64,000 nt of DNA from positions 62,001 to 126,000 of the forward strand of contig JAFSXX010000017.1 of assembly GCA_017443845.1 (NCBI GenBank). Direction: 5' to 3'. The position numbers and the translations under genes were made by a program. The stretch comes from Bacteroidales bacterium (GTDB lineage: Bacteria > Bacteroidota > Bacteroidia > Bacteroidales > UBA932). The notes below the pieces were generated by a model, which was not told where the DNA came from, did no database searches, and saw only the letters and a list, made by a program, of their open reading frames with translations. This document shows positions 1-64,000 of the stretch, in pieces (the stretch's first letter is position 1; each line of letters starts with the position of its first letter).

Positions 1-596
1 AACCAGGTGTGGGTATATTCGCGCAGGGGCCTGATATAGATAAAGAGGGTGTTGATGATTATCATCAGGATGCGGAACTCCGTGGGACCCAGGCCCATAT
101 AGGTCAGTTTGAATTCATTCTTCAGGTGGGCGTTGATGCTCACGTTGATGGTCAGCATAAGGTAAAGGACCAGCAGGATGAGGGCGACGCGGATATCGAT
201 GAGGATGGAGAATCCGGCGCCGATGAAGATTATGGCCTCGTTGAAGACATCAGTGATATGGTCCACATAATAGCCGTAGATGGGCCTCTGTGTGCCGCGG
301 ACACGAGCTACCGTGCCGTCGAGGGAATCACCGAACCAGTTGATGACGAATCCCAGCGAGGCGAGCCAGAGCCACTGGATGTTGACATTGGAGTGAATGT
401 AGCCTATCGCTATCACTATCGCTCCCAGGACGCCGACCAGGGTGAGCATATCCGAAGTCACCCATTTTGGGAGCTTCTTGGCTATCGCCACCAGAACTTT
501 CTTCTCTGCGGCGTTGAAAAGCGATGTCTGTATCCTTGTCGACTGGCGTACCTCCTCGGGCTTGCCGGCCGTGATTTTAACTTGTTTGCGAGCCAT
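1..596 (-). CDS. CDP-alcohol phosphatidyltransferase family protein (3' end outside window)
   Basis: Membrane enzyme of phospholipid head-group transfer, cut by the left window edge after about 198 codons. The translation begins MARKQVKITAGKPEEVRQST and carries the family signature, read here as DSLDGTVAR, nine residues, then G-YYV-D-HIT-D, which is the D-x2-DG-x2-AR-x8/9-G-x3-D-x3-D metal and CDP site. Hydrophobic stretches lie on both sides of the motif. It starts 55 bases after the end of rmuC on the same strand. The exact alcohol acceptor (inositol, glycerol phosphate or other) cannot be told from this fragment. Confidence is high for the family and low for the substrate. Confidence 0.88.
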   Translation of the reverse strand, partial: MARKQVKITAGKPEEVRQSTRIQTSLFNAAEKKVLVAIAKKLPKWVTSDMLTLVGVLGAIVIAIGYIHSNVNIQWLWLASLGFVINWFGDSLDGTVARVRGTQRPIYGYYVDHITDVFNEAIIFIGAGFSILIDIRVALILLVLYLMLTINVSINAHLKNEFKLTYMGLGPTEFRILMIIINTLFIYIRPLREYTHTW

Positions 597-651
597 AAAG
601 ATTGATTTAGGTTTTTAAACAAAAAAGGCCTGACTGCAAAAATTATGCCCG

Positions 652-2055
652 TCAATCGGCATTTTCGGCATCCAAGTCAGGAAGAGCCAGCGTTTCGGCG
701 GGGACCTGGAACTCTTTGCCCTTGGAGCGTTTGACGCCGAATTTCATCACCTGCTTCGCGGCGGTAGTGATACTGCGGCCGTTGTCCTCGAGCTTGGTTA
801 TGCCCTCGTTATAGGTATCCACAGTGGCCTTCAGGCGTTTGCCGAGATCCTTGTACGAATCGTAGAAGAGCCCTACCCTCTCGATCATCCTTTCGGCCGC
901 ATCGCGGATCTCCTGCAGGTTGGAATCCTGCTGATACTTGTTCCAGGTGAGCTGGAGTATCTTCAGGAATGGCATTATGGTCTGTTCGGTGGCGATCAGG
1001 ACACCCTTGGAATAGGCATCCTGCCAAAGCGTGGGCTTGGCATCGAGGGCCAGGCGGAAGGCCTGGTCGATGGGCATGAACATTACCACCTGGTCGGTGA
1101 AGGCCCTGCCCTTGTCCACTTTCTTGAAATACTCCTTGCGGGCGAGCTCGTCGATATGGCGGTTGATGCTCTGGAGATGCTCTTCCAGCGCCGCCTTGCG
1201 CTCGTCTTCATTTTCGGCGTTGACATATCGCACGAATGCGGTGAGCGAGACCTTGGAATCGACAATGAGATCTTTCTCCTGGCTGCCATCCTTGAAGTGG
1301 AAGATAAAGTCCGGGCGGCTCTGGTCCTCGCGGGCATCCTCCCGGGTATAGTGCATTCCCTTGATGAGCCCCTCCTGGGCAAGGATGCTGTCGAGCATAT
1401 TCTCGCCCCAGTTGCCCTGCATCTTGGGCCGGCCGCTGAGCGCCTCCGAGAGGCTGTCGGCCTTGGCTCCGAGATCGGCCGTGCGGGCCCCCATCTCCTT
1501 GACCGCCTGCTCCAGCTGGCTGCGGAGTTCCGTGGTGCTCTTGAGATGCTCCTCGGAGTTCTCCTTCATCACCTTGCGCATCCCTTCGATGCTCTCCTTC
1601 AGTGGATTGAGGATACCTTCGATATCCGATTTATTGCCTTTGGCGAGCTCTTCCTTGCGGGCCTTGAGCGACTCCTCGTACTCCAGACGGAGCTCGTTGC
1701 GGACGTTGGCCACCACTTTCTCGAGCTGCTCGTCACGCTCTTTCTTAAGGGCAGCAAGCTGATTCTGCTGCTCTTCCTTGAGCTCCCTGAGTTGCTTGTC
1801 GCGTTCTTCCTTCAGTGCCGTTATCTCATCCCTGCGCACACCCTCCAGGCGTTCCCGCTCAGAGTCCAGACGTCCCCTGAGCCCTGTTATCCGCTCATCG
1901 CGCTCCTTCACTTGGTCGCCCAGCGAATTCACCTCCCCCTGCATCCGCGCCATATTGACGCGGTTCCTGGAGTTCAGCAGCAGGAAAGTAATGAGAAATG
2001 TCAGCAATACCGCCACCGCGGCGAGGATTATAACTGTCAAAACGGTCTGGTCCAT
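652..2055 (-). CDS. rmuC: DNA recombination protein RmuC
   Basis: The 467-residue protein has the RmuC layout: one N-terminal membrane helix (about residues 5-26), a long charged coiled coil (about 30-150, rich in K, E, R and L), then the nuclease-like RmuC domain with GNWGENMLDSIL and DQVVMFMPIDQAF. RmuC limits inversions and recombination at inverted repeats in E. coli; the biochemical activity is inferred to be nucleolytic. The ATG at 2055 lies about 20 bases downstream of a TATATTTG promoter element. Length and motifs are typical, with nothing broken. Confidence 0.95.
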   Translation of the reverse strand: MDQTVLTVIILAAVAVLLTFLITFLLLNSRNRVNMARMQGEVNSLGDQVKERDERITGLRGRLDSERERLEGVRRDEITALKEERDKQLRELKEEQQNQLAALKKERDEQLEKVVANVRNELRLEYEESLKARKEELAKGNKSDIEGILNPLKESIEGMRKVMKENSEEHLKSTTELRSQLEQAVKEMGARTADLGAKADSLSEALSGRPKMQGNWGENMLDSILAQEGLIKGMHYTREDAREDQSRPDFIFHFKDGSQEKDLIVDSKVSLTAFVRYVNAENEDERKAALEEHLQSINRHIDELARKEYFKKVDKGRAFTDQVVMFMPIDQAFRLALDAKPTLWQDAYSKGVLIATEQTIMPFLKILQLTWNKYQQDSNLQEIRDAAERMIERVGLFYDSYKDLGKRLKATVDTYNEGITKLEDNGRSITTAAKQVMKFGVKRSKGKEFQVPAETLALPDLDAENAD

Positions 2056-2074
2056 ACACTATTTGATTATTATG

Positions 2075-2082
2075 CAAATATA
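2075..2082 (-). promoter_or_regulatory. Bacteroidetes -7 promoter element of rmuC
   Basis: On the minus strand this reads TATATTTG, a perfect match to the Bacteroidetes TAnnTTTG -7 element. It lies about 20 bases before the rmuC start codon. I see no convincing TTTG -33 box at the usual spacing. Confidence 0.55.
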
Positions 2083-2208
2083 AGAAAAAGCAGCGAGAGA
2101 TGCGACCGCAGGGAGCAAACCGAGAGCCCCAAATAAAAAAAAGGGTCGCACGAATAACGCGCGGAGCGCGAGGGGTCTGGGGGCCGTGCCCCCGGTGTAA
2201 GCGAAGCT

Positions 2209-2273
2209 GAGCCCCAAGCGGGTCACAAAAAAGGGTCGCACTTTCGTGCGACCCTGTGACCCGCTTGGGGCTC
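2209..2273. repeat. Perfect 18-bp inverted repeat built from the tRNA-Lys 3' end
   Basis: Bases 2209-2226 (GAGCCCCAAGCGGGTCAC) are the exact reverse complement of 2256-2273, which are the last T-arm and acceptor bases of tRNA-Lys. Between the arms sits a second perfect hairpin, 2232-2241 with 2246-2255. A related block (GAGCCCCAA, A-run, GGGTCGCAC) recurs as a direct repeat at 2123-2151. The whole structure could fold as one long hairpin in RNA. Confidence 0.9.
2227..2255 (-). terminator. Rho-independent terminator of tRNA-Lys
   Basis: On the minus strand a perfect 10-bp stem (AGGGTCGCAC, GAAA loop, GTGCGACCCT) is followed by six T residues. It begins one base after the tRNA discriminator, so it is the expected 3' end of the primary transcript. 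The stem sequence is repeated, with another A/T run, near 2135-2151. Confidence 0.85.
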
Positions 2274-2329
2274 GAACCCAAGACCCCAGCATTAAAAGTG
2301 CTGTGCTCTACCAACTGAGCTAGCGAGTC
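2257..2329 (-). tRNA. tRNA-Lys (anticodon UUU)
   Basis: The reverse complement starts GACTCGCTAGCTCAGTTGG and folds as a full cloverleaf. The 7-bp acceptor stem contains one G-T pair, the D arm is GCTC/GAGC, the anticodon stem is CAGCA/TGCTG with loop CTTTTAA, and the T arm is TTGGG-TTCGAGC-CCCAA. The anticodon at positions 34-36 is TTT, hence lysine. The CCA end is not encoded (discriminator A, then CAG). Confidence 0.97.
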
Positions 2330-2347
2330 TCCGTAAAAATTGGAGTG

Positions 2348-2355
2348 CAAAAGTA
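2348..2355 (-). promoter_or_regulatory. -7 promoter element of tRNA-Lys
   Basis: The minus strand reads TACTTTTG (TAnnTTTG). An ATTG lies 20 bases upstream, close to the TTTG -33 element. The predicted start would fall about a dozen bases before the mature tRNA 5' end. Confidence 0.55.
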
Positions 2356-2532
2356 TGCAAATAAGTGCAATTATGCAATTATTTTCAGAATTATTCGGAA
2401 TAAACCCTCTCTCAGCCGCTTTAGCCTTTGTTCAGGTAAATCAGGCGAATACCGCCAAGGCCCAGGGTTACGACAAAAAAACGCCAGGCCCGTGAAGTAC
2501 GGGCCCGGTGTTTGGGTTGCATATCTGAATTC

Positions 2533-3978
2533 CTATTTATCCATCACGGGGCGGACGGATCCTCCCAAATACCTGGCGGCATCCCCGGAGCTGATTCCAG
2601 AACTATCGAAATGCATTCTAAGGGAAGCGTAGCCATAAGTATTATTACAACGGGAAGTCATAAATTGTCCACTGGAACCAATATTATCGAGAATGCCGTC
2701 ACTATAATCGCCAGCAGCAACGAAAAACAATGAAATACCGTTTTCCCTGCTTGTAACCAAAATGCCGCCGCCGACAGTTCCCAAAGTCGTCCAGCCAGTC
2801 TTCCATTCCGCATCCACATTCAAATCCGAGCTCGAGTAAAACGGAAAGAAGTCGGTGATACCGGGAATCTTCCAGGCACCATTGGAAACTATATATGCAA
2901 TATCCCTGGAAAGCGGAAGATCATATTCCGTTCCTTCATACTTCTGATCCGGGCCTTCAGTATCGGCATAAACGGCAGTCGCTCCATATTTGAAATAATC
3001 GCCGGCCTCCAAAGGATGCTCTATGTAGTAATTGTCAGGACCGATAGGCTGAGAGGCATCGAACCGCGACAGGTTGCCGGTGGCCCACAGGACGTCGCCG
3101 AACCCCATCGAAACAAACGACTGGAACTTGCCAAGGGTAGGCTTGATGGCAGTCTTGCCCGCCTCAATGGTCATACCCGAGAATTTCGCGAATCTCGCGC
3201 TTATGGCAAACTTCTTCTCGGCGTGCCTGAGGACCTGCTGGATTTCGTAATCCTGGGAGGTGCCAAGTGCCGATTCCTCCAGAATGCCCCAGTAGTAGTG
3301 TCCTTGCTTGCCGCCGATAGTGGTCTTCACCCCCTGCATGGGGAAGCCGGGAGTCCCGACATTGGGAGTGACTGATTTGCCGGGTACAAAGCTGTTCACG
3401 GTGAAGGGAGCCACGTGACTCATAGTAAGGACATATTCATTGGAAGAAGTCGCATTCGGCGACTTCTCTATGTAGATCTGCGTGAGCCGTGCGGGCGCCT
3501 TCATCGTCAGGACGGCGACCAGCGTCTGCACATTGCCTGCGGTACGGAGTCCGTAAGAAGACGTGGCGGATAGGTAATAGCCGTTCGCGTTGGGGAAAGC
3601 GACCTCATAATTACTGGTGATGCCGACTCTGCGGAAAACAGGGGCCGAGGAGTTGACGTAATCCGGGAAATAAACCGCCGTCAGCTTCTTGCCATTGACG
3701 GGAGTCAGCCCGGTAAAGGTTGTACCGTCGCTCTTGTCCTTATAAGACCAGGAGGAACCGTTATACACCATCTTAACATACTGAATAAAATTGTCCTCGA
3801 GGAATACATATACGACATCGCCGCTTTCCCATCCGGTCTTGACAGCCCTGGTCTGGCCATCTTCCGTCTCCAGACGGATGTCAAACTGCAAGGATGCCGG
3901 CTCCTGAATGGATAAAACCTCTTTGCTGCAGGCTGAAAGAGCCAGAACAGCAATCAAAATATAAACTGCTTTTTTCAT
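2533..3978 (-). CDS. Fimbrillin-like surface lipoprotein
   Basis: The 481-residue lipoprotein starts MKKAVYILIAVLALSACSKE, with lipobox LSAC, so the cysteine near residue 17 would be acylated. An in-frame ATG lies 30 bases upstream, but GGAGGAAAAG sits just before the ATG at 3978, so I use that start. The mature N-terminus (SLQFDIRLETEDGQTRAVKTGWESGDVVYVF) resembles Bacteroidales fimbrillin-family proteins, whose pattern is a TRA motif followed by W..GD.V. The C-terminus ends YLGGSVRPVMDK, similar to the SVR-type ends of many Bacteroides surface lipoproteins. It lies 20 bases after a 43-residue gene. The role (pilus subunit or tip, or another adhesin) is inferred. Confidence 0.7.
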   Translation of the reverse strand: MKKAVYILIAVLALSACSKEVLSIQEPASLQFDIRLETEDGQTRAVKTGWESGDVVYVFLEDNFIQYVKMVYNGSSWSYKDKSDGTTFTGLTPVNGKKLTAVYFPDYVNSSAPVFRRVGITSNYEVAFPNANGYYLSATSSYGLRTAGNVQTLVAVLTMKAPARLTQIYIEKSPNATSSNEYVLTMSHVAPFTVNSFVPGKSVTPNVGTPGFPMQGVKTTIGGKQGHYYWGILEESALGTSQDYEIQQVLRHAEKKFAISARFAKFSGMTIEAGKTAIKPTLGKFQSFVSMGFGDVLWATGNLSRFDASQPIGPDNYYIEHPLEAGDYFKYGATAVYADTEGPDQKYEGTEYDLPLSRDIAYIVSNGAWKIPGITDFFPFYSSSDLNVDAEWKTGWTTLGTVGGGILVTSRENGISLFFVAAGDYSDGILDNIGSSGQFMTSRCNNTYGYASLRMHFDSSGISSGDAARYLGGSVRPVMDK

Positions 3979-3998
3979 TGCTTTTCCTCCTGCATTGA

Positions 3999-4130
3999 TT
4001 AATTCCAATTACTTTCTCCTCCACTGAAGGGATTCACGAATTCCGGATCGGCGCTGCCGGCAATCACGCTCTCCGGCCGCAGTTCCAGTACTTCGATTTC
4101 TGGTGAATGATACATCTCGGGTATTTCCAT
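3999..4130 (-). CDS. Small 43-residue protein ahead of the fimbrillin-like gene
   Basis: A short open frame starts MEIPEMYHSPEIEVLELRPE and ends FSGGESNWN. It stops 20 bases before the ATG of the fimbrillin-like lipoprotein, with that gene's GGAGG ribosome site in the gap, so the two are probably co-transcribed. There is no signal peptide. Small acidic proteins containing a P-x-I-E-x-L-E-L-like segment often precede surface protein genes in Bacteroidales, to my recollection, but I know no function. The frame, spacing and AT-rich promoter-like upstream region support a real gene. Confidence 0.6.
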   Translation of the reverse strand: MEIPEMYHSPEIEVLELRPESVIAGSADPEFVNPFSGGESNWN

Positions 4131-4190
4131 GACAATGGCTGTTAATTACTATTATCTGGGTGCAAAGTAAGGATAACAGCCTTAATTTTC

Positions 4191-4210
4191 ATTACTGAAA
4201 AATCAGTAAT
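4191..4210. promoter_or_regulatory. 8-bp palindrome upstream of the small gene and fimbrillin-like gene
   Basis: ATTACTGA-AAAA-TCAGTAAT is a perfect 8-bp inverted repeat with a 4-base spacer. It lies about 60 bases upstream of the 43-residue gene, between it and the end of nqrF. A degenerate -7 element (TTACTTTG on the minus strand, about 4160-4167) follows it in the direction of transcription. It could be an operator or the 3' hairpin of nqrF. Confidence 0.45.
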
Positions 4211-4256
4211 TTGAGCATAAAAGCACTGTCTGAATGGGGAATATCGGAAAAAAGGA

Positions 4257-5516
4257 CTATTCCACCTCTTCGAAGTCGTCGCAAAGTACGTTTTCCTCGG
4301 CTACGCCCATCGAGTGGAGCATCTCGCGGGTGGCGCGGACCATCGCCGGCGGGCCGCAGAGGATATAGAGGCAGGAGGCGGGAGTCTCGTGGGACGAAAG
4401 ATACTCGTCGTGAAGGGCCTGATGGACATAGCCCTGGGCGAAATCGACGCCGTTCATTATGGCCTCCATATCGGGTACGTCGAGCACCAGGCGGAACCTG
4501 AAATTGGGGAACTCGCGGGCGAGGGCCAAAAAGTCGTCGGAATAAATAGCCTCCGAATAGCTGCGTGCGCCATAATAGAATGTAATATTCCGGGAGGAGC
4601 CCTCAGCCTTGAGCATCGTGAAGATATGGGTACGCATCAAAGATATACCGGCGCCGCCGCCCACATAGACGAACTCCTGTTCCGACGGGGCGTCGGAGGG
4701 AATCAGAACCTCGCCGTAAGGCCCCGCGATACGGACCTTGTCGCCTGTCTTTAGGGAGAAGAGATACGAGGAGCAGATTCCGGGGTGGCTCCATCCCTTC
4801 GGAGGCAGGGCGATCTTAACCAGCAGCTTGAGGGTATTCGCTCCCGGAACGGTCTCCTCCCCGGGATACGAGAATACCGTATATGCCCTGGAGGTCTCCT
4901 CGCGGCAAACCATCTGCAGCGAGTAGAGATTCTCCTCCTTCCAGTCCCATTTGAAACGGCTGCCCACATCGATGTCGGCAAAGTTGACCGTCCCCACGGG
5001 AGCATAGACCAGCACATACTCGCCGGCCCGGCAGCGGAAGAACTCCCCGTCGGGTATCCTTATGCAAATCTCCTTATAATACTTGGAGACACTCTTGTTG
5101 TAAACCACCTCGCAGGTAAGCATCTTGGCGCTAAGGACCGCCTCGGGCACGACCATCTCCATATCGCCGGTGACCTTCACCTGGCAGGCCAGACGCCACT
5201 TGTCGGCAATCTGGCGTGGAGTGAAGAAGCCCGTTTCGGTGGGAAGGATCTCCCCTCCCCCCTCGGTGATGCGGCATCGGCACTGCCCGCAGTTGCCTTT
5301 TCCTCCGCAGGCAGAAGGAAGGAATATCTGCTCCTGCGCGAGGGTGGCCGCGAGGGTCTCGCCCTGGTCGGCCTCAACCGTGCGGTAACCGTTATTGATC
5401 CTTATCGACACTTTGCCTGAAGGGGTGACGGATGTCTTGACCAGAAGCAGCATCAGTACCAGAAGCAGCATCAGCGTCAGGAAAACGGCCAGGGCAACTA
5501 TGACGGTAAGATTCAT
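4257..5516 (-). CDS. nqrF: Na+-translocating NADH:quinone reductase subunit F
   Basis: NqrF is the electron entry subunit: NADH reduces its FAD and electrons pass to a 2Fe-2S centre. The 419 residues show an N-terminal membrane helix (about 3-26), a ferredoxin domain with ligands C70, C76, C79 and C111 (the first three in LPSACGGKGNCGQC), and a ferredoxin-reductase domain with GDKVRIAGPYGE and a C-terminal CGPPAMVRATREML NADH segment. It is the last gene of nqrABCDEF and starts 5 bases after nqrE stops. Length and cofactor residues are complete. Confidence 0.97.
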   Translation of the reverse strand: MNLTVIVALAVFLTLMLLLVLMLLLVKTSVTPSGKVSIRINNGYRTVEADQGETLAATLAQEQIFLPSACGGKGNCGQCRCRITEGGGEILPTETGFFTPRQIADKWRLACQVKVTGDMEMVVPEAVLSAKMLTCEVVYNKSVSKYYKEICIRIPDGEFFRCRAGEYVLVYAPVGTVNFADIDVGSRFKWDWKEENLYSLQMVCREETSRAYTVFSYPGEETVPGANTLKLLVKIALPPKGWSHPGICSSYLFSLKTGDKVRIAGPYGEVLIPSDAPSEQEFVYVGGGAGISLMRTHIFTMLKAEGSSRNITFYYGARSYSEAIYSDDFLALAREFPNFRFRLVLDVPDMEAIMNGVDFAQGYVHQALHDEYLSSHETPASCLYILCGPPAMVRATREMLHSMGVAEENVLCDDFEEVE

Positions 5517-5521
5517 CGCAA

Positions 5522-6136
5522 TCAGAATTTAATGCCCATAAAGCCCATGAATGCCAGCCCCATGAGGCCGACCACGATGAATGTTATGCCCAGGCCGCGA
5601 AGCCCCTTGGGAATGTCGCTGTAGCGAAGCCTCTCGCGGATGGCCGCCAGCGAGACTATGGCGAGGAACCATCCCAGCCCGCTTCCGAGGGCATAGGCCA
5701 GAACTTCGCCCAGCCCCGTGTAAGCCCTCTCCTGCATAAAGAGCGAGGCTCCGAGGATGGCGCAGTTGACGGCTATAAGCGGCAGGAATATGCCGAGCGA
5801 GAGATGGAGCGAGGGAACGAAGCGCTCGACCACCATTTCGACCACCTGGGTCACGGCGGCGATGACGGCCACAAAGACGATGAAGGTCAGGAAACTCAAG
5901 TCCACCCCGGCCAATGCAGGGCTGATCCACTTGAGGGCTCCCGGAGCCAGCACATAGCGGTCCAGCACCCAGTTGAGCGGCAGGGTCACCAGCAGAACGA
6001 GAATCACCGCAAGGCCAAGTCCGCGGGCGGTCTGCATATTCTTGGAGACCGCTATGAAGGAGCACATTCCGAGGAAGAAGGCCAGCGCCAGGTTATCCAC
6101 GAAAACCGACTTGAAGAATATGTTGATCAACTCCAT
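5522..6136 (-). CDS. nqrE: Na+-translocating NADH:quinone reductase subunit E
   Basis: The 204-residue integral membrane subunit has six predicted hydrophobic segments and begins MELINIFFKSVFVDNLALAF, which is characteristic of NqrE. NqrE and NqrD are related, inversely oriented subunits that form part of the Na+ path and hold an iron centre between them; a conserved Cys is visible in GMCSFIAV and NCAILGAS. It lies between nqrD (6-base gap) and nqrF (5-base gap) in the operon. Confidence 0.97.
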   Translation of the reverse strand: MELINIFFKSVFVDNLALAFFLGMCSFIAVSKNMQTARGLGLAVILVLLVTLPLNWVLDRYVLAPGALKWISPALAGVDLSFLTFIVFVAVIAAVTQVVEMVVERFVPSLHLSLGIFLPLIAVNCAILGASLFMQERAYTGLGEVLAYALGSGLGWFLAIVSLAAIRERLRYSDIPKGLRGLGITFIVVGLMGLAFMGFMGIKF

Positions 6137-6142
6137 AAGCCG

Positions 6143-6763
6143 CTACTCCTGTAAATCTTTATCGAAGGTCCTCTGCAGCCATACTATGCATCCTATGAGT
6201 ATCAGCGCCATAGGAGGCAGGATGAAGAGTCCGTTGTTTTCATAGAATCCGCCGTTTGCGAAATACCAGCCCTGCGGGATTATCTGCACGCCGAAGAGTG
6301 TGCCGCATCCGAAAAATTCCCGGAAGAAGGCCACCACTATCAGCACAAGGGCGTATCCGATACCGTTCAGGAAGCCATCCGCAAGGGCCTCGGCCGGCTT
6401 GTGCGAGAGGGCGCACGACTCGAGCCGTCCCATTATGATGCAGTTGGTGATGATAAGGCCGACATAGACCGAAAGGGTCTTGCTCTCGGGATATGCATAG
6501 GCCTTGAGAAGCTGGTCGGCCAGGATCACGAAGAACGAGATCACCAGCAGCTCGACTATTATCCTGATGCGCGAGGGGATTGTCTTGCGCATCAGCGAGA
6601 TCACGAGGTTCGAGAGGGCGGAGACCAGCGTCACGGCAAGGCCCATTATCAGGGCCTCTTTCATATGCACGGTAACTGCCAGCGCCGAGCAGATTCCCAG
6701 CACCAGGACTGTCACCGGATTGGATCCGAGCACCGATTTGCGTATGGTCTCCTTAAAGTTCAT
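6143..6763 (-). CDS. nqrD: Na+-translocating NADH:quinone reductase subunit D
   Basis: The 206-residue membrane protein is homologous to NqrE. Paired cysteines are visible in GICSALAV and TNCIIMGR, the family positions that coordinate iron in the membrane. There are several hydrophobic helices. Its start overlaps the end of nqrC by 11 bases, which implies translational coupling in the complex-encoding operon. Confidence 0.97.
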   Translation of the reverse strand: MNFKETIRKSVLGSNPVTVLVLGICSALAVTVHMKEALIMGLAVTLVSALSNLVISLMRKTIPSRIRIIVELLVISFFVILADQLLKAYAYPESKTLSVYVGLIITNCIIMGRLESCALSHKPAEALADGFLNGIGYALVLIVVAFFREFFGCGTLFGVQIIPQGWYFANGGFYENNGLFILPPMALILIGCIVWLQRTFDKDLQE

Positions 6764-7325
6764 TTCCCTCCTCCTTCAGGATGAAATGTCCTGTGCTGTC
6801 GAAGCACGGGGCGTATTTTTCAACACATTCGAGCACCATCTCCTCCACTCCGCGCGAGGTCTCAGTGGCGCCGCTTATGGCATCGGCCTTCACGCTGTAG
6901 AGCGTCCCGTCGAAAGGCCGGCCTCCGAAGAGGGAGCCGAAAGCCTTTTCGGTGATCCGCGAGCCGAGGCCCGGCGTTTCGGACTTATGGTCGAATGCCG
7001 CGCCCCGCACCAGGCAGGTGTCGGGCTCAATGGCGATGTAACCCCATATCGGCCCCCAGAGCCCGCTTCCGCTGCAGGGCAGCACGAATATGGTATCTTC
7101 CTCCGTCATAGCGCGGAAGACCCTGAGGCCCGCGCTTTCGAGGCTGTCCACAGTCGCCTCCGGCATAGCCGCGGCGGCACGGATGAATGCGATCTTCGCC
7201 GCCTCCTCGTTCGCCTTGCGGCGCGGCGCCAGCGAAGTCGATACCCACGCCAGCACTCCGGCCACGAAAGCGGCCAGGACGAGGGCGTAAATCAGGGTAT
7301 ATGCATTGCCGTTGCGGTTCATCAT
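6753..7325 (-). CDS. nqrC: Na+-translocating NADH:quinone reductase subunit C
   Basis: NqrC carries a covalently bound FMN. This 190-residue version starts MMNRNGNAYTLIYALVLAAF, with one N-terminal membrane helix and a periplasmic FMN domain. The flavinylation motif SGAT is at residues 151-154, so Thr154 is the expected attachment site. The frame stays open far upstream, but the first ATG forms an ATGA overlap with the nqrB stop, which fixes the start. It is somewhat shorter than proteobacterial NqrC (about 255 residues), mainly in the middle region. Confidence 0.95.
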   Translation of the reverse strand: MMNRNGNAYTLIYALVLAAFVAGVLAWVSTSLAPRRKANEEAAKIAFIRAAAAMPEATVDSLESAGLRVFRAMTEEDTIFVLPCSGSGLWGPIWGYIAIEPDTCLVRGAAFDHKSETPGLGSRITEKAFGSLFGGRPFDGTLYSVKADAISGATETSRGVEEMVLECVEKYAPCFDSTGHFILKEEGNEL

Positions 7326-8410
7326 ACTGTCTTGCTGCGCGAGAGGCGCCGGTTTATATTGGCCGCCACGACACAGTGGTCGATCAGCGGTGCGAAGGTG
7401 TTCATTATCAATATCGCTATCATCATTCCCTCGGGATAGGCGGGGCTGAAGAGGCGGATGACGATGGCCAGGGCTCCTATCAGGAAACCGTAAATCCATT
7501 TGCCGGCATTGGTCTGGGCCCCGGTCACGGGATCGGTAGCCATAAAGACGGCGCCGAAGGCGAAGCCGCCCATCAGCAGATGATACCACGCGGGGACCGC
7601 CAGGACCGATTCGGGCGAGGGAGCCGCGAGGTTGGCCAGGCCGCCGACAGCCAGCGCACCGAGCACGCAGGAGAACATCACGCGGTAATTGGCAGCGCCG
7701 GTGGCGAGCAGTATGAGGGCTCCCAGCAGGATGGCGAAGGTACAGCCCTCGCCCACCGAGCCGGGGATGCGTCCCCAGAAGAGGTCGGCGACGCTGTAGG
7801 TCAATCCTGCGAGGCCGCCGTCGATCTGCGCGAGCGGAGTGGCGCCCGAAACCGCGTCCGCCGCGCCCGGAACCCACACGTTGCCCGTCATATGGGAAGG
7901 ATATGCGAAGAAGAGGAACGCCCGCGCCAGCAGTGCGGGATTCCAGATATTCATTCCGGTGCCGCCGAAAACCTCCTTGCCGATAATCACCGCGAAGGCG
8001 ACCGCAAGGGCGAGCATCCAGAGCGGAATGGTCACCGGCACTATCATCGGGATGATCATTCCCGTGACCAGGAATCCCTCGCTCACCTCCTTGCCGCGGA
8101 TTTGCGCGAAGGCGAACTCAATGCCGAGCCCGACTATATAGGTCACCAGATAGAGCGGCAGCACCTTGAAGAAGCCGTAATGGATGCAGGAGGCCACAAA
8201 GCAGGGCAGCAGGGCCACCACGACCACTATCATCAGCCTCTTGAGGTCGAGGCAGTCACGGATGTGGGAACCTTTGGACGTCAGGGTCTCCGGCACCGAG
8301 AAGAAGGTGTCGAAGGCGTCATAGGTCGAATGCAGCCAGTAATACTTCCCGCCCTTCTCGAAATGGGGGCGGATATTGTCCATGAACCTTCTGATGCCGC
8401 CTGCCTTCAT
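7322..8410 (-). CDS. nqrB: Na+-translocating NADH:quinone reductase subunit B
   Basis: NqrB is the large membrane subunit that holds a covalent FMN, binds riboflavin and contributes to the Na+ channel and quinone site. The 362-residue protein has about ten hydrophobic helices. The flavinylation motif SGAT is at residues 188-191 (AADAVSGATPLAQ), and GKEVFGGTGMNIWNPAL is a conserved NqrB stretch. It starts one base after nqrA ends and overlaps nqrC by 4 bases. Confidence 0.97.
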   Translation of the reverse strand: MKAGGIRRFMDNIRPHFEKGGKYYWLHSTYDAFDTFFSVPETLTSKGSHIRDCLDLKRLMIVVVVALLPCFVASCIHYGFFKVLPLYLVTYIVGLGIEFAFAQIRGKEVSEGFLVTGMIIPMIVPVTIPLWMLALAVAFAVIIGKEVFGGTGMNIWNPALLARAFLFFAYPSHMTGNVWVPGAADAVSGATPLAQIDGGLAGLTYSVADLFWGRIPGSVGEGCTFAILLGALILLATGAANYRVMFSCVLGALAVGGLANLAAPSPESVLAVPAWYHLLMGGFAFGAVFMATDPVTGAQTNAGKWIYGFLIGALAIVIRLFSPAYPEGMMIAILIMNTFAPLIDHCVVAANINRRLSRSKTV

Positions 8411-8411
8411 A

Positions 8412-9767
8412 TCACTCCTCCTCCATCATAAGGTCGATGCCTTTTGAAACTATTTCCTGAATCTCGATCTTCGAGGGGCAGACATACTCGCACAGCGCCA
8501 CATCCTCCTCCACCACCTCGTAGATGCCGAGCTTCTCCATCTTGTCGCGGTCCCCGGCCAGGATAGCCTTGAAGAGCTCCACCGGATAGATATCCATCGG
8601 GAAGACCTTGGAGTAGATGTCGCCCATCACGAAGGCGCGGACGCTGCCGTTGACCGAGGTGTCCATCTCGAACTTGTGGGGCCCCAGAAGATGGGCGGGA
8701 TAGAGATGCGAGAAGCTGAATTTATTGAACCTGAACGGCTTTGCCCAGCCGAAGGACTCGCGTCCCTCCCCTTCCTGGATGACCGTCACCATATCGTCGT
8801 AGAAACGCAGGAAGCCTTCGCGGCCCACATTGGCGCCGGTCAGGACATCGCCGCTGATGATGCGCAGGTTGCCCTGCCAGTGGTCGAAGTGGTCCTCGAT
8901 GTCGGCCATCGCCAGGCCGGGAAGGCACTCCACATAGGAAGGATTGAGGGCCGCCGGACCGGTCATCGCCACCAGGCGGCGCATATCGTACCAGCCGTTG
9001 AGGAAGAAGCGCCCTATGGCCGCCACGTGCTGGAGGGTCACCGTCCAGATGACCTCGCCCTTGTTGATGGGGCTGATGCGGTTGATCTGCACGCCCACAT
9101 TTCCGGCGGGATGGGGCCCGTAAACCGAGTGCTGTATGACGCCCTTGAGCTTGTGGAAATCGGAACCGGCGTAGTTCCTCACGGGCAGGCAGAGATGGAT
9201 TCCTCCGCGGGTGAGCCTGCCGAGCACATCGATTCCGGTTTGGAGTTCCTCCAGATGGCCGGCGAGCGCGAAGTCGTAATCGGGAGCCACCGGGACCGAC
9301 GAGAAGGCCGAGACGAATATCGAGTTGGGCATCCTCTCGGGGTCGGCGATGATCCCGAAGGGACGCTGCCTGATGCAGGGCCACAGGCCGCCCTGGAGCA
9401 TAAGCCGGATTATGGCGGAGCGCTCCATCGAAGAGGGCTTGCCGACATCGAAGGAGAGGTGCTCCCGCGAAGCATCAGCAGCCACGCGGACCTCCTCGAG
9501 CGAGCCGTCGGGGCCGAGGGTCACCGAAGTGACCTGGCCGCAGGCAGGCGAACAGAAGAGTACCTGCGGGCGGCGGATGTCGGAAAACAGGGGCGTCCCG
9601 GCGACGACACGGGCCCCTTCCGCAACCTCGGCGCGAGCCTTCAGGCCACGGAAATCGGACGGCCGCAAAGCTATCGTCCCGGAACCCACGCGTTTGGCCA
9701 CATAGAGCTGCGCCTCACCCGTCAGGGGTATGTCGAGCCCCCTTTTTATCCTTATGTGTTCCGACAT
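8412..9767 (-). CDS. nqrA: Na+-translocating NADH:quinone reductase subunit A
   Basis: NqrA is the cytoplasmic-side subunit without a covalent cofactor and is the first gene of the operon. The 451-residue product starts MSEHIRIKRGLDIPLTGEAQ. The frame is open further upstream, but those codons cover the promoter and the divergent helicase gene, so the ATG at 9767 is used. Family stretches include GKPSSMERSAIIRLML and a C-terminal CEYVCPSKIEIQEIVSKGID. The leader is only about 15 bases from the predicted transcription start. Confidence 0.96.
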   Translation of the reverse strand: MSEHIRIKRGLDIPLTGEAQLYVAKRVGSGTIALRPSDFRGLKARAEVAEGARVVAGTPLFSDIRRPQVLFCSPACGQVTSVTLGPDGSLEEVRVAADASREHLSFDVGKPSSMERSAIIRLMLQGGLWPCIRQRPFGIIADPERMPNSIFVSAFSSVPVAPDYDFALAGHLEELQTGIDVLGRLTRGGIHLCLPVRNYAGSDFHKLKGVIQHSVYGPHPAGNVGVQINRISPINKGEVIWTVTLQHVAAIGRFFLNGWYDMRRLVAMTGPAALNPSYVECLPGLAMADIEDHFDHWQGNLRIISGDVLTGANVGREGFLRFYDDMVTVIQEGEGRESFGWAKPFRFNKFSFSHLYPAHLLGPHKFEMDTSVNGSVRAFVMGDIYSKVFPMDIYPVELFKAILAGDRDKMEKLGIYEVVEEDVALCEYVCPSKIEIQEIVSKGIDLMMEEE

Positions 9768-9774
9768 TTTATTC

Positions 9775-9805
9775 TTTGAAACTGAATGCAAATATACTAC
9801 TTTTG
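9775..9805 (+). promoter_or_regulatory. Promoter of the UvrD/PcrA helicase gene
   Basis: TTTG at 9775-9778 and TACTTTTG at 9798-9805 are separated by 19 bases, matching the Bacteroidetes -33/-7 promoter architecture at every specified position. The start codon follows at 9814, so the leader is very short. Confidence 0.8.
9789..9796 (-). promoter_or_regulatory. -7 promoter element of nqrABCDEF
   Basis: The minus strand reads TATATTTG (TAnnTTTG) about 22 bases before the nqrA start. It sits inside the spacer of the divergent helicase promoter and is one base from its -7 element, so the two promoters occupy the same DNA on opposite strands. Confidence 0.65.
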
Positions 9806-9813
9806 CATCATAT

Positions 9814-12327
9814 ATGGAGACGAAGAAGAGAGATATTTTGGAGGGATTGAATTCCGCCCAGAGTGACGCGGTCCGCTGTACCGACGGGCCGTCGCTGATA
9901 GTGGCAGGGGCCGGATCCGGCAAGACCAGGGTCCTCACCTGCAAGATAGCATATATGATAGAGAACGGGGTCCGCCCCTCGCAGATCCTGGCCCTGACCT
10001 TCACCAAGAAGGCGGCCGGCGAGATGAAGGAGCGAATCGCGGCGCTGATCGGCGAGAACCTCGCCAGATGGATATGGATGGGCACGTTCCATTCGATATT
10101 CATCCGCTTCCTGCGCGAATATGCCGACAGGCTCGGCTATCCCGCGCAGTTCACAATCTACGACCAGTCCGACTCCCGCAGCCTGGTCAAGCAGTGCATA
10201 AAGGAGCTGCAGCTAGACGACAAGATATACAAGCCGAACGACGTGCAGAACCGCATCTCGCTGGCCAAGAACAACCTCCGCACTCCGGCCGGCTACCGCG
10301 CCGACCCCGTTATAGCCGAGGAGGACCGCGCGAGCCGCAAGCCGCGCATAGCCGATGTCTATGCCCTCTACCAGCAGAAGTGCAAGCAGGCGGGAGCGAT
10401 GGACTTCGACGACATCCTGCTCAACACCAATATCCTTTTCCGCGACCATCCGGATGCCCTCGAGGCCATCTCGGAGCGGTTTACCCACATTCTGGTGGAC
10501 GAGTACCAGGACACCAACTACGCACAGTACCTGATTCTCAACAAGCTGGCCCGTCGCCACCGCAACATCAGCGTGGTGGGCGACGACTCGCAGAGCATCT
10601 ACAGCTTCCGCGGGGCCCGCATCGAGAACATACTGCGCTTCCGCAAGGATTACCCCGAGGCGAAGATTTTCCGCCTGGAGCAGAACTACCGCTCCACACA
10701 GACCATAGTCAACGCAGCCAACAGCCTGATTTCCAAGAACGAGAACCGCATTCCCAAAGAGTGCTTTTCCAAATCCGAGATCGGCGAGAAGATACATCTG
10801 ATAAAAGCCTTCACCGACCAGGAGGAGGCCTACCTCACCGCATCGTCCATCATCGAGCGCATCTATTCCGACAAGGCGGACTACGGCAGCTTCGCGATCC
10901 TCTACCGCACCAACGCCCAGTCCAGGACCTTCGAGGAGAGCCTGCGCCGCAAGAACCTCCCCTACCGCATCTACGGAGGCCATTCTTTCTTCGACCGCGA
11001 GGAGATCAAAGATATGCTGGCCTACTTCAAACTGGTGGTCAATCCGCAGGACGATGTCTCGTTCGTGAGGATCGTCAACAAGCCGGCCAGGGCATTGGGC
11101 GACACTTCGATCGCGCATCTGGCCGAAGCGGCGCGAGAGGCGCAGGTGCCGCTTTTCGAGGCCATCGCTCTTCCGGCGGAGAAACTGCTCGCGGCCGGAC
11201 TCAGGGAGGGAGCCATCCGCAAGTTGCGGGAGTTCGCCGCCCTCTTCACCCCGATAATGGAGCGCAGCCGCACCTGCGACGCCTTCACCCTGGCGATGAA
11301 CGTCGGAAGCGCGTCCGGGTATCTCTCGGCCCTCAAGGGCGACACATCTCCCGAGGGGATGAGCCGCCTGGAGAATGTGGAGGAACTTTTCAACGGCGTC
11401 AAGGAGTATGCCGAGGAGGAGGCCGAGATGAGACGCGAGATGGGCGACGACGCCGAGGGAGAGGGTATGGAGATTGTCACCCTCAACGATTATCTCGAGA
11501 ATATCTATCTTATGTCGGAGGTCGAAAAGGATGACCTCGCCGACGGGGAGGATTCCACGAACCGTATAACCCTCATGACGGTGCACGCCGCCAAGGGACT
11601 CGAGTTCCCTTATGTCTATGTAGCCGGTATGGAGGAGAATCTATTCCCATCGCAGGGGATGTTCGCCTCTAACGCCGAGATCGAGGAGGAGCGGCGTCTC
11701 TTCTATGTGGCCCTTACCCGCGCGGAGAAGGTGGCTACGGTCTCCTTCGCCCGCAGCCGCAAGAGGTGGGGCAAGGATGAGAGCAATCCGGTGAGCCGCT
11801 TCGTGAGGGAGATCGACCCGCGCTATCTCGACGCTCCTGTGGATGACGACAATCCTTTTGGTTCGCGTACAGGCGCTTCTTACAGCGAACGGGATTTCAG
11901 GACGGACCGCAATGCCGGCGGTTATTGGGAGCGGGCAGGCGGCTATTATGGCAACGGCAGGCCGCAGTATGTCAAGGATGGCGGCCAGAGGCCAGGGAGT
12001 TCGCAGTATGTCAGGGATGGCGGCCAGAGGCCCGGGAGTTCGCAGACGATGGGGTTCCAGGCAAAGGGTTCGCAGACGGGAATGCCGCAGCAGAGCGCCA
12101 GGCCGTCGTTCTCAAAGCCGCTCAACACCGCTCCAAGGGCCGATTTCAAGCCGGATCCCATTTCGGAGCTGGCGCCCGGGCAGAGGGTCGAGCACGACCG
12201 TTTCGGCTTTGGGACCATCCTTCATTTCGAGGATGACGGCCCCAACAGGAAGGCTGTCGTCCAGTTCGATGAAGGCGGGAAGAAGACCCTGCTGCTAAAA
12301 TTCGCCAAGCTCCGCATCGACCGATAG
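9814..12327 (+). CDS. UvrD/PcrA-type superfamily 1 DNA helicase
   Basis: This 837-residue 3'-5' ATP-dependent helicase is of the UvrD/PcrA/Rep group used in nucleotide excision and mismatch repair and in removal of RecA filaments. Visible motifs are Walker A AGAGSGKTR (residues 31-39), VDEYQDT (motif II), GDDSQSIYSFRGA (III), the QNYRST motif, TVHAAKGLEFPYVYVAG (V) and YVALTRAEK (VI). The start METKKRD follows directly after the promoter; upstream in-frame codons overlap it. The C-terminal tail (about 690-780) is low-complexity, with a 13-residue tandem repeat, and ends in a PcrA/UvrD-like Tudor segment (GQRVEHDRFGFGTI). Confidence 0.93.
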   Translation: METKKRDILEGLNSAQSDAVRCTDGPSLIVAGAGSGKTRVLTCKIAYMIENGVRPSQILALTFTKKAAGEMKERIAALIGENLARWIWMGTFHSIFIRFLREYADRLGYPAQFTIYDQSDSRSLVKQCIKELQLDDKIYKPNDVQNRISLAKNNLRTPAGYRADPVIAEEDRASRKPRIADVYALYQQKCKQAGAMDFDDILLNTNILFRDHPDALEAISERFTHILVDEYQDTNYAQYLILNKLARRHRNISVVGDDSQSIYSFRGARIENILRFRKDYPEAKIFRLEQNYRSTQTIVNAANSLISKNENRIPKECFSKSEIGEKIHLIKAFTDQEEAYLTASSIIERIYSDKADYGSFAILYRTNAQSRTFEESLRRKNLPYRIYGGHSFFDREEIKDMLAYFKLVVNPQDDVSFVRIVNKPARALGDTSIAHLAEAAREAQVPLFEAIALPAEKLLAAGLREGAIRKLREFAALFTPIMERSRTCDAFTLAMNVGSASGYLSALKGDTSPEGMSRLENVEELFNGVKEYAEEEAEMRREMGDDAEGEGMEIVTLNDYLENIYLMSEVEKDDLADGEDSTNRITLMTVHAAKGLEFPYVYVAGMEENLFPSQGMFASNAEIEEERRLFYVALTRAEKVATVSFARSRKRWGKDESNPVSRFVREIDPRYLDAPVDDDNPFGSRTGASYSERDFRTDRNAGGYWERAGGYYGNGRPQYVKDGGQRPGSSQYVRDGGQRPGSSQTMGFQAKGSQTGMPQQSARPSFSKPLNTAPRADFKPDPISELAPGQRVEHDRFGFGTILHFEDDGPNRKAVVQFDEGGKKTLLLKFAKLRIDR
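11964..12041 (+). repeat. 39-bp tandem repeat inside the helicase C-terminal tail
   Basis: Two head-to-tail 39-bp units encode QYVKDGGQRPGSS and QYVRDGGQRPGSS, in frame. They lie in the flexible linker before the Tudor-like end of the helicase, so copy changes would only alter linker length. Confidence 0.85.
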
Positions 12328-12338
12328 CCCACGCAGTC

Positions 12339-12394
12339 ATGCCTGCGAAGGCAGGAATCTCCACGGCAACCGTCATGCCTGCGAAGGCAGGCAT
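12339..12394. repeat. Short palindromic repeats, left pair
   Basis: Two copies of ATGCCTGCGAAGGCAGGCAT (8-bp stem, GAAG loop) lie at 12339-12358 (one mismatch) and 12375-12394. Each sits in a longer shared context, GTCATGCC...ATC. The same unit recurs on the far side of the 52-bp array. Interspersed repeats of this kind are widespread in bacteria and are often mis-called as proteins containing AFAGMT. Confidence 0.85.
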
Positions 12395-12428
12395 CCCCAC
12401 GGCAACCGTCAAGCCCTCCATCCGTTCC

Positions 12429-12778
12429 CCTCGTCCCATTTTCGGGGACGACAGCGACACTTCGGTGCGGTTTCTGTCGCCCTCGTCCCATTTTTTGGGA
12501 CGACAGCGACACTTCGGTGCGGTTTCTGTCGCCCTCGTCCCACTTTTTGGGACGACAGCGACACTTCGGTGCGGTTTCTGTCGTCCTCGTCCCACTTTTT
12601 GGGACGACAGCGACACTTTCGGGTGGTTTCTGTCGCCCTCGTCCCACTTTTTGGGACGACAGCGACACTTCGGTGCGGTTTCTGTCGCCCTCGTCCCACT
12701 TTTGGGGACGACAGCGAAACTTCGGTGCGGTTTCTGTCGCCCTCGTCCCACTTTTTGGGACGACAGCGACACTTTCGG
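12429..12778. repeat. 52-bp hairpin minisatellite, six full units and one partial
   Basis: Units start at 12429, 12481, 12533, 12585, 12637, 12689 and 12741, exactly 52 bp apart, and the last is cut after 38 bp. Each unit boundary can fold as TGTCGC-cct-CGTCCCA-loop-TGGGACG-aca-GCGACA, with a 15-base linker CTTCGGTGCGGTTTC. Units differ at only a few positions, mostly in the loop. Because 52 is not a multiple of three and the unit holds no stop codon on either strand, all six frames stay open. I treat this as non-coding. Confidence 0.92.
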
Positions 12779-12786
12779 CAACCGTC

Positions 12787-12862
12787 ATGCCTGCGAAGGC
12801 AGGCATCTCCCATCAACTGTCATGTCCACAAAGGCAACCGTAATGCCTGCGAAGGCAGGCAT
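12787..12862. repeat. Short palindromic repeats, right pair
   Basis: Perfect copies of ATGCCTGCGAAGGCAGGCAT lie at 12787-12806 and 12843-12862, separated by a decayed piece (CTGTCATGTCCACAAAGGCAACC). With the left pair they bracket the 52-bp array, as if the array expanded inside a cluster of these elements. Confidence 0.85.
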
Positions 12863-13002
12863 CCCTCCGCGCGGCAGAACCTTTCCCGCCACGGCGCTTA
12901 GTGCGCCGCGTCGGGAAGAACCTGCCGCTCCACAACGCCTGCGCACGGCGAAAGCTTATATTTTTGGCACAGTTCTTGTATAAATTTCGAACGAAGTTTT
13001 TC

Positions 13003-13201
13003 ATAGTTTAAGTTTAAGTTTAGGTTAGAAGAGGGGACCTTAGGAAGCCGACAGCTCCGAGGGTCCCCGAATTTATTGTTGAAGGATGTCTGTATTCCAA
13101 TCACCCGGGAAGGGGAGGGACTCAAGTTGCCGTGGAGAATAAAGCACTGTGTATCGGGATAATGATGAAAACAACCCCTCAAAATCCGATAGGGTTGTTT
13201 T
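13003..13201 (+). ncRNA. Possible structured RNA ending in a terminator-like hairpin
   Basis: I find no convincing gene in 12863-13430. Within it, after a triplicated AGTTTA motif (13003-13022), 13033-13068 folds as GGGGACC...GGTCCCC around an inner GG-AGC/GCT-CC stem. 13168-13177 (AAAACAACCC) pairs with 13192-13201 (GGGTTGTTTT), a terminator shape with T-runs for either strand. A small RNA between these is possible. I cannot match it to a known family, and no strong promoter is visible. Confidence 0.3.
13168..13201. terminator. Bidirectional terminator-like hairpin
   Basis: A 10-bp stem (AAAACAACCC with GGGTTGTTTT) around a 14-base loop gives U-runs on the 3' side in both directions. It stands alone between the repeat block and the next lipoprotein gene, so it may end a small RNA or insulate the lipoprotein promoter. 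Confidence 0.6.
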
Positions 13202-13370
13202 CGGGATTCAACAGATAGACAGGAAGATAAGCTCCACGGCTCTTTTCTTGGAAACGATTTATACTCACAGCAACGAGTCCTCGTTTATTCAATAGAATCA
13301 TCACTCCAAGAAGGAAGTGGCCGTCAATCAAGCCAACTTAGAATTGTTTCACAACGGAATAATCCTCGCT

Positions 13371-13401
13371 TTTGAAATTACGGCTGAATGCACTACCTTT
13401 G
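13371..13401 (+). promoter_or_regulatory. Promoter of the 220-residue lipoprotein gene
   Basis: TTTG at 13371-13374 and TACCTTTG at 13394-13401 lie 19 bases apart, a full match to the Bacteroidetes promoter. It also decides the start codon: the ATG at 13413 would leave almost no leader, so 13431 is preferred. Confidence 0.8.
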
Positions 13402-13430
13402 GAAGTGATAAAATGATAGAACGATTCGAT

Positions 13431-14093
13431 ATGAAACGGTTCAAATTGGTATTGGCAATAGCCGCGGCGCTGGTTCTGACGACCTCCTGCGCCGTCACGA
13501 AATATGCATCGGAAGTCCCCGCCTCGCAGGTGACCTCCATCGCTCTGCTGCAGCCCCTTTCGTACATTGATTATTTGGACAACAACCACAATATGACGCG
13601 GAACGATACCCTTTGCGCAGCTTCGTCCGCGATGGTCGCAAAAGTTGCCGGGGAGTTCCTCCCCATCGACTGTGTCATTCCGGTTAATTATACCGAGGAG
13701 ATGGCCGCCGAGGTCGATGTCCTGCCCGGGCTCGATCCCAAGACCCTTATGAGCGTCACGATCCCCGAAGCCACCAGGGAGCTGATCCTGGCCTCCGGAC
13801 ACCGTTACGGGGCCGTCGTTTTCGCCCGCGGTTTTACCCGCGAGAGGGGCGGATACGCTTCGGATATCGCCAAAGGCGTGATCCTGGGCATCGCGACCGC
13901 GGTGCTGAGTATGGGAATGGTGACGGCCTACGGCATTGCCGAAAAGTGCGAGTCGCAGATTTCGCTTATGATAGTGGATGCAGAGGCGAACAGGGTCATC
14001 TATTACGACCGCTCACTGACACGGGAACTTGAGCCGCTCAAAGAGAACAGTATCCGCTCGCAGCTGAAGAGCGTCCTGAAAGGATTCAAATAA
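13431..14093 (+). CDS. Lipoprotein of unknown function
   Basis: I do not recognise the family. The 220-residue product starts MKRFKLVLAIAAALVLTTSC, a lipoprotein signal peptide with lipobox TTSC, so it should be anchored in an envelope membrane. The middle has an alpha/beta feel with no catalytic motif that I can name. Residues around 145-175 (ISDIAKGVILGIATAV...YGIA) are hydrophobic and Gly/Ala-rich and may be a membrane-inserting helix. The end is basic (SQLKSVLKGFK). It has its own strong promoter and is followed by a separate promoter for the next gene, so it is probably monocistronic. Whether it helps in export or envelope stress is unknown. Confidence 0.8.
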   Translation: MKRFKLVLAIAAALVLTTSCAVTKYASEVPASQVTSIALLQPLSYIDYLDNNHNMTRNDTLCAASSAMVAKVAGEFLPIDCVIPVNYTEEMAAEVDVLPGLDPKTLMSVTIPEATRELILASGHRYGAVVFARGFTRERGGYASDIAKGVILGIATAVLSMGMVTAYGIAEKCESQISLMIVDAEANRVIYYDRSLTRELEPLKENSIRSQLKSVLKGFK

Positions 14094-14111
14094 CGGGCTC
14101 GAAGTATTGAT

Positions 14112-14119
14112 TAATTTTG
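14112..14119 (+). promoter_or_regulatory. -7 promoter element of the SRPBCC gene
   Basis: TAATTTTG matches TAnnTTTG and lies 26 bases before the ATG at 14146, in a short AT-rich gap after the lipoprotein gene. No good -33 box is visible. Confidence 0.55.
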
Positions 14120-14145
14120 CATCTCGATAAATAAAGGAACACACA

Positions 14146-14595
14146 ATGCTCGAAGAGATAACAGGAAAAAACGTCATAATAAATAAACCTTCCTACGCCA
14201 TATATACCGCCCTGTCGGACCTCAACAATATAGCGGCTGCACTGCCAGAGCAGTACCGCGACAAGGTGACCATCGACCAGGACACCATCACAGGGCAGGT
14301 ACAGGGCTTCCAGATCGGAGTCAAGGTCAACAACCGCACTCCCTTCTCGAGGATAGATTTCGAAGGGGCCGGGCAGGTACCGTTCCCCTTCCTCCTCTCC
14401 TTCTTCACCGAACCCGCCGACGACAACACTACATATTTCCACATCGAGCTCAAGGCCGAGCTCAATACCCTGATGAAGATGATGTTCGGCAAGCGCCTCC
14501 AGGAGGTGGTGGACAAACTCACCGAAGGAGTCTCTGCCGCAGCTTCGGGCCAGATTCCCGAAGGCTGGGAGAAATACGCACAGGGCAAATTCTAG
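14146..14595 (+). CDS. SRPBCC (START-like) domain protein
   Basis: The 149-residue cytoplasmic protein has the helix-grip fold pattern. It shows an N-terminal strand and helix (KPSYAIYTALSDLNNIAAALPE), a run of alternating strands (DTITGQVQGFQIGVKVNNRTPF) and a long C-terminal helix (LNTLMKMMFGKRLQEVVDKLTEGV). This matches the small SRPBCC proteins found throughout Bacteroidetes, which have a hydrophobic ligand cavity. No ligand is known to me. It ends 9 bases before the rRNA methyltransferase and is likely co-transcribed with it and the Nudix gene. Confidence 0.75.
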   Translation: MLEEITGKNVIINKPSYAIYTALSDLNNIAAALPEQYRDKVTIDQDTITGQVQGFQIGVKVNNRTPFSRIDFEGAGQVPFPFLLSFFTEPADDNTTYFHIELKAELNTLMKMMFGKRLQEVVDKLTEGVSAAASGQIPEGWEKYAQGKF

Positions 14596-14604
14596 GGACT
14601 GGAG

Positions 14605-15912
14605 ATGATTCCGGAGGGATTCAGGGAGTTCATAGCGCAGTCGCTGGGAGAAGACGCGGCCGGCAGGTTGATTGAGGGCCTCGGCCAGGAGCCTCCCGTA
14701 TCGGTCCGTGCCAATCCCGCGAAGATAAGTGAGGCGGAGCTCCGGGAGCATTTCGGCGATCTCGCAGGCGATGCCGTGGAGTGGTCCGAAGATGCATTCT
14801 ACCTCAGGGAACGCCCCTCCTTCACCCTCGACCCCCTCTTCCACGCAGGCGCCTACTATGTCCAGGAAGCCTCCTCGATGTATGTGGGGCATCTGCTGCG
14901 CGGCCTGATCGCCGGCGGCCCTGCCGGATGCCGCATCCTCGACCTCTGCGCCGCCCCCGGCGGAAAATCGACCGATACCGCCTCCCTACTCGGTGCCAAT
15001 GACCTGCTGGTCTCCAACGAAGTGATCGGCAGCCGCGCCTCAATCCTGGCCGAGAATATGGCAAAGTGGGGATTACCGGGAACAGTGGTAACCAACAGCG
15101 ACCCAGTTGCCTTCGCATCGCTGAAGGACTTTTTCGATATCGTGCTGGTCGATGCCCCCTGCTCCGGCGAGGGGATGTTCCGCAAGGACGAGCGCGCAGC
15201 AGCGGAATGGTCACCCGAAACGGTAAATCTCTGCGCGGCAAGGCAGCGGCGCATACTGGCCGATGTATGGCCGGCGCTCCGTGAAGGGGGCCACATAATC
15301 TACTCCACCTGCACCTTCAACCGTTTCGAAGATGAGGAGAACGCTGCCTGGATTGCAACCGAACTCGGAGCTGAACTCATCGGGCAGCGCCATTTCCTTC
15401 CCGGCCGTGACCGCGGCGAAGGGTTCTATTGCGCGTTGCTCCGCAAAGCGGGTGACAAGCCCCACAGCCACGCCCCCTCACTTTCGGCGAAGCGGCTCCC
15501 CTCTCCCGCAGACGACCTCCTCGAAGAGGGATTCCGCCCTCTCGTAAAAGGCACTCTCATCAAAGCCATCCCGGACGCGCTTTCCGGCGCCATCCAGCTG
15601 CTGGAGAGCAAACTGCGGGTAATACGTTCCGGAGTTGCGGTTGCCCAGCTGAAGGGACGCGACCTGATTCCCGAAGCAGACCTCGCACTTTCGACGGCAT
15701 ACAGGCGCGATTCGTTCCCGGAGGTGGAACTGGACAGGGCCACGGCGCTTAAATTCCTGGCGCGGGAGCCTTTCGTACTCGAAGGAATGCCTAAAGGCTT
15801 CTTCCTGCTGACATACAAAAACCTGCCGCTGGGTTTCGTCAAGAATCTCGGCAACCGCTGCAACAACCTCCTGCCGGCATCGCGGCGGATAAGAATGGAT
15901 ATAAGCAAATGA
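14605..15912 (+). CDS. RsmF/RsmB-type rRNA cytosine-C5 methyltransferase
   Basis: This 435-residue SAM-dependent m5C RNA methyltransferase belongs to the NOL1/NOP2/Sun group. Visible are the substrate N-domain (PVSVRANPAKI), the SAM motif LDLCAAPGGKSTDTA (about 111-125), motif IV DAPCSGEGMFRKDE with its conserved Cys, and motif VI STCTFNRFEDEENAAWI with the catalytic Cys. A C-terminal extension (about 280-435) resembles the RsmF PUA-like tail, so 16S rRNA is the likely target. It overlaps the Nudix start by 4 bases (ATGA). Confidence 0.9.
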   Translation: MIPEGFREFIAQSLGEDAAGRLIEGLGQEPPVSVRANPAKISEAELREHFGDLAGDAVEWSEDAFYLRERPSFTLDPLFHAGAYYVQEASSMYVGHLLRGLIAGGPAGCRILDLCAAPGGKSTDTASLLGANDLLVSNEVIGSRASILAENMAKWGLPGTVVTNSDPVAFASLKDFFDIVLVDAPCSGEGMFRKDERAAAEWSPETVNLCAARQRRILADVWPALREGGHIIYSTCTFNRFEDEENAAWIATELGAELIGQRHFLPGRDRGEGFYCALLRKAGDKPHSHAPSLSAKRLPSPADDLLEEGFRPLVKGTLIKAIPDALSGAIQLLESKLRVIRSGVAVAQLKGRDLIPEADLALSTAYRRDSFPEVELDRATALKFLAREPFVLEGMPKGFFLLTYKNLPLGFVKNLGNRCNNLLPASRRIRMDISK

Positions 15913-16391
15913 AAACATACAAGATATACACATCCAAAGGCATCCTGGAGACCGACAGCGAAGCCAACTTCAGAACCATCTGCTCCATGTTCCTGCAGGT
16001 CAACGCGGGCGGCGGCATTGTCCGCAACCGGGAGGGCAAGTATCTGATGATATTCCGCAAAGGATTCTGGGACCTTCCCAAAGGGAAGCAGGAAGATGGT
16101 GAGACCATCGAAGAGTGCGCCCTGCGCGAGGTGGCCGAGGAGACCGGACTAGTGGGGCTCAGGCTCGGCGAGATGATCTGCGAGACGCATCATACTTTCA
16201 ACATATACGGTCCTTCCACCATAAAGCACACCAGCTGGTACTGGATGGATTATGACGGAGATGGCCCTCTTGTACTACAGACAGACGAAGGCATCACCGA
16301 CGCCGCCTGGCTCACAAAAGAAGAAGCCCTCGACCGTGCGGCCGGGAGCTTCGCTTCTATCGCCGAAGTATTAAATACTGCACTTCAGTAA
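15909..16391 (+). CDS. Nudix hydrolase
   Basis: The 160-residue enzyme hydrolyses a nucleoside diphosphate linked to some moiety X. The Nudix box is complete: G-KQEDG-E-TIEECAL-REVAEETGL, matching GX5EX7REUXEEXGU, at about residues 58-80. The N-terminal strand GGGIVRNREGKYLMIFRKG is typical. The substrate is unknown. The start overlaps the methyltransferase stop (ATGA). The last 20 codons contain a 33-bp sequence that recurs beyond the neighbouring hipBA cassette, so the present C-terminus may have been created or restored by that insertion. Confidence 0.9.
   Translation: MKTYKIYTSKGILETDSEANFRTICSMFLQVNAGGGIVRNREGKYLMIFRKGFWDLPKGKQEDGETIEECALREVAEETGLVGLRLGEMICETHHTFNIYGPSTIKHTSWYWMDYDGDGPLVLQTDEGITDAAWLTKEEALDRAAGSFASIAEVLNTALQ
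16332..16364 (+). repeat. 33-bp direct repeat, left copy (inside the Nudix gene 3' end)
   Basis: This copy differs from 17992-18024 at one base only (C16355 against T18015). It encodes part of DRAAGSFASIA of the Nudix hydrolase. The two copies bracket exactly the hipBA genes. Confidence 0.9.
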
Positions 16392-16423
16392 ACAGGTATA
16401 TTTTCACAGATTTGTTTTTCCCG

Positions 16424-17566
16424 TCAGTTGAGGGAAGGAGTTAATCGTATTATCTTAGGGAGGTTCTTTTCGCATACAGTTTCAACTTCGTGTATGATTT
16501 CCTTGCATCTGTCAAGAGGGATATGAATTCCAGTACCGGCTTTCAGTACCAAGTCCAAATCCGGGTTCCCTTGATAGAAGAGGGACGTTGCGTGTTCTCC
16601 TCTTGAACCTTCCGGAGAATACGTTATGTCATACGCAGGCGATAACGACCATGATCCGTCCCTGCAGATGAACGAAAAATTCTTTGCGTGGTCGTCTTTG
16701 TTATCGACCACCAGATTGACGACCATTCTCCTGAACATTTCTTCGACCTGAACAGGATCCTGAGTGAGGTATCCGGTGAGGGCAAGAAGATTCGTATAGT
16801 CGACGCTTTGGCTTCTGAAATTTGTTTTGAGAAGCGCTGCGGCTGTCGCTACATGTAGTTTTTGTCCATCTTTGCCGTAATCGAAGCGCTCGATGGCGAA
16901 ATATTTGTCTTTGAGCAATCCGATACGAGGAACAGTGACACCACATTCGCGGGCTGTTTTCATGTAGAGCAGTTCGCTTTTGCCGATGTCATGCGGGTCA
17001 TATGTATGTCTGAACTTAATAATCCAGTGAGAGCCGTCTTTCGCGCGAAACATGGCCTTTGGCCGTGCTCCGCCGCTATTGGCGCTGTTGTAATAGAGCA
17101 AATCGGGATTCCCTCCCGTTTTTTCGGAGAGGACTTTCAACGCCTCTTCCTGAATGATCTCCAATTGCTCAGAATCATTCAATTCCTGTTGACGTTTTAT
17201 TCCGGGCATCATGGGAAGATACGACAGAGCACCCATTCCGGATGCCCCCACTATTGAAAGGCGCTGAAGTGGATTCAGGTCCCGGAGGGATGTCCCTTCG
17301 TTATTGAGTATTTTTTCTAGGAGATAAAGACCGTATCCGTCGGGGAGACTGTCTTCGAAAATCGCGAATCCGCCGAAGAATTTTTCTTTGTCCGCATAGA
17401 ATAGTCCTTTCTGGAGAGGTAATTCCGTCGGAGAAAGCGAGAAGCCTTCAGCGATCCACGTTTTGTCGTATTCGAAAACGCATACGCCTGTGGACGGGTC
17501 TATCTGGAGCGTCCCGACCGGGGTCGTACGGTAGACAACCCGTATTTTTGGTATATCAATTATCAT
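16424..17566 (-). CDS. hipA: HipA-type serine/threonine kinase toxin
   Basis: The 380-residue kinase is of the HipA family, which inactivates a target such as glutamyl-tRNA synthetase by phosphorylation and induces dormancy. Visible are the N-terminal subdomain (VGTLQIDPSTGVCVFEYDKTW), FEDSLPDGYG, the ligand loop SGGARPKAMF, the catalytic loop NKDDHAKNFSF and SPAYDITYS with the metal-binding Asp. All key residues are present, so the toxin looks active. Its ATG overlaps the antitoxin stop by 4 bases. The gene pair is visibly richer in A and T than its neighbours and bracketed by direct repeats, both signs of transfer. Confidence 0.93.
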   Translation of the reverse strand: MIIDIPKIRVVYRTTPVGTLQIDPSTGVCVFEYDKTWIAEGFSLSPTELPLQKGLFYADKEKFFGGFAIFEDSLPDGYGLYLLEKILNNEGTSLRDLNPLQRLSIVGASGMGALSYLPMMPGIKRQQELNDSEQLEIIQEEALKVLSEKTGGNPDLLYYNSANSGGARPKAMFRAKDGSHWIIKFRHTYDPHDIGKSELLYMKTARECGVTVPRIGLLKDKYFAIERFDYGKDGQKLHVATAAALLKTNFRSQSVDYTNLLALTGYLTQDPVQVEEMFRRMVVNLVVDNKDDHAKNFSFICRDGSWSLSPAYDITYSPEGSRGEHATSLFYQGNPDLDLVLKAGTGIHIPLDRCKEIIHEVETVCEKNLPKIIRLTPSLN

Positions 17567-17874
17567 CGTCCGTTTTTTCTGTTCCTGTTTTTGGTTATCC
17601 TTTCCAGTTCTGCGGAGGTAGTATACTTGGTTTTGTCAAGTATGCACCCCAGCTCTTCGAAATAATCGAACTCGATTGCAAGTCGGCAGAAGGATTCGAG
17701 GGATATCTTCCCGGTTCTCTCGAACCTTTCGATGGTGGGGGCAGGAACGGAGGTAAGCTTTGACAAAGTGTTGCGGCTGTAACCTTTGTCTAGGCGTCTC
17801 GCCTTGCAGTTGTTTGCAAGACGCATCATTAAGGTGTCCGGATTTCTGGAGTAAATATCAAGCCTATATTCCAT
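17563..17874 (-). CDS. hipB: HipB-type helix-turn-helix antitoxin
   Basis: The 103-residue DNA-binding protein has a helix-turn-helix: residues about 15-60 read MRLANNCKARRLDKGYSRNTLSKLTSVPAPTIERFERTG, with a second helix pair LESFCRLAIEFDYFEELG. The C-terminal tail is basic (RITKNRNRKNGR). It is encoded just upstream of hipA with a 4-base overlap, the standard HipBA order, so it should neutralise HipA and repress the operon through the AT-rich palindromes upstream. The tail differs from E. coli HipB. Confidence 0.85.
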   Translation of the reverse strand: MEYRLDIYSRNPDTLMMRLANNCKARRLDKGYSRNTLSKLTSVPAPTIERFERTGKISLESFCRLAIEFDYFEELGCILDKTKYTTSAELERITKNRNRKNGR

Positions 17875-17877
17875 AAG

Positions 17878-17935
17878 ATATTATATAAATCAATGTATAT
17901 ATTTCCGATTTACCATAATATATTATACAAATATA
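17878..17935. promoter_or_regulatory. AT-rich palindromic operator region of hipBA
   Basis: Just upstream of hipB, TATTATATAA, AATATATTAT and TAATATATTA form overlapping short palindromes in about 58 bp of nearly pure A/T DNA. This is where an autoregulatory HipB operator and promoter are expected. The exact half-sites cannot be fixed by eye. Confidence 0.45.
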
Positions 17936-17982
17936 AGAATAATAACTGATATGTGCAAACAAATCGGGACGCCCTGGAAAAG

Positions 17983-18014
17983 CGAAGCTCCCGACCGTGC
18001 GGCCGGGAGCTTCG
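17983..18014 (-). terminator. Hairpin downstream of the LolA-like gene
   Basis: An 11-bp perfect stem (CGAAGCTCCCG at 17983-17993 with CGGGAGCTTCG at 18004-18014) follows the LolA stop codon by 3 bases. It is followed on the minus strand by a weak T-run (CTTTTCC). The right arm lies in the 33-bp direct repeat, while the left arm is outside it. Confidence 0.6.
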
Positions 18015-18024
18015 TTTCTATCGC
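17992..18024 (+). repeat. 33-bp direct repeat, right copy
   Basis: This is identical to 16332-16364 except at 18015. It contains the stop codon of the LolA-like gene (18018-18020) on the opposite strand. It marks the far end of the hipBA cassette. Confidence 0.9.
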
Positions 18025-18509
18025 ATATCGGTCACGACCACTTCATCACACAGGGCTTTGGTGTCCAGAACGAAGTGATCTGCCGGCCAGGGCTCGCAGG
18101 GAGCCACTTTGTCGAGGGTGAAGGTCATCGATGTGCCGTTCTTGTTGCTGAATTTAAGGATCGGCTTTCCCGAATTGTTGAGATTCAAAGACGCGTCGGG
18201 AATCATGGACTCGAGCATCGGACCGGTTATCACCACCTCCTGGGTTGCAAGATTGTGGATCCAGGTGGCGCTGCCGTCGCTGAAGATTTCCTGTCCTCCG
18301 CTCTCGATCTTGAAGCAGGGATACTGAACCTGTACCACACCCTTCTGCGAGGAGATCGTGCTGCCGTCCAGGCCGGTGCCCGACATCGTGAAGGAGACCG
18401 TAGATGAACCCAACGATTTGAGATAGGCTTTGATAACCTCGGGATCCTGCGCCGCCGCGGAGCAGAATACCGTCGCCAGAAGGCTGAGTGCGAGTACAAT
18501 CCGTTTCAT
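18018..18509 (-). CDS. LolA-like outer-membrane lipoprotein carrier
   Basis: The 163-residue secreted protein starts MKRIVLALSLLATVFCSAAAQ, a cleavable signal peptide ending AAAQ. The mature chain has the LolA pattern of amphipathic strands: STVSFTMSGTGLDG, KGVVQVQYPCFKIESGGQEIFSDGSATWIH and, near the end, AKPILKFSNKNGTSMTFTL-like strands. LolA carries lipoproteins across the periplasm. It lies directly downstream of ftsK (28-base gap), the same adjacency seen in many bacteria. It is shorter than E. coli LolA (about 200 residues), as is common in Bacteroidetes. Confidence 0.85.
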   Translation of the reverse strand: MKRIVLALSLLATVFCSAAAQDPEVIKAYLKSLGSSTVSFTMSGTGLDGSTISSQKGVVQVQYPCFKIESGGQEIFSDGSATWIHNLATQEVVITGPMLESMIPDASLNLNNSGKPILKFSNKNGTSMTFTLDKVAPCEPWPADHFVLDTKALCDEVVVTDMR

Positions 18510-18537
18510 GCCTCAATGAAAAGCAAAAGGCGTGCCG

Positions 18538-21093
18538 CTAGAGAATCGTCTGATGGTCAAGGGATTCAAGCTTGCGGTCGAGCGTATCGAAATCGGTAAT
18601 CAGCACCGCGCGCGCCTTGCTGCCCTCGAAGGGACCGACGATTCCGGCCGCCTCAAGCTGGTCGATGATGCGGCCTGCGCGGTTGTAGCCGAGGTTGAGC
18701 TTTCGCTGGAGGAGCGAAGTCGAACCCTGCTGGTACTGCACCACGATCTTGGCTGCCTCTTCGAAGAGTTTGTCCCTCTTGAGCAGGTCCACTTCGCCGA
18801 CGCCGTCACCCTCCTCGCTTTCATCGACATATTCGGGCAGCAGGAAAGGACCGCCGTAGCCGCGCTGGTCGCTGATGAATTTATTGAGACGGATTAATTC
18901 GTCGGTATCGACGAGGGCGCACTGTACGCGGACAAGGTCCTCGCCGGGAGCCATCACGAGCATATCGCCGCGGCCTATCAGGCGGTTGGCTCCGGGGGAG
19001 TCTATGATCGTGCGCGAATCCACCATCGAGTTGACTCGGAACGCGATACGGGCATTGAAGTTGGCCTTGATGGTACCGTTGATGATATCGGTGGTAGGGC
19101 GCTGGGTAGCCATCACAAGATGGATACCTACGGCGCGCGCCTTCTGGGCAAGGCGTGCGATAGGCTCCTCGACCTCGCGGCCCGCCGTTACCAGCAGGTC
19201 GGCGAACTCGTCGATCACAACCACTATATAAGGCAGGAATTTGTGGCCCTTGAGCGGGTTGAGCCTGCGGTTGAGGAACTTCTCGTTGTATTCGGTTATC
19301 TGGCGTACATCTGCCTCCTTGAGGAGTTCGTAGCGGTCGTCCATCTCCACGCAGAGCGACTTGAGAGTGTAAACTACCTTCTTGGTCTCGGTGATGATGG
19401 CCTCGTCGCCGTCGGGAAGTTTGGCAAGGAAGTGATGGTCGAGCTTGTTGTAAAGCGAGAGCTCCACCTTCTTGGGGTCCACCAGCACGAGCTTGAGCTC
19501 CGCCGGATGCTTGGTGAAGAGCATCGAAGCCAGGATACAGTTGAGTCCCACTGACTTACCCATACCTGTAGCACCAGCCACCAGAAGGTGCGGCATCTTG
19601 GTCAGGTCCACGAAGTAGGGCTCGTTGGTGACCGTGATACCCAGCGCCAGCGGAAGGTTCATCTTCTTCTCCTTCTCCTTGAACTGGGGAGAGTTGAGCA
19701 CGGCTTTGAGGGCCACCACACTCGCCTTCTCGTTAGGCACCTCGATGCCCACCGAGTCGAGCAGCGTGACCACACGCACGCCCTTGGCGCCCAGGGAGAT
19801 GGCGATATCCTCCTCGAGCCTGCGTACCTGTGCGATCTTGATACCCTCGGCCAACCTTATCTTATAAAGGGTGACCGTAGGGCCGACCTTGGCATTGATG
19901 CCGGTGACGCCGATCTTATAGTTTGCAAGCGCATTGACGATGCGCTGCTTGTTCATCTCGAGTTCCTCGCGCGAAACCTCGTACCATTTGTCGCGGTAAT
20001 CCTCCAGCAGGGATGTAGGAGGAAGTTCGTATTTGGGCAGATCGAGGCGCGGGTCGTAGATGCGGGCGCGCTCATCCTCGCTGAGGTTGCCCAGGAAGTC
20101 GTTTTCGCTCTCATCTACGGTGAGTTCCACCTCGTCCGGCGGGATGACGCCTCCCGGATTGTCCGGATGTACGGGAGCCGGGGTGCCGGATCCGGCCATC
20201 TGGCCGACATCGATATCGTCCACGCTGGGAAGATCGGGCATCTCGGGAAGCGGCGGAATCCCGTATTCATCCTCCTCTTCTTCCTCAACGGCAGCGGTGG
20301 CAGCGGGCTGGACATTCAGCTCGTCAAGGCCGTCGGCACCGGCGAATTCATTGGGAGAGTCGTCTTCATAAGTATCTACCTTGACATCCATCTCCTGCTC
20401 CTCTTCCGGAACGGCTTCCTCGCGGACAGGGCGGTGCGAGGTGGAATAGATGAGATCGTCGAACCAGAATGCCACCTTCCTGCTCAGGAGCACGCTCCAG
20501 AGAAGCAGCGCCACGAGTGTGACGGCCCCCGCCCCGAGAGGGCCCAGCATATTGCAGAGCCAGTCGGAGATATAGTGGCCGTAGGAGCCTCCCGGGCCGT
20601 TTCCGAGGAAATTGGCTTTACCTGCAAGGCCGAAGACGAAAGCCAGCAGGATGGAGAACAGGATCGCTCCGAAGAAGGTAAAGATGAACACCCTCAGGAT
20701 ATTGACCCTGCGGATGCGGAGGCAGTGGACGGCGAGAGCTCCCAGGAAGAAGGGGACTGCGAATGCGGCCAGTCCGAAGAGCCTCCCTACCAGGAAATGG
20801 GACCAGAGGAATCCAAGTTTGCCGCCGATATTCCTGACTCCCTGCGAGGCGTCGAACATCTCCGGATTGGTGACAAGGCTGAGGTCCTTGCTCCAGGTGA
20901 AGACATAGGAGAGCAGTACAGCAAAGGTATAAACGGCCAGTATGGCCAGAACCAGGCCGGCCAGCACGCGCGCCACCCTGGCGTTCTGCGACGGAGCCGT
21001 ATCCTTCTTGCGGGCCGGAGAGGATTTGCGGGGTTTAGAACTCTCCTTGGCGGAGCCTTTGCCTCCCTTGTTGGTTTTTCCCTTTGCTGCCAT
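18538..21093 (-). CDS. ftsK: FtsK/SpoIIIE DNA translocase
   Basis: This 851-residue septal DNA pump clears chromosome ends from the division site and activates XerCD. A basic N-terminus (KGKTNKGGKGSAKESSKPRKS) is followed by four hydrophobic segments (about 45-215), an acidic linker (about 230-350), then the motor with Walker A GATGMGKSVGLN, Walker B IVVVIDEFADLL and RPTTDIINGTIKANF. A C-terminal winged helix (QGSTSLLQRKLNLGYNRAGRIIDQLE) is the DNA-orienting gamma domain. It lies between the DUF4290 gene and lolA on the same strand. Confidence 0.97.
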   Translation of the reverse strand: MAAKGKTNKGGKGSAKESSKPRKSSPARKKDTAPSQNARVARVLAGLVLAILAVYTFAVLLSYVFTWSKDLSLVTNPEMFDASQGVRNIGGKLGFLWSHFLVGRLFGLAAFAVPFFLGALAVHCLRIRRVNILRVFIFTFFGAILFSILLAFVFGLAGKANFLGNGPGGSYGHYISDWLCNMLGPLGAGAVTLVALLLWSVLLSRKVAFWFDDLIYSTSHRPVREEAVPEEEQEMDVKVDTYEDDSPNEFAGADGLDELNVQPAATAAVEEEEEDEYGIPPLPEMPDLPSVDDIDVGQMAGSGTPAPVHPDNPGGVIPPDEVELTVDESENDFLGNLSEDERARIYDPRLDLPKYELPPTSLLEDYRDKWYEVSREELEMNKQRIVNALANYKIGVTGINAKVGPTVTLYKIRLAEGIKIAQVRRLEEDIAISLGAKGVRVVTLLDSVGIEVPNEKASVVALKAVLNSPQFKEKEKKMNLPLALGITVTNEPYFVDLTKMPHLLVAGATGMGKSVGLNCILASMLFTKHPAELKLVLVDPKKVELSLYNKLDHHFLAKLPDGDEAIITETKKVVYTLKSLCVEMDDRYELLKEADVRQITEYNEKFLNRRLNPLKGHKFLPYIVVVIDEFADLLVTAGREVEEPIARLAQKARAVGIHLVMATQRPTTDIINGTIKANFNARIAFRVNSMVDSRTIIDSPGANRLIGRGDMLVMAPGEDLVRVQCALVDTDELIRLNKFISDQRGYGGPFLLPEYVDESEEGDGVGEVDLLKRDKLFEEAAKIVVQYQQGSTSLLQRKLNLGYNRAGRIIDQLEAAGIVGPFEGSKARAVLITDFDTLDRKLESLDHQTIL

Positions 21094-21099
21094 TGCGGT

Positions 21100-21747
21100 T
21101 TAGTTGATATTTTTCTTCTTCTTGCGGTTTTTGCCCTTCTTGAAGCCGTTATTGCCGCCGGTGCGGTTCTGCATCTGGATGCCGGGACGGGAGAAGGTCG
21201 CGTCGCTGGCGATGGCCTTGAGCTGCATTCCCTCGGGGACCTTGAGTTTGCCGCCGGAGAGGCGCTCCATATCGGCGAAGATGGTCTCGTCGGCTACGGA
21301 GTCCTTGTTCCAGATGAGATACTGCTGCCTCATATAGAGGGCCAGCATACGGATCATCTCGGTCTTGGCATCGTCGTCCTCGCGCGAAGCTATGAGGTCG
21401 ATCATGTTCTCGATGTTGCGGCCGTAGCAGGCTGCCTTGACGGGCTGCTTCTGGATGGGGATTGGATCGGGTTTGGAGGTCAGGTCGGCGGGTTCGGGGA
21501 CGGGATAGGGAGCGTCTATGTCGATGTCGAAGCCGGCTATCATCTGCATGTGGTCCCAGAGTTTCTGCTTGTAATCGGCAGTCTCGCGCATCTGGGGGTT
21601 GAGTATGCCCATAACCTGGATCACGGCCCTGATCTGCTCGTTGCGCTTCTCACGGTCGGGAATGGCCTTGACCTGTTCTATCATTTTCTGCACGTGGCGG
21701 CCGTATTCCGGCAGCACCAGTTTCTCTCTTTGGGTATTGTAATCCAT
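21100..21747 (-). CDS. DUF4290 family protein
   Basis: The 215-residue protein is of a family that I know only from Bacteroidetes. The start MDYNTQREKLVLPEYGRHVQ, followed by CLPDREKRN-like helix and QVMGILNPQMRE, is diagnostic. An ATG-like start 24 bases upstream is less likely because MDYNT is the conserved beginning. The C-terminus is very basic (NGFKKGKNRKKKKNIN), suggesting nucleic-acid contact. It ends 6 bases before ftsK. The function is not known to me. Confidence 0.88.
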   Translation of the reverse strand: MDYNTQREKLVLPEYGRHVQKMIEQVKAIPDREKRNEQIRAVIQVMGILNPQMRETADYKQKLWDHMQMIAGFDIDIDAPYPVPEPADLTSKPDPIPIQKQPVKAACYGRNIENMIDLIASREDDDAKTEMIRMLALYMRQQYLIWNKDSVADETIFADMERLSGGKLKVPEGMQLKAIASDATFSRPGIQMQNRTGGNNGFKKGKNRKKKKNIN

Positions 21748-21788
21748 TTTACACAAATATTCAATCAACAAAGATAATCATTATCCGC

Positions 21789-22658
21789 TTACATCCGCTT
21801 GAGGCAGTCTTTGAGGGAGAGGGACCACCAGGGGGTTTCGACCGCGAATGCGTCGCGAATCTTCTCCTTCGACAGTACGGAATATGCGGGACGGGTGGCC
21901 GGAGTGGGATATTCGGCGGTAGCGATGGGCACCACGCTGCACTCCAGGCCGGCATAAGCCATTATGGCCGCGGCGAATTCGAACCAGCTGCAGGCTCCCT
22001 CGTCGGTGTAGTGGAATATCTCGCCGTGATAATCACCGGCCGAAGGCAGCGCCTTGAGAATGGCCTTGGCCAGATCCTTCGCGTAGGTCGGAGTGCCCTT
22101 CTGGTCGGACACCACGCGGACTTCGGGACGCTCGGCCCCGAGCCGCAGCATAGTCTTGACGAAGTTCTTGCCGAAGGGCGAATAGAGCCAGGCGGTGCGG
22201 ACGATAATGCCCCTCACGCCGCTGCGGCGGATAATCAGCTCCGCCTTGCGCTTGGTGAGGCCGTAAACCGACTCCGGATGGCACGGCGAATCCTCGCGGT
22301 AGGCGCCCCTGCGCCTTTTTCCGTCGAAGACATAGTCGGTGGAGATGTGGATGAGGGCGGCATCGGCGGCCTTGGCGGCACGCACCAGATTGCGCACCCC
22401 ATCGACGTTGATGGCCTCGCAACGGGCCGCATCCGACTCGGCGCCGTCAACGTTGGTATAGGCGGCGCAGTTTATGATCGCGGAGACCTTTCGGGTACGG
22501 CAGAAGGCCTCGACCGCGGCTGCGTCGCAGATATCCAGCGCCTCGACCCCGTCGACGGGCAGGGCGTCGGTAAAGAGGAACCGCTGCTCCCCTTCCGTGA
22601 GAAGCCTCAGTTCCGTGCCGAGCTGGCCGCAAGCGCCTGTAACGAGGATTCTGGACAT
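21789..22658 (-). CDS. rfbD: dTDP-4-dehydrorhamnose reductase
   Basis: This last step of dTDP-L-rhamnose synthesis reduces dTDP-4-keto-rhamnose with NAD(P)H. The 289-residue short-chain dehydrogenase has the nucleotide motif GACGQLGTE near the N-terminus, STDYVFDG, and the YGLTKRKAE catalytic Tyr/Lys pair. It overlaps rfbC by one base, so both are translated together. rfbA and rfbB are not in the window. Confidence 0.95.
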   Translation of the reverse strand: MSRILVTGACGQLGTELRLLTEGEQRFLFTDALPVDGVEALDICDAAAVEAFCRTRKVSAIINCAAYTNVDGAESDAARCEAINVDGVRNLVRAAKAADAALIHISTDYVFDGKRRRGAYREDSPCHPESVYGLTKRKAELIIRRSGVRGIIVRTAWLYSPFGKNFVKTMLRLGAERPEVRVVSDQKGTPTYAKDLAKAILKALPSAGDYHGEIFHYTDEGACSWFEFAAAIMAYAGLECSVVPIATAEYPTPATRPAYSVLSKEKIRDAFAVETPWWSLSLKDCLKRM

Positions 22659-23221
22659 TACACTGTCTGATTGAGTGATTCTGCTGATTCGCGGAACGAA
22701 GGAGCCTTGGAATCCTTCTCGGAGAGGATTACCGAAGCGGGATCCACACCCCAGTCTATGCCCACTTCAGGATCGTCCCAGCGGAACGAGCCCTCACTGG
22801 CGGGAGCGTAGTAATTGTCGCACTTATACTGGAATACGGTATCGTCCTCGAGCACCAGGAAGCCGTGTGCGAAGCCCCTCGGGATGTAGAACATACGCTT
22901 GTTTTCGGCGCTGAGCTCGACCTTCACGAAGCGGCCGAAGGTCGGGGAGCCCGGACGGATGTCCACCGCCACATCGAGCACGCGGCCGCGGGCCACGCGG
23001 ACGAGTTTGGCCTGCGCGCAGTCGCCCTTCTGGAAATGCATTCCACGCAGCACGCCGCGACTGGCCGACCAGGATTCGTTGTCCTGTACGAAAGAGACCG
23101 GACCGACGTGGGCCTCGAAGTCGCGCTGCGAGAAGGACTCGAAGAAGTATCCCCTCGCATCTCCGAAAACCCTGGGTTCAATTATGACGGGACCTTCGAT
23201 CCCGGTTTTGATGTATTCCAT
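22658..23221 (-). CDS. rfbC: dTDP-4-dehydrorhamnose 3,5-epimerase
   Basis: This 187-residue cupin epimerase acts before RfbD in the rhamnose pathway. It starts MEYIKTGIEGPVIIEPRVFG, with GYFFESFSQRDFEAHVG and the active-site stretch VLRGMHFQKGDCAQAKLVRVARG holding the catalytic His. IPRGFAHGFLVLEDDTVFQYKCDNYY is also a family hallmark. It follows the lipid kinase gene by 7 bases, making a three-gene unit. Confidence 0.96.
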   Translation of the reverse strand: MEYIKTGIEGPVIIEPRVFGDARGYFFESFSQRDFEAHVGPVSFVQDNESWSASRGVLRGMHFQKGDCAQAKLVRVARGRVLDVAVDIRPGSPTFGRFVKVELSAENKRMFYIPRGFAHGFLVLEDDTVFQYKCDNYYAPASEGSFRWDDPEVGIDWGVDPASVILSEKDSKAPSFRESAESLNQTV

Positions 23222-23228
23222 TGTGAGG

Positions 23229-24155
23229 TTAATTTTTGACTATAACTTTCACTGCGGCGGGCACTATCGTCGCCTTGACGGGGCTGTTGCCGACAAGTTC
23301 GCCGTCCACCTCGACGAAGGAGGCCGGAGAGGCGTAGATCTGGATCTTACGGCCCTGCGTCGATTTGACGGGGGAGAGTTTCTTGATCGTGCCGTCGAAG
23401 AGATGCTTGGCGCAGGCGGCGAATTTCCACTTGGGAATCTTCCCGACCACCGTAAGGTCGATCAGGCCGTCGTCGGGCTGGGCATCGGGGGTCTGGCGCA
23501 TTCCTCCGCCGCAATATTTTCCGTTGCCGAGCGCAACCGAGAGGGCATCTCCCTCGAAGAAAAGCGCATCATCCACATATATCTTGAAAAGCGGGCACTT
23601 GTACTTCGCAAAACCCTTCACGAGGCATTTGAAATACTGGATGTCGCCCTTTTTGCCCTTCTGTTTCTCGAGTTCGAAAAGATAGCATACGTGGGCGTCG
23701 ATGCCAAGGCCGCCGATGTTCATCATATAGCGCACCGAAGGCTCTCCGTCCAGGACGGACTCCACCCTTACGACATCCTGCAGCAGCGTGCGGCCGCCGG
23801 TCAGAAGGTCCACTGCGGCCGCGCTCTCCTTGGGAAGGTCGTAGAGCCGCGCCCAGTCGTTTCCCGAACCCACGGGCACTATGGCGAGCGTTATCTCCGA
23901 AGAGGGGACCTCGTCCTGTGTCATCACGCCGTTCAGAATCTCGTGGATGGTACCGTCTCCACCCACTGCCAATATCTTGCGGAATCCTCCGCGGATCGCC
24001 TCGCGGGCCAGTTCGGTGGCGTGCCCGACATATTCGGTGAAGGATTCGGAGAACTGGAGCCCCTTATCGACCAGGGCATCCTTGACTTCGGGCCATTGGG
24101 CGAATGCCTTTCCGTTGCCCGATTTTTTGCTTATGATGATTTTCCAGATATCCAT
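23229..24155 (-). CDS. Diacylglycerol kinase family lipid kinase
   Basis: The 308-residue kinase of the DagK/YegS family phosphorylates a lipid or lipid-like alcohol. It starts MDIWKIIISKKSGNGKAF and has the catalytic GGDGTIHEILNG and the substrate-loop VPVGSGNDWARLYD. The start at 24155 is preferred because a TATTTTTG element sits just upstream and covers the earlier in-frame codons. It is co-directional with rfbC and rfbD, perhaps for envelope precursor synthesis. The lipid substrate is not determinable. Confidence 0.9.
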   Translation of the reverse strand: MDIWKIIISKKSGNGKAFAQWPEVKDALVDKGLQFSESFTEYVGHATELAREAIRGGFRKILAVGGDGTIHEILNGVMTQDEVPSSEITLAIVPVGSGNDWARLYDLPKESAAAVDLLTGGRTLLQDVVRVESVLDGEPSVRYMMNIGGLGIDAHVCYLFELEKQKGKKGDIQYFKCLVKGFAKYKCPLFKIYVDDALFFEGDALSVALGNGKYCGGGMRQTPDAQPDDGLIDLTVVGKIPKWKFAACAKHLFDGTIKKLSPVKSTQGRKIQIYASPASFVEVDGELVGNSPVKATIVPAAVKVIVKN

Positions 24156-24172
24156 TGTGAGAAAATTCGGTA

Positions 24173-24180
24173 CAAAAATA
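24173..24180 (-). promoter_or_regulatory. -7 promoter element of the lipid kinase-rfbCD unit
   Basis: The minus strand reads TATTTTTG, matching TAnnTTTG, 18 bases before the ATG at 24155. It lies divergent to the parA promoter. Confidence 0.55.
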
Positions 24181-24223
24181 AATAAATCCTCCGATAGCAG
24201 CGGCAATTAAACAAAAGAATTGC

Positions 24224-24231
24224 TATTTTTG
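24224..24231 (+). promoter_or_regulatory. -7 promoter element of parAB
   Basis: TATTTTTG matches TAnnTTTG. It predicts transcription starting near 24238 and a leader of about 45 bases before the parA ATG at 24283. Confidence 0.55.
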
Positions 24232-24282
24232 TAGATTATTATGTTCGCCCTATTATGGGCGTGCGAATGTGAGAAGAATCAA

Positions 24283-25050
24283 ATGGGAAAAACTATAGCT
24301 ATAGCCAACCAGAAGGGCGGAGTGGGAAAGACGACGACAGCCATAAACCTGGCCTCGTCCCTGGCGGTCCTGGAGAAGAAGACACTCGTAATCGACGCAG
24401 ACCCCCAGGCAAACACTACCTCGGGACTCAATTTCAACCCCGACTCGAAAGACAGGAACAACCTGTACCAGATACTTATCGGCGAAAAGGAGATCAATGA
24501 GACGATCCAGCACACCGACCTCGAATACCTCGATGTCATCACCTCGCACATCGACCTGGTCGGAGCGGAGATAGAGATCATCAACCTCCCCGACCGCGAA
24601 TCGATCCTGCGCAACGCGCTCGCCGAAGTCAAGGAGCAATACGACTACATAATCCTCGACTGCGCGCCGTCGCTGGGTCTAATCACGGTCAACGCCCTCA
24701 CCGCGGCCGACTCCGTGATAATTCCGGTCCAGCCCGAATTCTTCGCTCTCGAAGGCTTGGGCAAGCTCCTGAATACCATTAAGATAGTCCAGACCAAACT
24801 GAACCGGGGCCTCAGCGTGGAGGGATTCCTGTTCACTATGTTCGACGGCCGCCTGAGGCTTCACAACCAGGTTGTCGAGGAGGTCAAGAAGCACTTCCCC
24901 GGAATGGTATTCGAAACCGTCATAACCAGAAACATACGCCTGAGCGAGGCTCCCTCCTTCGGCAAGCCGGCCATCCTCTACGACGCCGTCTCCACCGGAG
25001 CCAACAACTACCTCGCCCTGGCCAAGGAAATAATCAAAAAGAACTCGTAA
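24283..25050 (+). CDS. parA: Chromosome partitioning ATPase ParA
   Basis: The 255-residue ParA/Soj ATPase starts MGKTIAIANQKGGVGKTTTA, with the deviant Walker A KGGVGKTT at residues 11-18. DYIILDCAPSLGLITVNAL is the Walker B region and VFETVITRNIRLSEAPSFG the C-terminal switch. The ATG at 24241 is in frame, but its 14 extra codons do not resemble the family, so 24283 is used. It forms a gradient that pulls ParB-parS complexes. It overlaps parB by one base. Confidence 0.96.
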   Translation: MGKTIAIANQKGGVGKTTTAINLASSLAVLEKKTLVIDADPQANTTSGLNFNPDSKDRNNLYQILIGEKEINETIQHTDLEYLDVITSHIDLVGAEIEIINLPDRESILRNALAEVKEQYDYIILDCAPSLGLITVNALTAADSVIIPVQPEFFALEGLGKLLNTIKIVQTKLNRGLSVEGFLFTMFDGRLRLHNQVVEEVKKHFPGMVFETVITRNIRLSEAPSFGKPAILYDAVSTGANNYLALAKEIIKKNS

Positions 25051-25928
25051 TGGCCAAGAAACCTTCACTGGCATTCGGAAAGGGCCTGAGCGCCATTCTG
25101 GCCGAGGCTGCAGAGGTGCAGCTGGGCCACAGCGCCGGCACCGAAGTCCCCGCCCTCTCCGGAGTAGCCGAAATCAGCCTCGACAAAATAGTTCCCAACC
25201 CCTGGCAGCCCCGCGCCACCTTCGACGGCGAGGCTCTGGCCGAACTCGCAGAGTCCATCAAGTCGCTTGGCATCATCCAGCCAGTCACCCTGCGCCAGTG
25301 CGCTGACGGCAAATATCAGATAATCAGTGGCGAAAGGCGCTGCAGGGCAGCAAAGCTGGCCGGTCTGAAAGCCGTTCCGGCATATATCCGCAAGGCCGAC
25401 GACGGCGCGATGCTCGAGATGGCCCTGGTGGAGAATATCCAGCGCGAGAACCTCGATCCCATAGAGACCGCGCTCGCATACCGCAGGCTCATCGATGAGT
25501 GCAGGCTCACCCAGGAGGCTATGGCCGACAGGGTCGGCAAGAAGAGGACCACCGTCACCAATTACCTGCGTCTGCTGAAGCTTCCGCTCGAACTGCAGAA
25601 GGCGCTCAAGGCCGGACTGATTGACACCGGGCACGCGAAGGCGCTTCTGGGAGTCGAGAACAGGGCGGCCCAGCTCGAGCTCTGCGAGAGGACTATCGTC
25701 AACGGCTGGTCGGTAAGGCATCTGGAGGATGTCATACGCGACAATGGCACCACCCGTCCCACCATCGTCGTGGACGACCGCTACATAGAGGCTGCCGAAA
25801 AAGTGAGGAGCTTCTACGACGGCAAGGTCTCCGTCTCGATGAACAGGCTGGGAGGCGGTTCGATGACCATCAAATTCAAGGATCCCGCACAATTGGAACG
25901 CTTCTTGAAGGCTTTTGAGGACCGTTAA
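25050..25928 (+). CDS. parB: Chromosome partitioning protein ParB
   Basis: The 292-residue CTP-dependent DNA clamp loads at parS. The N-domain reads ISLDKIVPNPWQPRATFDGE, then LGIIQPVTLR and the CTP-binding GERRCRAAKLAGL (usually GERRYRA or GERRWRA). ALVENIQRENLDPIETALAY and the helix-turn-helix (LTQEAMADRVGKKRTTVTNYLRLL) follow. The C-terminus has a dimerisation region (GGGSMTIKFKDPAQLERFL). No parS-like sequence was found nearby by eye. Confidence 0.96.
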   Translation: MAKKPSLAFGKGLSAILAEAAEVQLGHSAGTEVPALSGVAEISLDKIVPNPWQPRATFDGEALAELAESIKSLGIIQPVTLRQCADGKYQIISGERRCRAAKLAGLKAVPAYIRKADDGAMLEMALVENIQRENLDPIETALAYRRLIDECRLTQEAMADRVGKKRTTVTNYLRLLKLPLELQKALKAGLIDTGHAKALLGVENRAAQLELCERTIVNGWSVRHLEDVIRDNGTTRPTIVVDDRYIEAAEKVRSFYDGKVSVSMNRLGGGSMTIKFKDPAQLERFLKAFEDR

Positions 25929-25943
25929 TAAGGAGTTTCTGCC

Positions 25944-26909
25944 GTGCGTCGCCTGATTCTGACCCTCACAGTGTTAATTTTCGCGTGGTTCTGCGCTTTC
26001 GATGCGCAGGCCCAGTTCCGCAATTCCAACACCACCTCGTCGAACGTCAGTTCGATGGCGGGGCCTCCCGGCGTGAACGACGGCAACAATAACAATTACA
26101 ACGACACTACCACCGTACAGGTCGATTCCCTGGCCGGTTTCTCGCTCAAGAGAATGATACGCGGCTTCGCCCGCAAGGATACCCTCACTCCGGGATATAT
26201 GTTCGCCGGTTCGGTCATCGTCCCCGGAGCCGGGCAGATGTACAACCGCGACTGGTGGAAGCTGCCGGTAGTGTACGGCGGAATCGGAGCCGGAGTGTAC
26301 GGCGGAATCCATTTCAACAAGATGTATCAGGCCAGCGGGGATGCAAAGTACAAGACCTACAGGAACCTGAGTTACGCCGGAGCCGGGCTGTTCTACTGGG
26401 CTTCGCTTATGGATGCCATAGTCAGCTACAAGACCGACAATCCCAGGCCTGTCCCGGCCAAATCGACCCTCTACTCCGCGCTGCTTCCCGGCCTCGGGCA
26501 GGCCAACAACGGCGACTGGTGGAAGATTCCCATCTGGGTGGGAGGATTCACCATCTGCGGCTACACCTATCACCTCAACAATATGGAATACCAGAGATTC
26601 AAATATCTCTATACCATAGACAACGACAGCTCCAGCGGCTATTACGGCGCCATCACGGCCAGCAAGGCCGAATGGTACAAGGACCTCTACCGCAAGTACC
26701 GCGACTACTCGGTGGTGGCATTCATAGCCGTCTATGCCCTCAATATAATAGATGCCAATGTCTTCGCCTACATGGCCGATTTCGACGTGAGCGACAACAT
26801 CGCATCGGTGGAGGTGGCCCCGGCGCTCATAGAGCCGGCCCAGCCCCTCTTCGCATCCGCACCTCCCCAGCCTCCCGCAGTGGGGCTGAGGCTCAATCTG
26901 AATTTCTAA
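25944..26909 (+). CDS. DUF5683 domain protein
   Basis: The 321-residue envelope protein begins with GTG at 25944, placed 8 bases after a strong AAGGAG site. The signal peptide (MRRLILTLTVLIFAWFCAFDAQA) is followed by a low-complexity Asn/Ser-rich stretch. The DUF5683 core has two related blocks, SVIVPGAGQMYNRDWWKLPVVYGG and SALLPGLGQANNGDWWKIPIWVGG, each with hydrophobic helices. In Bacteroidetes this family usually follows parB, as here. The role is unknown; the duplicated PG-GQ-N-DWWK motif is the notable feature. Confidence 0.88.
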   Translation: MRRLILTLTVLIFAWFCAFDAQAQFRNSNTTSSNVSSMAGPPGVNDGNNNNYNDTTTVQVDSLAGFSLKRMIRGFARKDTLTPGYMFAGSVIVPGAGQMYNRDWWKLPVVYGGIGAGVYGGIHFNKMYQASGDAKYKTYRNLSYAGAGLFYWASLMDAIVSYKTDNPRPVPAKSTLYSALLPGLGQANNGDWWKIPIWVGGFTICGYTYHLNNMEYQRFKYLYTIDNDSSSGYYGAITASKAEWYKDLYRKYRDYSVVAFIAVYALNIIDANVFAYMADFDVSDNIASVEVAPALIEPAQPLFASAPPQPPAVGLRLNLNF

Positions 26910-26927
26910 CACACACACCACATAATT

Positions 26928-28526
26928 ATGAACATCAAAAGATTATTTTCCCTGACAGCCTTTCTGGTCGTGACGATGGTCACCCTCCCCGCTCAGGAGA
27001 ACACGGGGGTGAGAGGCCTCTTCAGGGGAACGGACAAAAAAATCATCGAGGAGCTCCAGGCCAAGCTGGACTCGCTCCAGAGGGCGTATGACTCCCTTTA
27101 CGTAGAGTATCAGGCCGCTATCGAGCCTATCAATGTCGAAGACACCGAGGACATCATCGAATCGCAGGTGACCGAGTACACTCCCGAAGCAATTGACTCC
27201 CTGCTGAACGCCTATTACATGCAGAGCTCGCTTGACGTCAACGAATTCGACCTGCTCTCCATCGACCGGGACACCTTAACCTCCAATATCCCCGACTCGG
27301 TTTACATCGCCAGGCTCAACAAGATCAACTCCTTCATCCCGATACAGTTCAACCGTTACGTCAAGAACAGTATCATCCGCTACACCGACAAGATTCCGGG
27401 CGCTACCCAGAAGATCATCAGCCTCGCGCCCTATTATCTGCCGCAGTTCGAGGAGATTTTCGATGAATTCGGAATGCCTACCGAACTCAAGGCGATGGCG
27501 GTCATCGAGTCAGCCCTCAACCCCAGGGCGGTCTCCCGCGCGAGGGCGAAGGGAATGTGGCAGTTCATCTATACCACCGCCCTCCGCTACGACCTTACCA
27601 TCAACTCCTTCGTCGATGAGCGACTGGATCCCATCGCGGCCTGCCGTGCGGCAGCGCAGTATCTGAAGGACTCCTACTTGGTCTTCGGCGACTGGTCGCT
27701 GGCAATCGCATCGTACAACTGCGGTCTGGGCAATGTCCGCAAGGCAATCACCCGCAGCGGCGGCAAGACCGATTTCTGGGAGATCTACGATTACCTGCCC
27801 CGTGAGACCCGCGGTTACATTCCCGCCTTCATCGCGGCGCTCTACATCCTGGAGTACTATCCCGAGCACAATATCGTCCCCACGCCGGTCTCCCTGCCCG
27901 CCGCGGTCGATACTTTCCACGTCAACAAGATGCTCCACTTCCAGCAGATCACCGACAATATCGACATTCCCATCGAACTGGTGCGCGACCTCAACCCGCA
28001 GTATTTCCACGACATCATCCCCGGAACGCAGAAGGAGTATATCCTGCGCCTCCCCATCAACTACAGCAACGCCTTCACCGAGAAGGAGGAACTGATCTAC
28101 GCATATAAGGACTCCACCTTCTTCAACGAGGTGGCGATCAAGAAGATAGCCGACAACCCCTCGTCCGACCAGGGCGGCCGCATTATCCATAAGGTACGCC
28201 GCGGCGAGACCCTTACCGGAATCGCGGCGAGGTACCATACCTCCGTTTCCAATATCAAGCGCTGGAACGGCCTGCGCGGCAATACGATCCAAGTCGGCCA
28301 GAGACTCAAGATCTACGGCAAGTCCTCGGGCGGAAGCAATGCTTCTTCATCCTCGTCGTCGAAATCATCCTCCTCTTCGGGCAGCAGCACCTATACCGTA
28401 CGCAGGGGCGACACCCTCTCCTCGATCGCCAGCCGCCACGGCATATCGCTCAACGCCCTCCTGAAACTCAACGGGATGTCGATGAAGAGCAAGATCTATC
28501 CCGGAATGAAGATCCGCGTGAAATAG
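26928..28526 (+). CDS. MltD-like lytic transglycosylase with two LysM domains
   Basis: The 532-residue secreted murein enzyme (signal MNIKRLFSLTAFLVVTMVTLPA) has the SLT domain at about residues 165-310: AMAVIESALNPRAVSRARAKG with the catalytic Glu, then GMWQF and IASYNCGLGNV. Two LysM domains follow, HKVRRGETLTGIAARYHTS (about 415-462) and TYTVRRGDTLSSIASRHGI (about 487-532), separated by a Ser-rich linker. It cleaves peptidoglycan with formation of anhydro-MurNAc. It belongs to the parAB-DUF5683 unit, and its 3' end overlaps the convergent gene by 31 bases. Confidence 0.94.
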   Translation: MNIKRLFSLTAFLVVTMVTLPAQENTGVRGLFRGTDKKIIEELQAKLDSLQRAYDSLYVEYQAAIEPINVEDTEDIIESQVTEYTPEAIDSLLNAYYMQSSLDVNEFDLLSIDRDTLTSNIPDSVYIARLNKINSFIPIQFNRYVKNSIIRYTDKIPGATQKIISLAPYYLPQFEEIFDEFGMPTELKAMAVIESALNPRAVSRARAKGMWQFIYTTALRYDLTINSFVDERLDPIAACRAAAQYLKDSYLVFGDWSLAIASYNCGLGNVRKAITRSGGKTDFWEIYDYLPRETRGYIPAFIAALYILEYYPEHNIVPTPVSLPAAVDTFHVNKMLHFQQITDNIDIPIELVRDLNPQYFHDIIPGTQKEYILRLPINYSNAFTEKEELIYAYKDSTFFNEVAIKKIADNPSSDQGGRIIHKVRRGETLTGIAARYHTSVSNIKRWNGLRGNTIQVGQRLKIYGKSSGGSNASSSSSSKSSSSSGSSTYTVRRGDTLSSIASRHGISLNALLKLNGMSMKSKIYPGMKIRVK

Positions 28527-30331
28527 GCGGCCTCATTTCCTGAAATCCTGAGCCACATTTCGGCCCATCGGACGGGAGCGTACTTCAGCAGAAGGTACGC
28601 TCCCGCTCCTTTTCCATACAGGGTGGCAACCGCGTAGCTCTGCGGTACGCCGCTCTGGTAAAGATAGATTCGCGATTCCCAGCCGCCGGTGGAGTGTATA
28701 TAGCCTCCGATGGTCATCTTCACCTTGTCGGGGGAGGTTATCGAACACTCCGCGACGCACCCGTGGCCGCCCGGATTCCCCGCATAGCGGCACTTGAGGC
28801 TCCATCTGCCCCTTTCCCAGACTGCCGAGGCACGCCATCCGGGACCGGGGTTTCCCGAGACCTGAGCGGACAACTGCAACTCTTTCCCTATGGTTTTCGA
28901 GACCGCGAGGCGGTATTTCCAGGCCTGCGAGGGGCCGTCAACGCCATATCTGGACCAGGGATAGAAGGAGTACTGCACATTGGAGTTCAGCTCCCATCCT
29001 CCTGCGGGAATCCACCTTGCCGAAAGGGTGACTCCCCTCTGGTTGGAGCACGAGGAGAGCGACGACCAGGCTCCGGCGTGGGTGGCGATATACGAACGGC
29101 TGTAGAGGCGGCAGAGCAGGCTCGCCTCGAAGTGGTAGCCCGGGCTCCAGATTGCTCCGGCTAGCAATGCCGGGGAGGCGCGCGCGTCGATTGCGGCCTC
29201 CCCGAATATCCTGGCGTTCCGCCAGAAGAGGTAGCAGTCGGCCGAGATGTTACCCCACCAGCCGTCGTATTGCTGGTAGCGGTTGTAGTCCTTGACGCTT
29301 CGGCCGTTGCGCTTGTCGTAGCGGTAGGCGACGGCGTTCAGGCCGTAACGGAACCTCCCCCTCTCCCCTGTCAGAAGTGCCCCGGCGGCATATTCGCGCA
29401 TAGAGTGGCGCTTTGCCAGTTCGGCTTCGGTGCGGTGCAAGCCGTCTGTGGCAATGGAGGTGTATGCCGTATCGCCGAGTGTCCGGGCATCCACCGGAGC
29501 CGCCGATGCGAAGAGCGTTATCCCGATCCCGCCGGCCGCAAGTGTCGCAGCCGCTCCGCGGAAGTAGCCGGCCTCGGCGGAGGATGTGTAGGGCAAGACG
29601 CCACGCGGCTGCCTGGCGAGGGAGGAGGGCGCTCCGAAGGCTTTAAGGTCGAAGGCCTTCCAGCAGGCAAGCCCTTGCCCCGCGCGGATGCTATAATCGC
29701 CGGCTATCACCTCCCTGAGAAGTCTCTTTCCCTTGAATGAGACATAGCCCGAGAGGAAATCGGGGACGGGATGCCCGGGGCCGTACTCGCCGGCATCGAT
29801 GTCGGCTGTCAGTCCCGCCGCAAGCGACGCTCCCCTGCGGAGCGAGTACTTGGCGGTTAGCGAAGGGGTCGGTTCGGCATACCGCCAGCGGGTTTTCAGG
29901 GTCGCGGTGTGATCCGTCCTGCCGTCCCGGCCAGACTGCGAGTCGGATGGAGCGAAGCTGAAAAATACAGCGCAGAGTGACGCCTGTGCGGCATTGAAGC
30001 CGTCCACCAGGGCGAGTTCGCCTTCGGAGAGAATGTCGCCGTAGAGGCTGCGGTACTCCAGGAGGCTCTCTATCTGGAAGGCGGTAAGCAGCATTGTTTC
30101 CCCGAGGGCTTTGCGCGAGAGGGTATTGACCGAAGGCCGCCGCCTGGCCAGGGACTCGTACCATCTGGTGAGTTCTTCGGTGTCGCCGCCCTCTTCGGCG
30201 TGACGCTCGATGAGTTCCGCAATCTGCGGCGGCAGGTCCTGCGCCGCTGCGTCAACTGTATGGAATAAAATGAAAAAAGCCGCAATCAAGGCGGCAGCCG
30301 GGCTCCCTGACCCCACAATCCTTCTGCACAT
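28496..30331 (-). CDS. Helix-hairpin-helix protein with predicted outer-membrane beta-barrel
   Basis: The 611-residue secreted protein has an N-terminal signal (PAAALIAAFFILFHTVDAAAQ), a helical segment with helix-hairpin-helix character (about 50-110, VNTLSRKALGETMLLTAFQIESLLEYR) and a long series of amphipathic, aromatic-rich strands (YSLRRGASLAAGLTADID, RAGQGLACWKAF, RYGLNAVAYRYD, SLLCRLYSRSY). This layout is common in uncharacterised Bacteroidetes outer-membrane proteins annotated only by the HhH domain. DNA uptake has been suggested for such domains through ComEA similarity, but nothing here proves it. The gene overlaps mltD tail to tail. Confidence 0.7.
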   Translation of the reverse strand: MCRRIVGSGSPAAALIAAFFILFHTVDAAAQDLPPQIAELIERHAEEGGDTEELTRWYESLARRRPSVNTLSRKALGETMLLTAFQIESLLEYRSLYGDILSEGELALVDGFNAAQASLCAVFFSFAPSDSQSGRDGRTDHTATLKTRWRYAEPTPSLTAKYSLRRGASLAAGLTADIDAGEYGPGHPVPDFLSGYVSFKGKRLLREVIAGDYSIRAGQGLACWKAFDLKAFGAPSSLARQPRGVLPYTSSAEAGYFRGAAATLAAGGIGITLFASAAPVDARTLGDTAYTSIATDGLHRTEAELAKRHSMREYAAGALLTGERGRFRYGLNAVAYRYDKRNGRSVKDYNRYQQYDGWWGNISADCYLFWRNARIFGEAAIDARASPALLAGAIWSPGYHFEASLLCRLYSRSYIATHAGAWSSLSSCSNQRGVTLSARWIPAGGWELNSNVQYSFYPWSRYGVDGPSQAWKYRLAVSKTIGKELQLSAQVSGNPGPGWRASAVWERGRWSLKCRYAGNPGGHGCVAECSITSPDKVKMTIGGYIHSTGGWESRIYLYQSGVPQSYAVATLYGKGAGAYLLLKYAPVRWAEMWLRISGNEAAYFTRIFIPG

Positions 30332-30362
30332 AGCCTGAATTCTTCAAAAGTTGTTCGTGGGA

Positions 30363-30383
30363 CAAATATAATGATTATTTTTG
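30363..30383. promoter_or_regulatory. Divergent -7 elements for the HhH gene and hpt
   Basis: 30363-30370 reads TATATTTG on the minus strand (for the HhH/barrel gene, start 30331). 30376-30383 reads TATTTTTG on the plus strand (for hpt, start 30576). The plus-strand transcript would carry the whole 148-bp MITE-like element in its leader. Confidence 0.5.
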
Positions 30384-30404
30384 TGTTACTATAATTGAGC
30401 GTAC

Positions 30405-30552
30405 TTCTTTAGACTGAATATCGCAGTCGGAGTCGGTGCTCCGTCCTGAAAAGTGTGCGCCCCCGGCCCACGGGGAGGGGCCCGCCGCGTAGCGGTGGGA
30501 GGGCCTTTTCAGGATGGAGCAACGCGGAGACGGAGAGATTCAGTCTGAAGAA
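30405..30552. repeat. MITE-like palindromic element, copy 1
   Basis: The ends are 15-bp inverted repeats with one mismatch (TTCTTTAGACTGAAT and ATTCAGTCTGAAGAA). An inner 71-bp core (30444-30514) has 10-bp perfect ends TCCTGAAAAG/CTTTTCAGGA around a GC-rich hairpin (CCCACCGC/GCGGCGGG type). The core recurs inverted at 34241-34311. There is no coding capacity. It sits between the predicted hpt promoter and its start codon. Confidence 0.85.
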
Positions 30553-30575
30553 TACAAAGTAGCAATTTATTGACT

Positions 30576-31124
30576 ATGAAAGACAAACTTATACTTAAGG
30601 ACAAGACCTTCGTTCCCTACATCAAGAACGAGGATATCGAGAAGGCCATCGACGCAGTGGCACTGCGCATCGAGAACGACTACAAAGACGCCAAGGACAT
30701 TCCCATAATGCTCTGCGTCCTCAACGGATCGGTAATGTTCTGCGCCGAACTTATGAAGCGCATCGAGATTCCGCTGGAATTCTCCAGCATCAGGCTCGCC
30801 TCCTACGAAGGCACCACCTCCACCGGAGTCACCCGCAAGGTGCTGGGCCTGACCACTGCCATCAAGAACCGCTCGGTGATAGTAGTGGAGGACATCGTGG
30901 ATACCGGCAAGACGATAGTGGATCTCTACAACCTGCTTATCGAGGCGGGAGCGCGCGATGTGAAGATCTGCACTATGCTCCTCAAGCCCGAGGTTTACAA
31001 GAGGGACCTCAAACTCGACTATGTGGGAATGGAGATCAGCAACAAGTTCATCGTCGGCTTCGGCCTCGACTACGACCAGCTCGGCCGCAATTACAAAGAC
31101 ATTTATATCCTTGAAGGAGAATAA
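30576..31124 (+). CDS. hpt: Hypoxanthine phosphoribosyltransferase
   Basis: This purine salvage enzyme converts hypoxanthine (and usually guanine) with PRPP to the nucleotide. The 182-residue protein starts MKDKLILKDKTFVPYIKNED. The PRPP loop is VIVVEDIVDTGKTIVDL, GSVMFCAELM is the early base-binding loop, and ISNKFIVGFGLDYDQLGRN is the C-terminal signature. An in-frame TTG two codons upstream is a weaker start. adk follows after 10 bases, forming a nucleotide-metabolism pair. Confidence 0.95.
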   Translation: MKDKLILKDKTFVPYIKNEDIEKAIDAVALRIENDYKDAKDIPIMLCVLNGSVMFCAELMKRIEIPLEFSSIRLASYEGTTSTGVTRKVLGLTTAIKNRSVIVVEDIVDTGKTIVDLYNLLIEAGARDVKICTMLLKPEVYKRDLKLDYVGMEISNKFIVGFGLDYDQLGRNYKDIYILEGE

Positions 31125-31134
31125 AAACAATACT

Positions 31135-31710
31135 ATGAAACATTACATTATGTTCGGCCCTCCGGGGGCCGGGAAAGGCACACAGGCTGCCTTGATGGTG
31201 GAACAATACAATTTCAGGCACGTCTCCACGGGCGATCTGCTCCGTCACGAGATCCAGGAACAGACCGAACTCGGCAAACTCGCCGCTTCGCTCATCAACA
31301 AGGGCGAACTCGTCCCCGACGAAGTTGTAGAAGGTATGATCCAGAATGAGCTTGAAGCCCATTCTGACGTAAAGGGTTTCATATTCGACGGATTCCCCCG
31401 CACCGTGGCGCAGGCCGAAGTGCTCGACAAGATGCTCGAAAAACGGGGCGAGAGCGTTACCAGCGTCATATCCATCGTCATCGATGACACTATGGTCCGC
31501 GACCGCATCCGCCACCGCGCGATGATAGAGGACCGCAAGGATGATATGGACGACGAGACCATCACCACCCGTATCCGCAATTATCACAAGAAGACCGAGC
31601 CGCTCATCGCCTACTACAAGGAGCGCGGCAAGTACAACGAGATTTACGGCGTGGGGTCCATCAAGGATATCTTCAAGCGCATCTGCAGTTTAGTAGACAG
31701 TACCATTTAA
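31135..31710 (+). CDS. adk: Adenylate kinase
   Basis: The 191-residue short-form adenylate kinase catalyses ATP + AMP to 2 ADP. It has the P-loop GPPGAGKGT (residues 8-16), the AMP-binding STGDLLRHE and the GFIFDGFPRTVAQAE motif. The LID is short (RHRAMIEDRKDDMDDETITTRI), with no zinc cysteines. The ATG at 31135 gives the canonical MKHYIMFGPPG start. It is co-transcribed with hpt. Confidence 0.96.
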   Translation: MKHYIMFGPPGAGKGTQAALMVEQYNFRHVSTGDLLRHEIQEQTELGKLAASLINKGELVPDEVVEGMIQNELEAHSDVKGFIFDGFPRTVAQAEVLDKMLEKRGESVTSVISIVIDDTMVRDRIRHRAMIEDRKDDMDDETITTRIRNYHKKTEPLIAYYKERGKYNEIYGVGSIKDIFKRICSLVDSTI

Positions 31711-31734
31711 TAACCCCAATAACCTGACACCGGT

Positions 31735-32658
31735 ATGGAAAAGACAAAAGACGTTCCCTTCAAAGGGTTCAGGATGAGCGGCTTCATAGCCCTTGCCCTC
31801 ATTTTGGCTATCATAATAGCCGACATCTGCATCATAAGCAGCCCCTACTCCGACCCTATCCTTGGTATCGTAATCCCCTGCTCCATCGTGCTGATAGTCC
31901 TTATCGCCTCGGGAATTATGAAACTCGAACCCAATGAAGCCCGCGCGCTTGTCTTTTTCGGCAAATACAGGGGTACCTTCACGGAAAACGGATTCTGGTT
32001 CGTCAATCCATTCTATTCCAAGAAGAAAGTCTCCCTCCGCGCCCGCAATTTCGACGCCGAGGCCATCAAGGTCAACGACAAGAGCGGAAACCCGATAATG
32101 ATCGGACTGGTGATGGTCTGGAGGGTGAAGGATGTCTATAAGAGCCTTTTCGAGATCGATTCGCAGACTATGAGTACCCAGGGCAGCCTCAACTCCACCA
32201 TGAAGGCGTTCGAGGGGTTTGTCAAGGTGCAGGCCGATGCCGCACTGCGTCAGGTCGCGGGCCGCTACAATTATGACGAGAACAGCAATACCGCCAGCGA
32301 CGAGATAACCCTCCGCTCCGGTGCCGAGGAGATCAACGATGTCCTCACCGAGACTCTCAACGAGAGGCTCTCCATCGCCGGTATCGAGGCTATCGAGGCC
32401 CGCATCAACTATCTGGCATACGCTCCCGAAATCGCAGCCGTGATGCTCCGCCGCCAGCAGGCCGACGCCATCATCGCCGCCCGCGAGAAGATAGTCGAGG
32501 GTGCTGTCTCGATGGTCAAGTTGGCTCTCGACAACCTCAAGAAAGAGGGCGTCGTCGAGCTCGACGAGGAGCGCAAGGCCACGATGGTAAGCAACCTGCT
32601 GGTCGTCCTCTGCTCCGAAGAGAACACCCAGCCGGTAGTCAATACCACTACCCGTTAG
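31735..32658 (+). CDS. SPFH/band 7 domain membrane protein
   Basis: The 307-residue protein has two N-terminal hydrophobic segments (about 15-36 and 42-62). A band-7 domain follows (EPNEARALVFFGKYRGTFTENGFWFVNPFY), then strands and a helical C-terminal half (ALRQVAGRYNYDE, LSIAGIEAIEARINYLAY, MLRRQQADAIIAAREKIVEGAV) typical of SPFH oligomers. These organise membrane microdomains or regulate proteases. No NfeD partner is adjacent. It lies between adk and obg on the same strand. Confidence 0.88.
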   Translation: MEKTKDVPFKGFRMSGFIALALILAIIIADICIISSPYSDPILGIVIPCSIVLIVLIASGIMKLEPNEARALVFFGKYRGTFTENGFWFVNPFYSKKKVSLRARNFDAEAIKVNDKSGNPIMIGLVMVWRVKDVYKSLFEIDSQTMSTQGSLNSTMKAFEGFVKVQADAALRQVAGRYNYDENSNTASDEITLRSGAEEINDVLTETLNERLSIAGIEAIEARINYLAYAPEIAAVMLRRQQADAIIAAREKIVEGAVSMVKLALDNLKKEGVVELDEERKATMVSNLLVVLCSEENTQPVVNTTTR

Positions 32659-32664
32659 AGGATT

Positions 32665-33672
32665 ATGGCAGACAGCAATTTCATAGACTACGTAAAGATT
32701 TATTGCAAGTCCGGTAAGGGCGGCAACGGCTCGATGCATCTGCACAGGGCCAAGTATGTACCCAAGGGCGGCCCCGACGGGGGCGACGGAGGGCGCGGAG
32801 GGCACATCATCCTGCGCGGAAACAAGCAGATGTGGACCCTTATCCACCTCAAGTACCGCAAGCACATAAAGGCCGAGGACGGCGGAGACGGCAGCGGACA
32901 GCTGAAAACCGGCAAGGTTGGCACTGATATCATCCTGGAAGTGCCCCTTGGCACTGTCGCAAAGGATGCCGAGACCGGCGAGGTGCTGTTCGAGATCGTC
33001 AATGACGGCGAGGAGAAGATCCTTGTGCGCGGCGGACGCGGCGGCCTGGGCAACGACCATTTCAAGAGCGCCACGAATCAGACTCCGCGATACGCCCAGC
33101 CGGGCGAGGACGGCATCGAGGGATGGTATATCCTCGAATTGAAAGTGCTGGCCGATGTGGGTCTGGTGGGCTTCCCGAATGCGGGTAAATCGACCCTGCT
33201 CTCGGTGGTTTCGGCGGCCAAGCCCAAGATCGCGAATTATGCCTTCACTACGCTCGAGCCGAATCTGGGCATAGTCAATTACTACGACGACAAGTCGTTC
33301 GTGATGGCCGACATTCCGGGTATCATCGAGGGGGCCCACGAGGGCAAAGGCTTGGGTCTCAGATTCCTGCGCCACATAGAGCGGAACTCTATGCTGCTGT
33401 TTATGATTCCTGCCGACAGCAAGGACATAGCCGCTGAGTACAAGATTCTGCTCAAGGAACTCAAGCAGTATAATCCGGAGTTGCTCGACAAGAAGCGGGT
33501 GATCGCGGTTACCAAGTCGGATATGCTCGACGAGGAGCTCAAGAAGGAGATCCGCCGTCACATGCCGCGCAAGGTTCCGTATCTCTTTATCTGTTCGCTC
33601 ACCGGCGAGGGTATCCAGGAGTTGAAGGACCTTCTCTGGAAGAGTCTCAATGACGATGGAGAGGATTCTTGA
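32665..33672 (+). CDS. obgE: Obg family GTPase
   Basis: The 335-residue Obg/CgtA ribosome-assembly GTPase has a glycine-rich Obg fold (residues about 1-158, with [20 protein letters not shown] and [14 protein letters not shown]) followed by the G domain. G1 is GFPNAGKST, switch II is [16 protein letters not shown], and G4 reads TKSD. It lacks the long acidic C-terminal tail of proteobacterial members. The PAP2 gene overlaps its end by 23 bases. Confidence 0.96.
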
Positions 33673-34216
33673 CCTCGACCGGCAGTTTACCCTGGCGATA
33701 AACGGCTGGCACTCCCCTTTCTTCGATGCGGTTATGGTTTTCGCCTCGAAGGTGTGGGTATGGGTGCCGCTTTATCTGTTCGTTATTTTCTGGTTCTTCT
33801 GGAAGAAGGGCTGGAAACAGGGGCTGGTGATTGTCTGCGCCCTGTTTCTGGGACTGCTGCTGAGCGACCGCATCAGTTTTCATTTAAAGGAGGCCATCGG
33901 AAGGCTCCGGCCATTTGCCGATCCGCTGATTTCCGATTCGGTCAGGTTGCTTGAGAAGGCGGGGAACCACCTTTGCGGTTTTCCTTCGGGACACGCTTGC
34001 AATGCTTTCTGCGCGGCTTTCATTTCGTCAATGGTGGCCGGCCGCAGGTGGTGGGCTCCGGTAGCTTTCAGCTGGGCCACGCTGCTAGCCTTCAGCCGCA
34101 TATATCTCGGGAAGCATTTCCTGGGAGACATCGTCGCAGGGGCTGTTTTGGGGCTCGCCTTGGGTGCAGTGATCTATTTATGCATCAGACCTCTATTAAG
34201 AATAACTACCAAATAA
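33650..34216 (+). CDS. PAP2-family membrane phosphatase
   Basis: The 188-residue phosphatase has several membrane helices and the three PAP2 motifs: [17 protein letters not shown] and [12 protein letters not shown]. It probably removes phosphate from a lipid such as undecaprenyl pyrophosphate or phosphatidylglycerol phosphate; the substrate is not shown by the sequence. The start overlaps obg by 23 bases, and a second ATG lies two codons in. It is the last gene before the second MITE-like element. Confidence 0.9.
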
Positions 34217-34227
34217 TGCCTGCATCT

Positions 34228-34330
34228 CCGCGCCGGTCCATCCTGAAAAGGCCCTCCCACCGCTACGCGGCGGGCCCCTCCCCGTGTGCCGGGGACGCAC
34301 ACTTTTCAGGACGGACCGTCGACTCCGATT
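34228..34330. repeat. MITE-like palindromic element, copy 2 (inverted relative to copy 1)
   Basis: The core 34241-34311 has the ends TCCTGAAAAG and CTTTTCAGGA. It is 71 bp like copy 1 and matches its reverse complement with only a few differences. The flanks (TCTCCGCG before, CGACTCCGA after) also match copy 1, but the outermost 15-bp ends have decayed. It fills the gap between the PAP2 gene and lplA. Confidence 0.85.
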
Positions 34331-34352
34331 ACGGCATAATAATCCTAAGAAT

Positions 34353-35330
34353 ATGATCTGCATAATCGACCATACTACCGATCCTTACTGGAATCTGGCG
34401 GCTGAGGAGTGGCTGCTGATGCATCACGACGAGCCGGTCTTCAGGCTTTGGCGCAACGACAATGCAGTCATAGTGGGCCGGAACCAGAATGCAAGGGCGG
34501 AGATCGACACGGACTTCGTCAGGGAGCATAATGTAGCCGTTGTACGGCGCCTGACGGGCGGAGGGGCGGTTTTCCACGATCTGGGCAATGTCAATTACAC
34601 ATTCATCGACGCCAAGATTCCCGGAGAGGACAGCCACGCGATGTTCCGGCGCTTTACGGCACCTGTCGTAGAGGCGCTCCGGAAGCTGGGAGTCGATGCG
34701 CGGCTCGAAGGCCGGAATGACCTGCTCATCGGCGATGCCAAATTCTCCGGCAACGCGATGTGCATCCACGAGGGACGCGTCCTGCAGCACGGCACCCTGC
34801 TCTTCAGCTCCAGGATGGCCGATATCGCAGGGGCACTGATTCCGCGCAAGGAGAAGTATGAGGGGCGCGGGGTCAAGTCGGTTCGGAGCCGGGTTACAAA
34901 TATCTCGGAGCATCTCCACGAGCCTATGGGCGTAGAGGAGTTCCTGGGATTCCTCGCGGGCAGCATCGCATCGGAATTCACGCCTTACAATTACTCTGAG
35001 CAGGATCTGGAGGGCATCCGACGCCTCACCGAGGAGAAATACCGGACCGATGCCTGGAATTACGGAGCATCGCCCGCATCCGCTTTCCGCAAGGCGATGA
35101 AGTTCCCCGGCGGGCTCGTCGAGGTTTATATGGACATCAAAGATGGATGCATCCGGAATATCGATATCCGCGGGGACTATTTCTTCAACCGCCCCACCGC
35201 GGAGTTCTGCGAGGCCCTGAAGGGATGCCCCCACGGCGAGGAAAAAATAGCCGGCCGCCTGCGTGGGCTGGCGACCGGTGAATACTTCTGCGGCATAAGT
35301 CCCGAAGAACTGCTGCAGCTATTTTTCTGA
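34353..35330 (+). CDS. lplA: Lipoate-protein ligase A
   Basis: The 325-residue enzyme attaches exogenous lipoate to lipoyl domains using ATP. It starts MICIIDHTTDPYWNLAAEEW. Family motifs are VVRRLTGGGAVFHDLGNVNYTFI (the RRxxGGGxVxHD motif), the lysine loop DAKFSGNAM and HGTLLF. A C-terminal accessory domain (about 245-325) is present. Earlier in-frame codons run through the MITE-like element and are rejected. It ends 4 bases from the convergent hpf gene. Confidence 0.94.
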   Translation: MICIIDHTTDPYWNLAAEEWLLMHHDEPVFRLWRNDNAVIVGRNQNARAEIDTDFVREHNVAVVRRLTGGGAVFHDLGNVNYTFIDAKIPGEDSHAMFRRFTAPVVEALRKLGVDARLEGRNDLLIGDAKFSGNAMCIHEGRVLQHGTLLFSSRMADIAGALIPRKEKYEGRGVKSVRSRVTNISEHLHEPMGVEEFLGFLAGSIASEFTPYNYSEQDLEGIRRLTEEKYRTDAWNYGASPASAFRKAMKFPGGLVEVYMDIKDGCIRNIDIRGDYFFNRPTAEFCEALKGCPHGEEKIAGRLRGLATGEYFCGISPEELLQLFF

Positions 35331-35334
35331 AAGA

Positions 35335-35628
35335 TTATTTGAATCTCTTCTCCTTGGCCTGCACGAGCAGATCCTTGAGAACGCCTGCACAATCGGTGAT
35401 TGCGGCTTCGAAGGTGTCCGCGTGACGGTCCACCACGATATCTTCCTGACCCGGCACGATGACGCGAACCTTTACGTTCTTGTTCTGGGGGTCTGCAAGC
35501 AGTGAGAGGTTTACTTCCATTCTCTCCATTTCATCGTAGAACTTCTCGAGCTTTGCGAGTTTCTTGTCCACGAATGCGAGGAGCTTCTGATCGGCGTCGA
35601 ACTTGATCGACTGAACTTTGATTTCCAT
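35335..35628 (-). CDS. hpf: Ribosome hibernation promoting factor, short form
   Basis: The 97-residue HPF/RaiA-family protein binds the 30S decoding region and silences ribosomes in slow growth. The sequence MEIKVQSIKFDADQKLLAFV, KLEKFYDEMERMEVNLSL and VRVIVPGQEDIVVDRHADTFEAAI follows the beta-alpha-beta fold. It has no C-terminal dimerisation extension, so it is the short type. It starts 3 bases after the tyrosine recombinase stops, an order common in Bacteroidetes. Confidence 0.93.
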   Translation of the reverse strand: MEIKVQSIKFDADQKLLAFVDKKLAKLEKFYDEMERMEVNLSLLADPQNKNVKVRVIVPGQEDIVVDRHADTFEAAITDCAGVLKDLLVQAKEKRFK

Positions 35629-35631
35629 AAC

Positions 35632-36612
35632 TTACCTCCTGTTTTTAGCTCTTGGATGAGCGGTTAAATATGTATCTTTCAACTTCTCGAAAGAGTTGTG
35701 CGTGTAGATCTGGGTCGCAGCCAGCGAGGAGTGGCCCAAAATCTCTTTAATGCTGTTGAGATCGGCGCCCCGGTTCAACAGGTGGGTTGCGAGGGAGTGG
35801 CGCAGGGCGTGCGGTGCTTTCTTCCCGGTGAAGCCTCCCGTGCCCGAGAGCTCGCTTTTGACCACATTGTTGACAAATGCCGGATAGAGCGCAAGCCCTT
35901 TGGGCGTCAGGAAAAAGAGCCCTTCCGGATTGTCGGGGTACTGCCTCGCATTCCTCTCCAAATATAATAACAATTCGTCACATATCAAAGCGGGCAGCGG
36001 AATTTCTCTCAATTTATCGCCCTTTCCGGTAACTCTCAGCACTTTGCGATGGGGGTCGAAGTTGCTTTGCCTCAACGTGCAGAGTTCGGCGCGGCGCAGA
36101 CCGGCCGAGTAAAGAAGCAGAAGCATCGTGCGGTTGCGGAGGCGGGCGAAAGCCCCGGGCTCCATCGGTTTCCCTTCGGGATTCTCCTCCAGGTCGCGGC
36201 GGCATACCTCCAGGGAGGCATCGAAATAGTTTTCCAGCGAATTCTCCGTATAGAATTGCGGCAGGTTTTTCTCCTGCTTGGGACGGGGAACCTTGGAGAC
36301 GGGGTTCGAGGAGAGCAGGTCCCTTGCCATCAGGAAGCGGCAGTAGGTGCTAAGGGCCGAGAGATGCAGATTGAGGGTGCGGGCGCACCGCTTATTCTCG
36401 AGTCCGGAAGCTATATAGCCGCGGATCATCTGGGGAGTCAGGACCTCGAGGGCTTCCGCATCGGAAATCATTCCGAACTCGAATGCATCCTTGTCCTTGC
36501 CGAAGCAAGAGGCGTAAAAATCGGCAAGGACGTCGCGATAATTGGCGACGGTCCGCTCCGAGGCGCGCTTCTCAATCCTCAGATATCTCGTGAAATCGTC
36601 CGCTAATTCCAT
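35632..36612 (-). CDS. XerC/XerD-type tyrosine recombinase
   Basis: The 326-residue site-specific recombinase has an N-terminal SAM-like core-binding domain (FTRYLRIEKRASERTVANYRDVL). The catalytic domain shows Arg in YSAGLRRAELCTL, Lys in RVTGKGDKLREIPL, HALRHSLATHLLNRG (HxxR), GHSS with the second His, and the nucleophile Tyr in TQIYTH. It likely resolves chromosome dimers with FtsK's help, although a second Xer gene is not in the window. The start is MELADDF; a longer frame would run into the DeoR gene. Confidence 0.92.
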   Translation of the reverse strand: MELADDFTRYLRIEKRASERTVANYRDVLADFYASCFGKDKDAFEFGMISDAEALEVLTPQMIRGYIASGLENKRCARTLNLHLSALSTYCRFLMARDLLSSNPVSKVPRPKQEKNLPQFYTENSLENYFDASLEVCRRDLEENPEGKPMEPGAFARLRNRTMLLLLYSAGLRRAELCTLRQSNFDPHRKVLRVTGKGDKLREIPLPALICDELLLYLERNARQYPDNPEGLFFLTPKGLALYPAFVNNVVKSELSGTGGFTGKKAPHALRHSLATHLLNRGADLNSIKEILGHSSLAATQIYTHNSFEKLKDTYLTAHPRAKNRR

Positions 36613-36629
36613 ACGTGCCCGGCCTGGGG

Positions 36630-37394
36630 TCAGACCACTATCACCCTGACTCCGAGGCTCTCTATCTTGCGTTTGCTTTCGAGCGATATGCCGCTGTCGG
36701 TGACAATGACATCGATCTCGTCGATCTGGCAGATGCGGCTGAAGCCCTTGAAGCCTATCTTGGAGGAGTCCGCCAGGACTATCGCCATATCGCACACCTC
36801 AATCATCTTGCGGGTCAGATCGGCCTCCTCCATAGCCAGACAGGTTATTCCGGCCTCGGCATCGATGCCGTCCACTCCGAAGAAGATCTTGGAGCAGTGA
36901 ATCTGGCTCAGCTTGTTGATCGCCTCTATCCCGGTGACGCACATCGAGTTGCCATACAGGATGCCGCCCAACTGCATCACGGTTATGCCAGGGACATCTC
37001 CCAGCAGCATAGCGATGTTGACAGCGGGAGTCACCACATTCAGGCGTCCCTTGGGGGTGAGATTCTCGGCGAAGACAGCCATCGTGGAGCCGGAGGAGAT
37101 GATCACCGAGTCGTTGTCGCCCACCAGCGAGACCGCCCTTTGGGCGATGCGGCGCTTCTCCGCGAAATGGTGCAGGCGTTTGGTATTGAGGTTGATATCC
37201 AGTACCGGCGCGGAACTGGTCAGGGCGCTGCCGTATGCCCGGTGAAGGGCTCCCCTGCTCTCGAGGATATTGAGGTCCTTGCGGATGGTGGTGGGCGTCA
37301 CGCCGAGCGCCTCGGCCAGGTCGGCCACCTTCACGAACCCCTTCTGGTTGATATTGTCGAGAATGTACTTGTGTCTTTCGGCTATGCTGGTCAT
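36630..37394 (-). CDS. DeoR-family transcriptional regulator
   Basis: The 254-residue regulator has an N-terminal DeoR helix-turn-helix (RHKYILDNINQKGFVKVADLAEALGVTPTTIRKDLNILESRG). Its C-terminal sugar-phosphate sensor domain has VGDNDSVIISSGST (phosphate loop), KIFFGVDGIDAEAGIT and DSSKIG. It probably represses a sugar or polyol operon, but no adjacent catabolic gene identifies the inducer. The ATG at 37394 is used because the earlier in-frame codon lies inside the -7 promoter element. It is divergent from the EamA transporter gene. Confidence 0.93.
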   Translation of the reverse strand: MTSIAERHKYILDNINQKGFVKVADLAEALGVTPTTIRKDLNILESRGALHRAYGSALTSSAPVLDINLNTKRLHHFAEKRRIAQRAVSLVGDNDSVIISSGSTMAVFAENLTPKGRLNVVTPAVNIAMLLGDVPGITVMQLGGILYGNSMCVTGIEAINKLSQIHCSKIFFGVDGIDAEAGITCLAMEEADLTRKMIEVCDMAIVLADSSKIGFKGFSRICQIDEIDVIVTDSGISLESKRKIESLGVRVIVV

Positions 37395-37415
37395 AAGCTT
37401 CTTATTCTGCGAATA

Positions 37416-37423
37416 CAAATATA
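37416..37423 (-). promoter_or_regulatory. -7 promoter element of the DeoR gene
   Basis: The minus strand reads TATATTTG (TAnnTTTG), about 22 bases before the ATG at 37394. It excludes the in-frame start at 37418. Confidence 0.6.
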
Positions 37424-37451
37424 CAAAAAGTCGGGAGTAAAAGAAATAGTG

Positions 37452-37459
37452 TACCTTTG
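37452..37459 (+). promoter_or_regulatory. -7 promoter element of the EamA transporter gene
   Basis: TACCTTTG matches TAnnTTTG and lies 18 bases before the ATG at 37478. The DeoR promoter element is only 28 bases away on the other strand, so one bound regulator could control both. Confidence 0.6.
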
Positions 37460-37477
37460 CGGCCCGAAACGGGAAAT

Positions 37478-38374
37478 ATGACTATGAAGACAGAGAGCAA
37501 AAAGTTAATAGGTTATCTCGCAGGCATCTTGTCGGGAATCTCTTACGGAAGCAATCCGCTTTTCGGCAAGGCACTGATAGAGAGCGGCGTGCCGATTATG
37601 GTTATGCTCTTTTTCCGTTACTCGCTGGCAGCGGTTTTCCTCGCAATACTGATGTCGGTACAAAAAGAGTCGTTCCGCGTCAAAAAGAGCGAATTCGGCA
37701 TCCTGGTCCTGCTGGGCCTCTTTTTCGCCGGCAGCAGCGCCACCCTTTTCTGCTCATATCAATTCATACCTTCGGGGCTCGCAACCACCCTGGTCTATCT
37801 CTACCCTGTCATCGTAGCCCTGATGATGGTCTTCCTCCGGATATACCCGAGCTGGCAGACCTGGGTCGCGATATTGGCCACCTTCGGGGGAATACTGCTC
37901 CTCTCCGCCCCTTCGGGCAATGCCTCTTTCAATATCGTCGGCATCCTGCTTGCCGCAGGTTCGGCACTGTGCTACTCTTTCTATCTGGTCATAGTAAACC
38001 GGAACAAACGCATCAAAAACGTATCCGAGCACACTCTGACGCTATATTCGCTCCTTACTGGAACAATCCTGTTCGCCATCGTCCTGGCCATCCGGGGCGA
38101 AGGCCTGCTCACGGGAATCGACAGTGCCGCCGACTGGGGCAATCTCATCGGCCTTGCGATTATGCCCACGATGATCTCGATGCTGACCCTGGCGATTTCC
38201 ACCCGCTACATCGGCCCCACCAAGACCGCCGTCCTGGGCGTCTTCGAACCCCTCACGGCGATCCTCATCGGTACGCTAATGTTCTCCGAACCCCTGACCG
38301 CCCGAATGGCCGCCGGCATCGCCGTCTGCGTTGGCGCTGTTATTTTCTTGATTCTTAAGCCGGGGAAGCACTGA
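37478..38374 (+). CDS. EamA/DMT-superfamily transporter
   Basis: The 298-residue inner-membrane protein has ten hydrophobic helices formed by two EamA repeats: GYLAGILSGISYGSNPLFGK in the first half and LLAAGSALCYSFYLVIVNRN in the second. This is the drug/metabolite transporter fold, which exports amino acids, nucleosides or other metabolites. The substrate is unknown. The start codon follows directly after its promoter. The DeoR-type regulator divergent to it is a plausible controller. Confidence 0.9.
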   Translation: MTMKTESKKLIGYLAGILSGISYGSNPLFGKALIESGVPIMVMLFFRYSLAAVFLAILMSVQKESFRVKKSEFGILVLLGLFFAGSSATLFCSYQFIPSGLATTLVYLYPVIVALMMVFLRIYPSWQTWVAILATFGGILLLSAPSGNASFNIVGILLAAGSALCYSFYLVIVNRNKRIKNVSEHTLTLYSLLTGTILFAIVLAIRGEGLLTGIDSAADWGNLIGLAIMPTMISMLTLAISTRYIGPTKTAVLGVFEPLTAILIGTLMFSEPLTARMAAGIAVCVGAVIFLILKPGKH

Positions 38375-38574
38375 TTGCCGGACTGTTTCCATACCTTTAT
38401 TTCTGCTGAGACAGTGCTTTTCCGTCCTAATAATGTTTTTTCGCCATGAGATTATTCTTCTCCGCCGAAGACTGTCCTCTCCGTCAATGAGTGTGTTTTT
38501 CTCAGCCGAAGATCTTTATTTCCGCCAAAATGACGTCGGACAATATAGCCCAAACTGTCCTCAAAAGCCTATTC
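38375..38574. other. Gene-free gap between the EamA gene and the IS remnant
   Basis: About 200 bases contain no supportable gene. They hold loosely repeated T/C-rich strings (TTCTCCGCCGAAGACTGTCC and similar) and the 9-bp inverted repeat TGACGTCGG (38531-38539), whose partner CCGACGTCA is at 38576-38584. The latter may be remains of a mobile-element end. Confidence 0.5.
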
Positions 38575-39025
38575 CCCGACGTCACAAGCCGATATCGGGC
38601 TCTGATGCCGGCCTCCCCCCTTCCCCAGGCCCCTCAAATGGCACCCGCCTGACGTCACTTTGGCAGAAACCCGGCTCTGCCTGAGCGGCGGCGCCCAGCA
38701 GAAGACTGCAAGGCAAAGTTCGACGGTTGTGGAATCGAAGGCATAGACAGTCCCGATTCTGGTTCGCTTTTGCCAAGTTGCTACGCGTCACGGAGTCCCC
38801 GAAACCGAGGAACTTAGCCTTGCCGCTATGGGCCTCCACCGCCACGATCAAATCACGTAAACTTTCACGTCGGGAGAGTTGACCGAAAATAAGGACTTTG
38901 AGCTGATTCCAGCAGGAGAAGTGCTTTATGTCGCTGTCACCCTGATACTTAGCAACGATGCGATTGAACTTGCTCCTGTTAAGATGCGAAGCTAATTGAG
39001 CAAAAACGAACGATTGATTATGCAT
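38575..39025 (-). pseudogene. Decayed IS4-type transposase
   Basis: The N-terminal part reads MHNQSFVFAQLASHLNRSKF, then WNQLKVLIFGQLSRRESLRD and VTRSNLAKANQNRD, the typical DUF4372-bearing start of Bacteroidetes IS4-family transposases. The next recognisable piece, VYAFDSTTVELCLAVFCWA (about 38717-38753, holding the first catalytic Asp), is in another frame and follows immediately. About 60 residues between them are therefore deleted, and everything after it is missing. The protein cannot be functional. The remnant borders an AT-rich accessory patch with AbiE. Confidence 0.85.
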
Positions 39026-39171
39026 AACTGTCTGATTTGTAGACAAATTTACAAATCAAAACCGTTCGCCCCTCAAATACCTCCTAACTATCTAACTATC
39101 AATATTTTCAAAGATCTATATATAATTTTTTAGTGGACACTAATGATAGAGGTTATAAATGGAATGAGGTT

Positions 39172-40191
39172 TTATAAGCCATTAATTAATAGTTGTAACT
39201 CATTGATTCTTCGCACTAAAGCGTCAAACTCCAGGGAAGGGCCATAGATAAAGTAGTTTCTCATATTGACATAGTCGCTTTGCCAAGCCTCAATGAATTG
39301 CTCGGGTATCATAAAGTTAATTAAGGATGGAACTAGAAGGTCATAGTTAATATGCTTCTGGGCGTAATAAGTCCTGCGGTGCTCAACAATTGCATCATAT
39401 AGTGCGCGGTTTGCTAAGGCATCTTGCCCATACTGGGTATCCATCAGTTTCTCTATGTCATATAGATGACGCGACATCCGCTCACTTCTAGGATTCTCTT
39501 TTTGAAACTCTTCCGCCAGTAAAAACAGTTTTTCCAGGAAAGTGCGGGTAGGAAGGACGGTCCTCACCAAACAATCGTTTCCGGAATCCTCTCCTTTGAA
39601 GGATTCTTCGATCAGCGATTGAATTATACGATTCTCCCTTGGTTCATCCATTGAAAGGCAACTAATCTCAATTTTCACACGGGGAGGAATATAACTGATG
39701 GCATTCTCTACAATTGAGGGATAGTGAAGTAGGATAACGGTAGGATCTTTATCTGAATCTATGGGTCGCAATTCTCCGTTACGATCTTGCACATGAGTCA
39801 CGTTCTCAATGCGATAGTCTGTAATCCCCATACCTTTCAGGTTTGTATCTAGTTGGACAGAAAGGGTTTCGTGGATATACTTCCGGGCCATTTTACGCAA
39901 TTTGTCACGCTGGCTTTTGCTGGTTTTCTCTACGTCAAAGAAGGAGTGATTAATCGCTAAATCGATGTCTTCGGAAAAGCGTTCAATTATGTTGAATCCT
40001 TTTGATAGAGATGTTCCTCCTTTGAATACTAATGACTCGCGACAACTGGTTTGAAATAGCGCCTTCAACACTGCGGTCACCCACCAATCTTTTTCAATTG
40101 CTACTTGGTTAATGCCCGGATGCCTTTGTTCTGTTTTCTGAAGCAGGGCAATACGGTCAACCAATTCGTTGTTAATCCACAATTTTCCCAT
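39172..40191 (-). CDS. abiEii: AbiEii-type nucleotidyltransferase toxin
   Basis: The 339-residue toxin of the AbiE type IV toxin-antitoxin and abortive-infection system carries the nucleotidyltransferase motif FKGGTSLSKGFNIIERFSEDIDLAI (residues about 56-80). GGTSLSKG is the nucleotide loop and D-x-D the metal site. Motif residues further down (VLPTRTFLEKLFLLAEE, RHLYDIEKLM) match the AbiEii/AbiGii family. Members modify tRNA 3' ends or use GTP to block growth on phage infection. It follows the antitoxin gene by 9 bases, and base composition is AT-rich against the surrounding chromosome. Confidence 0.9.
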   Translation of the reverse strand: MGKLWINNELVDRIALLQKTEQRHPGINQVAIEKDWWVTAVLKALFQTSCRESLVFKGGTSLSKGFNIIERFSEDIDLAINHSFFDVEKTSKSQRDKLRKMARKYIHETLSVQLDTNLKGMGITDYRIENVTHVQDRNGELRPIDSDKDPTVILLHYPSIVENAISYIPPRVKIEISCLSMDEPRENRIIQSLIEESFKGEDSGNDCLVRTVLPTRTFLEKLFLLAEEFQKENPRSERMSRHLYDIEKLMDTQYGQDALANRALYDAIVEHRRTYYAQKHINYDLLVPSLINFMIPEQFIEAWQSDYVNMRNYFIYGPSLEFDALVRRINELQLLINGL

Positions 40192-40200
40192 AATAATTCG

Positions 40201-40797
40201 CTACAACATCGGTTTAACGATCCTTTTCATCCATACTGGCATCATATCCACGTCTTTCGCTAAAGCGCTTCTGTCTGGTTCCCTTGAGATGAGACTTCGA
40301 ATGACTTGTAACGCCTCCTCTCCTACATTCTGTTGTTTTAGTGTTTTCAACGCTTGTACAAGGAGTGCGATAAGTTTCGTTTCATAGCAGAAGTTTTTCG
40401 GGACCCCTCGTTTCAGCCTTATTTCTTGATTCTCTAGTTTAATAATTCTTTCGCTCCCTGTTGTCAGATATGAATACTTCATCGGGACTTGGGTTGATAG
40501 TCCCAATACGTTCAACGCCGTCATCCCGGAAGGGAGGACTTCTGCATTATCTCGTGCGGCAATTGCTTGTACGATCTTATCAACAGAAGGTAGCACAAGA
40601 CCAAAGCGACTTCTTCGCGGTTTGGCATATATCCCCTGCGCCAATTTTACAAGAAAACCCTCCTGTGTTAGTTCTGCTAATGTTCCGCCAACGAATTCTG
40701 AGTGGTACTCAGGGAAGTCAGAGCGAAACAAAACGCTATCTTCTGGCAAAGCCTCGATCCGTTCCCTTAGAGTAATGTTATGACGTTCAGCGTTCAT
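40201..40797 (-). CDS. abiEi: AbiEi-type antitoxin (DUF6088-like)
   Basis: The 198-residue partner of the AbiEii toxin starts MNAERHNITLRERIEALPED. An N-terminal winged-helix region (DFPEYHSEFVGGTLAELTQEGFLVKLAQGIYAKP) should bind DNA. The middle (VQAIAARDNAEVLPSGMTALNVLGLS) is typical of the AbiEi/DUF6088 group. A TTG 21 bases upstream is in frame, but it lies inside the inverted repeat that looks like the operator, so the ATG at 40797 is preferred. Autorepression through that repeat is inferred from AbiEi biology. Confidence 0.85.
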   Translation of the reverse strand: MNAERHNITLRERIEALPEDSVLFRSDFPEYHSEFVGGTLAELTQEGFLVKLAQGIYAKPRRSRFGLVLPSVDKIVQAIAARDNAEVLPSGMTALNVLGLSTQVPMKYSYLTTGSERIIKLENQEIRLKRGVPKNFCYETKLIALLVQALKTLKQQNVGEEALQVIRSLISREPDRSALAKDVDMMPVWMKRIVKPML

Positions 40798-40800
40798 GGA

Positions 40801-40829
40801 CCTTTGAAATTTTGACAATTTTTCAAAGG
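40801..40829. promoter_or_regulatory. Inverted-repeat operator of the AbiE operon
   Basis: CCTTTGAAA (40801-40809) and TTTCAAAGG (40821-40829) form a perfect 9-bp inverted repeat with 11 bases between. It is immediately upstream of the antitoxin ATG. AbiEi antitoxins are known to bind inverted repeats in their own promoter. Confidence 0.65.
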
Positions 40830-41479
40830 CGAATATAGTAAAACTATTTCATATAATAGCGATGATGCCATCTTTTTATTCTATCTAAAAATGAGCAGAG
40901 AACACCCTATTTTTTTATGTATGGTTGATAATTAGCTCTAATTTGCACCATAATTTAACGAGTCAACCCAACGAATTAGCTAACAGCAAGTTAAAGGCAT
41001 TGAGCACATTTTTTCAACGACTTTTCGCGGTTTCATCGTAATTTTTCCAACGACTTTTGGGCGCTCCAATGCATTATTTGGAACGAGGTTGTTGATTTGC
41101 TACGTTTTCACTAGCAAAGAAAATGAAGCAAAATGAGTGATAATGAGCTTAACGATGATTCTTCGGACTGATGGTTTCTTTACAAAGCCCTAAATACTGT
41201 GATGAAAACTGGGAAGACCCCGAACGTATACTGGAAATCCGGCAAAGAGCACTTCTTTCTAGCCATTCTCTGGGGAAGTTAGACTGACAAGTTCTAAAAA
41301 TGTCATAGAAAAGTCATAGAAAATGTCGGAGAAAAATAGCTGTCGAGTCAGACAGACTGTGACGACCTCTCCCTCGGACTCCGTACGGGGAATCTCTTTT
41401 CCTCCTTGTAACTATCTAACGTACAGGAGCTCCGCAATATCCTCAAAATCTTTTTGGGAGAATCAGGCGGATAGGGAAA
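40830..41479. other. AT-rich gap without recognisable genes
   Basis: No open frame here looks like a protein I know. Two near-identical strings, TTTTTTCAACGACTTTTCGCG and ATTTTTCCAACGACTTTTGGGC (about 41010-41030 and 41041-41062), form a short direct repeat. AACTATCTAAC near 41410 recurs at 39086-39096, on the other side of the AbiE genes. Composition is far more AT-rich than the chromosome, suggesting residue of mobile DNA. Confidence 0.5.
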
Positions 41480-41530
41480 ATGAAATGGACGGCATTTTTT
41501 CCTATCTTTACACACGCAACCCAATATGTA

Positions 41531-42175
41531 ATGTCTATGCTCAACTGCATAAAAGTTCCCAAAGCCGCCGGTTTCGGAGAGATTGAGAAGTTCAACCGAT
41601 TCGCCATCGACTGCGTTCCATGGCCCGATTCGTTCCCCTACAAGCCAAAAGTCGAGGTGTCGATAGCCCACAGCGACAATAGCCTGCTAATCCGTTTCGA
41701 CGTGGAAGAAGAGGGCTGCAGGGCTGTCTGCACGGAGCCCAACGGCCCCGTGTGGGAAGACAGCTGCGTGGAATTCTTCGTCAAGAAACCGGAAAGCGAC
41801 TATTATTATAACTTCGAGACCAGTTGCATCGGCATCGGGCTGGCGGGCAAGCGCAAATCGCGCTCCGATTTCCGCCACTTCACCCCGGAGGAGATGGCAC
41901 AGATAAAACGACGCGCTGCCCTCCCCTGCCGCCCCTTCGAAAAAGAGGGAGTGACTGCCTGGAGCGTAGAGCTCGAAGTCCCTTTCAAGAGCATCGGCTT
42001 GGGAGCAAAGCAGACGGAGACAGATAACACGGTTCCCGGAACTCTGCTGGCCAACTTCTACAAGTGCGGCGACAAGACCCTCAAACCCCACTATCTGAGC
42101 TGGTCGCCCGTCCTCACCCCCTCGCCCGATTTTCACAGACCCGAATATTTTGGAAAACTCGAACTGATATGGTAA
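41531..42175 (+). CDS. CBM9-like (DOMON fold) protein
   Basis: The 214-residue protein resembles the carbohydrate-binding family 9-like proteins of Bacteroidetes. VEVSIAHSDNSLLIRFDVEEEG, VWEDSCVEFFVKKPESDYYYNFE and WSVELEVPFKSIGL are the typical strands. No signal peptide is visible, so it may be cytoplasmic or poorly predicted. I start at the ATG at 41531 because TATCTTTA (41503-41510), a near -7 element, precedes it and overlaps the earlier in-frame codons. It overlaps the following kinase by 7 bases. A role in binding amino sugars for that kinase is inference. Confidence 0.7.
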   Translation: MSMLNCIKVPKAAGFGEIEKFNRFAIDCVPWPDSFPYKPKVEVSIAHSDNSLLIRFDVEEEGCRAVCTEPNGPVWEDSCVEFFVKKPESDYYYNFETSCIGIGLAGKRKSRSDFRHFTPEEMAQIKRRAALPCRPFEKEGVTAWSVELEVPFKSIGLGAKQTETDNTVPGTLLANFYKCGDKTLKPHYLSWSPVLTPSPDFHRPEYFGKLELIW

Positions 42176-43233
42176 CAGACCTCTATTCAATAGCCGGCCG
42201 TTTCGCCCTCGAAGGCGAGGCCACCGACATCCGCCCTCTCGGCGAAGGCTTCATCAACGACACCTATCTCGTCTGCATAGACAACCGCACAGAGCCGGAT
42301 TATATCCTCCAGCGCAAAAATCACATAGTCTTCCCCGACGTGCCGGCGATGATGGACAACATCGAGCGGGTCACAAGGCATATCAAAGCCAAAGTGAAAG
42401 ATCCGCTCAGGGAGACCCTCACCGTAATCAAGGCCAAGGACGGCAAGCTGTACCATAAGGACGACGGCGGCAACTACTGGGCCGTATGCCTCTATATCAA
42501 GGGTTCCAAGAGCTACGACCGCGCCGATACCCCGGAAATGGCCTGGCAGGGAGGCGCCGGATTGGGCGAGTTCCACCGCCTGGTGAGCGACTTCGACCAG
42601 CCGCTGGCGGAGGTCATCAAGGGCTTCCACAATATCCGTTTCCGTTTCTTCCAGTGGGATGAGGCGCTCAGGCGCGATGCCGCCGGAAGGGTCGCATCAC
42701 TCAAGGAAGAGATCGGCTGGATAGAGTCGCGCCGCGAAATGATGCTCGAATTCTGGAAGAAGGTCGAGAACGGCGAAATCCCCACCCGCGTCACCCATAA
42801 CGACACCAAGATCAGCAATTTCCTCTTCGACGCCGGGGACGGCCACCTGCTTTGCGCGATCGACCTCGACACTATGATGTCCTCCACCCTCCTCAACGAC
42901 ATCGGCGACGCCCTGCGCTCATACACCAACACCGGAGCCGAGGACGACCCCGACCTCTCGAAAGTCGGGATGAGCCGCGAAATGTACGAGGCATACATCG
43001 GCGGATATCTCTCCAAGATGGAGCCGTATCTCACCGACATCGAGAAGAGATACCTGGGTTTCAGCGGAATCTACATCACCTACGAACAGGTGCTCCGCTT
43101 CCTGATGGACTACATCGACGGAGACACCTACTACAAGATCAAATATCCCGAGCACAACCTGGTCCGTACCCGCGCTCAGTATAAACTGCTCACGAGTATG
43201 GAAGAGGCCGGCCTGGGAGCGGGCTGTCAATAA
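42169..43233 (+). CDS. Phosphotransferase-family kinase, probably N-acetylhexosamine 1-kinase-like
   Basis: The 354-residue kinase has the aminoglycoside phosphotransferase fold. It shows GEGFINDTYLV (nucleotide loop), the catalytic loop RVTHNDTKISNFLFD and CAIDLDTMM with the metal-binding Asp. The arrangement resembles N-acetylhexosamine 1-kinase (NahK/LnpB type), which makes GlcNAc-1-P or GalNAc-1-P. This fits its place tail to tail with the NagB fusion (7-base overlap). Other sugar kinases of the fold cannot be excluded. It overlaps the CBM9-like gene and should be translated with it. Confidence 0.72.
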   Translation: MVTDLYSIAGRFALEGEATDIRPLGEGFINDTYLVCIDNRTEPDYILQRKNHIVFPDVPAMMDNIERVTRHIKAKVKDPLRETLTVIKAKDGKLYHKDDGGNYWAVCLYIKGSKSYDRADTPEMAWQGGAGLGEFHRLVSDFDQPLAEVIKGFHNIRFRFFQWDEALRRDAAGRVASLKEEIGWIESRREMMLEFWKKVENGEIPTRVTHNDTKISNFLFDAGDGHLLCAIDLDTMMSSTLLNDIGDALRSYTNTGAEDDPDLSKVGMSREMYEAYIGGYLSKMEPYLTDIEKRYLGFSGIYITYEQVLRFLMDYIDGDTYYKIKYPEHNLVRTRAQYKLLTSMEEAGLGAGCQ

Positions 43234-45161
43234 AGTTTCAGGAAGACCTCCATAGCCTGGTACTCGGCCATTCCGAGGGCGTCGTACTGCTTGGCGGTAT
43301 TGGAGTTGCGTTCCTCAGCCCTCTGCCAGAACTCGCGGGGATCGTCGCCCGGGAAGGGGACTATATCCTTCTGCGAGAGGTGGCGGTAGATGGCGTGGCG
43401 CTTCTCTACGACCTCGCCGGGACTCAGGGGAACCGCCATATCTACGCGGCCAAGTTCCCATTCCATCCAGGCGCCGCGGTAGAGCCATACGTTGCACTTC
43501 TCAAGCCACTTCTCCCCCTCTTCGCGCAGCTGGTCGATGGCCTCGAGGGCAGCCTCGGTGCAGACGCGGTGCGTGCCGTGCGGGTCGGCGAGGTCGCCCG
43601 CCATATAGATCTGGTCGGGTTTGATCTCGCGCATCAGATCCTTGATGATATCCACATCCTTTTGGGTGCGGGGAAACTTCGCTACGCCGCCCGACTCGTA
43701 GAAGGGCAGATTCAGGAAGTGGGTGTTCTTCTTGGCGTGCAGGCCGAAACTGCGGACCGCGGCCTTGGCCTCCGAGCGGCGGATGGCGGCCTTCAGGGCC
43801 AGCAGTTTGGCAGGCTCCGGCTCTCCGGGAACCTTATCCTGGATCAGATGCTTTATCTCGGTGAAATTGTCACCATAGCCCAGCTCGGCGGCGGCGTCGA
43901 TATGCTGAAGGACCACATCGTCGTGGACCGCAAGATCGCCCGAGGTCTGGTATGCGACGTGGACATTGTGTCCCTGGTGCACCAGGCGGATGAGGGTTCC
44001 GCCCATCGAGATGACATCGTCGTCGGGATGGGGCGAGAAGACCAGCACCGTCTTGGGGAAAGGCGTGGAGGGCACCGGGCGGGTGCTGTCGTTGTTGTTG
44101 GGCTTGCCGCCGGGCCAGCCGGTGATGGTATGCTGGAGGTCGTTGAATATCTCGATATTGATCTTGTCGAAGGGGCCGTAAAGATCGATGAGCTCGCCCA
44201 GGGAGTTCTGCAGATAATCCTCGTGGGTGAGTTTCAGGATAGGTTTGTTCACCTGATTGCAGAGCCATACGACAGCCTTGCGGCGGAACTTGCGGGTCCA
44301 TTCGCAGGGTCCGATCTTCCAGGGAGCCACGACGCGCGTAAGCAGCGCACCGGCCGTCTCGTCCACATAGAGCGATGCGGCGGGATGGTTCTGGAAGCAG
44401 GTGGCGGGGCACATCGTATCGGAAGCACCTTCTGCGATATTGAAGACCGCCTGCGCCTTCTTTTCGCCCCACGCCATAAGGATTACGCGGCGGGCGCTCA
44501 TCATAGTGTCGATGCCCACGGTGAGGGCCGAGGCCGGGGTATTGGCGATGTCGCCGTTGAAGTTGTGGGCCTGGCGTTTGCGTGACGCGTAAGGCAGGAT
44601 TACGGCGCGGGTGCGGCTGCCGAACGAGGAGCCGGCCTCATTGAAGCCGACCTGCCCGTTCTCCCCTATTCCGATGACCAGCAGGTCCACGTTGCGGGAC
44701 TCGCGGTCGAACTCGGCGCAATACTCCGAAAGGCGCTCCTGCGGAACGGAACCGTCGGGAATGTGGACATTCTCCTTCAGGACATCGATGTTGTCGATCA
44801 GCGAATGGTGAAGGCGGTAGTTGCGGCTCTGCATCTCGTCCTTGCTGCTGGGATAATACTCGTCGATGGAGAAGATCTCCACGTTGCGGAACGAAACCTT
44901 TCCCTGGGAATAGGCGTCGCTCAGCATCTGGTAGAGCAGCTGGGGAGTGGAACCGGTGGTAAGCCCGAGCTTGAACAGGGGCTTCCCTTCCGAGGGAACG
45001 AAGGCATTGACCTCCGAAATCAACTCACGGGCGACCTCTTCGCTCGCGTGGTAAGGGTCGCTGAAGAGTTCAGTATATACTTTGTCGTAGCCGTGGAGGA
45101 TGTCTTTGGGGAGTCCGGCTTCAATCAGGCCTCCGTCTTTGGGAAGGGAAAAGTGTTTCAT
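43227..45161 (-). CDS. Glucosamine-6-phosphate deaminase-like protein fused to a PIG-L/LmbE deacetylase domain
   Basis: The 644-residue fusion has an N-terminal NagB domain (about 25-285: KLGLTTGSTPQLLYQML, FSIDEYYPSS, SRTRAVILP). Its C-terminal PIG-L domain (about 370-600) has the metal motif SPHPDDDVISMGG and DPHGTH. NagB converts GlcN-6-P to Fru-6-P, and PIG-L domains deacetylate GlcNAc groups. The fusion could therefore do deacetylation and deamination, replacing the absent nagA. In the NagB active site the usual DGHIAFNE reads NGQVGFNE: the catalytic Asp and His are Asn and Gln. It overlaps the MFS gene by 4 bases. Confidence 0.88.
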   Translation of the reverse strand: MKHFSLPKDGGLIEAGLPKDILHGYDKVYTELFSDPYHASEEVARELISEVNAFVPSEGKPLFKLGLTTGSTPQLLYQMLSDAYSQGKVSFRNVEIFSIDEYYPSSKDEMQSRNYRLHHSLIDNIDVLKENVHIPDGSVPQERLSEYCAEFDRESRNVDLLVIGIGENGQVGFNEAGSSFGSRTRAVILPYASRKRQAHNFNGDIANTPASALTVGIDTMMSARRVILMAWGEKKAQAVFNIAEGASDTMCPATCFQNHPAASLYVDETAGALLTRVVAPWKIGPCEWTRKFRRKAVVWLCNQVNKPILKLTHEDYLQNSLGELIDLYGPFDKINIEIFNDLQHTITGWPGGKPNNNDSTRPVPSTPFPKTVLVFSPHPDDDVISMGGTLIRLVHQGHNVHVAYQTSGDLAVHDDVVLQHIDAAAELGYGDNFTEIKHLIQDKVPGEPEPAKLLALKAAIRRSEAKAAVRSFGLHAKKNTHFLNLPFYESGGVAKFPRTQKDVDIIKDLMREIKPDQIYMAGDLADPHGTHRVCTEAALEAIDQLREEGEKWLEKCNVWLYRGAWMEWELGRVDMAVPLSPGEVVEKRHAIYRHLSQKDIVPFPGDDPREFWQRAEERNSNTAKQYDALGMAEYQAMEVFLKLY

Positions 45162-46351
45162 TTGCGAATTTTATAGCCGTAATATGCGTAATACATTATC
45201 AACAGATAGAAAGGCAGGCAGATCCAGTATGCGTTCTGGCTGCCCATCCAGTCCTTCATGAATCCGAAGAGGACCGGGATGAGGGCGCCGCCGCCGATGG
45301 AGGCCACCAGGAGCGAAGAGCCCTTCTTGGTAAACTTGCCCAGATCCACGATGGCCAGGGGCCAGATTGCGGGATACATCAGCGAGCAGGCGAAGCTGAG
45401 CAGGGCGACGAACCAGACCGAAACGGGGCCCGGGGTCAGTACGATGGCCAGCGACATTATGACGGCCAGCCAGGTGCAGATGCGCAGAGCCTTGACCTGC
45501 GAGATGTACTTGGGGATGAAGATGATGCCCAGGACATATCCCACCGCCATTCCGATTCCGGGCCAGATGGTGTAGCGCTCGGGGTTGGGAAGGCCGAGGT
45601 CCTTGGCGTAATCGAGCACAGTGAGGAGCGCGAGGTTCTCCACGCCCACATAGACGAAGAGCGCCAGGGCGCCGAGGATCAGGTGGGGGAACTGCCAGAG
45701 GCTCTTCTTGCCCGCCGCGTAGGGGCAATCCTCCTCGTTCTCCTCGCCCTGCGCCTTGATCTCCTCGAGGGGGGCGAAGATAGTAAGGATGCCGAGCACC
45801 ACCACAACTCCGATGATGATGAAGAGCGGAATGTCGAGGTCGTTCAGGCCCACCTGCTCGATAGGCTTGCGGGTGACCGCGGCGATGAAGACCGAAGGCA
45901 GCGAGAGGGCCAGCGAGTTGCAGATGCCCATTATGCTGATGCGCCGCGCGGCGCTGTCGATCGGGCCGAGGATGGTGACATAGGGGTTGATGGCCGCCTG
46001 AAGGATGGTATTGGCCGTTCCACTCACGAAGCAGGCGAACAGATAGAGGGCGAAACTCTCCATCCTCGCCGCGGGGATAAAGAGGGCGAAGGCCACCGCG
46101 AAGAGAAAGAAGGCGAGCGACATCGTCCGCTTGTATCCGATCTTGTTGATGATCGAAGATGCGGGGAAACTGAATACCAGGAAGGCTACGAAAGTCGCCG
46201 CCACCACGAGGTACGACTGCGCCGAAGTAAGGTGCAGGTTATTCTCCAGGAAGGGTACGAAGTAGCCGTTGATGCCCACCGCGAAGCCCACGGTGAAGAA
46301 CATCATTCCGATGAATGCCAGGGGCACTATGTATTTCTTGTTGCTGTCCAT
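45158..46351 (-). CDS. MFS sugar transporter, NagP/FucP-like
   Basis: The 397-residue inner-membrane transporter has twelve hydrophobic segments. FVSGTANTILQAAINPYVTILG is the conserved FHS-family (FucP/NagP) stretch, and INKIGYKRTMSLAFFLF the inter-helix 2-3 motif. Its position between the BadF-type kinase and the NagB fusion argues for uptake of N-acetylglucosamine or N-acetylmuramic acid from the periplasm. The specific sugar is inferred. It overlaps the downstream gene by 4 bases (ATGA). Confidence 0.87.
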   Translation of the reverse strand: MDSNKKYIVPLAFIGMMFFTVGFAVGINGYFVPFLENNLHLTSAQSYLVVAATFVAFLVFSFPASSIINKIGYKRTMSLAFFLFAVAFALFIPAARMESFALYLFACFVSGTANTILQAAINPYVTILGPIDSAARRISIMGICNSLALSLPSVFIAAVTRKPIEQVGLNDLDIPLFIIIGVVVVLGILTIFAPLEEIKAQGEENEEDCPYAAGKKSLWQFPHLILGALALFVYVGVENLALLTVLDYAKDLGLPNPERYTIWPGIGMAVGYVLGIIFIPKYISQVKALRICTWLAVIMSLAIVLTPGPVSVWFVALLSFACSLMYPAIWPLAIVDLGKFTKKGSSLLVASIGGGALIPVLFGFMKDWMGSQNAYWICLPFYLLIMYYAYYGYKIRK

Positions 46352-46357
46352 TCGGGT

Positions 46358-47212
46358 TTAGTTTTCGAGGTGATACTTGATGAGTCCCTCCATCGGGGCC
46401 TTGAGGATATTGCCCATCTTCATTCCGAACTCCTCCACCACGGGTTTCAGCAGCGGCTTGAAGTAGTATGCCACGCTGCCCACGGCATTGAACGTATATT
46501 TCGTATAGTCGGGATAATGGGTTACGATGAGCTTGAAGAACTGGCGGAAGGCGTCGGTCACCAGATCGGGGAAGTAGGGATCGAAGTCCAGGTTGTCGTG
46601 GATGAACTTGGCATACTGGGCGCAGAAGCGGTTGGGGAAGGGTTTGGTGTAGATGACGTCGAGAAGCTCGTCGTTGTTGCGGTCGAGTTCCCTGCCGACC
46701 AGTTCATAGACATTCGCCGGCATATTGCGGCGGATGTAGTCCGTGATCATGCGCTTGCCGAGGTTGCCGCCGCTGCCCTCGTCGCCGAGGATGAAGCCGC
46801 AGGAGTCCACGTTGAGCCCCTCGTTGCATCCGTCATAGAGGCACGAGTTGGCGCCTGTGCCGAGGATCGCCGCGAAGCCGGGCTCCCGCTGGAGCAGGGC
46901 GCGGCACGAAGCGAGGGTATCCATCGCGATGAAAACCGTCGTCACCTCGGTAAACACTTTGCGGAGGGTCTCCTCCATGAAGGGGTACTGGAGCGGAGTC
47001 ACGCCCGCACCGTAGAAGTAGATCTCAGCCACTTCTGCAACCGGGAATCCCGCCGGAAGATTGGCTTTGATATCCTCGACGATCTGGTCTCCCGTGATAT
47101 AATTGGGGTTGTAACCCTGGCTCTGGAAGGAGATGCGGCGATCAGTGCCCTTTTCGACACAAGCCCAATCGGTCTTCGACGCACCGCTGTCTGCTATGAG
47201 TATCATATTCAT
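46358..47212 (-). CDS. BadF/BadG-type N-acetylhexosamine kinase (NagK/MurK candidate)
   Basis: The 284-residue ASKHA-fold kinase starts MNMILIADSGASKTDWACVE, where DSGASKTDW is the phosphate-1 motif. IYFYGAGVTPLQ, AAILGTGANSCLYDG and CGFILGDEGSGGNLGKR are the signature of the N-acetylglucosamine kinase-like BadF family in Bacteroidetes. With MurQ in the same operon it is a good candidate for phosphorylating MurNAc, GlcNAc or both. The ATG at 47212 overlaps the preceding stop (ATGA). Confidence 0.88.
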   Translation of the reverse strand: MNMILIADSGASKTDWACVEKGTDRRISFQSQGYNPNYITGDQIVEDIKANLPAGFPVAEVAEIYFYGAGVTPLQYPFMEETLRKVFTEVTTVFIAMDTLASCRALLQREPGFAAILGTGANSCLYDGCNEGLNVDSCGFILGDEGSGGNLGKRMITDYIRRNMPANVYELVGRELDRNNDELLDVIYTKPFPNRFCAQYAKFIHDNLDFDPYFPDLVTDAFRQFFKLIVTHYPDYTKYTFNAVGSVAYYFKPLLKPVVEEFGMKMGNILKAPMEGLIKYHLEN

Positions 47213-48120
47213 TCTTTATTCTTATTGTCCCAGATTCCGTGGAGGTCGGGGAAGTCGCCAAGTCCGTAGCGGAAGAGGACGACTCCGACTGCCTCAGACT
47301 CATTCGCGAACTCCTGGCAGTCTGCGAGAATCTGCTCGGGGGTCATGGGGATGGGAGTGTCGTCATCGGTATCGCCGGCCTCGGGACGGTCGCGGTATGT
47401 GGTGGTTCCTGCCCAAACGACCGCGGGTTTGCCCTTCTCGGCGAAATGATTCGCCACGCGGACAGCCCAACCGGCATCGTTGTTCTTGTATCCGCCGCTG
47501 TAACGGTAGATCATAGGCATCAGGATGTCGATATACTGTCCCATCTGGGCGGGATCCTGGCCGTAGTAGTGCTCGCTGTCCGGTTCGGGCATAAGGGCTG
47601 CGGAGAGGACGATCTTGGGATTCACGGCCTTCACAGCCTCACTTATCTGGCGGCAGAACTCGGTGACGCAGCCTGTGGCGGTTATCTCTTCCGAGGGATT
47701 GTGCTTGTGGGCGGTGCCTCCGAAGCGGATATAGTCCAGATGGATGCCGTCAACGCCCCACTTGACATACTGCACGGCGCGGGCGATGACCTCGTCGAAA
47801 TATTCCTGCTTGTAGCGGTTGTTCTCGTCATCGACGGGATTGACCCACTTGCCGTCCTGGTAGAAGGCCTGGAACCAGATGTGGACCTTGCAGCCCTTCT
47901 TCTGGGCATTCTTGACGAAGGCGAGGGTCGAGTCCACGCCGTGGGCGGTGAAGGCTTTCTCGTGGAGAATGATGTTCTTGATATCCTTGGAGACCATCTC
48001 GTCGATGTTGACCTCGGTCATATACTTGGACCAGAGCCAGAAGGCATTGGTATTCGGTTTTTCTTCCTTGCAGGAAGCAAGCATCAGGAGCGCAGTGAGC
48101 GCGATAAGAAGTCTTTTCAT
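47209..48120 (-). CDS. GHL10-like glycoside hydrolase lipoprotein
   Basis: The 303-residue lipoprotein (MKRLLIALTALLMLASCKEE, lipobox LASC) has a TIM-barrel pattern. It shows KNIILHEKAF, KVHIWFQAFYQDGKW, the GHL10 hallmark GVDGIHLDYIRFGG (about 123-136) and LMPMIYRYSGGY. GHL10 includes E. coli DigH (YddW), which cuts peptidoglycan glycan strands stripped of peptides. The whole length aligns with the C-terminal half of the next gene product upstream, so the two are paralogues. It should face the periplasm or cell surface. Confidence 0.82.
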   Translation of the reverse strand: MKRLLIALTALLMLASCKEEKPNTNAFWLWSKYMTEVNIDEMVSKDIKNIILHEKAFTAHGVDSTLAFVKNAQKKGCKVHIWFQAFYQDGKWVNPVDDENNRYKQEYFDEVIARAVQYVKWGVDGIHLDYIRFGGTAHKHNPSEEITATGCVTEFCRQISEAVKAVNPKIVLSAALMPEPDSEHYYGQDPAQMGQYIDILMPMIYRYSGGYKNNDAGWAVRVANHFAEKGKPAVVWAGTTTYRDRPEAGDTDDDTPIPMTPEQILADCQEFANESEAVGVVLFRYGLGDFPDLHGIWDNKNKE

Positions 48121-48125
48121 AGTAT

Positions 48126-50222
48126 CTATTTTGCAAACATTCCGGTAAAAATGGGCAGTTCACCGATTCCGTAACGGAAAAGGGCGAGGCCGTGAGCGCG
48201 GGATTTGGTGATATTGAAGCTGTCGCGGTAGAGTTCGGCGGCCGAGAGTCCCTGGGTATTGCTGTTGTAGGTCGAGACGCCGTGCCACGACTGGGTGCCG
48301 GGCTTGCAGCGGTCGGCGAACCAGTTCGCAACCGCGACATTCCTCGTAGAGGAGTAATTATAGGACGAAATATAGGCCATCGGCATCAGCACGTCTATAT
48401 ACTGCGTCATCTGGCCGGGATCCTGGCCGTAATAGGACTGGGCGTCGGTTTCGCCCATCAGGGCGGCTGAGAGGATCACCTTTGGATTCTTGGTCTTGAG
48501 GGCGGCGTTGGCCTGGCGGCAGAACTCCGTGATGGCTCCCGTACCGGTAATGCCGTCCTCGGGGAAGGAGTGCTTGGCCGCGGTGCCTCCGAAACGGATA
48601 TAGTCGAAGTGGATGCCGTCGATGGGAGCCCTGTCCATATAGTCGAGGCAGCGTCCAATCACCTCATCGAACAGCGCCTGATTGTAACGCGCGGGAGTCG
48701 AGCCGCTGCGGTCGATAACCGGCAGGCGCCACTGCTGGGCGTCGTTCCACCAGAAGCACTGGAGCCAGATATGGAGCTTCATTCCGAGGCTGTGCGCCTC
48801 GTCGAGCAGGCTCTGGACCTTGGCTGTGCCATAATTCTTGAAGGCCCATTCGTGGAGCACTATGTTGCCTATTCCGTGCTTGCAAAGATCCTCAAGATCG
48901 ACCGAATTGGTCGAGGACTGGTTGACCCAGATGGCGATGGTATTGCCCTCTTCGATGCCGTAGTTGAGTTCGCCGCGGCTCGGGGTGAGTACCGTGAACC
49001 ATTTTCCGGTACCCTCGGGAAGGCGGCTCCAGCTGGTCTTGTCGGTCGCGACGCGGGAGTCGGCGCGGACATCGCTCTTCTTGAAGGTGTCGAGGGTCTT
49101 GCCCGTCGATGTAACGAGGGTGAACGAGTCGTTGGACTTCACATCCACATCTGCCACCAGATGGCCTCCGGCGGGAATCGTCACCTTGCCGCTGCTGAAC
49201 ACCTCCTTGCCTGACGCCTTCAGCGCGAGACCGCTCGTGGAGATATTCTCCACAGTGGTATTGGCAATCTCCACCCAGCCCGCAAGGGAGACCTCGTTGA
49301 TCACCAGGCCCGTCGGGTCGTCGGTTACGCTGGCGTTGACTGCGTTTTTGGTCGCGGTAGTGGAGACTTTCCACTCGCCGGTCAGATCCGGCAGGCGGCT
49401 CCAACTGCCCGATGCCGAAGGATCGGCGAGGTCGCCGGCAGTGAAGCGGTTGATCTCCTTTCCGGAGTTGTCCAGGAGCCTTACCACTTTGAGTTTTGAC
49501 CTGTCGCCTTCGCACTCCACGGCGATCCTCTCACCGGAAGAGAGGATCGTGCCGTAAGCGAAAGTATGGAGCACGGTTCCGTCAGCCGCGCAAAGGGTGG
49601 CATATTCCAGCCAGAGCTCGTTGGTTCCCACATTGGCAACCTCAACCCAGCCCTCCGCAGGGCAGACCTCGTTGATGATGATATTGCTGAGGATATGGGG
49701 AACTATCTTGTAATTGGCCTCTCCCGGAGTGGGTGTCGAGGTTATGGTCCATTCGCCGGTGATATCCGGTATGCGGGCATAACTCTGCCCGTCCTCGGGC
49801 TTCATCGTGGAATTGTAGTCGTACTCCAGCGAGAAGCTGTTGAGCATCGACCCCTCTCCGTCGGCTATTCCGACCTCCTCGAGGGTGTTGCGCAGCATCG
49901 GGGAGGAAAACTCCACTTTGTCGGTGCTGATGACGAAGCGGCCCTTCGCCTCCGCGGTCCCCTCGGAGAGGACTGCCACCTCAGACTCTATGGCACCGCC
50001 TCCGGTGAGGATAACCTTGAGTCCCTTGAGGTTGATGGTGCGGTCGGAGGTATTGTAAATCTCGATCCACCCCTCCTTGCCGATGCTCTTCGAGGGAGAG
50101 ACCTCATTGATGATAAGGCCCTGCATATTGTCGTACTCCGGCTGGGGATCCGGCTTGGGGACGCAGGATACGGCCAGCGAGACGGCGGCTGCAAGGAATA
50201 TGTATCTAAACCCTTTCTTCAT
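48126..50222 (-). CDS. Lipoprotein with three lamin-tail-like domains and a GHL10-like hydrolase domain
   Basis: The 698-residue lipoprotein (lipobox LAVSC in MKKGFRYIFLAAAVSLAVSC) has three N-terminal modules: GLIINEVSPSKSIGKEGWIE, IIINEVCPAEGWVEVANVG and GLVINEVSLAGWVEIANTT, at about residues 35, 185 and 305. These match the lamin-tail domain start (INEV....WIE..N). A GHL10-like barrel follows (about 425-698: NIVLHEWAFKNYG, KLHIWLQCFWW, PIDGIHFDYIRFGG). Lamin-tail domains are thought to hold enzymes on surfaces or bind ligands. The barrel is a diverged paralogue of the following gene. Confidence 0.8.
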   Translation of the reverse strand: MKKGFRYIFLAAAVSLAVSCVPKPDPQPEYDNMQGLIINEVSPSKSIGKEGWIEIYNTSDRTINLKGLKVILTGGGAIESEVAVLSEGTAEAKGRFVISTDKVEFSSPMLRNTLEEVGIADGEGSMLNSFSLEYDYNSTMKPEDGQSYARIPDITGEWTITSTPTPGEANYKIVPHILSNIIINEVCPAEGWVEVANVGTNELWLEYATLCAADGTVLHTFAYGTILSSGERIAVECEGDRSKLKVVRLLDNSGKEINRFTAGDLADPSASGSWSRLPDLTGEWKVSTTATKNAVNASVTDDPTGLVINEVSLAGWVEIANTTVENISTSGLALKASGKEVFSSGKVTIPAGGHLVADVDVKSNDSFTLVTSTGKTLDTFKKSDVRADSRVATDKTSWSRLPEGTGKWFTVLTPSRGELNYGIEEGNTIAIWVNQSSTNSVDLEDLCKHGIGNIVLHEWAFKNYGTAKVQSLLDEAHSLGMKLHIWLQCFWWNDAQQWRLPVIDRSGSTPARYNQALFDEVIGRCLDYMDRAPIDGIHFDYIRFGGTAAKHSFPEDGITGTGAITEFCRQANAALKTKNPKVILSAALMGETDAQSYYGQDPGQMTQYIDVLMPMAYISSYNYSSTRNVAVANWFADRCKPGTQSWHGVSTYNSNTQGLSAAELYRDSFNITKSRAHGLALFRYGIGELPIFTGMFAK

Positions 50223-50228
50223 TTGATC

Positions 50229-51230
50229 CTAGAAATCCAGTTCTTCGTATAAATGCATGTTTTCGTAGCCTTTGAAAGCGACGGTTCCGAGTTTATTGCC
50301 ATTGTTGGACGCATCGGCCATCACCCACTCGCCGTCGATGAAGAGCTGCGAGATGACGTGGCCGATAATGCCGCTCGAGTAGTAGCACTGAGCGTGGAAA
50401 TAACGGCCGGGGATGCCGCTCAGGCGGGCCATTGCCAGCACGGCGTGCGAGAGGTCGCAGCAGTTGCCGCCCTTGTCCCTGATGGTGCCGACGGCGCCCC
50501 TGCGGGTATTGTTATAGTCGAGCCACTCCCACTCGTCGCGGGCATAGCAGAAAATGGCGTCGGCCTTCTCGCGGACCGTAGAATTCTCGGTCACGCCGGC
50601 CTTTGCCCAGGCTGCGTCGCGGGTCGCCTTGACTTCGGGGGCATTGATGTCGCAATTCGCGGTGGAGTGGGTATAGGAGGATTCCCAGGTGTTTATCTTC
50701 TCGGGGAACTTCCCGTTCTCGGCATAATAGGCGAATGCGCGGCACATCATCACCAGCAGACCGGTGGAAGAGAGATTGGGCTCATATCCGGGAATCTTCA
50801 TGTTCAGCTTGATCTCCTTGAGCTCCGTCATATTCCTGTACTGCTCCCTCAACAGCTGCTCGAAGGCGCTGAAGGGGACCTCTACGGGGACGAAGGGGAC
50901 ATCGGTAGTAAGGCTGAACGTAGCCGAAGGATAGACTACATCCTCTTCCATCCATTTGTCCGGATTGTCGAGAATCTTGACGGCGAGCGCAAGACCCGCA
51001 CGGACATATTCACGGGTGAAAATATTGACTCCCTCCCATTTGATGACGCTGGGAAGTTTGTTGTCGGCCTCCCAGGTGGCATAGGCGTCGGCAAGGGCCA
51101 GTACGAGCTGTCCGTTATAAGTTGTTTTCCAGTCTACAGGATCGGGTTCCGGTTCCGGCTTGGGATCCGGCTTCTCTGCGCAGCCGCAAACGAGTACGGC
51201 GAGGCACAACAGTGCAAATAACCGTTTCAT
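50229..51230 (-). CDS. Transglutaminase-like lipoprotein with a PMBR-like segment
   Basis: The 333-residue lipoprotein (MKRLFALLCLAVLVCGCAEK, then a PDPKPEPEPDP linker) has at residues about 40-95 VLALADAYATWEADNKLPSV and EYVRAGLALAVKIL, resembling the pseudomurein-binding repeat pattern. The C-terminal half is a papain-like transglutaminase core: DKGGNCCDLSHAVLAMARLSGIPGRY with the catalytic Cys, IIGHVISQLFIDGEW with His and MADAS with Asp. Such domains act as peptidases or crosslinkers, and those of methanogen viruses cut pseudomurein. The real substrate is unknown. It lies between the repeat lipoprotein and the lamin-tail protein. Confidence 0.82.
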   Translation of the reverse strand: MKRLFALLCLAVLVCGCAEKPDPKPEPEPDPVDWKTTYNGQLVLALADAYATWEADNKLPSVIKWEGVNIFTREYVRAGLALAVKILDNPDKWMEEDVVYPSATFSLTTDVPFVPVEVPFSAFEQLLREQYRNMTELKEIKLNMKIPGYEPNLSSTGLLVMMCRAFAYYAENGKFPEKINTWESSYTHSTANCDINAPEVKATRDAAWAKAGVTENSTVREKADAIFCYARDEWEWLDYNNTRRGAVGTIRDKGGNCCDLSHAVLAMARLSGIPGRYFHAQCYYSSGIIGHVISQLFIDGEWVMADASNNGNKLGTVAFKGYENMHLYEELDF

Positions 51231-51254
51231 ATCAGATAATTATGTAATTGGCAA

Positions 51255-51280
51255 CCGTGGGAGCGGTCAGGCTCCCACGG
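51255..51280 (-). other. Intercistronic hairpin in the wall-sugar operon
   Basis: A perfect 10-bp stem (CCGTGGGAGC with GCTCCCACGG, 6-base loop) lies 11 bases after the stop of the repeat lipoprotein gene and before the transglutaminase gene. On the minus strand it lacks a downstream T-run, so it is more likely an RNA-stabilising or processing hairpin than a terminator. Confidence 0.7.
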
Positions 51281-51290
51281 CCGAAAAAAA

Positions 51291-54200
51291 TTAATAGAGG
51301 TCGAATGCTACCTGAACATCCTTGAGAGCATCATAGACATTATCTTCTACGTTGTTGTCAAGGAGATACTTGTAGATACGGGCCATCACGAGGAGCTCAC
51401 GCATAGGGCTGATGAGACCTTCGTAACCGGAGAGGATAAGGGTTCCCGAAGAGGTACCGAACTCCTGGAAGTTGCCGATTCCGTTCAGAGGGCTGTTGCC
51501 GGCATTCTTGATGAGGCCGCGGACAACATGCCAGGAACCGCACTTGAGGATGAACTCGATGCCCACCTTATCTATCTTCTGTCCATTGTAGGTAACGGTC
51601 TGGTCGTACTCATACCAGGGATTTGCATTCCACTTGTTGTTGGAGGAGTATGCAGGGACAACGGAGTTGAATCCTACGCCGTTAGCAAGGGTATATGCCT
51701 TGTTGCGGTCGGTCATGTCGGTGAGGAATGCCTCGCCTTCCTTGGTGCACATATTCATCAGACCACGGACAGCGATCTCCCAGCACTGGTTGGAGGTGTA
51801 CTCCTTGTCACCGACCTTAGCGCTCCAGTAGGGCTGCCACTTGGCGTCATACTGGTTGCCTGCATTGACATAACCGGGCTCAGCTACGTAGATGGGAAGG
51901 AAGTGTACGTTTGTCCAGGAGGAAGAAGGATTGGTGGTGTAATTGTGGGTTCCGTCAGCATCCACGGTACCGACTGTCTTCTCCCAGACGTCGAGGCAGG
52001 TCACGAATGACTTAGCCCACTCCTTGAGAGTAGCTTCCTGCTTGTAGAGCTCGAAGTCGAACTTGGCATCCTTGAGGGCGTCATAGACGTTGGTAGTGAT
52101 CTTATTGTCGAGCAGGTACTTGTAGATACGGGCGAGGACGAGGAACTCACGCATAGGAGCGATGAGGCCTTCGTAGCCGGTAAGGTTCAGGGTACCGGAG
52201 GAGGTACCGAACTCCTGGAAGTTGCCGACATTGTTCAGAGGGCTGTTGCCGGCGGTCTTGATAAAGCTGCGGACCACGTGCCAGGTACCGACCTTAAGCA
52301 TGAAGTCGATGCCTACCTCGTTGATTTTCTCACCATTGTAGGTAACGGTCTTGTCGTACTCATACCAAGGATTGGCACCCCACTTGTTGTTAGCGGAATA
52401 TGCCGGCATGGGAGCATCCATTCCGACACCGTTGCCGGGGGTGAATGCCTTATTGCGGTCGTCCATAGTTTCGAGGAATGCTTCGCCTTCCTTGGTGCAC
52501 ATATTGATGAGGGCGCGGAATGCGATCTCCCAGCACTGGTTTGCGGTGTATTCGGTGTCACCTACCTTCGCGGTCCAGAAAGGAGCCCACTTGGAGTCGT
52601 ACTGGTTGCCTGCGGTGGTGTAGCCGGCGTTGGGATTGTCGATAGGAATAAAGTGGACGTTCTGCCATGCATTTCCGTTAGGGGTGCAGTGGGTTCCGTC
52701 AGCATCCACGAAGCCGACAGTCTTCTCCCACACGTCGAGGCAGGTTACGAATGCCTTCGCGAAGTCCTCGATAGTACCGGTGACGGGCTTGACATAAGGA
52801 TTCTGAGCGATGGAAACCACCTTCTCATAGGTACCGGCAGCAAGGGTAACGGTTGCGCTGCGGGATTCGGTAACCGTATTGTCGTCAAGGGTGACGCTGA
52901 TGGTCTGCTCACCTGCACCGCCGGAGGTCTTGTCGAGGTGGATCCAGGCCTCGGAAGGAGTCGCGGTCCAGTTCTCGGAAGCAGTGAACTTGATCTGCTG
53001 CGCGGGAGCCGCGGAAGCGTCAAAGTTCATGCTGGTCTCGGTGATGATGATAGGAAGTTCCTGCTTGTAGAGCTCGAAGTCGAACTTCACATCCTTGAGG
53101 GCGTCATAGACATCCTTGTTGATGTTATTGTCGAGCAGGTACTTGTAGAGACGGGCGAGGATGAGGAACTCACGCATAGGGGAGATGAGGCCTTCGTATC
53201 CCTCGAGGTTGAGGGTACCCGAACCGGTGCCGAACTCCTGGAAGTTGCCGATCATTCCCAGAGGGGTGTTGTTGGCGTTAGCGATGAAGCTCCTGGTAAC
53301 ATGCCACGAGGTGCACTTCATAAGGAACTCGAGACCGACCTCGTTAATCTTCTGGCCGTTGTAGGTCACGAGGTTGCCCTGGTTGACATACTCATACCAA
53401 GGATAGCTTCCCCATGCGCAGGCCTCGGAAGGACGGCTGATGGGAGCGGAAGCGAGCGACTTGCCGTTGCCGTAAGGGATCTCACCGTTACGGGAGTGGT
53501 TGTTGAGGAACTCTTCACCGGTGGTGGTGCAGAGGTTCATCAGACCGCGGATAGCGATCTCCCAGCACTGTGCTGCGGTATAGGTGGTACCGTCAACTTC
53601 AACGGTAACATAGGGCTGGTACTTGGGATCATACTGGAGACCCTGCTTCGACCAGGATGTGCTCGGGTTGTCGTTGGGGATAGGAATGAAGTGGACGCGC
53701 TCCAGAGGGTTGTTGTTGTCCTCGCAAGCGGAACCGTCGGCGCTCAGACGATCGCAGACGTTGGCCTCCCAGACATCCAGATACTTGACGAACTCCTGTG
53801 CGAATGCCTTGAGGGATGCACCGCCGCCGAGGTAATCGGTCTCGACCTTTGCGGGAAGCTTACCGTCGGAAGCATAGGCTGCGAGAGCCCTTGCGATGGT
53901 CACGATCGCACGGTTGGTAGAGAATGCGAGAGCTTCGCTGCCACGATAGACGATGGTCTGGTTGGGAATCTGATTCTTGTCCGCGGATACGGAAAGAATC
54001 GATTTCGCGATGGTCACGAGGTCCTCAGCGACTCCCTTTCCGTCAGCGGGGCCGTTGGTAACTGCGATCTCATCCTTGTCGTAGCTGTCACGCTCGGGAT
54101 TCGAAGCAGCCTTGTAATCGAAGGGCGAGACCTTGTCGGTCTTGCCGTCAGCGATGTTGGCAAGCGCACCAGCCTCGAGGCAGAGGAACTGCGCGGGATT

Positions 54201-54404
54201 GAAGGTCTTGCCGGCAACGGTGAACGAGGTAGGGATAGCCCTTTCCTCTTCCCAGGAAGCATAGAAATCCGAGACGGCCGAAACCACCTGGGAGAGTTCT
54301 ACTGCATTCTCGTCCGGTGTCGGAACGGGATCCTTGGGTTCACAAGAATTCAGAGTAAGCGCGCAAACGATCAGCGCGGCAAACAGGTAGAATACTTTTT
54401 TCAT
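51291..54404 (-). CDS. Giant repeat lipoprotein with PMBR-like segments and a BACON domain
   Basis: The 1037-residue lipoprotein has lipobox LTLNSC in its signal. Residues 35-90 (LSQVVSAVSDFYASWEEERA, FTVAGKTFNPAQFLCLEAGA) resemble the pseudomurein-binding repeat. Three homologous blocks of about 248 residues follow (198-449, 543-790, 791-1037). Each has QYD.KW.P...KVGD.EYT.NQCWEIA.RGL, WYEY..TVTYNG.KI.EVG and GNFQEFGT.SGTL. A BACON domain (455-537, WTATPSEAWIHLDKTSGGAG) separates blocks 1 and 2. Blocks 2 and 3 are the most alike. There is no catalytic motif, so it is probably a surface binding or scaffold protein. Confidence 0.85.
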   Translation of the reverse strand: MKKVFYLFAALIVCALTLNSCEPKDPVPTPDENAVELSQVVSAVSDFYASWEEERAIPTSFTVAGKTFNPAQFLCLEAGALANIADGKTDKVSPFDYKAASNPERDSYDKDEIAVTNGPADGKGVAEDLVTIAKSILSVSADKNQIPNQTIVYRGSEALAFSTNRAIVTIARALAAYASDGKLPAKVETDYLGGGASLKAFAQEFVKYLDVWEANVCDRLSADGSACEDNNNPLERVHFIPIPNDNPSTSWSKQGLQYDPKYQPYVTVEVDGTTYTAAQCWEIAIRGLMNLCTTTGEEFLNNHSRNGEIPYGNGKSLASAPISRPSEACAWGSYPWYEYVNQGNLVTYNGQKINEVGLEFLMKCTSWHVTRSFIANANNTPLGMIGNFQEFGTGSGTLNLEGYEGLISPMREFLILARLYKYLLDNNINKDVYDALKDVKFDFELYKQELPIIITETSMNFDASAAPAQQIKFTASENWTATPSEAWIHLDKTSGGAGEQTISVTLDDNTVTESRSATVTLAAGTYEKVVSIAQNPYVKPVTGTIEDFAKAFVTCLDVWEKTVGFVDADGTHCTPNGNAWQNVHFIPIDNPNAGYTTAGNQYDSKWAPFWTAKVGDTEYTANQCWEIAFRALINMCTKEGEAFLETMDDRNKAFTPGNGVGMDAPMPAYSANNKWGANPWYEYDKTVTYNGEKINEVGIDFMLKVGTWHVVRSFIKTAGNSPLNNVGNFQEFGTSSGTLNLTGYEGLIAPMREFLVLARIYKYLLDNKITTNVYDALKDAKFDFELYKQEATLKEWAKSFVTCLDVWEKTVGTVDADGTHNYTTNPSSSWTNVHFLPIYVAEPGYVNAGNQYDAKWQPYWSAKVGDKEYTSNQCWEIAVRGLMNMCTKEGEAFLTDMTDRNKAYTLANGVGFNSVVPAYSSNNKWNANPWYEYDQTVTYNGQKIDKVGIEFILKCGSWHVVRGLIKNAGNSPLNGIGNFQEFGTSSGTLILSGYEGLISPMRELLVMARIYKYLLDNNVEDNVYDALKDVQVAFDLY

Positions 54405-54429
54405 AATGATTTGTTATTGGTGATGGTTG

Positions 54430-55281
54430 TTAGTTGGTTTCTTTTGGAAGTTCCTTGATGACGCCGCTCTCGAGAAGATACTGCTCCGCCTTCTTGAGGC
54501 CGCCGGTCTTCTTGATGATGTCTTCGCAGAATTCATAGCTCAGGCCGGGATTGCGCTCCACCATGGTGCGGGTGAGGCGGTCCACGACTTTATTGTTGAT
54601 CAGGTTCGCCATGACCATACGGTTGCCCTCGACGCGGCCGAGGCGGCACATGATGGTGGTGCTTATCATATCGCAGAGGAGCTTCTGCGACGTTCCAGAT
54701 TTCATACGCGTGCTGCCGGTGATGAACTCGGGGCCCGTGATTATCTCGATGGGATAATCAACATAATCCGAGATGGGCGAGCCGGGATTGTTGCAGATCG
54801 AGCCGCAGGGGATTCCGTTCTCCTTGCAGGCCTTCATCGCAGCGAGCACATAAGGGGTGCAGCCGCTGGCCGATATGCCGACCACGATATCCTTGGGAGT
54901 GATGTGATGCTTGTCGCGGAGGGTTCTCCATCCCTCTTCGACATCATCTTCCGCCTCCTCGAGGTCGAGGACCAGATTCTCGACTCCACCGGCCAGGACG
55001 GCCTGCCAGATTTCGGGATCCACTCCGTAGGTATTGGGAACTTCGAGGATATCGAGGACCGCGAGCTTTCCTCCGGTGCCGCAGCCAAGGTAGAACATCC
55101 TTCCGCCGCCGCGGATGGTGGCCTCTATGGCAGAGACAAGTTTTTCGATATCGGGAAGTACGGCTTCGATGGCCAGGGGAACTTTCTTGTCCTCATTGTT
55201 GATGTCGCGAAGCAACTCGGCCACCGATTTTTTCTCCAGGTGGTCGTAAAGGGATGGTTGTTCTGTTAATCTAAGTGACAT
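54430..55281 (-). CDS. murQ: N-acetylmuramic acid 6-phosphate etherase
   Basis: MurQ removes the lactyl ether from MurNAc-6-P to give GlcNAc-6-P and D-lactate. The 283-residue SIS-fold protein shows LTEQPSLYDHLEKKSVAELL, INNEDKKVP, and GRMFYLGCGTGGKLAVLDIL with E-VPNT, where the first catalytic Glu is kept. The second Glu is in LDLEEAEDD, and TGSTRMKSGTSQKL is the sugar-phosphate loop. The usual TSGR reads TGGK. Its presence inside a SusCD operon is the strongest evidence that MurNAc is a substrate of the locus. Confidence 0.93.
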   Translation of the reverse strand: MSLRLTEQPSLYDHLEKKSVAELLRDINNEDKKVPLAIEAVLPDIEKLVSAIEATIRGGGRMFYLGCGTGGKLAVLDILEVPNTYGVDPEIWQAVLAGGVENLVLDLEEAEDDVEEGWRTLRDKHHITPKDIVVGISASGCTPYVLAAMKACKENGIPCGSICNNPGSPISDYVDYPIEIITGPEFITGSTRMKSGTSQKLLCDMISTTIMCRLGRVEGNRMVMANLINNKVVDRLTRTMVERNPGLSYEFCEDIIKKTGGLKKAEQYLLESGVIKELPKETN

Positions 55282-55286
55282 TTTGG

Positions 55287-57119
55287 TTAGAAACTTTTAT
55301 ATTTTGTCTGCCCGATCTGCTTTCCGTCGCGGAATGCGGCGGCGGTGACCCGCTGCTGGCGGTTGATGACGAACGGCATTTCGTAAAGCTGCGAGGAGGC
55401 CGTAGGCTCGCTGCCGTCGAGGGTATAGCGTATCTCGGCGCCGGGAGCGTCAACAGAAATGGTCACTACCATATCGTAGGGCGTATCTTTATGGAATTCT
55501 ATGAAAGGATTGTGGAAGGCGTCGCAATAGCCCACTCCGAGGTTGTCGAGCCTGCCCAGGTGATGTTCGAGCCTGCGGGTGAAACCCTCCCAGTCCTTGG
55601 GACAGGTGGTCCAGCCGGCCTCGGCTATGGCACACATACGCGGCCAGGCCATATATTCGACCCTCGCCGGGGTAGGCATATATTCGGTCCAGACGCAGCC
55701 CTCGACTCCTATGATATACCTGGCCTCCTCCGGGGTGAGGACCGCCGGAACGGGTTCGTACTCATACATCGTGCGGAGCGTGGTCGGGCCGTCCATAGCC
55801 AGCGGTTCGCTGTCGGGATCGGCCTGCCAGTAATCCAGGTAATACTTGGGATAGGGAGCCATAACAACCTCGTGGTGCTGCTGGGCGGCCTTGATGCCTC
55901 CCTCCTCCCCGAGCCAGCTCATCACCTTGGCGTTGGGTGCGAGGCCTCCCTGGAGGATTTCGTCCCAGCCGATGATTTCGTGGCCCTTGGAGTTGATGTA
56001 CTTCTCCATCCTTGTTATGAACCAGCTCTGGAGTTCGAATTCATCCTTGAGCCCGAGCTGTTTTATGAGTTTCTGGCAGTGCTCGCACTGCTTCCAGCTC
56101 GCTTTGGGGCACTCGTCGCCGCCGATGTGGACAAGCTTCGAGGGGAAGAGTTCGAATACCTCGTCCATCACGTCCTCGAGGAATTTGAAGGTCTCCTCCT
56201 TGGGGCAGAAAACCTGCTTGAAGACGCCCCACTTGGTGGCTGTCTCATAGTGGTCCTCAAGTCCGCAGGAGAGTTCAGGATAGCACGAGATGGCAGCGAG
56301 GGCGTGACCCGGCATCTCTATCTCGGGAATGATGGTCACGTAGCGCTCCGCGGCATACTTTACAAGTTCGCGGACCTCGTCCTGCGAGTAGTATCCCCCG
56401 TGGGGTGTGCCGTCATAGACGCCGCTCTTGAGCGAGCCTATGACAGTCTCCTTGCGCCACTGCCCCTTCTCGGTCAGGAGAGGGTATTTCTTGATCTCCA
56501 GGCGCCATCCCTGGTCCTCGGTCAGGTGCCAGTGGAAGCGGTTGACCTTGTGGAGGGCCATTATGTCGATATAGCGCTTGAGGAAATCCATATCGAAGAA
56601 GTGGAGACAGCAGTCCAGATGCATTCCGCGGTAAGGGAATCGGGGAGCGTCCTCGATCTGGCAGCAGGGCACCCTCCAGTCGGTCCCGAAGGCCTTGCGG
56701 TCGGCGAATATCTCGACGGGAAGGAGCTGCAGAAGGGTCTGGAGGCCGTAGAATGCACCGGCTCCGTCGCCGTAGTCGATCACTATCCTCTCCGGCTCCA
56801 CGCGGAGTTCGTAGCTCTCCGAAGGCAGCCCGGCATCGAGGAAGTAGATGCCTTTCCCGGGCGATGAGAGGTCGGCCTCGCGGATCTCCAGTTCGAAGCC
56901 TGCTGCGGTGCGGAGCCTCCTGTTGAGGAATCCGGCGACGCGCACGATCTCATCATTGCCCGCTTCGACGAAGATCGGAGTGGACTTTTTAATGGTGAAA
57001 TCACCCTCATCCACCTGTAGGTGCGCGGGACGGGGAATGACGCTTATCTCCTGCCCGGCAGGTGCCGTGCAGGACACTGCAAGCGCGATTGCGGCAATTA
57101 TGGAAACTATCTTTCTCAT
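55287..57119 (-). CDS. GH20 beta-N-acetylhexosaminidase (lipoprotein)
   Basis: The 610-residue exo-hexosaminidase starts MRKIVSIIAAIALAVSCTAP, with lipobox AVSC. It has a GH20b N-domain (about 30-140), then the barrel with RGMHLDCCLHFFDMDFLKRY, WHLTEDQGWRLEIK, IPEIEMPGHALAA and the catalytic Asp-Glu pair in HIGGDECPKASW. A C-terminal beta domain (about 540-600, APGAEIRYTLDGSEPT) resembles the chitobiase C-terminal module. It releases terminal GlcNAc/GalNAc. Its start overlaps the second GH20 gene's stop by 4 bases. Confidence 0.94.
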   Translation of the reverse strand: MRKIVSIIAAIALAVSCTAPAGQEISVIPRPAHLQVDEGDFTIKKSTPIFVEAGNDEIVRVAGFLNRRLRTAAGFELEIREADLSSPGKGIYFLDAGLPSESYELRVEPERIVIDYGDGAGAFYGLQTLLQLLPVEIFADRKAFGTDWRVPCCQIEDAPRFPYRGMHLDCCLHFFDMDFLKRYIDIMALHKVNRFHWHLTEDQGWRLEIKKYPLLTEKGQWRKETVIGSLKSGVYDGTPHGGYYSQDEVRELVKYAAERYVTIIPEIEMPGHALAAISCYPELSCGLEDHYETATKWGVFKQVFCPKEETFKFLEDVMDEVFELFPSKLVHIGGDECPKASWKQCEHCQKLIKQLGLKDEFELQSWFITRMEKYINSKGHEIIGWDEILQGGLAPNAKVMSWLGEEGGIKAAQQHHEVVMAPYPKYYLDYWQADPDSEPLAMDGPTTLRTMYEYEPVPAVLTPEEARYIIGVEGCVWTEYMPTPARVEYMAWPRMCAIAEAGWTTCPKDWEGFTRRLEHHLGRLDNLGVGYCDAFHNPFIEFHKDTPYDMVVTISVDAPGAEIRYTLDGSEPTASSQLYEMPFVINRQQRVTAAAFRDGKQIGQTKYKSF

Positions 57120-58906
57120 TTTCCAAACTCCCTTGTCATCAGCACGCCCAAGGGCTCTCCGTCGGCCGTGAAGCCGCGGGCCTTGATGACATCGCCTTTA
57201 TCGACACGCAGCAAAGAAGGTGCCACGGGGGACGATGCATCGGGCTCGGTGCCGTCTGTGGTATAATGGATTACAGCTCCTGGAACATCGATTTCGAGCT
57301 CTACGTCGCGGGGGTAATCCTCCTCCAGGTTCATATTCACTATGACGTTGTAGAAGGCTTTGCTGTAGTTGATTCCCCTTGCGTCAAGCCGTTCGAATTC
57401 CTTGGGTATGCGGGTGCAGAAATCGGCGAAATCGCGGTTTTCGTCCCTGCTCCAGCAGAATTCGGCGATGGCCGCGGCACGCGGGTATGCCTGATGCTCC
57501 AACTGCTTGGTATCGGGTATGAACTCACCCCAGACGCAGGCCTGCCAGCCGAGGATAAGGTCGCTCTTGGCATTGTAGAGCGAATCGCCTATCTGGGCTA
57601 CGGGATCGTAATTGTAAGCCTTGCGCAGGGTGATGAAGAGATGGTGGTTCTTGGGCAGATCCTCTATCTCGTTCTGGTGATAGTCGTAATAGCACCAGCG
57701 GTTGGGGCAGAGGATAACCTTCATATCGCGCTCCATAGCCCTCATCGCGGGCTTGTGGCCGCGGTAGGACATGACCACGGTGCTCTCGACCGCGCTGCCG
57801 TCCAGGATTTCATCCCATCCGATGACGGTGCGGCCCCTCTCGCGGAGGTAGCTGTCGAAATGCTTCACGAAGTAGTACTGCAGGTCATCGACCCCGGAGA
57901 GGCCGAGTTCCCTGGCCAGGTTGCGGCAGTATGCGCTCGCGCGCCACGCATCCTTGGGGCACTCGTCGCCGCCGATGTGGATGTACTTCGAAGGGAAGAG
58001 ATCCAGCACCTCGTCGAATACCTTCTCGAGGAACCCGAACGTCCTGGGCGAGGGGCAGAACACATCCTTCTTGATGCCCCAGGTGGTAGCCACCTTCTTG
58101 GGCTCATCGGGGGTGCAGGAGAGTTCGGGATATGCGGCTATTGCGGCGCTGGCGTGGCCGGGAAGCTCTATCTCGGGAACCACCGTGATGAAGCGGTGGC
58201 GGGCGTACTCCACTATGTCGCGGATTTCGTCCTGGGTGTAGAAGCCGCCGTGGCGGATTCCGTCACCCTTCTCGTCATAACCGGCGGTCTCGTCCCTCCA
58301 GGCTCCGACCTCGGTCAGGCGGGGGAATGCCTTGATCTCGATGCGCCATCCCTGGTCCTCGGTAAGATGCCAGTGGAAGCGGTTCTGCTTGTGCATCGCC
58401 ATCATATCGAGGAACTCCTTGACGGTCTCCACGGGATAGAAATAGCGGCAGCAGTCGAGCTGCATTCCGCGCCATGCGACCCTGGGGGCATCTTCGATGT
58501 GGCAGCACTGCGCCTTCCAGGCGACGCCATCCACTTTCTTGTCGGAGTACGCCGATCCGGGCAGGAGTTGCCGGAAGGTCTGCAGGCCGTAGAAGGCACC
58601 CGCTGCATCGGAGGCAGAGACCTTGACGCGGCGGCGGCCCACTGCGAGCCTGTAGCCCTCTGCGGGCTGGCTCTCATCCTTCTCGAGGATGATGGCGCGG
58701 CCGAAGAGGTGGCGCTTCGCAGCAAGGGCGTACCCGGTGGGCACGGCCATCTCCTGGCGGAAATCGGCTGCGACTTCGTCGAACTCCGGGCAATGCGATA
58801 CTACCGCGGTGCGGGGTCCCAAAGTGAAGGAACCGCCCTTTTCCGTTACCGAAGAGGGTTGCGGAATGATCGAAATCGAGAGAAGTATGGCGAGGAGGAA
58901 CTTCAT
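57116..58906 (-). CDS. GH20 beta-N-acetylhexosaminidase, second copy
   Basis: The 596-residue paralogue of its neighbour starts MKFLLAILLSISIIPQPSSV, a short secretion signal without a lipobox, so it is probably periplasmic. Conserved parts are RGMQLDCCRYFYPVETVKEF, WHLTEDQGWRIEIK, VPEIELPGHASAA and the catalytic pair in HIGGDECPKDAW. A chitobiase-type C-terminal module (VPGAVIHYTTDGTEPDAS) is present. Two GH20 enzymes with different anchoring suggest cleavage at two sites, surface and periplasm, or of two linkages. Confidence 0.93.
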   Translation of the reverse strand: MKFLLAILLSISIIPQPSSVTEKGGSFTLGPRTAVVSHCPEFDEVAADFRQEMAVPTGYALAAKRHLFGRAIILEKDESQPAEGYRLAVGRRRVKVSASDAAGAFYGLQTFRQLLPGSAYSDKKVDGVAWKAQCCHIEDAPRVAWRGMQLDCCRYFYPVETVKEFLDMMAMHKQNRFHWHLTEDQGWRIEIKAFPRLTEVGAWRDETAGYDEKGDGIRHGGFYTQDEIRDIVEYARHRFITVVPEIELPGHASAAIAAYPELSCTPDEPKKVATTWGIKKDVFCPSPRTFGFLEKVFDEVLDLFPSKYIHIGGDECPKDAWRASAYCRNLARELGLSGVDDLQYYFVKHFDSYLRERGRTVIGWDEILDGSAVESTVVMSYRGHKPAMRAMERDMKVILCPNRWCYYDYHQNEIEDLPKNHHLFITLRKAYNYDPVAQIGDSLYNAKSDLILGWQACVWGEFIPDTKQLEHQAYPRAAAIAEFCWSRDENRDFADFCTRIPKEFERLDARGINYSKAFYNVIVNMNLEEDYPRDVELEIDVPGAVIHYTTDGTEPDASSPVAPSLLRVDKGDVIKARGFTADGEPLGVLMTREFGK

Positions 58907-60253
58907 CTAGAATACTTTTTGGATGGTTTCCTCCACGACTGCCGAGTAGGCGGCAGGCATTTCGGGAGAGAGCGGATAGGGCGCCTTTATATATACGTGC
59001 ATCTGCTCTATCTCATATTCGTATCCCTTGCGGTATTCGTAGGCGTGGGCCGAGGGCAGATAGGAATTCTGTCCGTTGGTGTAGCCTGCGAAGAATATCG
59101 TCTTGTCTGGATGGTTCGCACGGGCACTCGTCTGGTATTCGCAGAAAGGTTCTCCCTGCGAGAAGAAGAAAATCACGCCGTCGAGATTGAGGGCCTCCAT
59201 ATTGAAGTCCAGCTTGTTGGGAACCGGGCCTTTGTCGAAGCGCGAGAGTATCTCGGCCTCCCAGCCGCGGACGTCCTCGGCGAAGCGGGGGAATTCGGTC
59301 TTGTAGGCAACCGCGATGGAATCGGCGTGGGCGCGGACAGCAGCCGGAGTCACCTCGTCGATGAGGTAAGGAAGCTGCGCCAGGCCGGTGTCGAACTTAA
59401 GCACGCCCTTGGGCTTGACCTTGGTGAATTCGAGCGCCTTGAGGCAGTCGGCCAGTTCGGTTCCGATCTCCTCGGCGTGTCCCACGAGCAGGCAGCCGCC
59501 CTTGGGGTCCATATTGCCGGCGGCGCCGGTCAGCTGGAACACCTCGCAACCCCACGCGTCCTCAACCAGGCCGCGGGCTACGCCCGAATAATCGGATGAG
59601 AGCAGCAGGCTCTTGGGACCCATGCATACGGGATGGCAGGCGATGTTGTAGAAGGCGCAGAGAGGCTTCTTGCCGGAAATAATCTTCACGGCGTAAAGGT
59701 CGCTGTCAACAGGACCGGTCTCAGCCTCGCAGCGGTGGTAGTTGATGGGAGCCGAACCCTTGGCCACCTCCATCCTGAAGGGCTTGAATGCCTTGTCGTC
59801 GGTGATGGTCTTTACGGCATTGTCGATGATGGCCTCCACCGTGCGGATCTTGTACGCGCGGTTGGGGCCGCCGGGCTCAACCGAGGCTCCTCCCAGGCGC
59901 GGCGCGCTGTGGGTGTGGATGCAGTGCAGCAGAATGCGTTCCCTGTCGAGGCCGCTGCGGACGCTGATCGAATCGCGGATCTCATCGGCCAGGGCCGGGG
60001 AAATCTCCATCAGGTCGTTGGAGATGATGCAGACCTTCTGTTTTCCGTCGGTAACGACGAGGCAGTTGGTCTTGAGGGGGATATGGATGCCGTCAGAGAG
60101 TCCCTGGCGCGCCGCGAATCCGGCCAGCACCAGATGCTCATCCTCCAGCGCCGAGATTCCGGCGCTGGAGAAGTTGCATTTGAGTTTCTCTCCGCCGCAG
60201 GAGCACAGGCACAGGGCCAGTGCCACGCAGGCTATGATATAGAGCCTTTTCAT
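58907..60253 (-). CDS. Neutral ceramidase-type amidase lipoprotein
   Basis: The 448-residue lipoprotein (lipobox LCSC in MKRLYIIACVALALCLCSCG) belongs to the neutral/alkaline non-lysosomal ceramidase N-terminal domain family. It has ILLHCIHTHSAPRLGG with the zinc histidines, FYNIACHPVCMG with a further His and FQLTGAAGNMDPKGG. Known members hydrolyse the amide bond of ceramide with a zinc centre. The family is widespread in bacterial polysaccharide loci without proven substrates. Within this operon an amide such as an N-acyl or lactyl-peptide bond is a reasonable guess only. It abuts the second GH20 gene. Confidence 0.8.
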   Translation of the reverse strand: MKRLYIIACVALALCLCSCGGEKLKCNFSSAGISALEDEHLVLAGFAARQGLSDGIHIPLKTNCLVVTDGKQKVCIISNDLMEISPALADEIRDSISVRSGLDRERILLHCIHTHSAPRLGGASVEPGGPNRAYKIRTVEAIIDNAVKTITDDKAFKPFRMEVAKGSAPINYHRCEAETGPVDSDLYAVKIISGKKPLCAFYNIACHPVCMGPKSLLLSSDYSGVARGLVEDAWGCEVFQLTGAAGNMDPKGGCLLVGHAEEIGTELADCLKALEFTKVKPKGVLKFDTGLAQLPYLIDEVTPAAVRAHADSIAVAYKTEFPRFAEDVRGWEAEILSRFDKGPVPNKLDFNMEALNLDGVIFFFSQGEPFCEYQTSARANHPDKTIFFAGYTNGQNSYLPSAHAYEYRKGYEYEIEQMHVYIKAPYPLSPEMPAAYSAVVEETIQKVF

Positions 60254-60257
60254 AATT

Positions 60258-62234
60258 CTAATATCCAGGGTTCTGGAGGAGCTTGCCCTCGCTCTTGGTT
60301 ATCTCGTTGCGGGGAATAGGCATCAGGTAGTTGCGGCCGTCCTCGGGGAAGTACCTGGGAGTAGGATTCTGGTTGAGGATGCAGTCGCCGTAGTCGATTG
60401 TGTACTCCTTGCCGAGCCACTTGTAAGTAATGATGTACTCGATGGGCTTGCCATAGCGGGGATCGGAAGTGAAGCCGGAGTAGAAATATGTCTTGCTGGC
60501 CGGAGTGTTAGCCCAATAGTAATTGGTATTGTTTCTCGACTCGTCGTACAGGCGGGCTACGCGATAGACAGTATCCATCTTGTTGCCCTTCTTGAGGACC
60601 ATCACCTTGCCGCTTGCCAGAGGCACGTTCTCATAGAAATCAGCCATCTTCCAACGGCGCAGGTCGAAGTAGCGGATAGTCTCCGCATAGAGTTCTACCC
60701 TGCGTTCGTTGACCAGGCGGTCCCAGAGATTGTCGCCGGATTCGGTAACGTCAGGCATCATCACGTCGGGACGATGGCGGATCTTGTTGATGTAATCGCG
60801 GCAGATATCCTCCCTGCCGATGCGGTATGCAGCCTCGGCATAGTTGAGGTACATCTCGGCCAGGCGGAACCAGGGATAGAGAAGGCTTCCGGTCTGCGAC
60901 TCGGAGATGTACGAAGTGGGGATATACCATTTGTAGAGTTCAAGTCCGCCGTGGTTTCCGCTTGCCGTCTGCTTTGCCTTGGATGTATATGCAGGCTCGT
61001 CGGCCTTGTTGGCAACGAGGAAATCGTCACGGGTCATATCGTCGTATTGATAGTAGAGAAGGAGCGGATCCTCGGTGTAACCTCCGTCCTTGTCGGTGCT
61101 GCCATAAGGATAGAAGGGAGCGGCTATGCAGTAGTAGAAACGGGGATCGCGGTTGGCGTAGGGATGATTCTCGTCGTATCCGGAACCCTCCTCGAACCAC
61201 TTCTTGCCGTTTGCCATTTCGAAGTCGATCTGGGCGGCCTGGGTCGGGTGGAATGCTTCCCATCCGTTGTAGTACTCGACGGTGTAGAGCAACTGGGCTT
61301 TCTTGGTGTAGTTGTCGTCGGCATCGGAAGTTGCCACGAAATACTTAGCCCAGATAATCTCGGGAGAATCGAGGTCTTTCCATACTCCGTCGTAAGTGTC
61401 GTCGAGCTTGTATGCCCCATCGACATCGGCACGGTCCACGATAGCCTTGGCGGCATCGAAGGCTCTCTGCCACTTATCCTGGCTGTATGCGCCGTGGAAT
61501 ACATCTCCCGCGGGATGCTTGGGATCGTTGAAGAGTTCGGATGCAGCGACGAGGGTGAGGCGGCAGCGGAGTGCCAGCACCACATCCTTGTTGATGCGGC
61601 CCTTGACAGCATCTTTCGCTTCAGGGAGCATATTATACGCGTTTTCGAGATCCTCCAGAATGAAATCCACGCAGTCGTCAAAGTTTGCGCGGTCGACGGT
61701 AAAGTCATCGTCAAGGGCGAAGGGTTTCCTGATGATAGGTACACCTGCATAACGCTGGATGAGCAGGAAATACGACCAGGCGCGGAGGAAATAGACCTCT
61801 CCCATAAGACGGGTCTTGGCCTCTTCCGACATCTGCGATCCCTTTTCATTGATGTACTGAAGGAAGTAATTCATCCTGTAAACCCACTCGTAGGTACGGT
61901 TCCAGATATTGAGGATGGTGGTACGGGTATTGTGGGCCTGGCCGCCTTCCTTGATGTACATTACATTGTCGGGATCCATATATCCGGATGCGATGTAGCG
62001 GGTAGAGGTACCGCCGTAGCGGAAATAACCCTCGTCGGTGATACATCCTACGTTACCCTCCTGATATGGATCGGGCAAAACGGTGTAGAGCGCGTTCACA
62101 TAGGACTCTGCCAATGCGTCGCTGTTGAAAACGGCATCCTCGCTGAGTTTGTCAAGAGGTTTCTTGTCCAGGAAACCGTCGTTGCAGGATACCAGGGCGA
62201 GAGCCGCAGTCAAAAGTAAATATATCTTTTTCAT
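60258..62234 (-). CDS. SusD/RagB-family glycan-binding lipoprotein
   Basis: The 658-residue surface lipoprotein starts MKKIYLLLTAALALVSCNDG, with lipobox LVSC. It has the SusD pattern: FLDKKPLDKLSEDAVFNSDA, EVYFLRAWSYFLLIQRYAGVP, WFRLAEMYLNYAEAAYR and RVELYAETIRYFDLRRWK. It forms the lid over the SusC transporter and binds the glycan. It lies 6 bases after susC and 4 before the ceramidase-type gene, at the head of the operon. Confidence 0.95.
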   Translation of the reverse strand: MKKIYLLLTAALALVSCNDGFLDKKPLDKLSEDAVFNSDALAESYVNALYTVLPDPYQEGNVGCITDEGYFRYGGTSTRYIASGYMDPDNVMYIKEGGQAHNTRTTILNIWNRTYEWVYRMNYFLQYINEKGSQMSEEAKTRLMGEVYFLRAWSYFLLIQRYAGVPIIRKPFALDDDFTVDRANFDDCVDFILEDLENAYNMLPEAKDAVKGRINKDVVLALRCRLTLVAASELFNDPKHPAGDVFHGAYSQDKWQRAFDAAKAIVDRADVDGAYKLDDTYDGVWKDLDSPEIIWAKYFVATSDADDNYTKKAQLLYTVEYYNGWEAFHPTQAAQIDFEMANGKKWFEEGSGYDENHPYANRDPRFYYCIAAPFYPYGSTDKDGGYTEDPLLLYYQYDDMTRDDFLVANKADEPAYTSKAKQTASGNHGGLELYKWYIPTSYISESQTGSLLYPWFRLAEMYLNYAEAAYRIGREDICRDYINKIRHRPDVMMPDVTESGDNLWDRLVNERRVELYAETIRYFDLRRWKMADFYENVPLASGKVMVLKKGNKMDTVYRVARLYDESRNNTNYYWANTPASKTYFYSGFTSDPRYGKPIEYIITYKWLGKEYTIDYGDCILNQNPTPRYFPEDGRNYLMPIPRNEITKSEGKLLQNPGY

Positions 62235-62240
62235 AATCGC

Positions 62241-64000
62241 TTAGAATGACAGTTTTAAACCGGTATTGACGATACGCATCTGCGGATAGGTCTGGTAGCT
62301 TTCGTCCGAGGTTTCGGGGTCGACGAACTTGAGTTCGGATAAGGTCAGCAGGTTGTAACCCGCGATATAGAAGCGAAGGCTCTGGACGCCGAGCTTGGGA
62401 GCCCACTTCTTGACGGGGAGGGTGTAGCCGATCTCGACATTCTTCAGACGGAGGAATGCGGCGTTGCGGGAGTAGAAATCGGAACGGTTGACACCGCCGT
62501 TGCTGACGGTAGAGCCGATCCTCGGATAGTCGGAGTCGGCGTTTTCCTTATTCCAGCCGTAGGTTGCGGCAAACCAGTCGAGGTTGCCGGATACGGGGTC
62601 CATCGCAGGCGAGTAGTAGTAACGCGCGAGAGCCTGTCCCTGGAGCAGCATCGAGAAGTCGAAATTCTTCCAGGTGAGGTCTCCGTTGATACCGAATACG
62701 ATCTGGGGCACCGTGGTGCGGTCCATACGGTAACGGTCGAGGTTGGTGATCTTGTTATCACCGTCGAGATCCTCGAACCAAAAGTCTCCGAGGGTGGCGC
62801 CGCCCATCTGAAGATGATTTGTCAAATCTTCTTCGGTCTTGTTGATACCGCCTACCTTATAATAGAGAGCGGAGCCCATAGGCATACCCTCAAGTTTCAT
62901 ATAGTCGTGTCCCTCAGGCCAGGGCGCCTCATCCATATATTCGATGCGGTTGCGGGCGTAGAGAAAGTTGGCGGTCACGTGATAGAGCAGTTCGCCTCCG
63001 TAGAGTTTGTTCTCGTGGGAGAGCTGGAGCTCGATTCCGCGATTGGAGACGATACCGATGTTTTCGTCAGGAAGGCTGTTGGTCAAGCCCGTATAGTATG
63101 GAACGGAAGCGTTGCGGGTGCAGAGGATGTTGTTTCGCCTGGTCATGAAGGCCTCGAGTTCCCATCCGAGGAGTCCGTTGAAGATATTTCCGTCTATACC
63201 GACATTCCAGGTGCGGCCGACCTCCCAGGTGACATTGAGGTTGGGAATGACGCCAGGGATGATGAAGTTGACCTCCTTGTTGTCAAACATCGTCTTGTAG
63301 GAGTAAGCCGAGGTATATGAATAAGTGGTCATATACTGGAACGGGTCGATCTGGTCGTTACCCTGCTCTCCGTACGAAGCGCGGATCTTGAGGTTGGTCA
63401 GCCAGTCGACGTTGTCCTTGATGAACGGCTCTTCGGATATGCGCCAGCCGATGGAAGCTCCCGGGAAGATACCCCAGCGCTTATCGGCGGGGAAGTTCTC
63501 GGAACCGTCGTAACGGATGATGAACTGAGCCATATACTTGCTGTTGTAGTCGTATCCTATACGGCTGAAGAGCGAACGGCGGGCCCTTTCGCGGGCATAA
63601 CCGTTTATCGCGTACCAGCTCTTGTCTGCGGAGCCGGCAAAGAACTCGTCGAGGATATCAGAAGCGAAGGAGTTGATTCCCGCCTTGAAATAGTCGAGCC
63701 TGTATGCGCTCTGCTCGAATCCGAACAGTGCGGTAACGTGATGTCCGCCGAAGTCGCGGTCATAATTGACGTTGACGTTGAATGCGGTGTTGGTAGTATG
63801 GGTCTGGTACTCGTGGAGCACGGGAGTGGGCCAGTAAGAGTTGGACCGCTCCTCGAAGAGTTCGGTGATCTCGTCGTAGCTGTAGTAGTTCCAGTTCTGC
63901 TGCCAGTTCTTGTTGAAGGTGCTCACCAGGTCATAAGCAAGATAACCGTTTACCGACAGGCCTTTGGTGAGGGCGCTGAGGTCCAGGTTTGCCGTGAAGG
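62241..64000 (-). CDS. SusC-like TonB-dependent outer-membrane transporter (5' part outside window)
   Basis: The C-terminal 586 or so residues of a SusC/RagA barrel run off the right edge; the full protein should be around 1000 residues. Strands such as DFGGHHVTALFGFEQSAYRL, RIGYDYNSKYMAQFIIRYDG, ENFPADKRWGIFPGASIGWR and the end AGYNLLTLSELKFVDPETSD followed by RIVNTGLKLSF are typical. The plug and TonB box are not visible. It imports the oligosaccharide caught by the adjacent SusD protein and is the most upstream gene of the operon seen here. Confidence 0.95.
   Translation of the reverse strand, partial: FTANLDLSALTKGLSVNGYLAYDLVSTFNKNWQQNWNYYSYDEITELFEERSNSYWPTPVLHEYQTHTTNTAFNVNVNYDRDFGGHHVTALFGFEQSAYRLDYFKAGINSFASDILDEFFAGSADKSWYAINGYARERARRSLFSRIGYDYNSKYMAQFIIRYDGSENFPADKRWGIFPGASIGWRISEEPFIKDNVDWLTNLKIRASYGEQGNDQIDPFQYMTTYSYTSAYSYKTMFDNKEVNFIIPGVIPNLNVTWEVGRTWNVGIDGNIFNGLLGWELEAFMTRRNNILCTRNASVPYYTGLTNSLPDENIGIVSNRGIELQLSHENKLYGGELLYHVTANFLYARNRIEYMDEAPWPEGHDYMKLEGMPMGSALYYKVGGINKTEEDLTNHLQMGGATLGDFWFEDLDGDNKITNLDRYRMDRTTVPQIVFGINGDLTWKNFDFSMLLQGQALARYYYSPAMDPVSGNLDWFAATYGWNKENADSDYPRIGSTVSNGGVNRSDFYSRNAAFLRLKNVEIGYTLPVKKWAPKLGVQSLRFYIAGYNLLTLSELKFVDPETSDESYQTYPQMRIVNTGLKLSF

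Follow-up and report, generated by a model that had tools for sequence, protein, structure and literature searches.

The locus analysed here raises the question of what a protein design that methanogens and their viruses are known to have, pseudomurein-binding repeats (PMBRs) joined to a transglutaminase-type domain, would be doing in an operon of a Bacteroidales bacterium, and which cell wall it would recognise. A first-pass annotation of the window (the whole stretch of 64,000 nucleotides) had pointed to two adjacent lipoprotein genes with a PMBR-like pattern, and had raised an archaeal or a bacterial wall as their possible target. Both open reading frames are present side by side, within the following set of genes and domains.

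Organization of the locus

43227..45161, minus strand, glucosamine-6-phosphate deaminase-like protein (NF002557, 8.7e-234)
45158..46351, minus strand, MFS transporter (PF07690, 4e-21)
46358..47212, minus strand, MurK/NagK-family MurNAc or GlcNAc kinase
47209..48120, minus strand, 303-aa lipoprotein, DUF4015/GH18-like putative glycosidase
48126..50222, minus strand, 698-aa lipoprotein with three lamin-tail (LTD) stretches and a DUF4015 putative glycosidase domain
50229..51230, minus strand, transglutaminase-fold (TG) predicted surface lipoprotein, 333 aa, with lipobox Cys17, three PMBR-like units and a C-terminal catalytic domain
50232..50639, minus strand, transglutaminase-like catalytic domain, TG residues 198-333
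50460-50462, 50358-50360 and 50313-50315, minus strand, catalytic triad codons Cys257, His291 and Asp306
50676..51140, minus strand, PMBR-like three-unit domain, TG residues 31-185 (ortholog HMM matches, hhalign, Foldseek)
51291..54404, minus strand, giant predicted surface lipoprotein, 1037 aa, with invariant lipobox Cys21
51294..52022, minus strand, block 3, giant residues 795-1037
52044..52766, minus strand, block 2, giant residues 547-787
52803..53051, minus strand, BACON domain, giant residues 452-534 (PF13004, 3e-10)
53067..53807, minus strand, block 1, giant residues 200-446, a putative divergent PMBR-like triplet with insertions
53820..54311, minus strand, N-terminal PMBR-like triplet, giant residues 32-195, homologous to the TG N-domain
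54430..55281, minus strand, MurQ, N-acetylmuramic acid 6-phosphate etherase (NF003915, 3.7e-84, above cut-off)
55287..57119, minus strand, GH20 hexosaminidase
57116..58906, minus strand, second GH20 hexosaminidase
58907..60253, minus strand, neutral ceramidase-like protein (PF04734, 1.3e-9, a weak family match)
60258..62234, minus strand, SusD-like lipoprotein (PF07980, 5.9e-45)
62241..64000, minus strand, SusC-like TonB-dependent transporter

The SusC-like gene, named for its sequence and its position next to SusD, continues beyond the end of the window (the complete ORF in the genome encodes 1032 aa), and its fragment within the window gave no Pfam match. The SusC and SusD genes lie next to each other and are accompanied by surface enzymes, as in a SusCD utilization locus, and the presence of MurQ and an amino-sugar kinase of predicted substrate beside an uptake system is that of a MurNAc/GlcNAc utilization operon. 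The wall-sugar context proposed in the first pass was borne out by MurQ, the MurK-like kinase and the GH20 enzymes around the pair. Among 36 loci, the giant gene and the kinase are each kept in 32 and MurQ in 25 (24 of the 26 loci that reach GH20b), and in most loci that reach it MurQ belongs to the operon itself and separates the GH20 genes from the surface genes. The kinase is close to the MurNAc kinases of Tannerella forsythia (1.5e-53), and its residues at the MurNAc-specificity positions (Asp-Ser-Cys versus Ser-Pro-Leu of MurK, and Met versus T94) would be compatible with MurNAc use without diagnosing it. We infer that the MFS transporter probably carries the released amino sugars. A sequence search found no PDB relative of the 303-aa DUF4015 lipoprotein.

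A PMBR-like domain common to both lipoproteins

Both lipoproteins start with one type of N-terminal domain, made up of three units, each a helix plus an "LPxxV" motif (in the TG protein these lie near residues 38-88, 117-150 and 155-182). A direct search of the own genome with the 1037-aa protein recovered the TG lipoprotein at E 0.0018, a profile of four orthologs matched residues 1-189 of the giant protein at 2.4e-12, and the profile-profile comparison of both N-domains gave P 4e-18, with none of 100 column shuffles scoring as high, which confirms at the sequence level that the shared pattern described earlier is far above chance.

The resemblance of this pattern to the PMBR, proposed in the first pass, holds for the family through its orthologs and its predicted fold, but does not extend to a profile match in the window proteins. 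The PMBR model PF09373 has no match in the window's genome, nor at E<=10 in either window protein, which thus remain below its curated cut-off of 24.9 bits. On the other hand, 22 of 34 TG orthologs match the model at E<=0.1 (best 1.7e-6), at unit 2, the homologous position, and the TG frame is the top PMBR match in the 31 genomes carrying it, exceeding the cut-off in four of them (top score 27.4 bits, model positions 4-33). Moreover, the TG N-domain aligns with the repeats of PeiP, PeiW and PhiF3 (hhalign P 1.2e-4), a score that 0/100 shuffles reached. None of 395 sampled genomes of the phylum contains a match above the PF09373 cut-off; others at 21-23 bits, in a helicase-like protein and in ribosomal protein S6, were judged to be chance, and weak matches below cut-off to Pfam EMC6, GAUT_1, HBD, DUF5758 and others were dismissed. 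Unit 2 of the window's TG protein has diverged from 'PNYVTF'. PMBRs in bacteria were already known, with seven bacterial proteins in 2010 (PMC2989375).

AlphaFold models of both proteins (mean pLDDT about 80, built with 27-34 sequences) point in the same direction. When searched against the PDB with Foldseek, PeiP (8z4f) was the top match of the TG model (304 columns, E 1.4e-8), and the top four matches of the giant model were PeiP and PeiR; PeiP again came first when viral models were searched. The N-domain of the giant protein superposes on PeiR with Z 9.3 (1.9 A over 70 residues), the next unrelated chain scoring 3.5. The predicted structures, compared by Foldseek and VIA, contain the PMBR fold of the solved PeiP and PeiR.

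The rest of the giant protein follows the order block 1, BACON, blocks 2 and 3. Its three blocks, of ~241-248 aa each and 54-72% identical to one another, all include a 'VTVEVDGTTYTAAQCWEIAIRGL'-like segment, as the first pass had described for its repeats. Profile comparison of a block with the PMBR-like triplet gave P 2e-6, with 0/100 shuffles reaching the score, so that each block looks like one more PMBR-like domain of three units, though a diverged one, and the complete protein like four such triplets plus one BACON domain. Profiles of the blocks and of the giant N-domain showed no direct sequence match to the PeiP/PeiW repeats (P about 0.4, no better than shuffled columns); their connection to the PMBR is drawn through the TG N-domain and the structures. 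The BACON domain, overlooked in the first pass, is kept in all 27 giant-protein orthologs.

The transglutaminase-fold enzyme

The junction of PMBR-like units with a transglutaminase-fold cysteine peptidase, as initially claimed, is supported by the Transglut_core profile (PF01841, 2.8e-12) and by the PeiP structural match. The 333-aa protein carries both the PF01841 profile and the Cys-His-Asp triad of the transglutaminase-like superfamily, and Cys257, His291 and Asp306 are invariant in 34/34 orthologs. None of these 34 orthologs matches Peptidase_C71 (PF12386) at E<=0.1, a model that PeiP matches at 6.3e-96, and the bond cut by PeiP can therefore not be transferred to the TG enzyme.

Distribution and exchange of the pair

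Nearly all TG orthologs come from Bacteroidales MAGs of the rumen, mostly, and of other gut, in keeping with the host first proposed. In an order-wide sample of 393 genomes, only the genome of the window itself contained the family at E<=1e-10; a search of IMG/VR gave no viral relatives for the TG protein, and PeiP matched five phage records only. In a comparison with the locus of one relative from the rumen, identity is 90-96% for the neighbouring genes and about 43-45% for the TG and giant pair; judged from these identities, the pair is a swapped cassette, which was unexpected.

A proposed murein-scavenging pathway and its alternatives

The homologies, the domain order, the intact triad and the conserved operon are computational observations; for the surface location, the ligand, the bond cut and the division of labour we infer the following. 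With a probability of about 0.62, the locus would be an operon of the SusCD type through which the cell utilizes murein (bacterial peptidoglycan). The giant protein, with its four triplets and one BACON spacer, would grip sacculus fragments at the cell surface, while the PMBR-like triplet of the 333-aa PeiP-like enzyme would dock it onto the wall, where its Cys-His-Asp domain could cleave the stem or cross-link at a peptide or isopeptide bond. The glycan would then be trimmed by the DUF4015 lipoproteins and the GH20 enzymes and, once shortened, imported through SusCD and the MFS permease. Finally, the MurK-like kinase, MurQ and the GlcN6P deaminase would convert MurNAc/GlcNAc to fructose-6-P and lactate. 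If so, a design of methanogens and their viruses would be placed in a bacterial wall-eating operon, offering a concrete, testable protein set for peptidoglycan capture and opening by Bacteroidales.

N-acetylmuramic acid is the substrate sugar of MurQ and is absent from pseudomurein, and murein is preferred over the archaeal wall because both MurQ and the MurK-family kinase serve this sugar. The archaeal wall, one of the two kinds raised in the first pass, is a less likely target of the pair. That the pair binds methanogen pseudomurein and cleaves its isopeptide bonds, the bacterium attaching to or feeding on rumen methanogens, is rather unlikely: every one of the closest solved structures is a pseudomurein endoisopeptidase, and nearly all orthologs come from the rumen and other gut, the habitat of pseudomurein methanogens, but the operon is centred on MurNAc, no talosaminuronic acid gene was recognised and the TG orthologs lack the C71 match. 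The three units per domain, the minimum for pseudomurein binding (PMC3124540), would also suit this target. One such PMB domain, a precedent for the murein reading, binds bacterial spheroplasts besides pseudomurein, but neither intact bacteria nor purified L. lactis murein particles, and its presumed ligand is GlcNAc (PMC3124540); the locus bears on whether PMBR domains recognise pseudomurein or a GlcNAc feature common with murein. The same presumed ligand, the GH20 enzymes and the BACON domain would fit a different polymer of GlcNAc (chitin, or glycans of the host or of fungi), with the TG protein as a general surface peptidase and MurQ for self-recycling. This is unlikely given that MurQ lies within the operon, flanked by GH20 genes on one side and surface genes on the other, in most loci reaching it.

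Other possibilities concern the enzyme and the repeat themselves. A true transglutaminase, which would cross-link proteins so that the giant protein becomes anchored to the surface of its own cell or of a partner, is suggested by a catalytic domain that aligns with animal transglutaminases (Z 10.9) as well as with the PeiW domain (Z 9.0). We consider it very unlikely, since, where prokaryotes are known to combine such a domain with PMBRs, the protein is a wall peptidase (Pei) or an adhesin (PMC11532034), and the sugar-catabolic neighbours favour a hydrolase. Even less probable is a common helix-strand repeat unrelated to the PMBR in descent and function: the repeat is short and chance matches do occur in the 395 genomes, but the PMBR matches recur at a single homologous site in a single family, the structure search sets Pei proteins apart from all other folds and shuffles never reached the score. 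Finally, it is improbable, though conceivable, that the PMBR-type arrays and PeiP-like enzyme of rumen Bacteroidales recognise both murein and the walls of methanogens, the swapping of the pair between strains changing the wall recognised; were any of these proteins to bind methanogen walls, they would provide natural methanogen-binding tools from the rumen.

Comparison with known systems

The closest designs are PeiP and PeiW (phages psiM2 and psiM100; PDB 8z4f and 8jx4), where N-terminal PMBRs likewise precede a transglutaminase-fold Cys-His-Asp peptidase, PeiP being the best PDB match across the whole TG model. However, these are phage lysins with four PMBRs and a C71 domain, whereas the TG protein has three diverged units and a general Transglut_core in a lipoprotein of a bacterial MurNAc operon. 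PeiR, which comes from a provirus of Methanobrevibacter ruminantium (PDB 8z4h), has its PMBR fold in common with the giant N-domain, but contains two PMBRs and a C39 peptidase. As described, Group III adhesin-like proteins of methanogens also pair a pseudomurein-binding repeat with a transglutaminase-type domain, in archaeal transmembrane proteins with archaeal Big domains (PMC11532034). The murTKQ operon of T. forsythia, for MurNAc import and use (PMC5790795), likewise has MurQ, a MurK-family kinase and an importer, but the portions of its reports used here (PMC5790795, PMC10465942) describe neither a PMBR or transglutaminase nor a giant binding protein.

SusE/F-type surface glycan-binding lipoproteins are encoded in SusCD operons and carry repeated binding domains of the beta-sandwich type. 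The giant protein is alike in being a SusCD-operon lipoprotein with repeated putative binding domains, but its modules are PMBR-like instead of beta-sandwiches.

Repeats resembling the pseudomurein-binding repeat in the transglutaminase family

The first-pass annotation joined segments resembling the pseudomurein-binding repeat (PMBR; Pfam PF09373) to a transglutaminase and a giant surface protein, and both proteins are indeed encoded in the window:

50229-51230, minus strand: 333-aa transglutaminase-fold lipoprotein (TG protein), with an N-domain and a catalytic domain
51291-54404, minus strand: 1037-aa lipoprotein (giant protein), with an N-domain and three repeated blocks

A Pfam search confirmed the transglutaminase assignment of the TG protein (Transglut_core, 2.8e-12), and found a BACON domain at residues 452-534 of the giant protein, with no PMBR or transglutaminase match in the latter. 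The PMBR model matched neither protein even at E 10, and nothing in the window's genome at E 0.001. Judged from the window alone, the PMBR proposal would look refuted, but the relatives alter this verdict. The genome collection contains TG orthologs at 36 loci. Almost all of these belong to Bacteroidales MAGs recovered from rumen, reticulum or omasum; the few of other origin include loci from horse faeces, and one lies in a Candidatus Cryptobacteroides genome. PF09373 matched 22 of the 34 aligned orthologs at E<=0.1 (best 1.7e-6), through the middle repeat of three, which reads, for example, GSLPNYVTF.

Chance similarity has to be weighed here, as a lone match of 22 bits can arise in this way. 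In 395 genomes of the phylum, the model gave three matches of 21.6-23.4 bits, none over the curated cut-off, and the two whose loci were inspected lay in a helicase-like protein and in ribosomal protein S6; in 20 genomes of the class, scores stayed at or below 15.5 bits. In a six-frame search of 31 genomes carrying TG loci, the top PMBR matches fell in the TG frame and exceeded the cut-off in four. The recurrence of many matches at one homologous site of a single family is not a matter of chance. The family itself is patchily distributed: at E<=1e-10, matches came from 24 of the 399 genomes of the bacterial family and from 2 of its 26 genera.

Structural similarity to pseudomurein endoisopeptidases

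The N-terminal region of the TG family aligned with the known PMBRs of PeiP, PeiW and PhiF3 (profile alignment, P 1.2e-4), with a score that none of 100 column shuffles reached. An AlphaFold2 model of the window's TG protein, built from the 34-row alignment (mean pLDDT 79.8), was compared by Foldseek with 350,542 PDB chains, of which the endoisopeptidase PeiP matched best (8z4f_A, E 1.4e-8, 304 alignment columns). This match spans the repeats as well as the catalytic domain, and their order is the same in both proteins; the rmsd of 16.6 Å indicates that the domains are placed differently overall. The aligner VIA gave Z 9.7 over 194 residues for this pair, and up to Z 10.9 for the catalytic domain against transglutaminases and other superfamily members. 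Cys257, His291 and Asp306 are invariant across the 34 sequences. The layout is therefore like that of the Pei enzymes, but the catalytic domain, when tested by HMM, was Transglut_core and not Peptidase_C71 (PF12386).

In the case of the giant protein, the first 189 residues matched the TG family profile (2.4e-12; profile-profile P 4e-18 for the N-domain), and for the predicted model of residues 1-446 (pLDDT 79.7) the four best Foldseek matches were PeiP, PeiR, PeiR and PeiP (first E 3.4e-3). With VIA, PeiR reached Z 9.3 (1.9 Å over 70 residues) and PeiP Z 8.9 (2.4 Å over 71 residues), against Z 3.5 for the next unrelated chain; PeiP was also the top match in a viral model library. With the three blocks (54-72% identical) as queries, a set of 101 blocks was assembled out of 27 giant proteins, and the profile of this set aligned co-linearly with the whole three-unit TG domain (144 columns, P 2e-6, 0 of 100 shuffles). 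Since the blocks show no direct PMBR match by sequence, their reading as diverged triplets passes through the TG N-domain; if it is correct, the giant protein would run triplet, block, BACON, block, block. The lengths of its orthologs lie between 766 and 1733 aa. In two relatives' loci (L052 8383-9522 and L053 7974-9146), a lipoprotein of 379-390 aa with, by eye, one block-like domain precedes the TG gene, in the position of the giant gene elsewhere.

Operon context and likely ligand

The window's operon runs SusC, SusD, ceramidase-like protein, GH20, GH20, MurQ, giant, TG, LTD-DUF4015, DUF4015, kinase, MFS and GlcN6P deaminase, and includes:

58907-60253: neutral ceramidase-like protein
48126-50222 and 47209-48120: two DUF4015 putative glycosidase lipoproteins conserved beside the giant/TG pair, one with three lamin-tail stretches

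The smaller DUF4015 lipoprotein has no sequence relative in the PDB, and both are candidates for new wall glycosidases. The layout recurs among the 36 loci (giant gene in 32, kinase in 32, MFS gene in 31, MurQ in 25), and MurQ is held by 24 of the 26 loci that extend to the second GH20. This enzyme is the strongest pointer to the ligand, because its substrate contains MurNAc, which is absent from pseudomurein (PMC4592898). The kinase closely resembles MurK and K1058, which are MurNAc kinases of T. forsythia, as well as two uncharacterised homologs; its residues at MurK's lactyl-room positions differ yet are not bulky, which would be compatible with MurNAc use. Two motifs of the PMB domain of MTH719 bind lysozyme-treated bacteria, three being required for pseudomurein, and the domain binds neither intact bacteria nor purified murein particles (PMC3124540), a pattern that makes murein a plausible rather than a certain ligand.

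The most likely pathway would start with the giant lipoprotein, which probably holds wall fragments, while the TG lipoprotein would dock via its triplet and cleave cross-links or stems. The glycan would then be shortened by GH20 and the surface glycosidases, and the cell would probably take up the sugars and catabolise them by way of MurQ and the deaminase. Downstream of the operon, some relatives encode an AAT-family hydrolase, a GltS-like transporter (by eye) and a fused M20/C1-type peptidase (13973-19099 in the locus L020), fitting peptide-stem use.

PMBRs have already been listed in a few bacteria (PMC2989375, PMC3124540), and beside a transglutaminase domain they are known in methanogen adhesins (PMC11532034). 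As far as our literature searches reach, which found no paper describing them, three features are new: the pairing within a MurNAc operon of Bacteroidales, the array of triplets in the giant protein, and the exchange of the cassette.

Exchange of the giant/TG cassette

Comparison with the related locus L027 revealed flanking genes 90-96% identical in protein on both sides, around TG proteins only 43% identical (N-domain 33%, catalytic domain 56%) and giant N-domains 45% identical. DNA identity of 85% over 41495-48121 and 54464-58533 is broken in between, and the LTD-DUF4015 gene, which follows the giant/TG pair in the window, precedes the giant gene in L027. High flank identity, low pair identity and the differing inner gene order indicate that the 48.1-54.5 kb segment (48122-54463, about 6.3 kb, with LTD-DUF4015, TG and giant) is a replaced cassette. 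Among 87 locus pairs with core identity of 90-95%, TG identity spans 37-86%. Behind such replacement there may be selection for different walls, or selection to evade something that reads the surface.

Close to the operon end lies an AbiEii-type nucleotidyltransferase toxin-family protein (39172-40191), and the window also holds a tandem array at 12428-12774 (unit of 52 bases, 6.7 copies, 94% matches).
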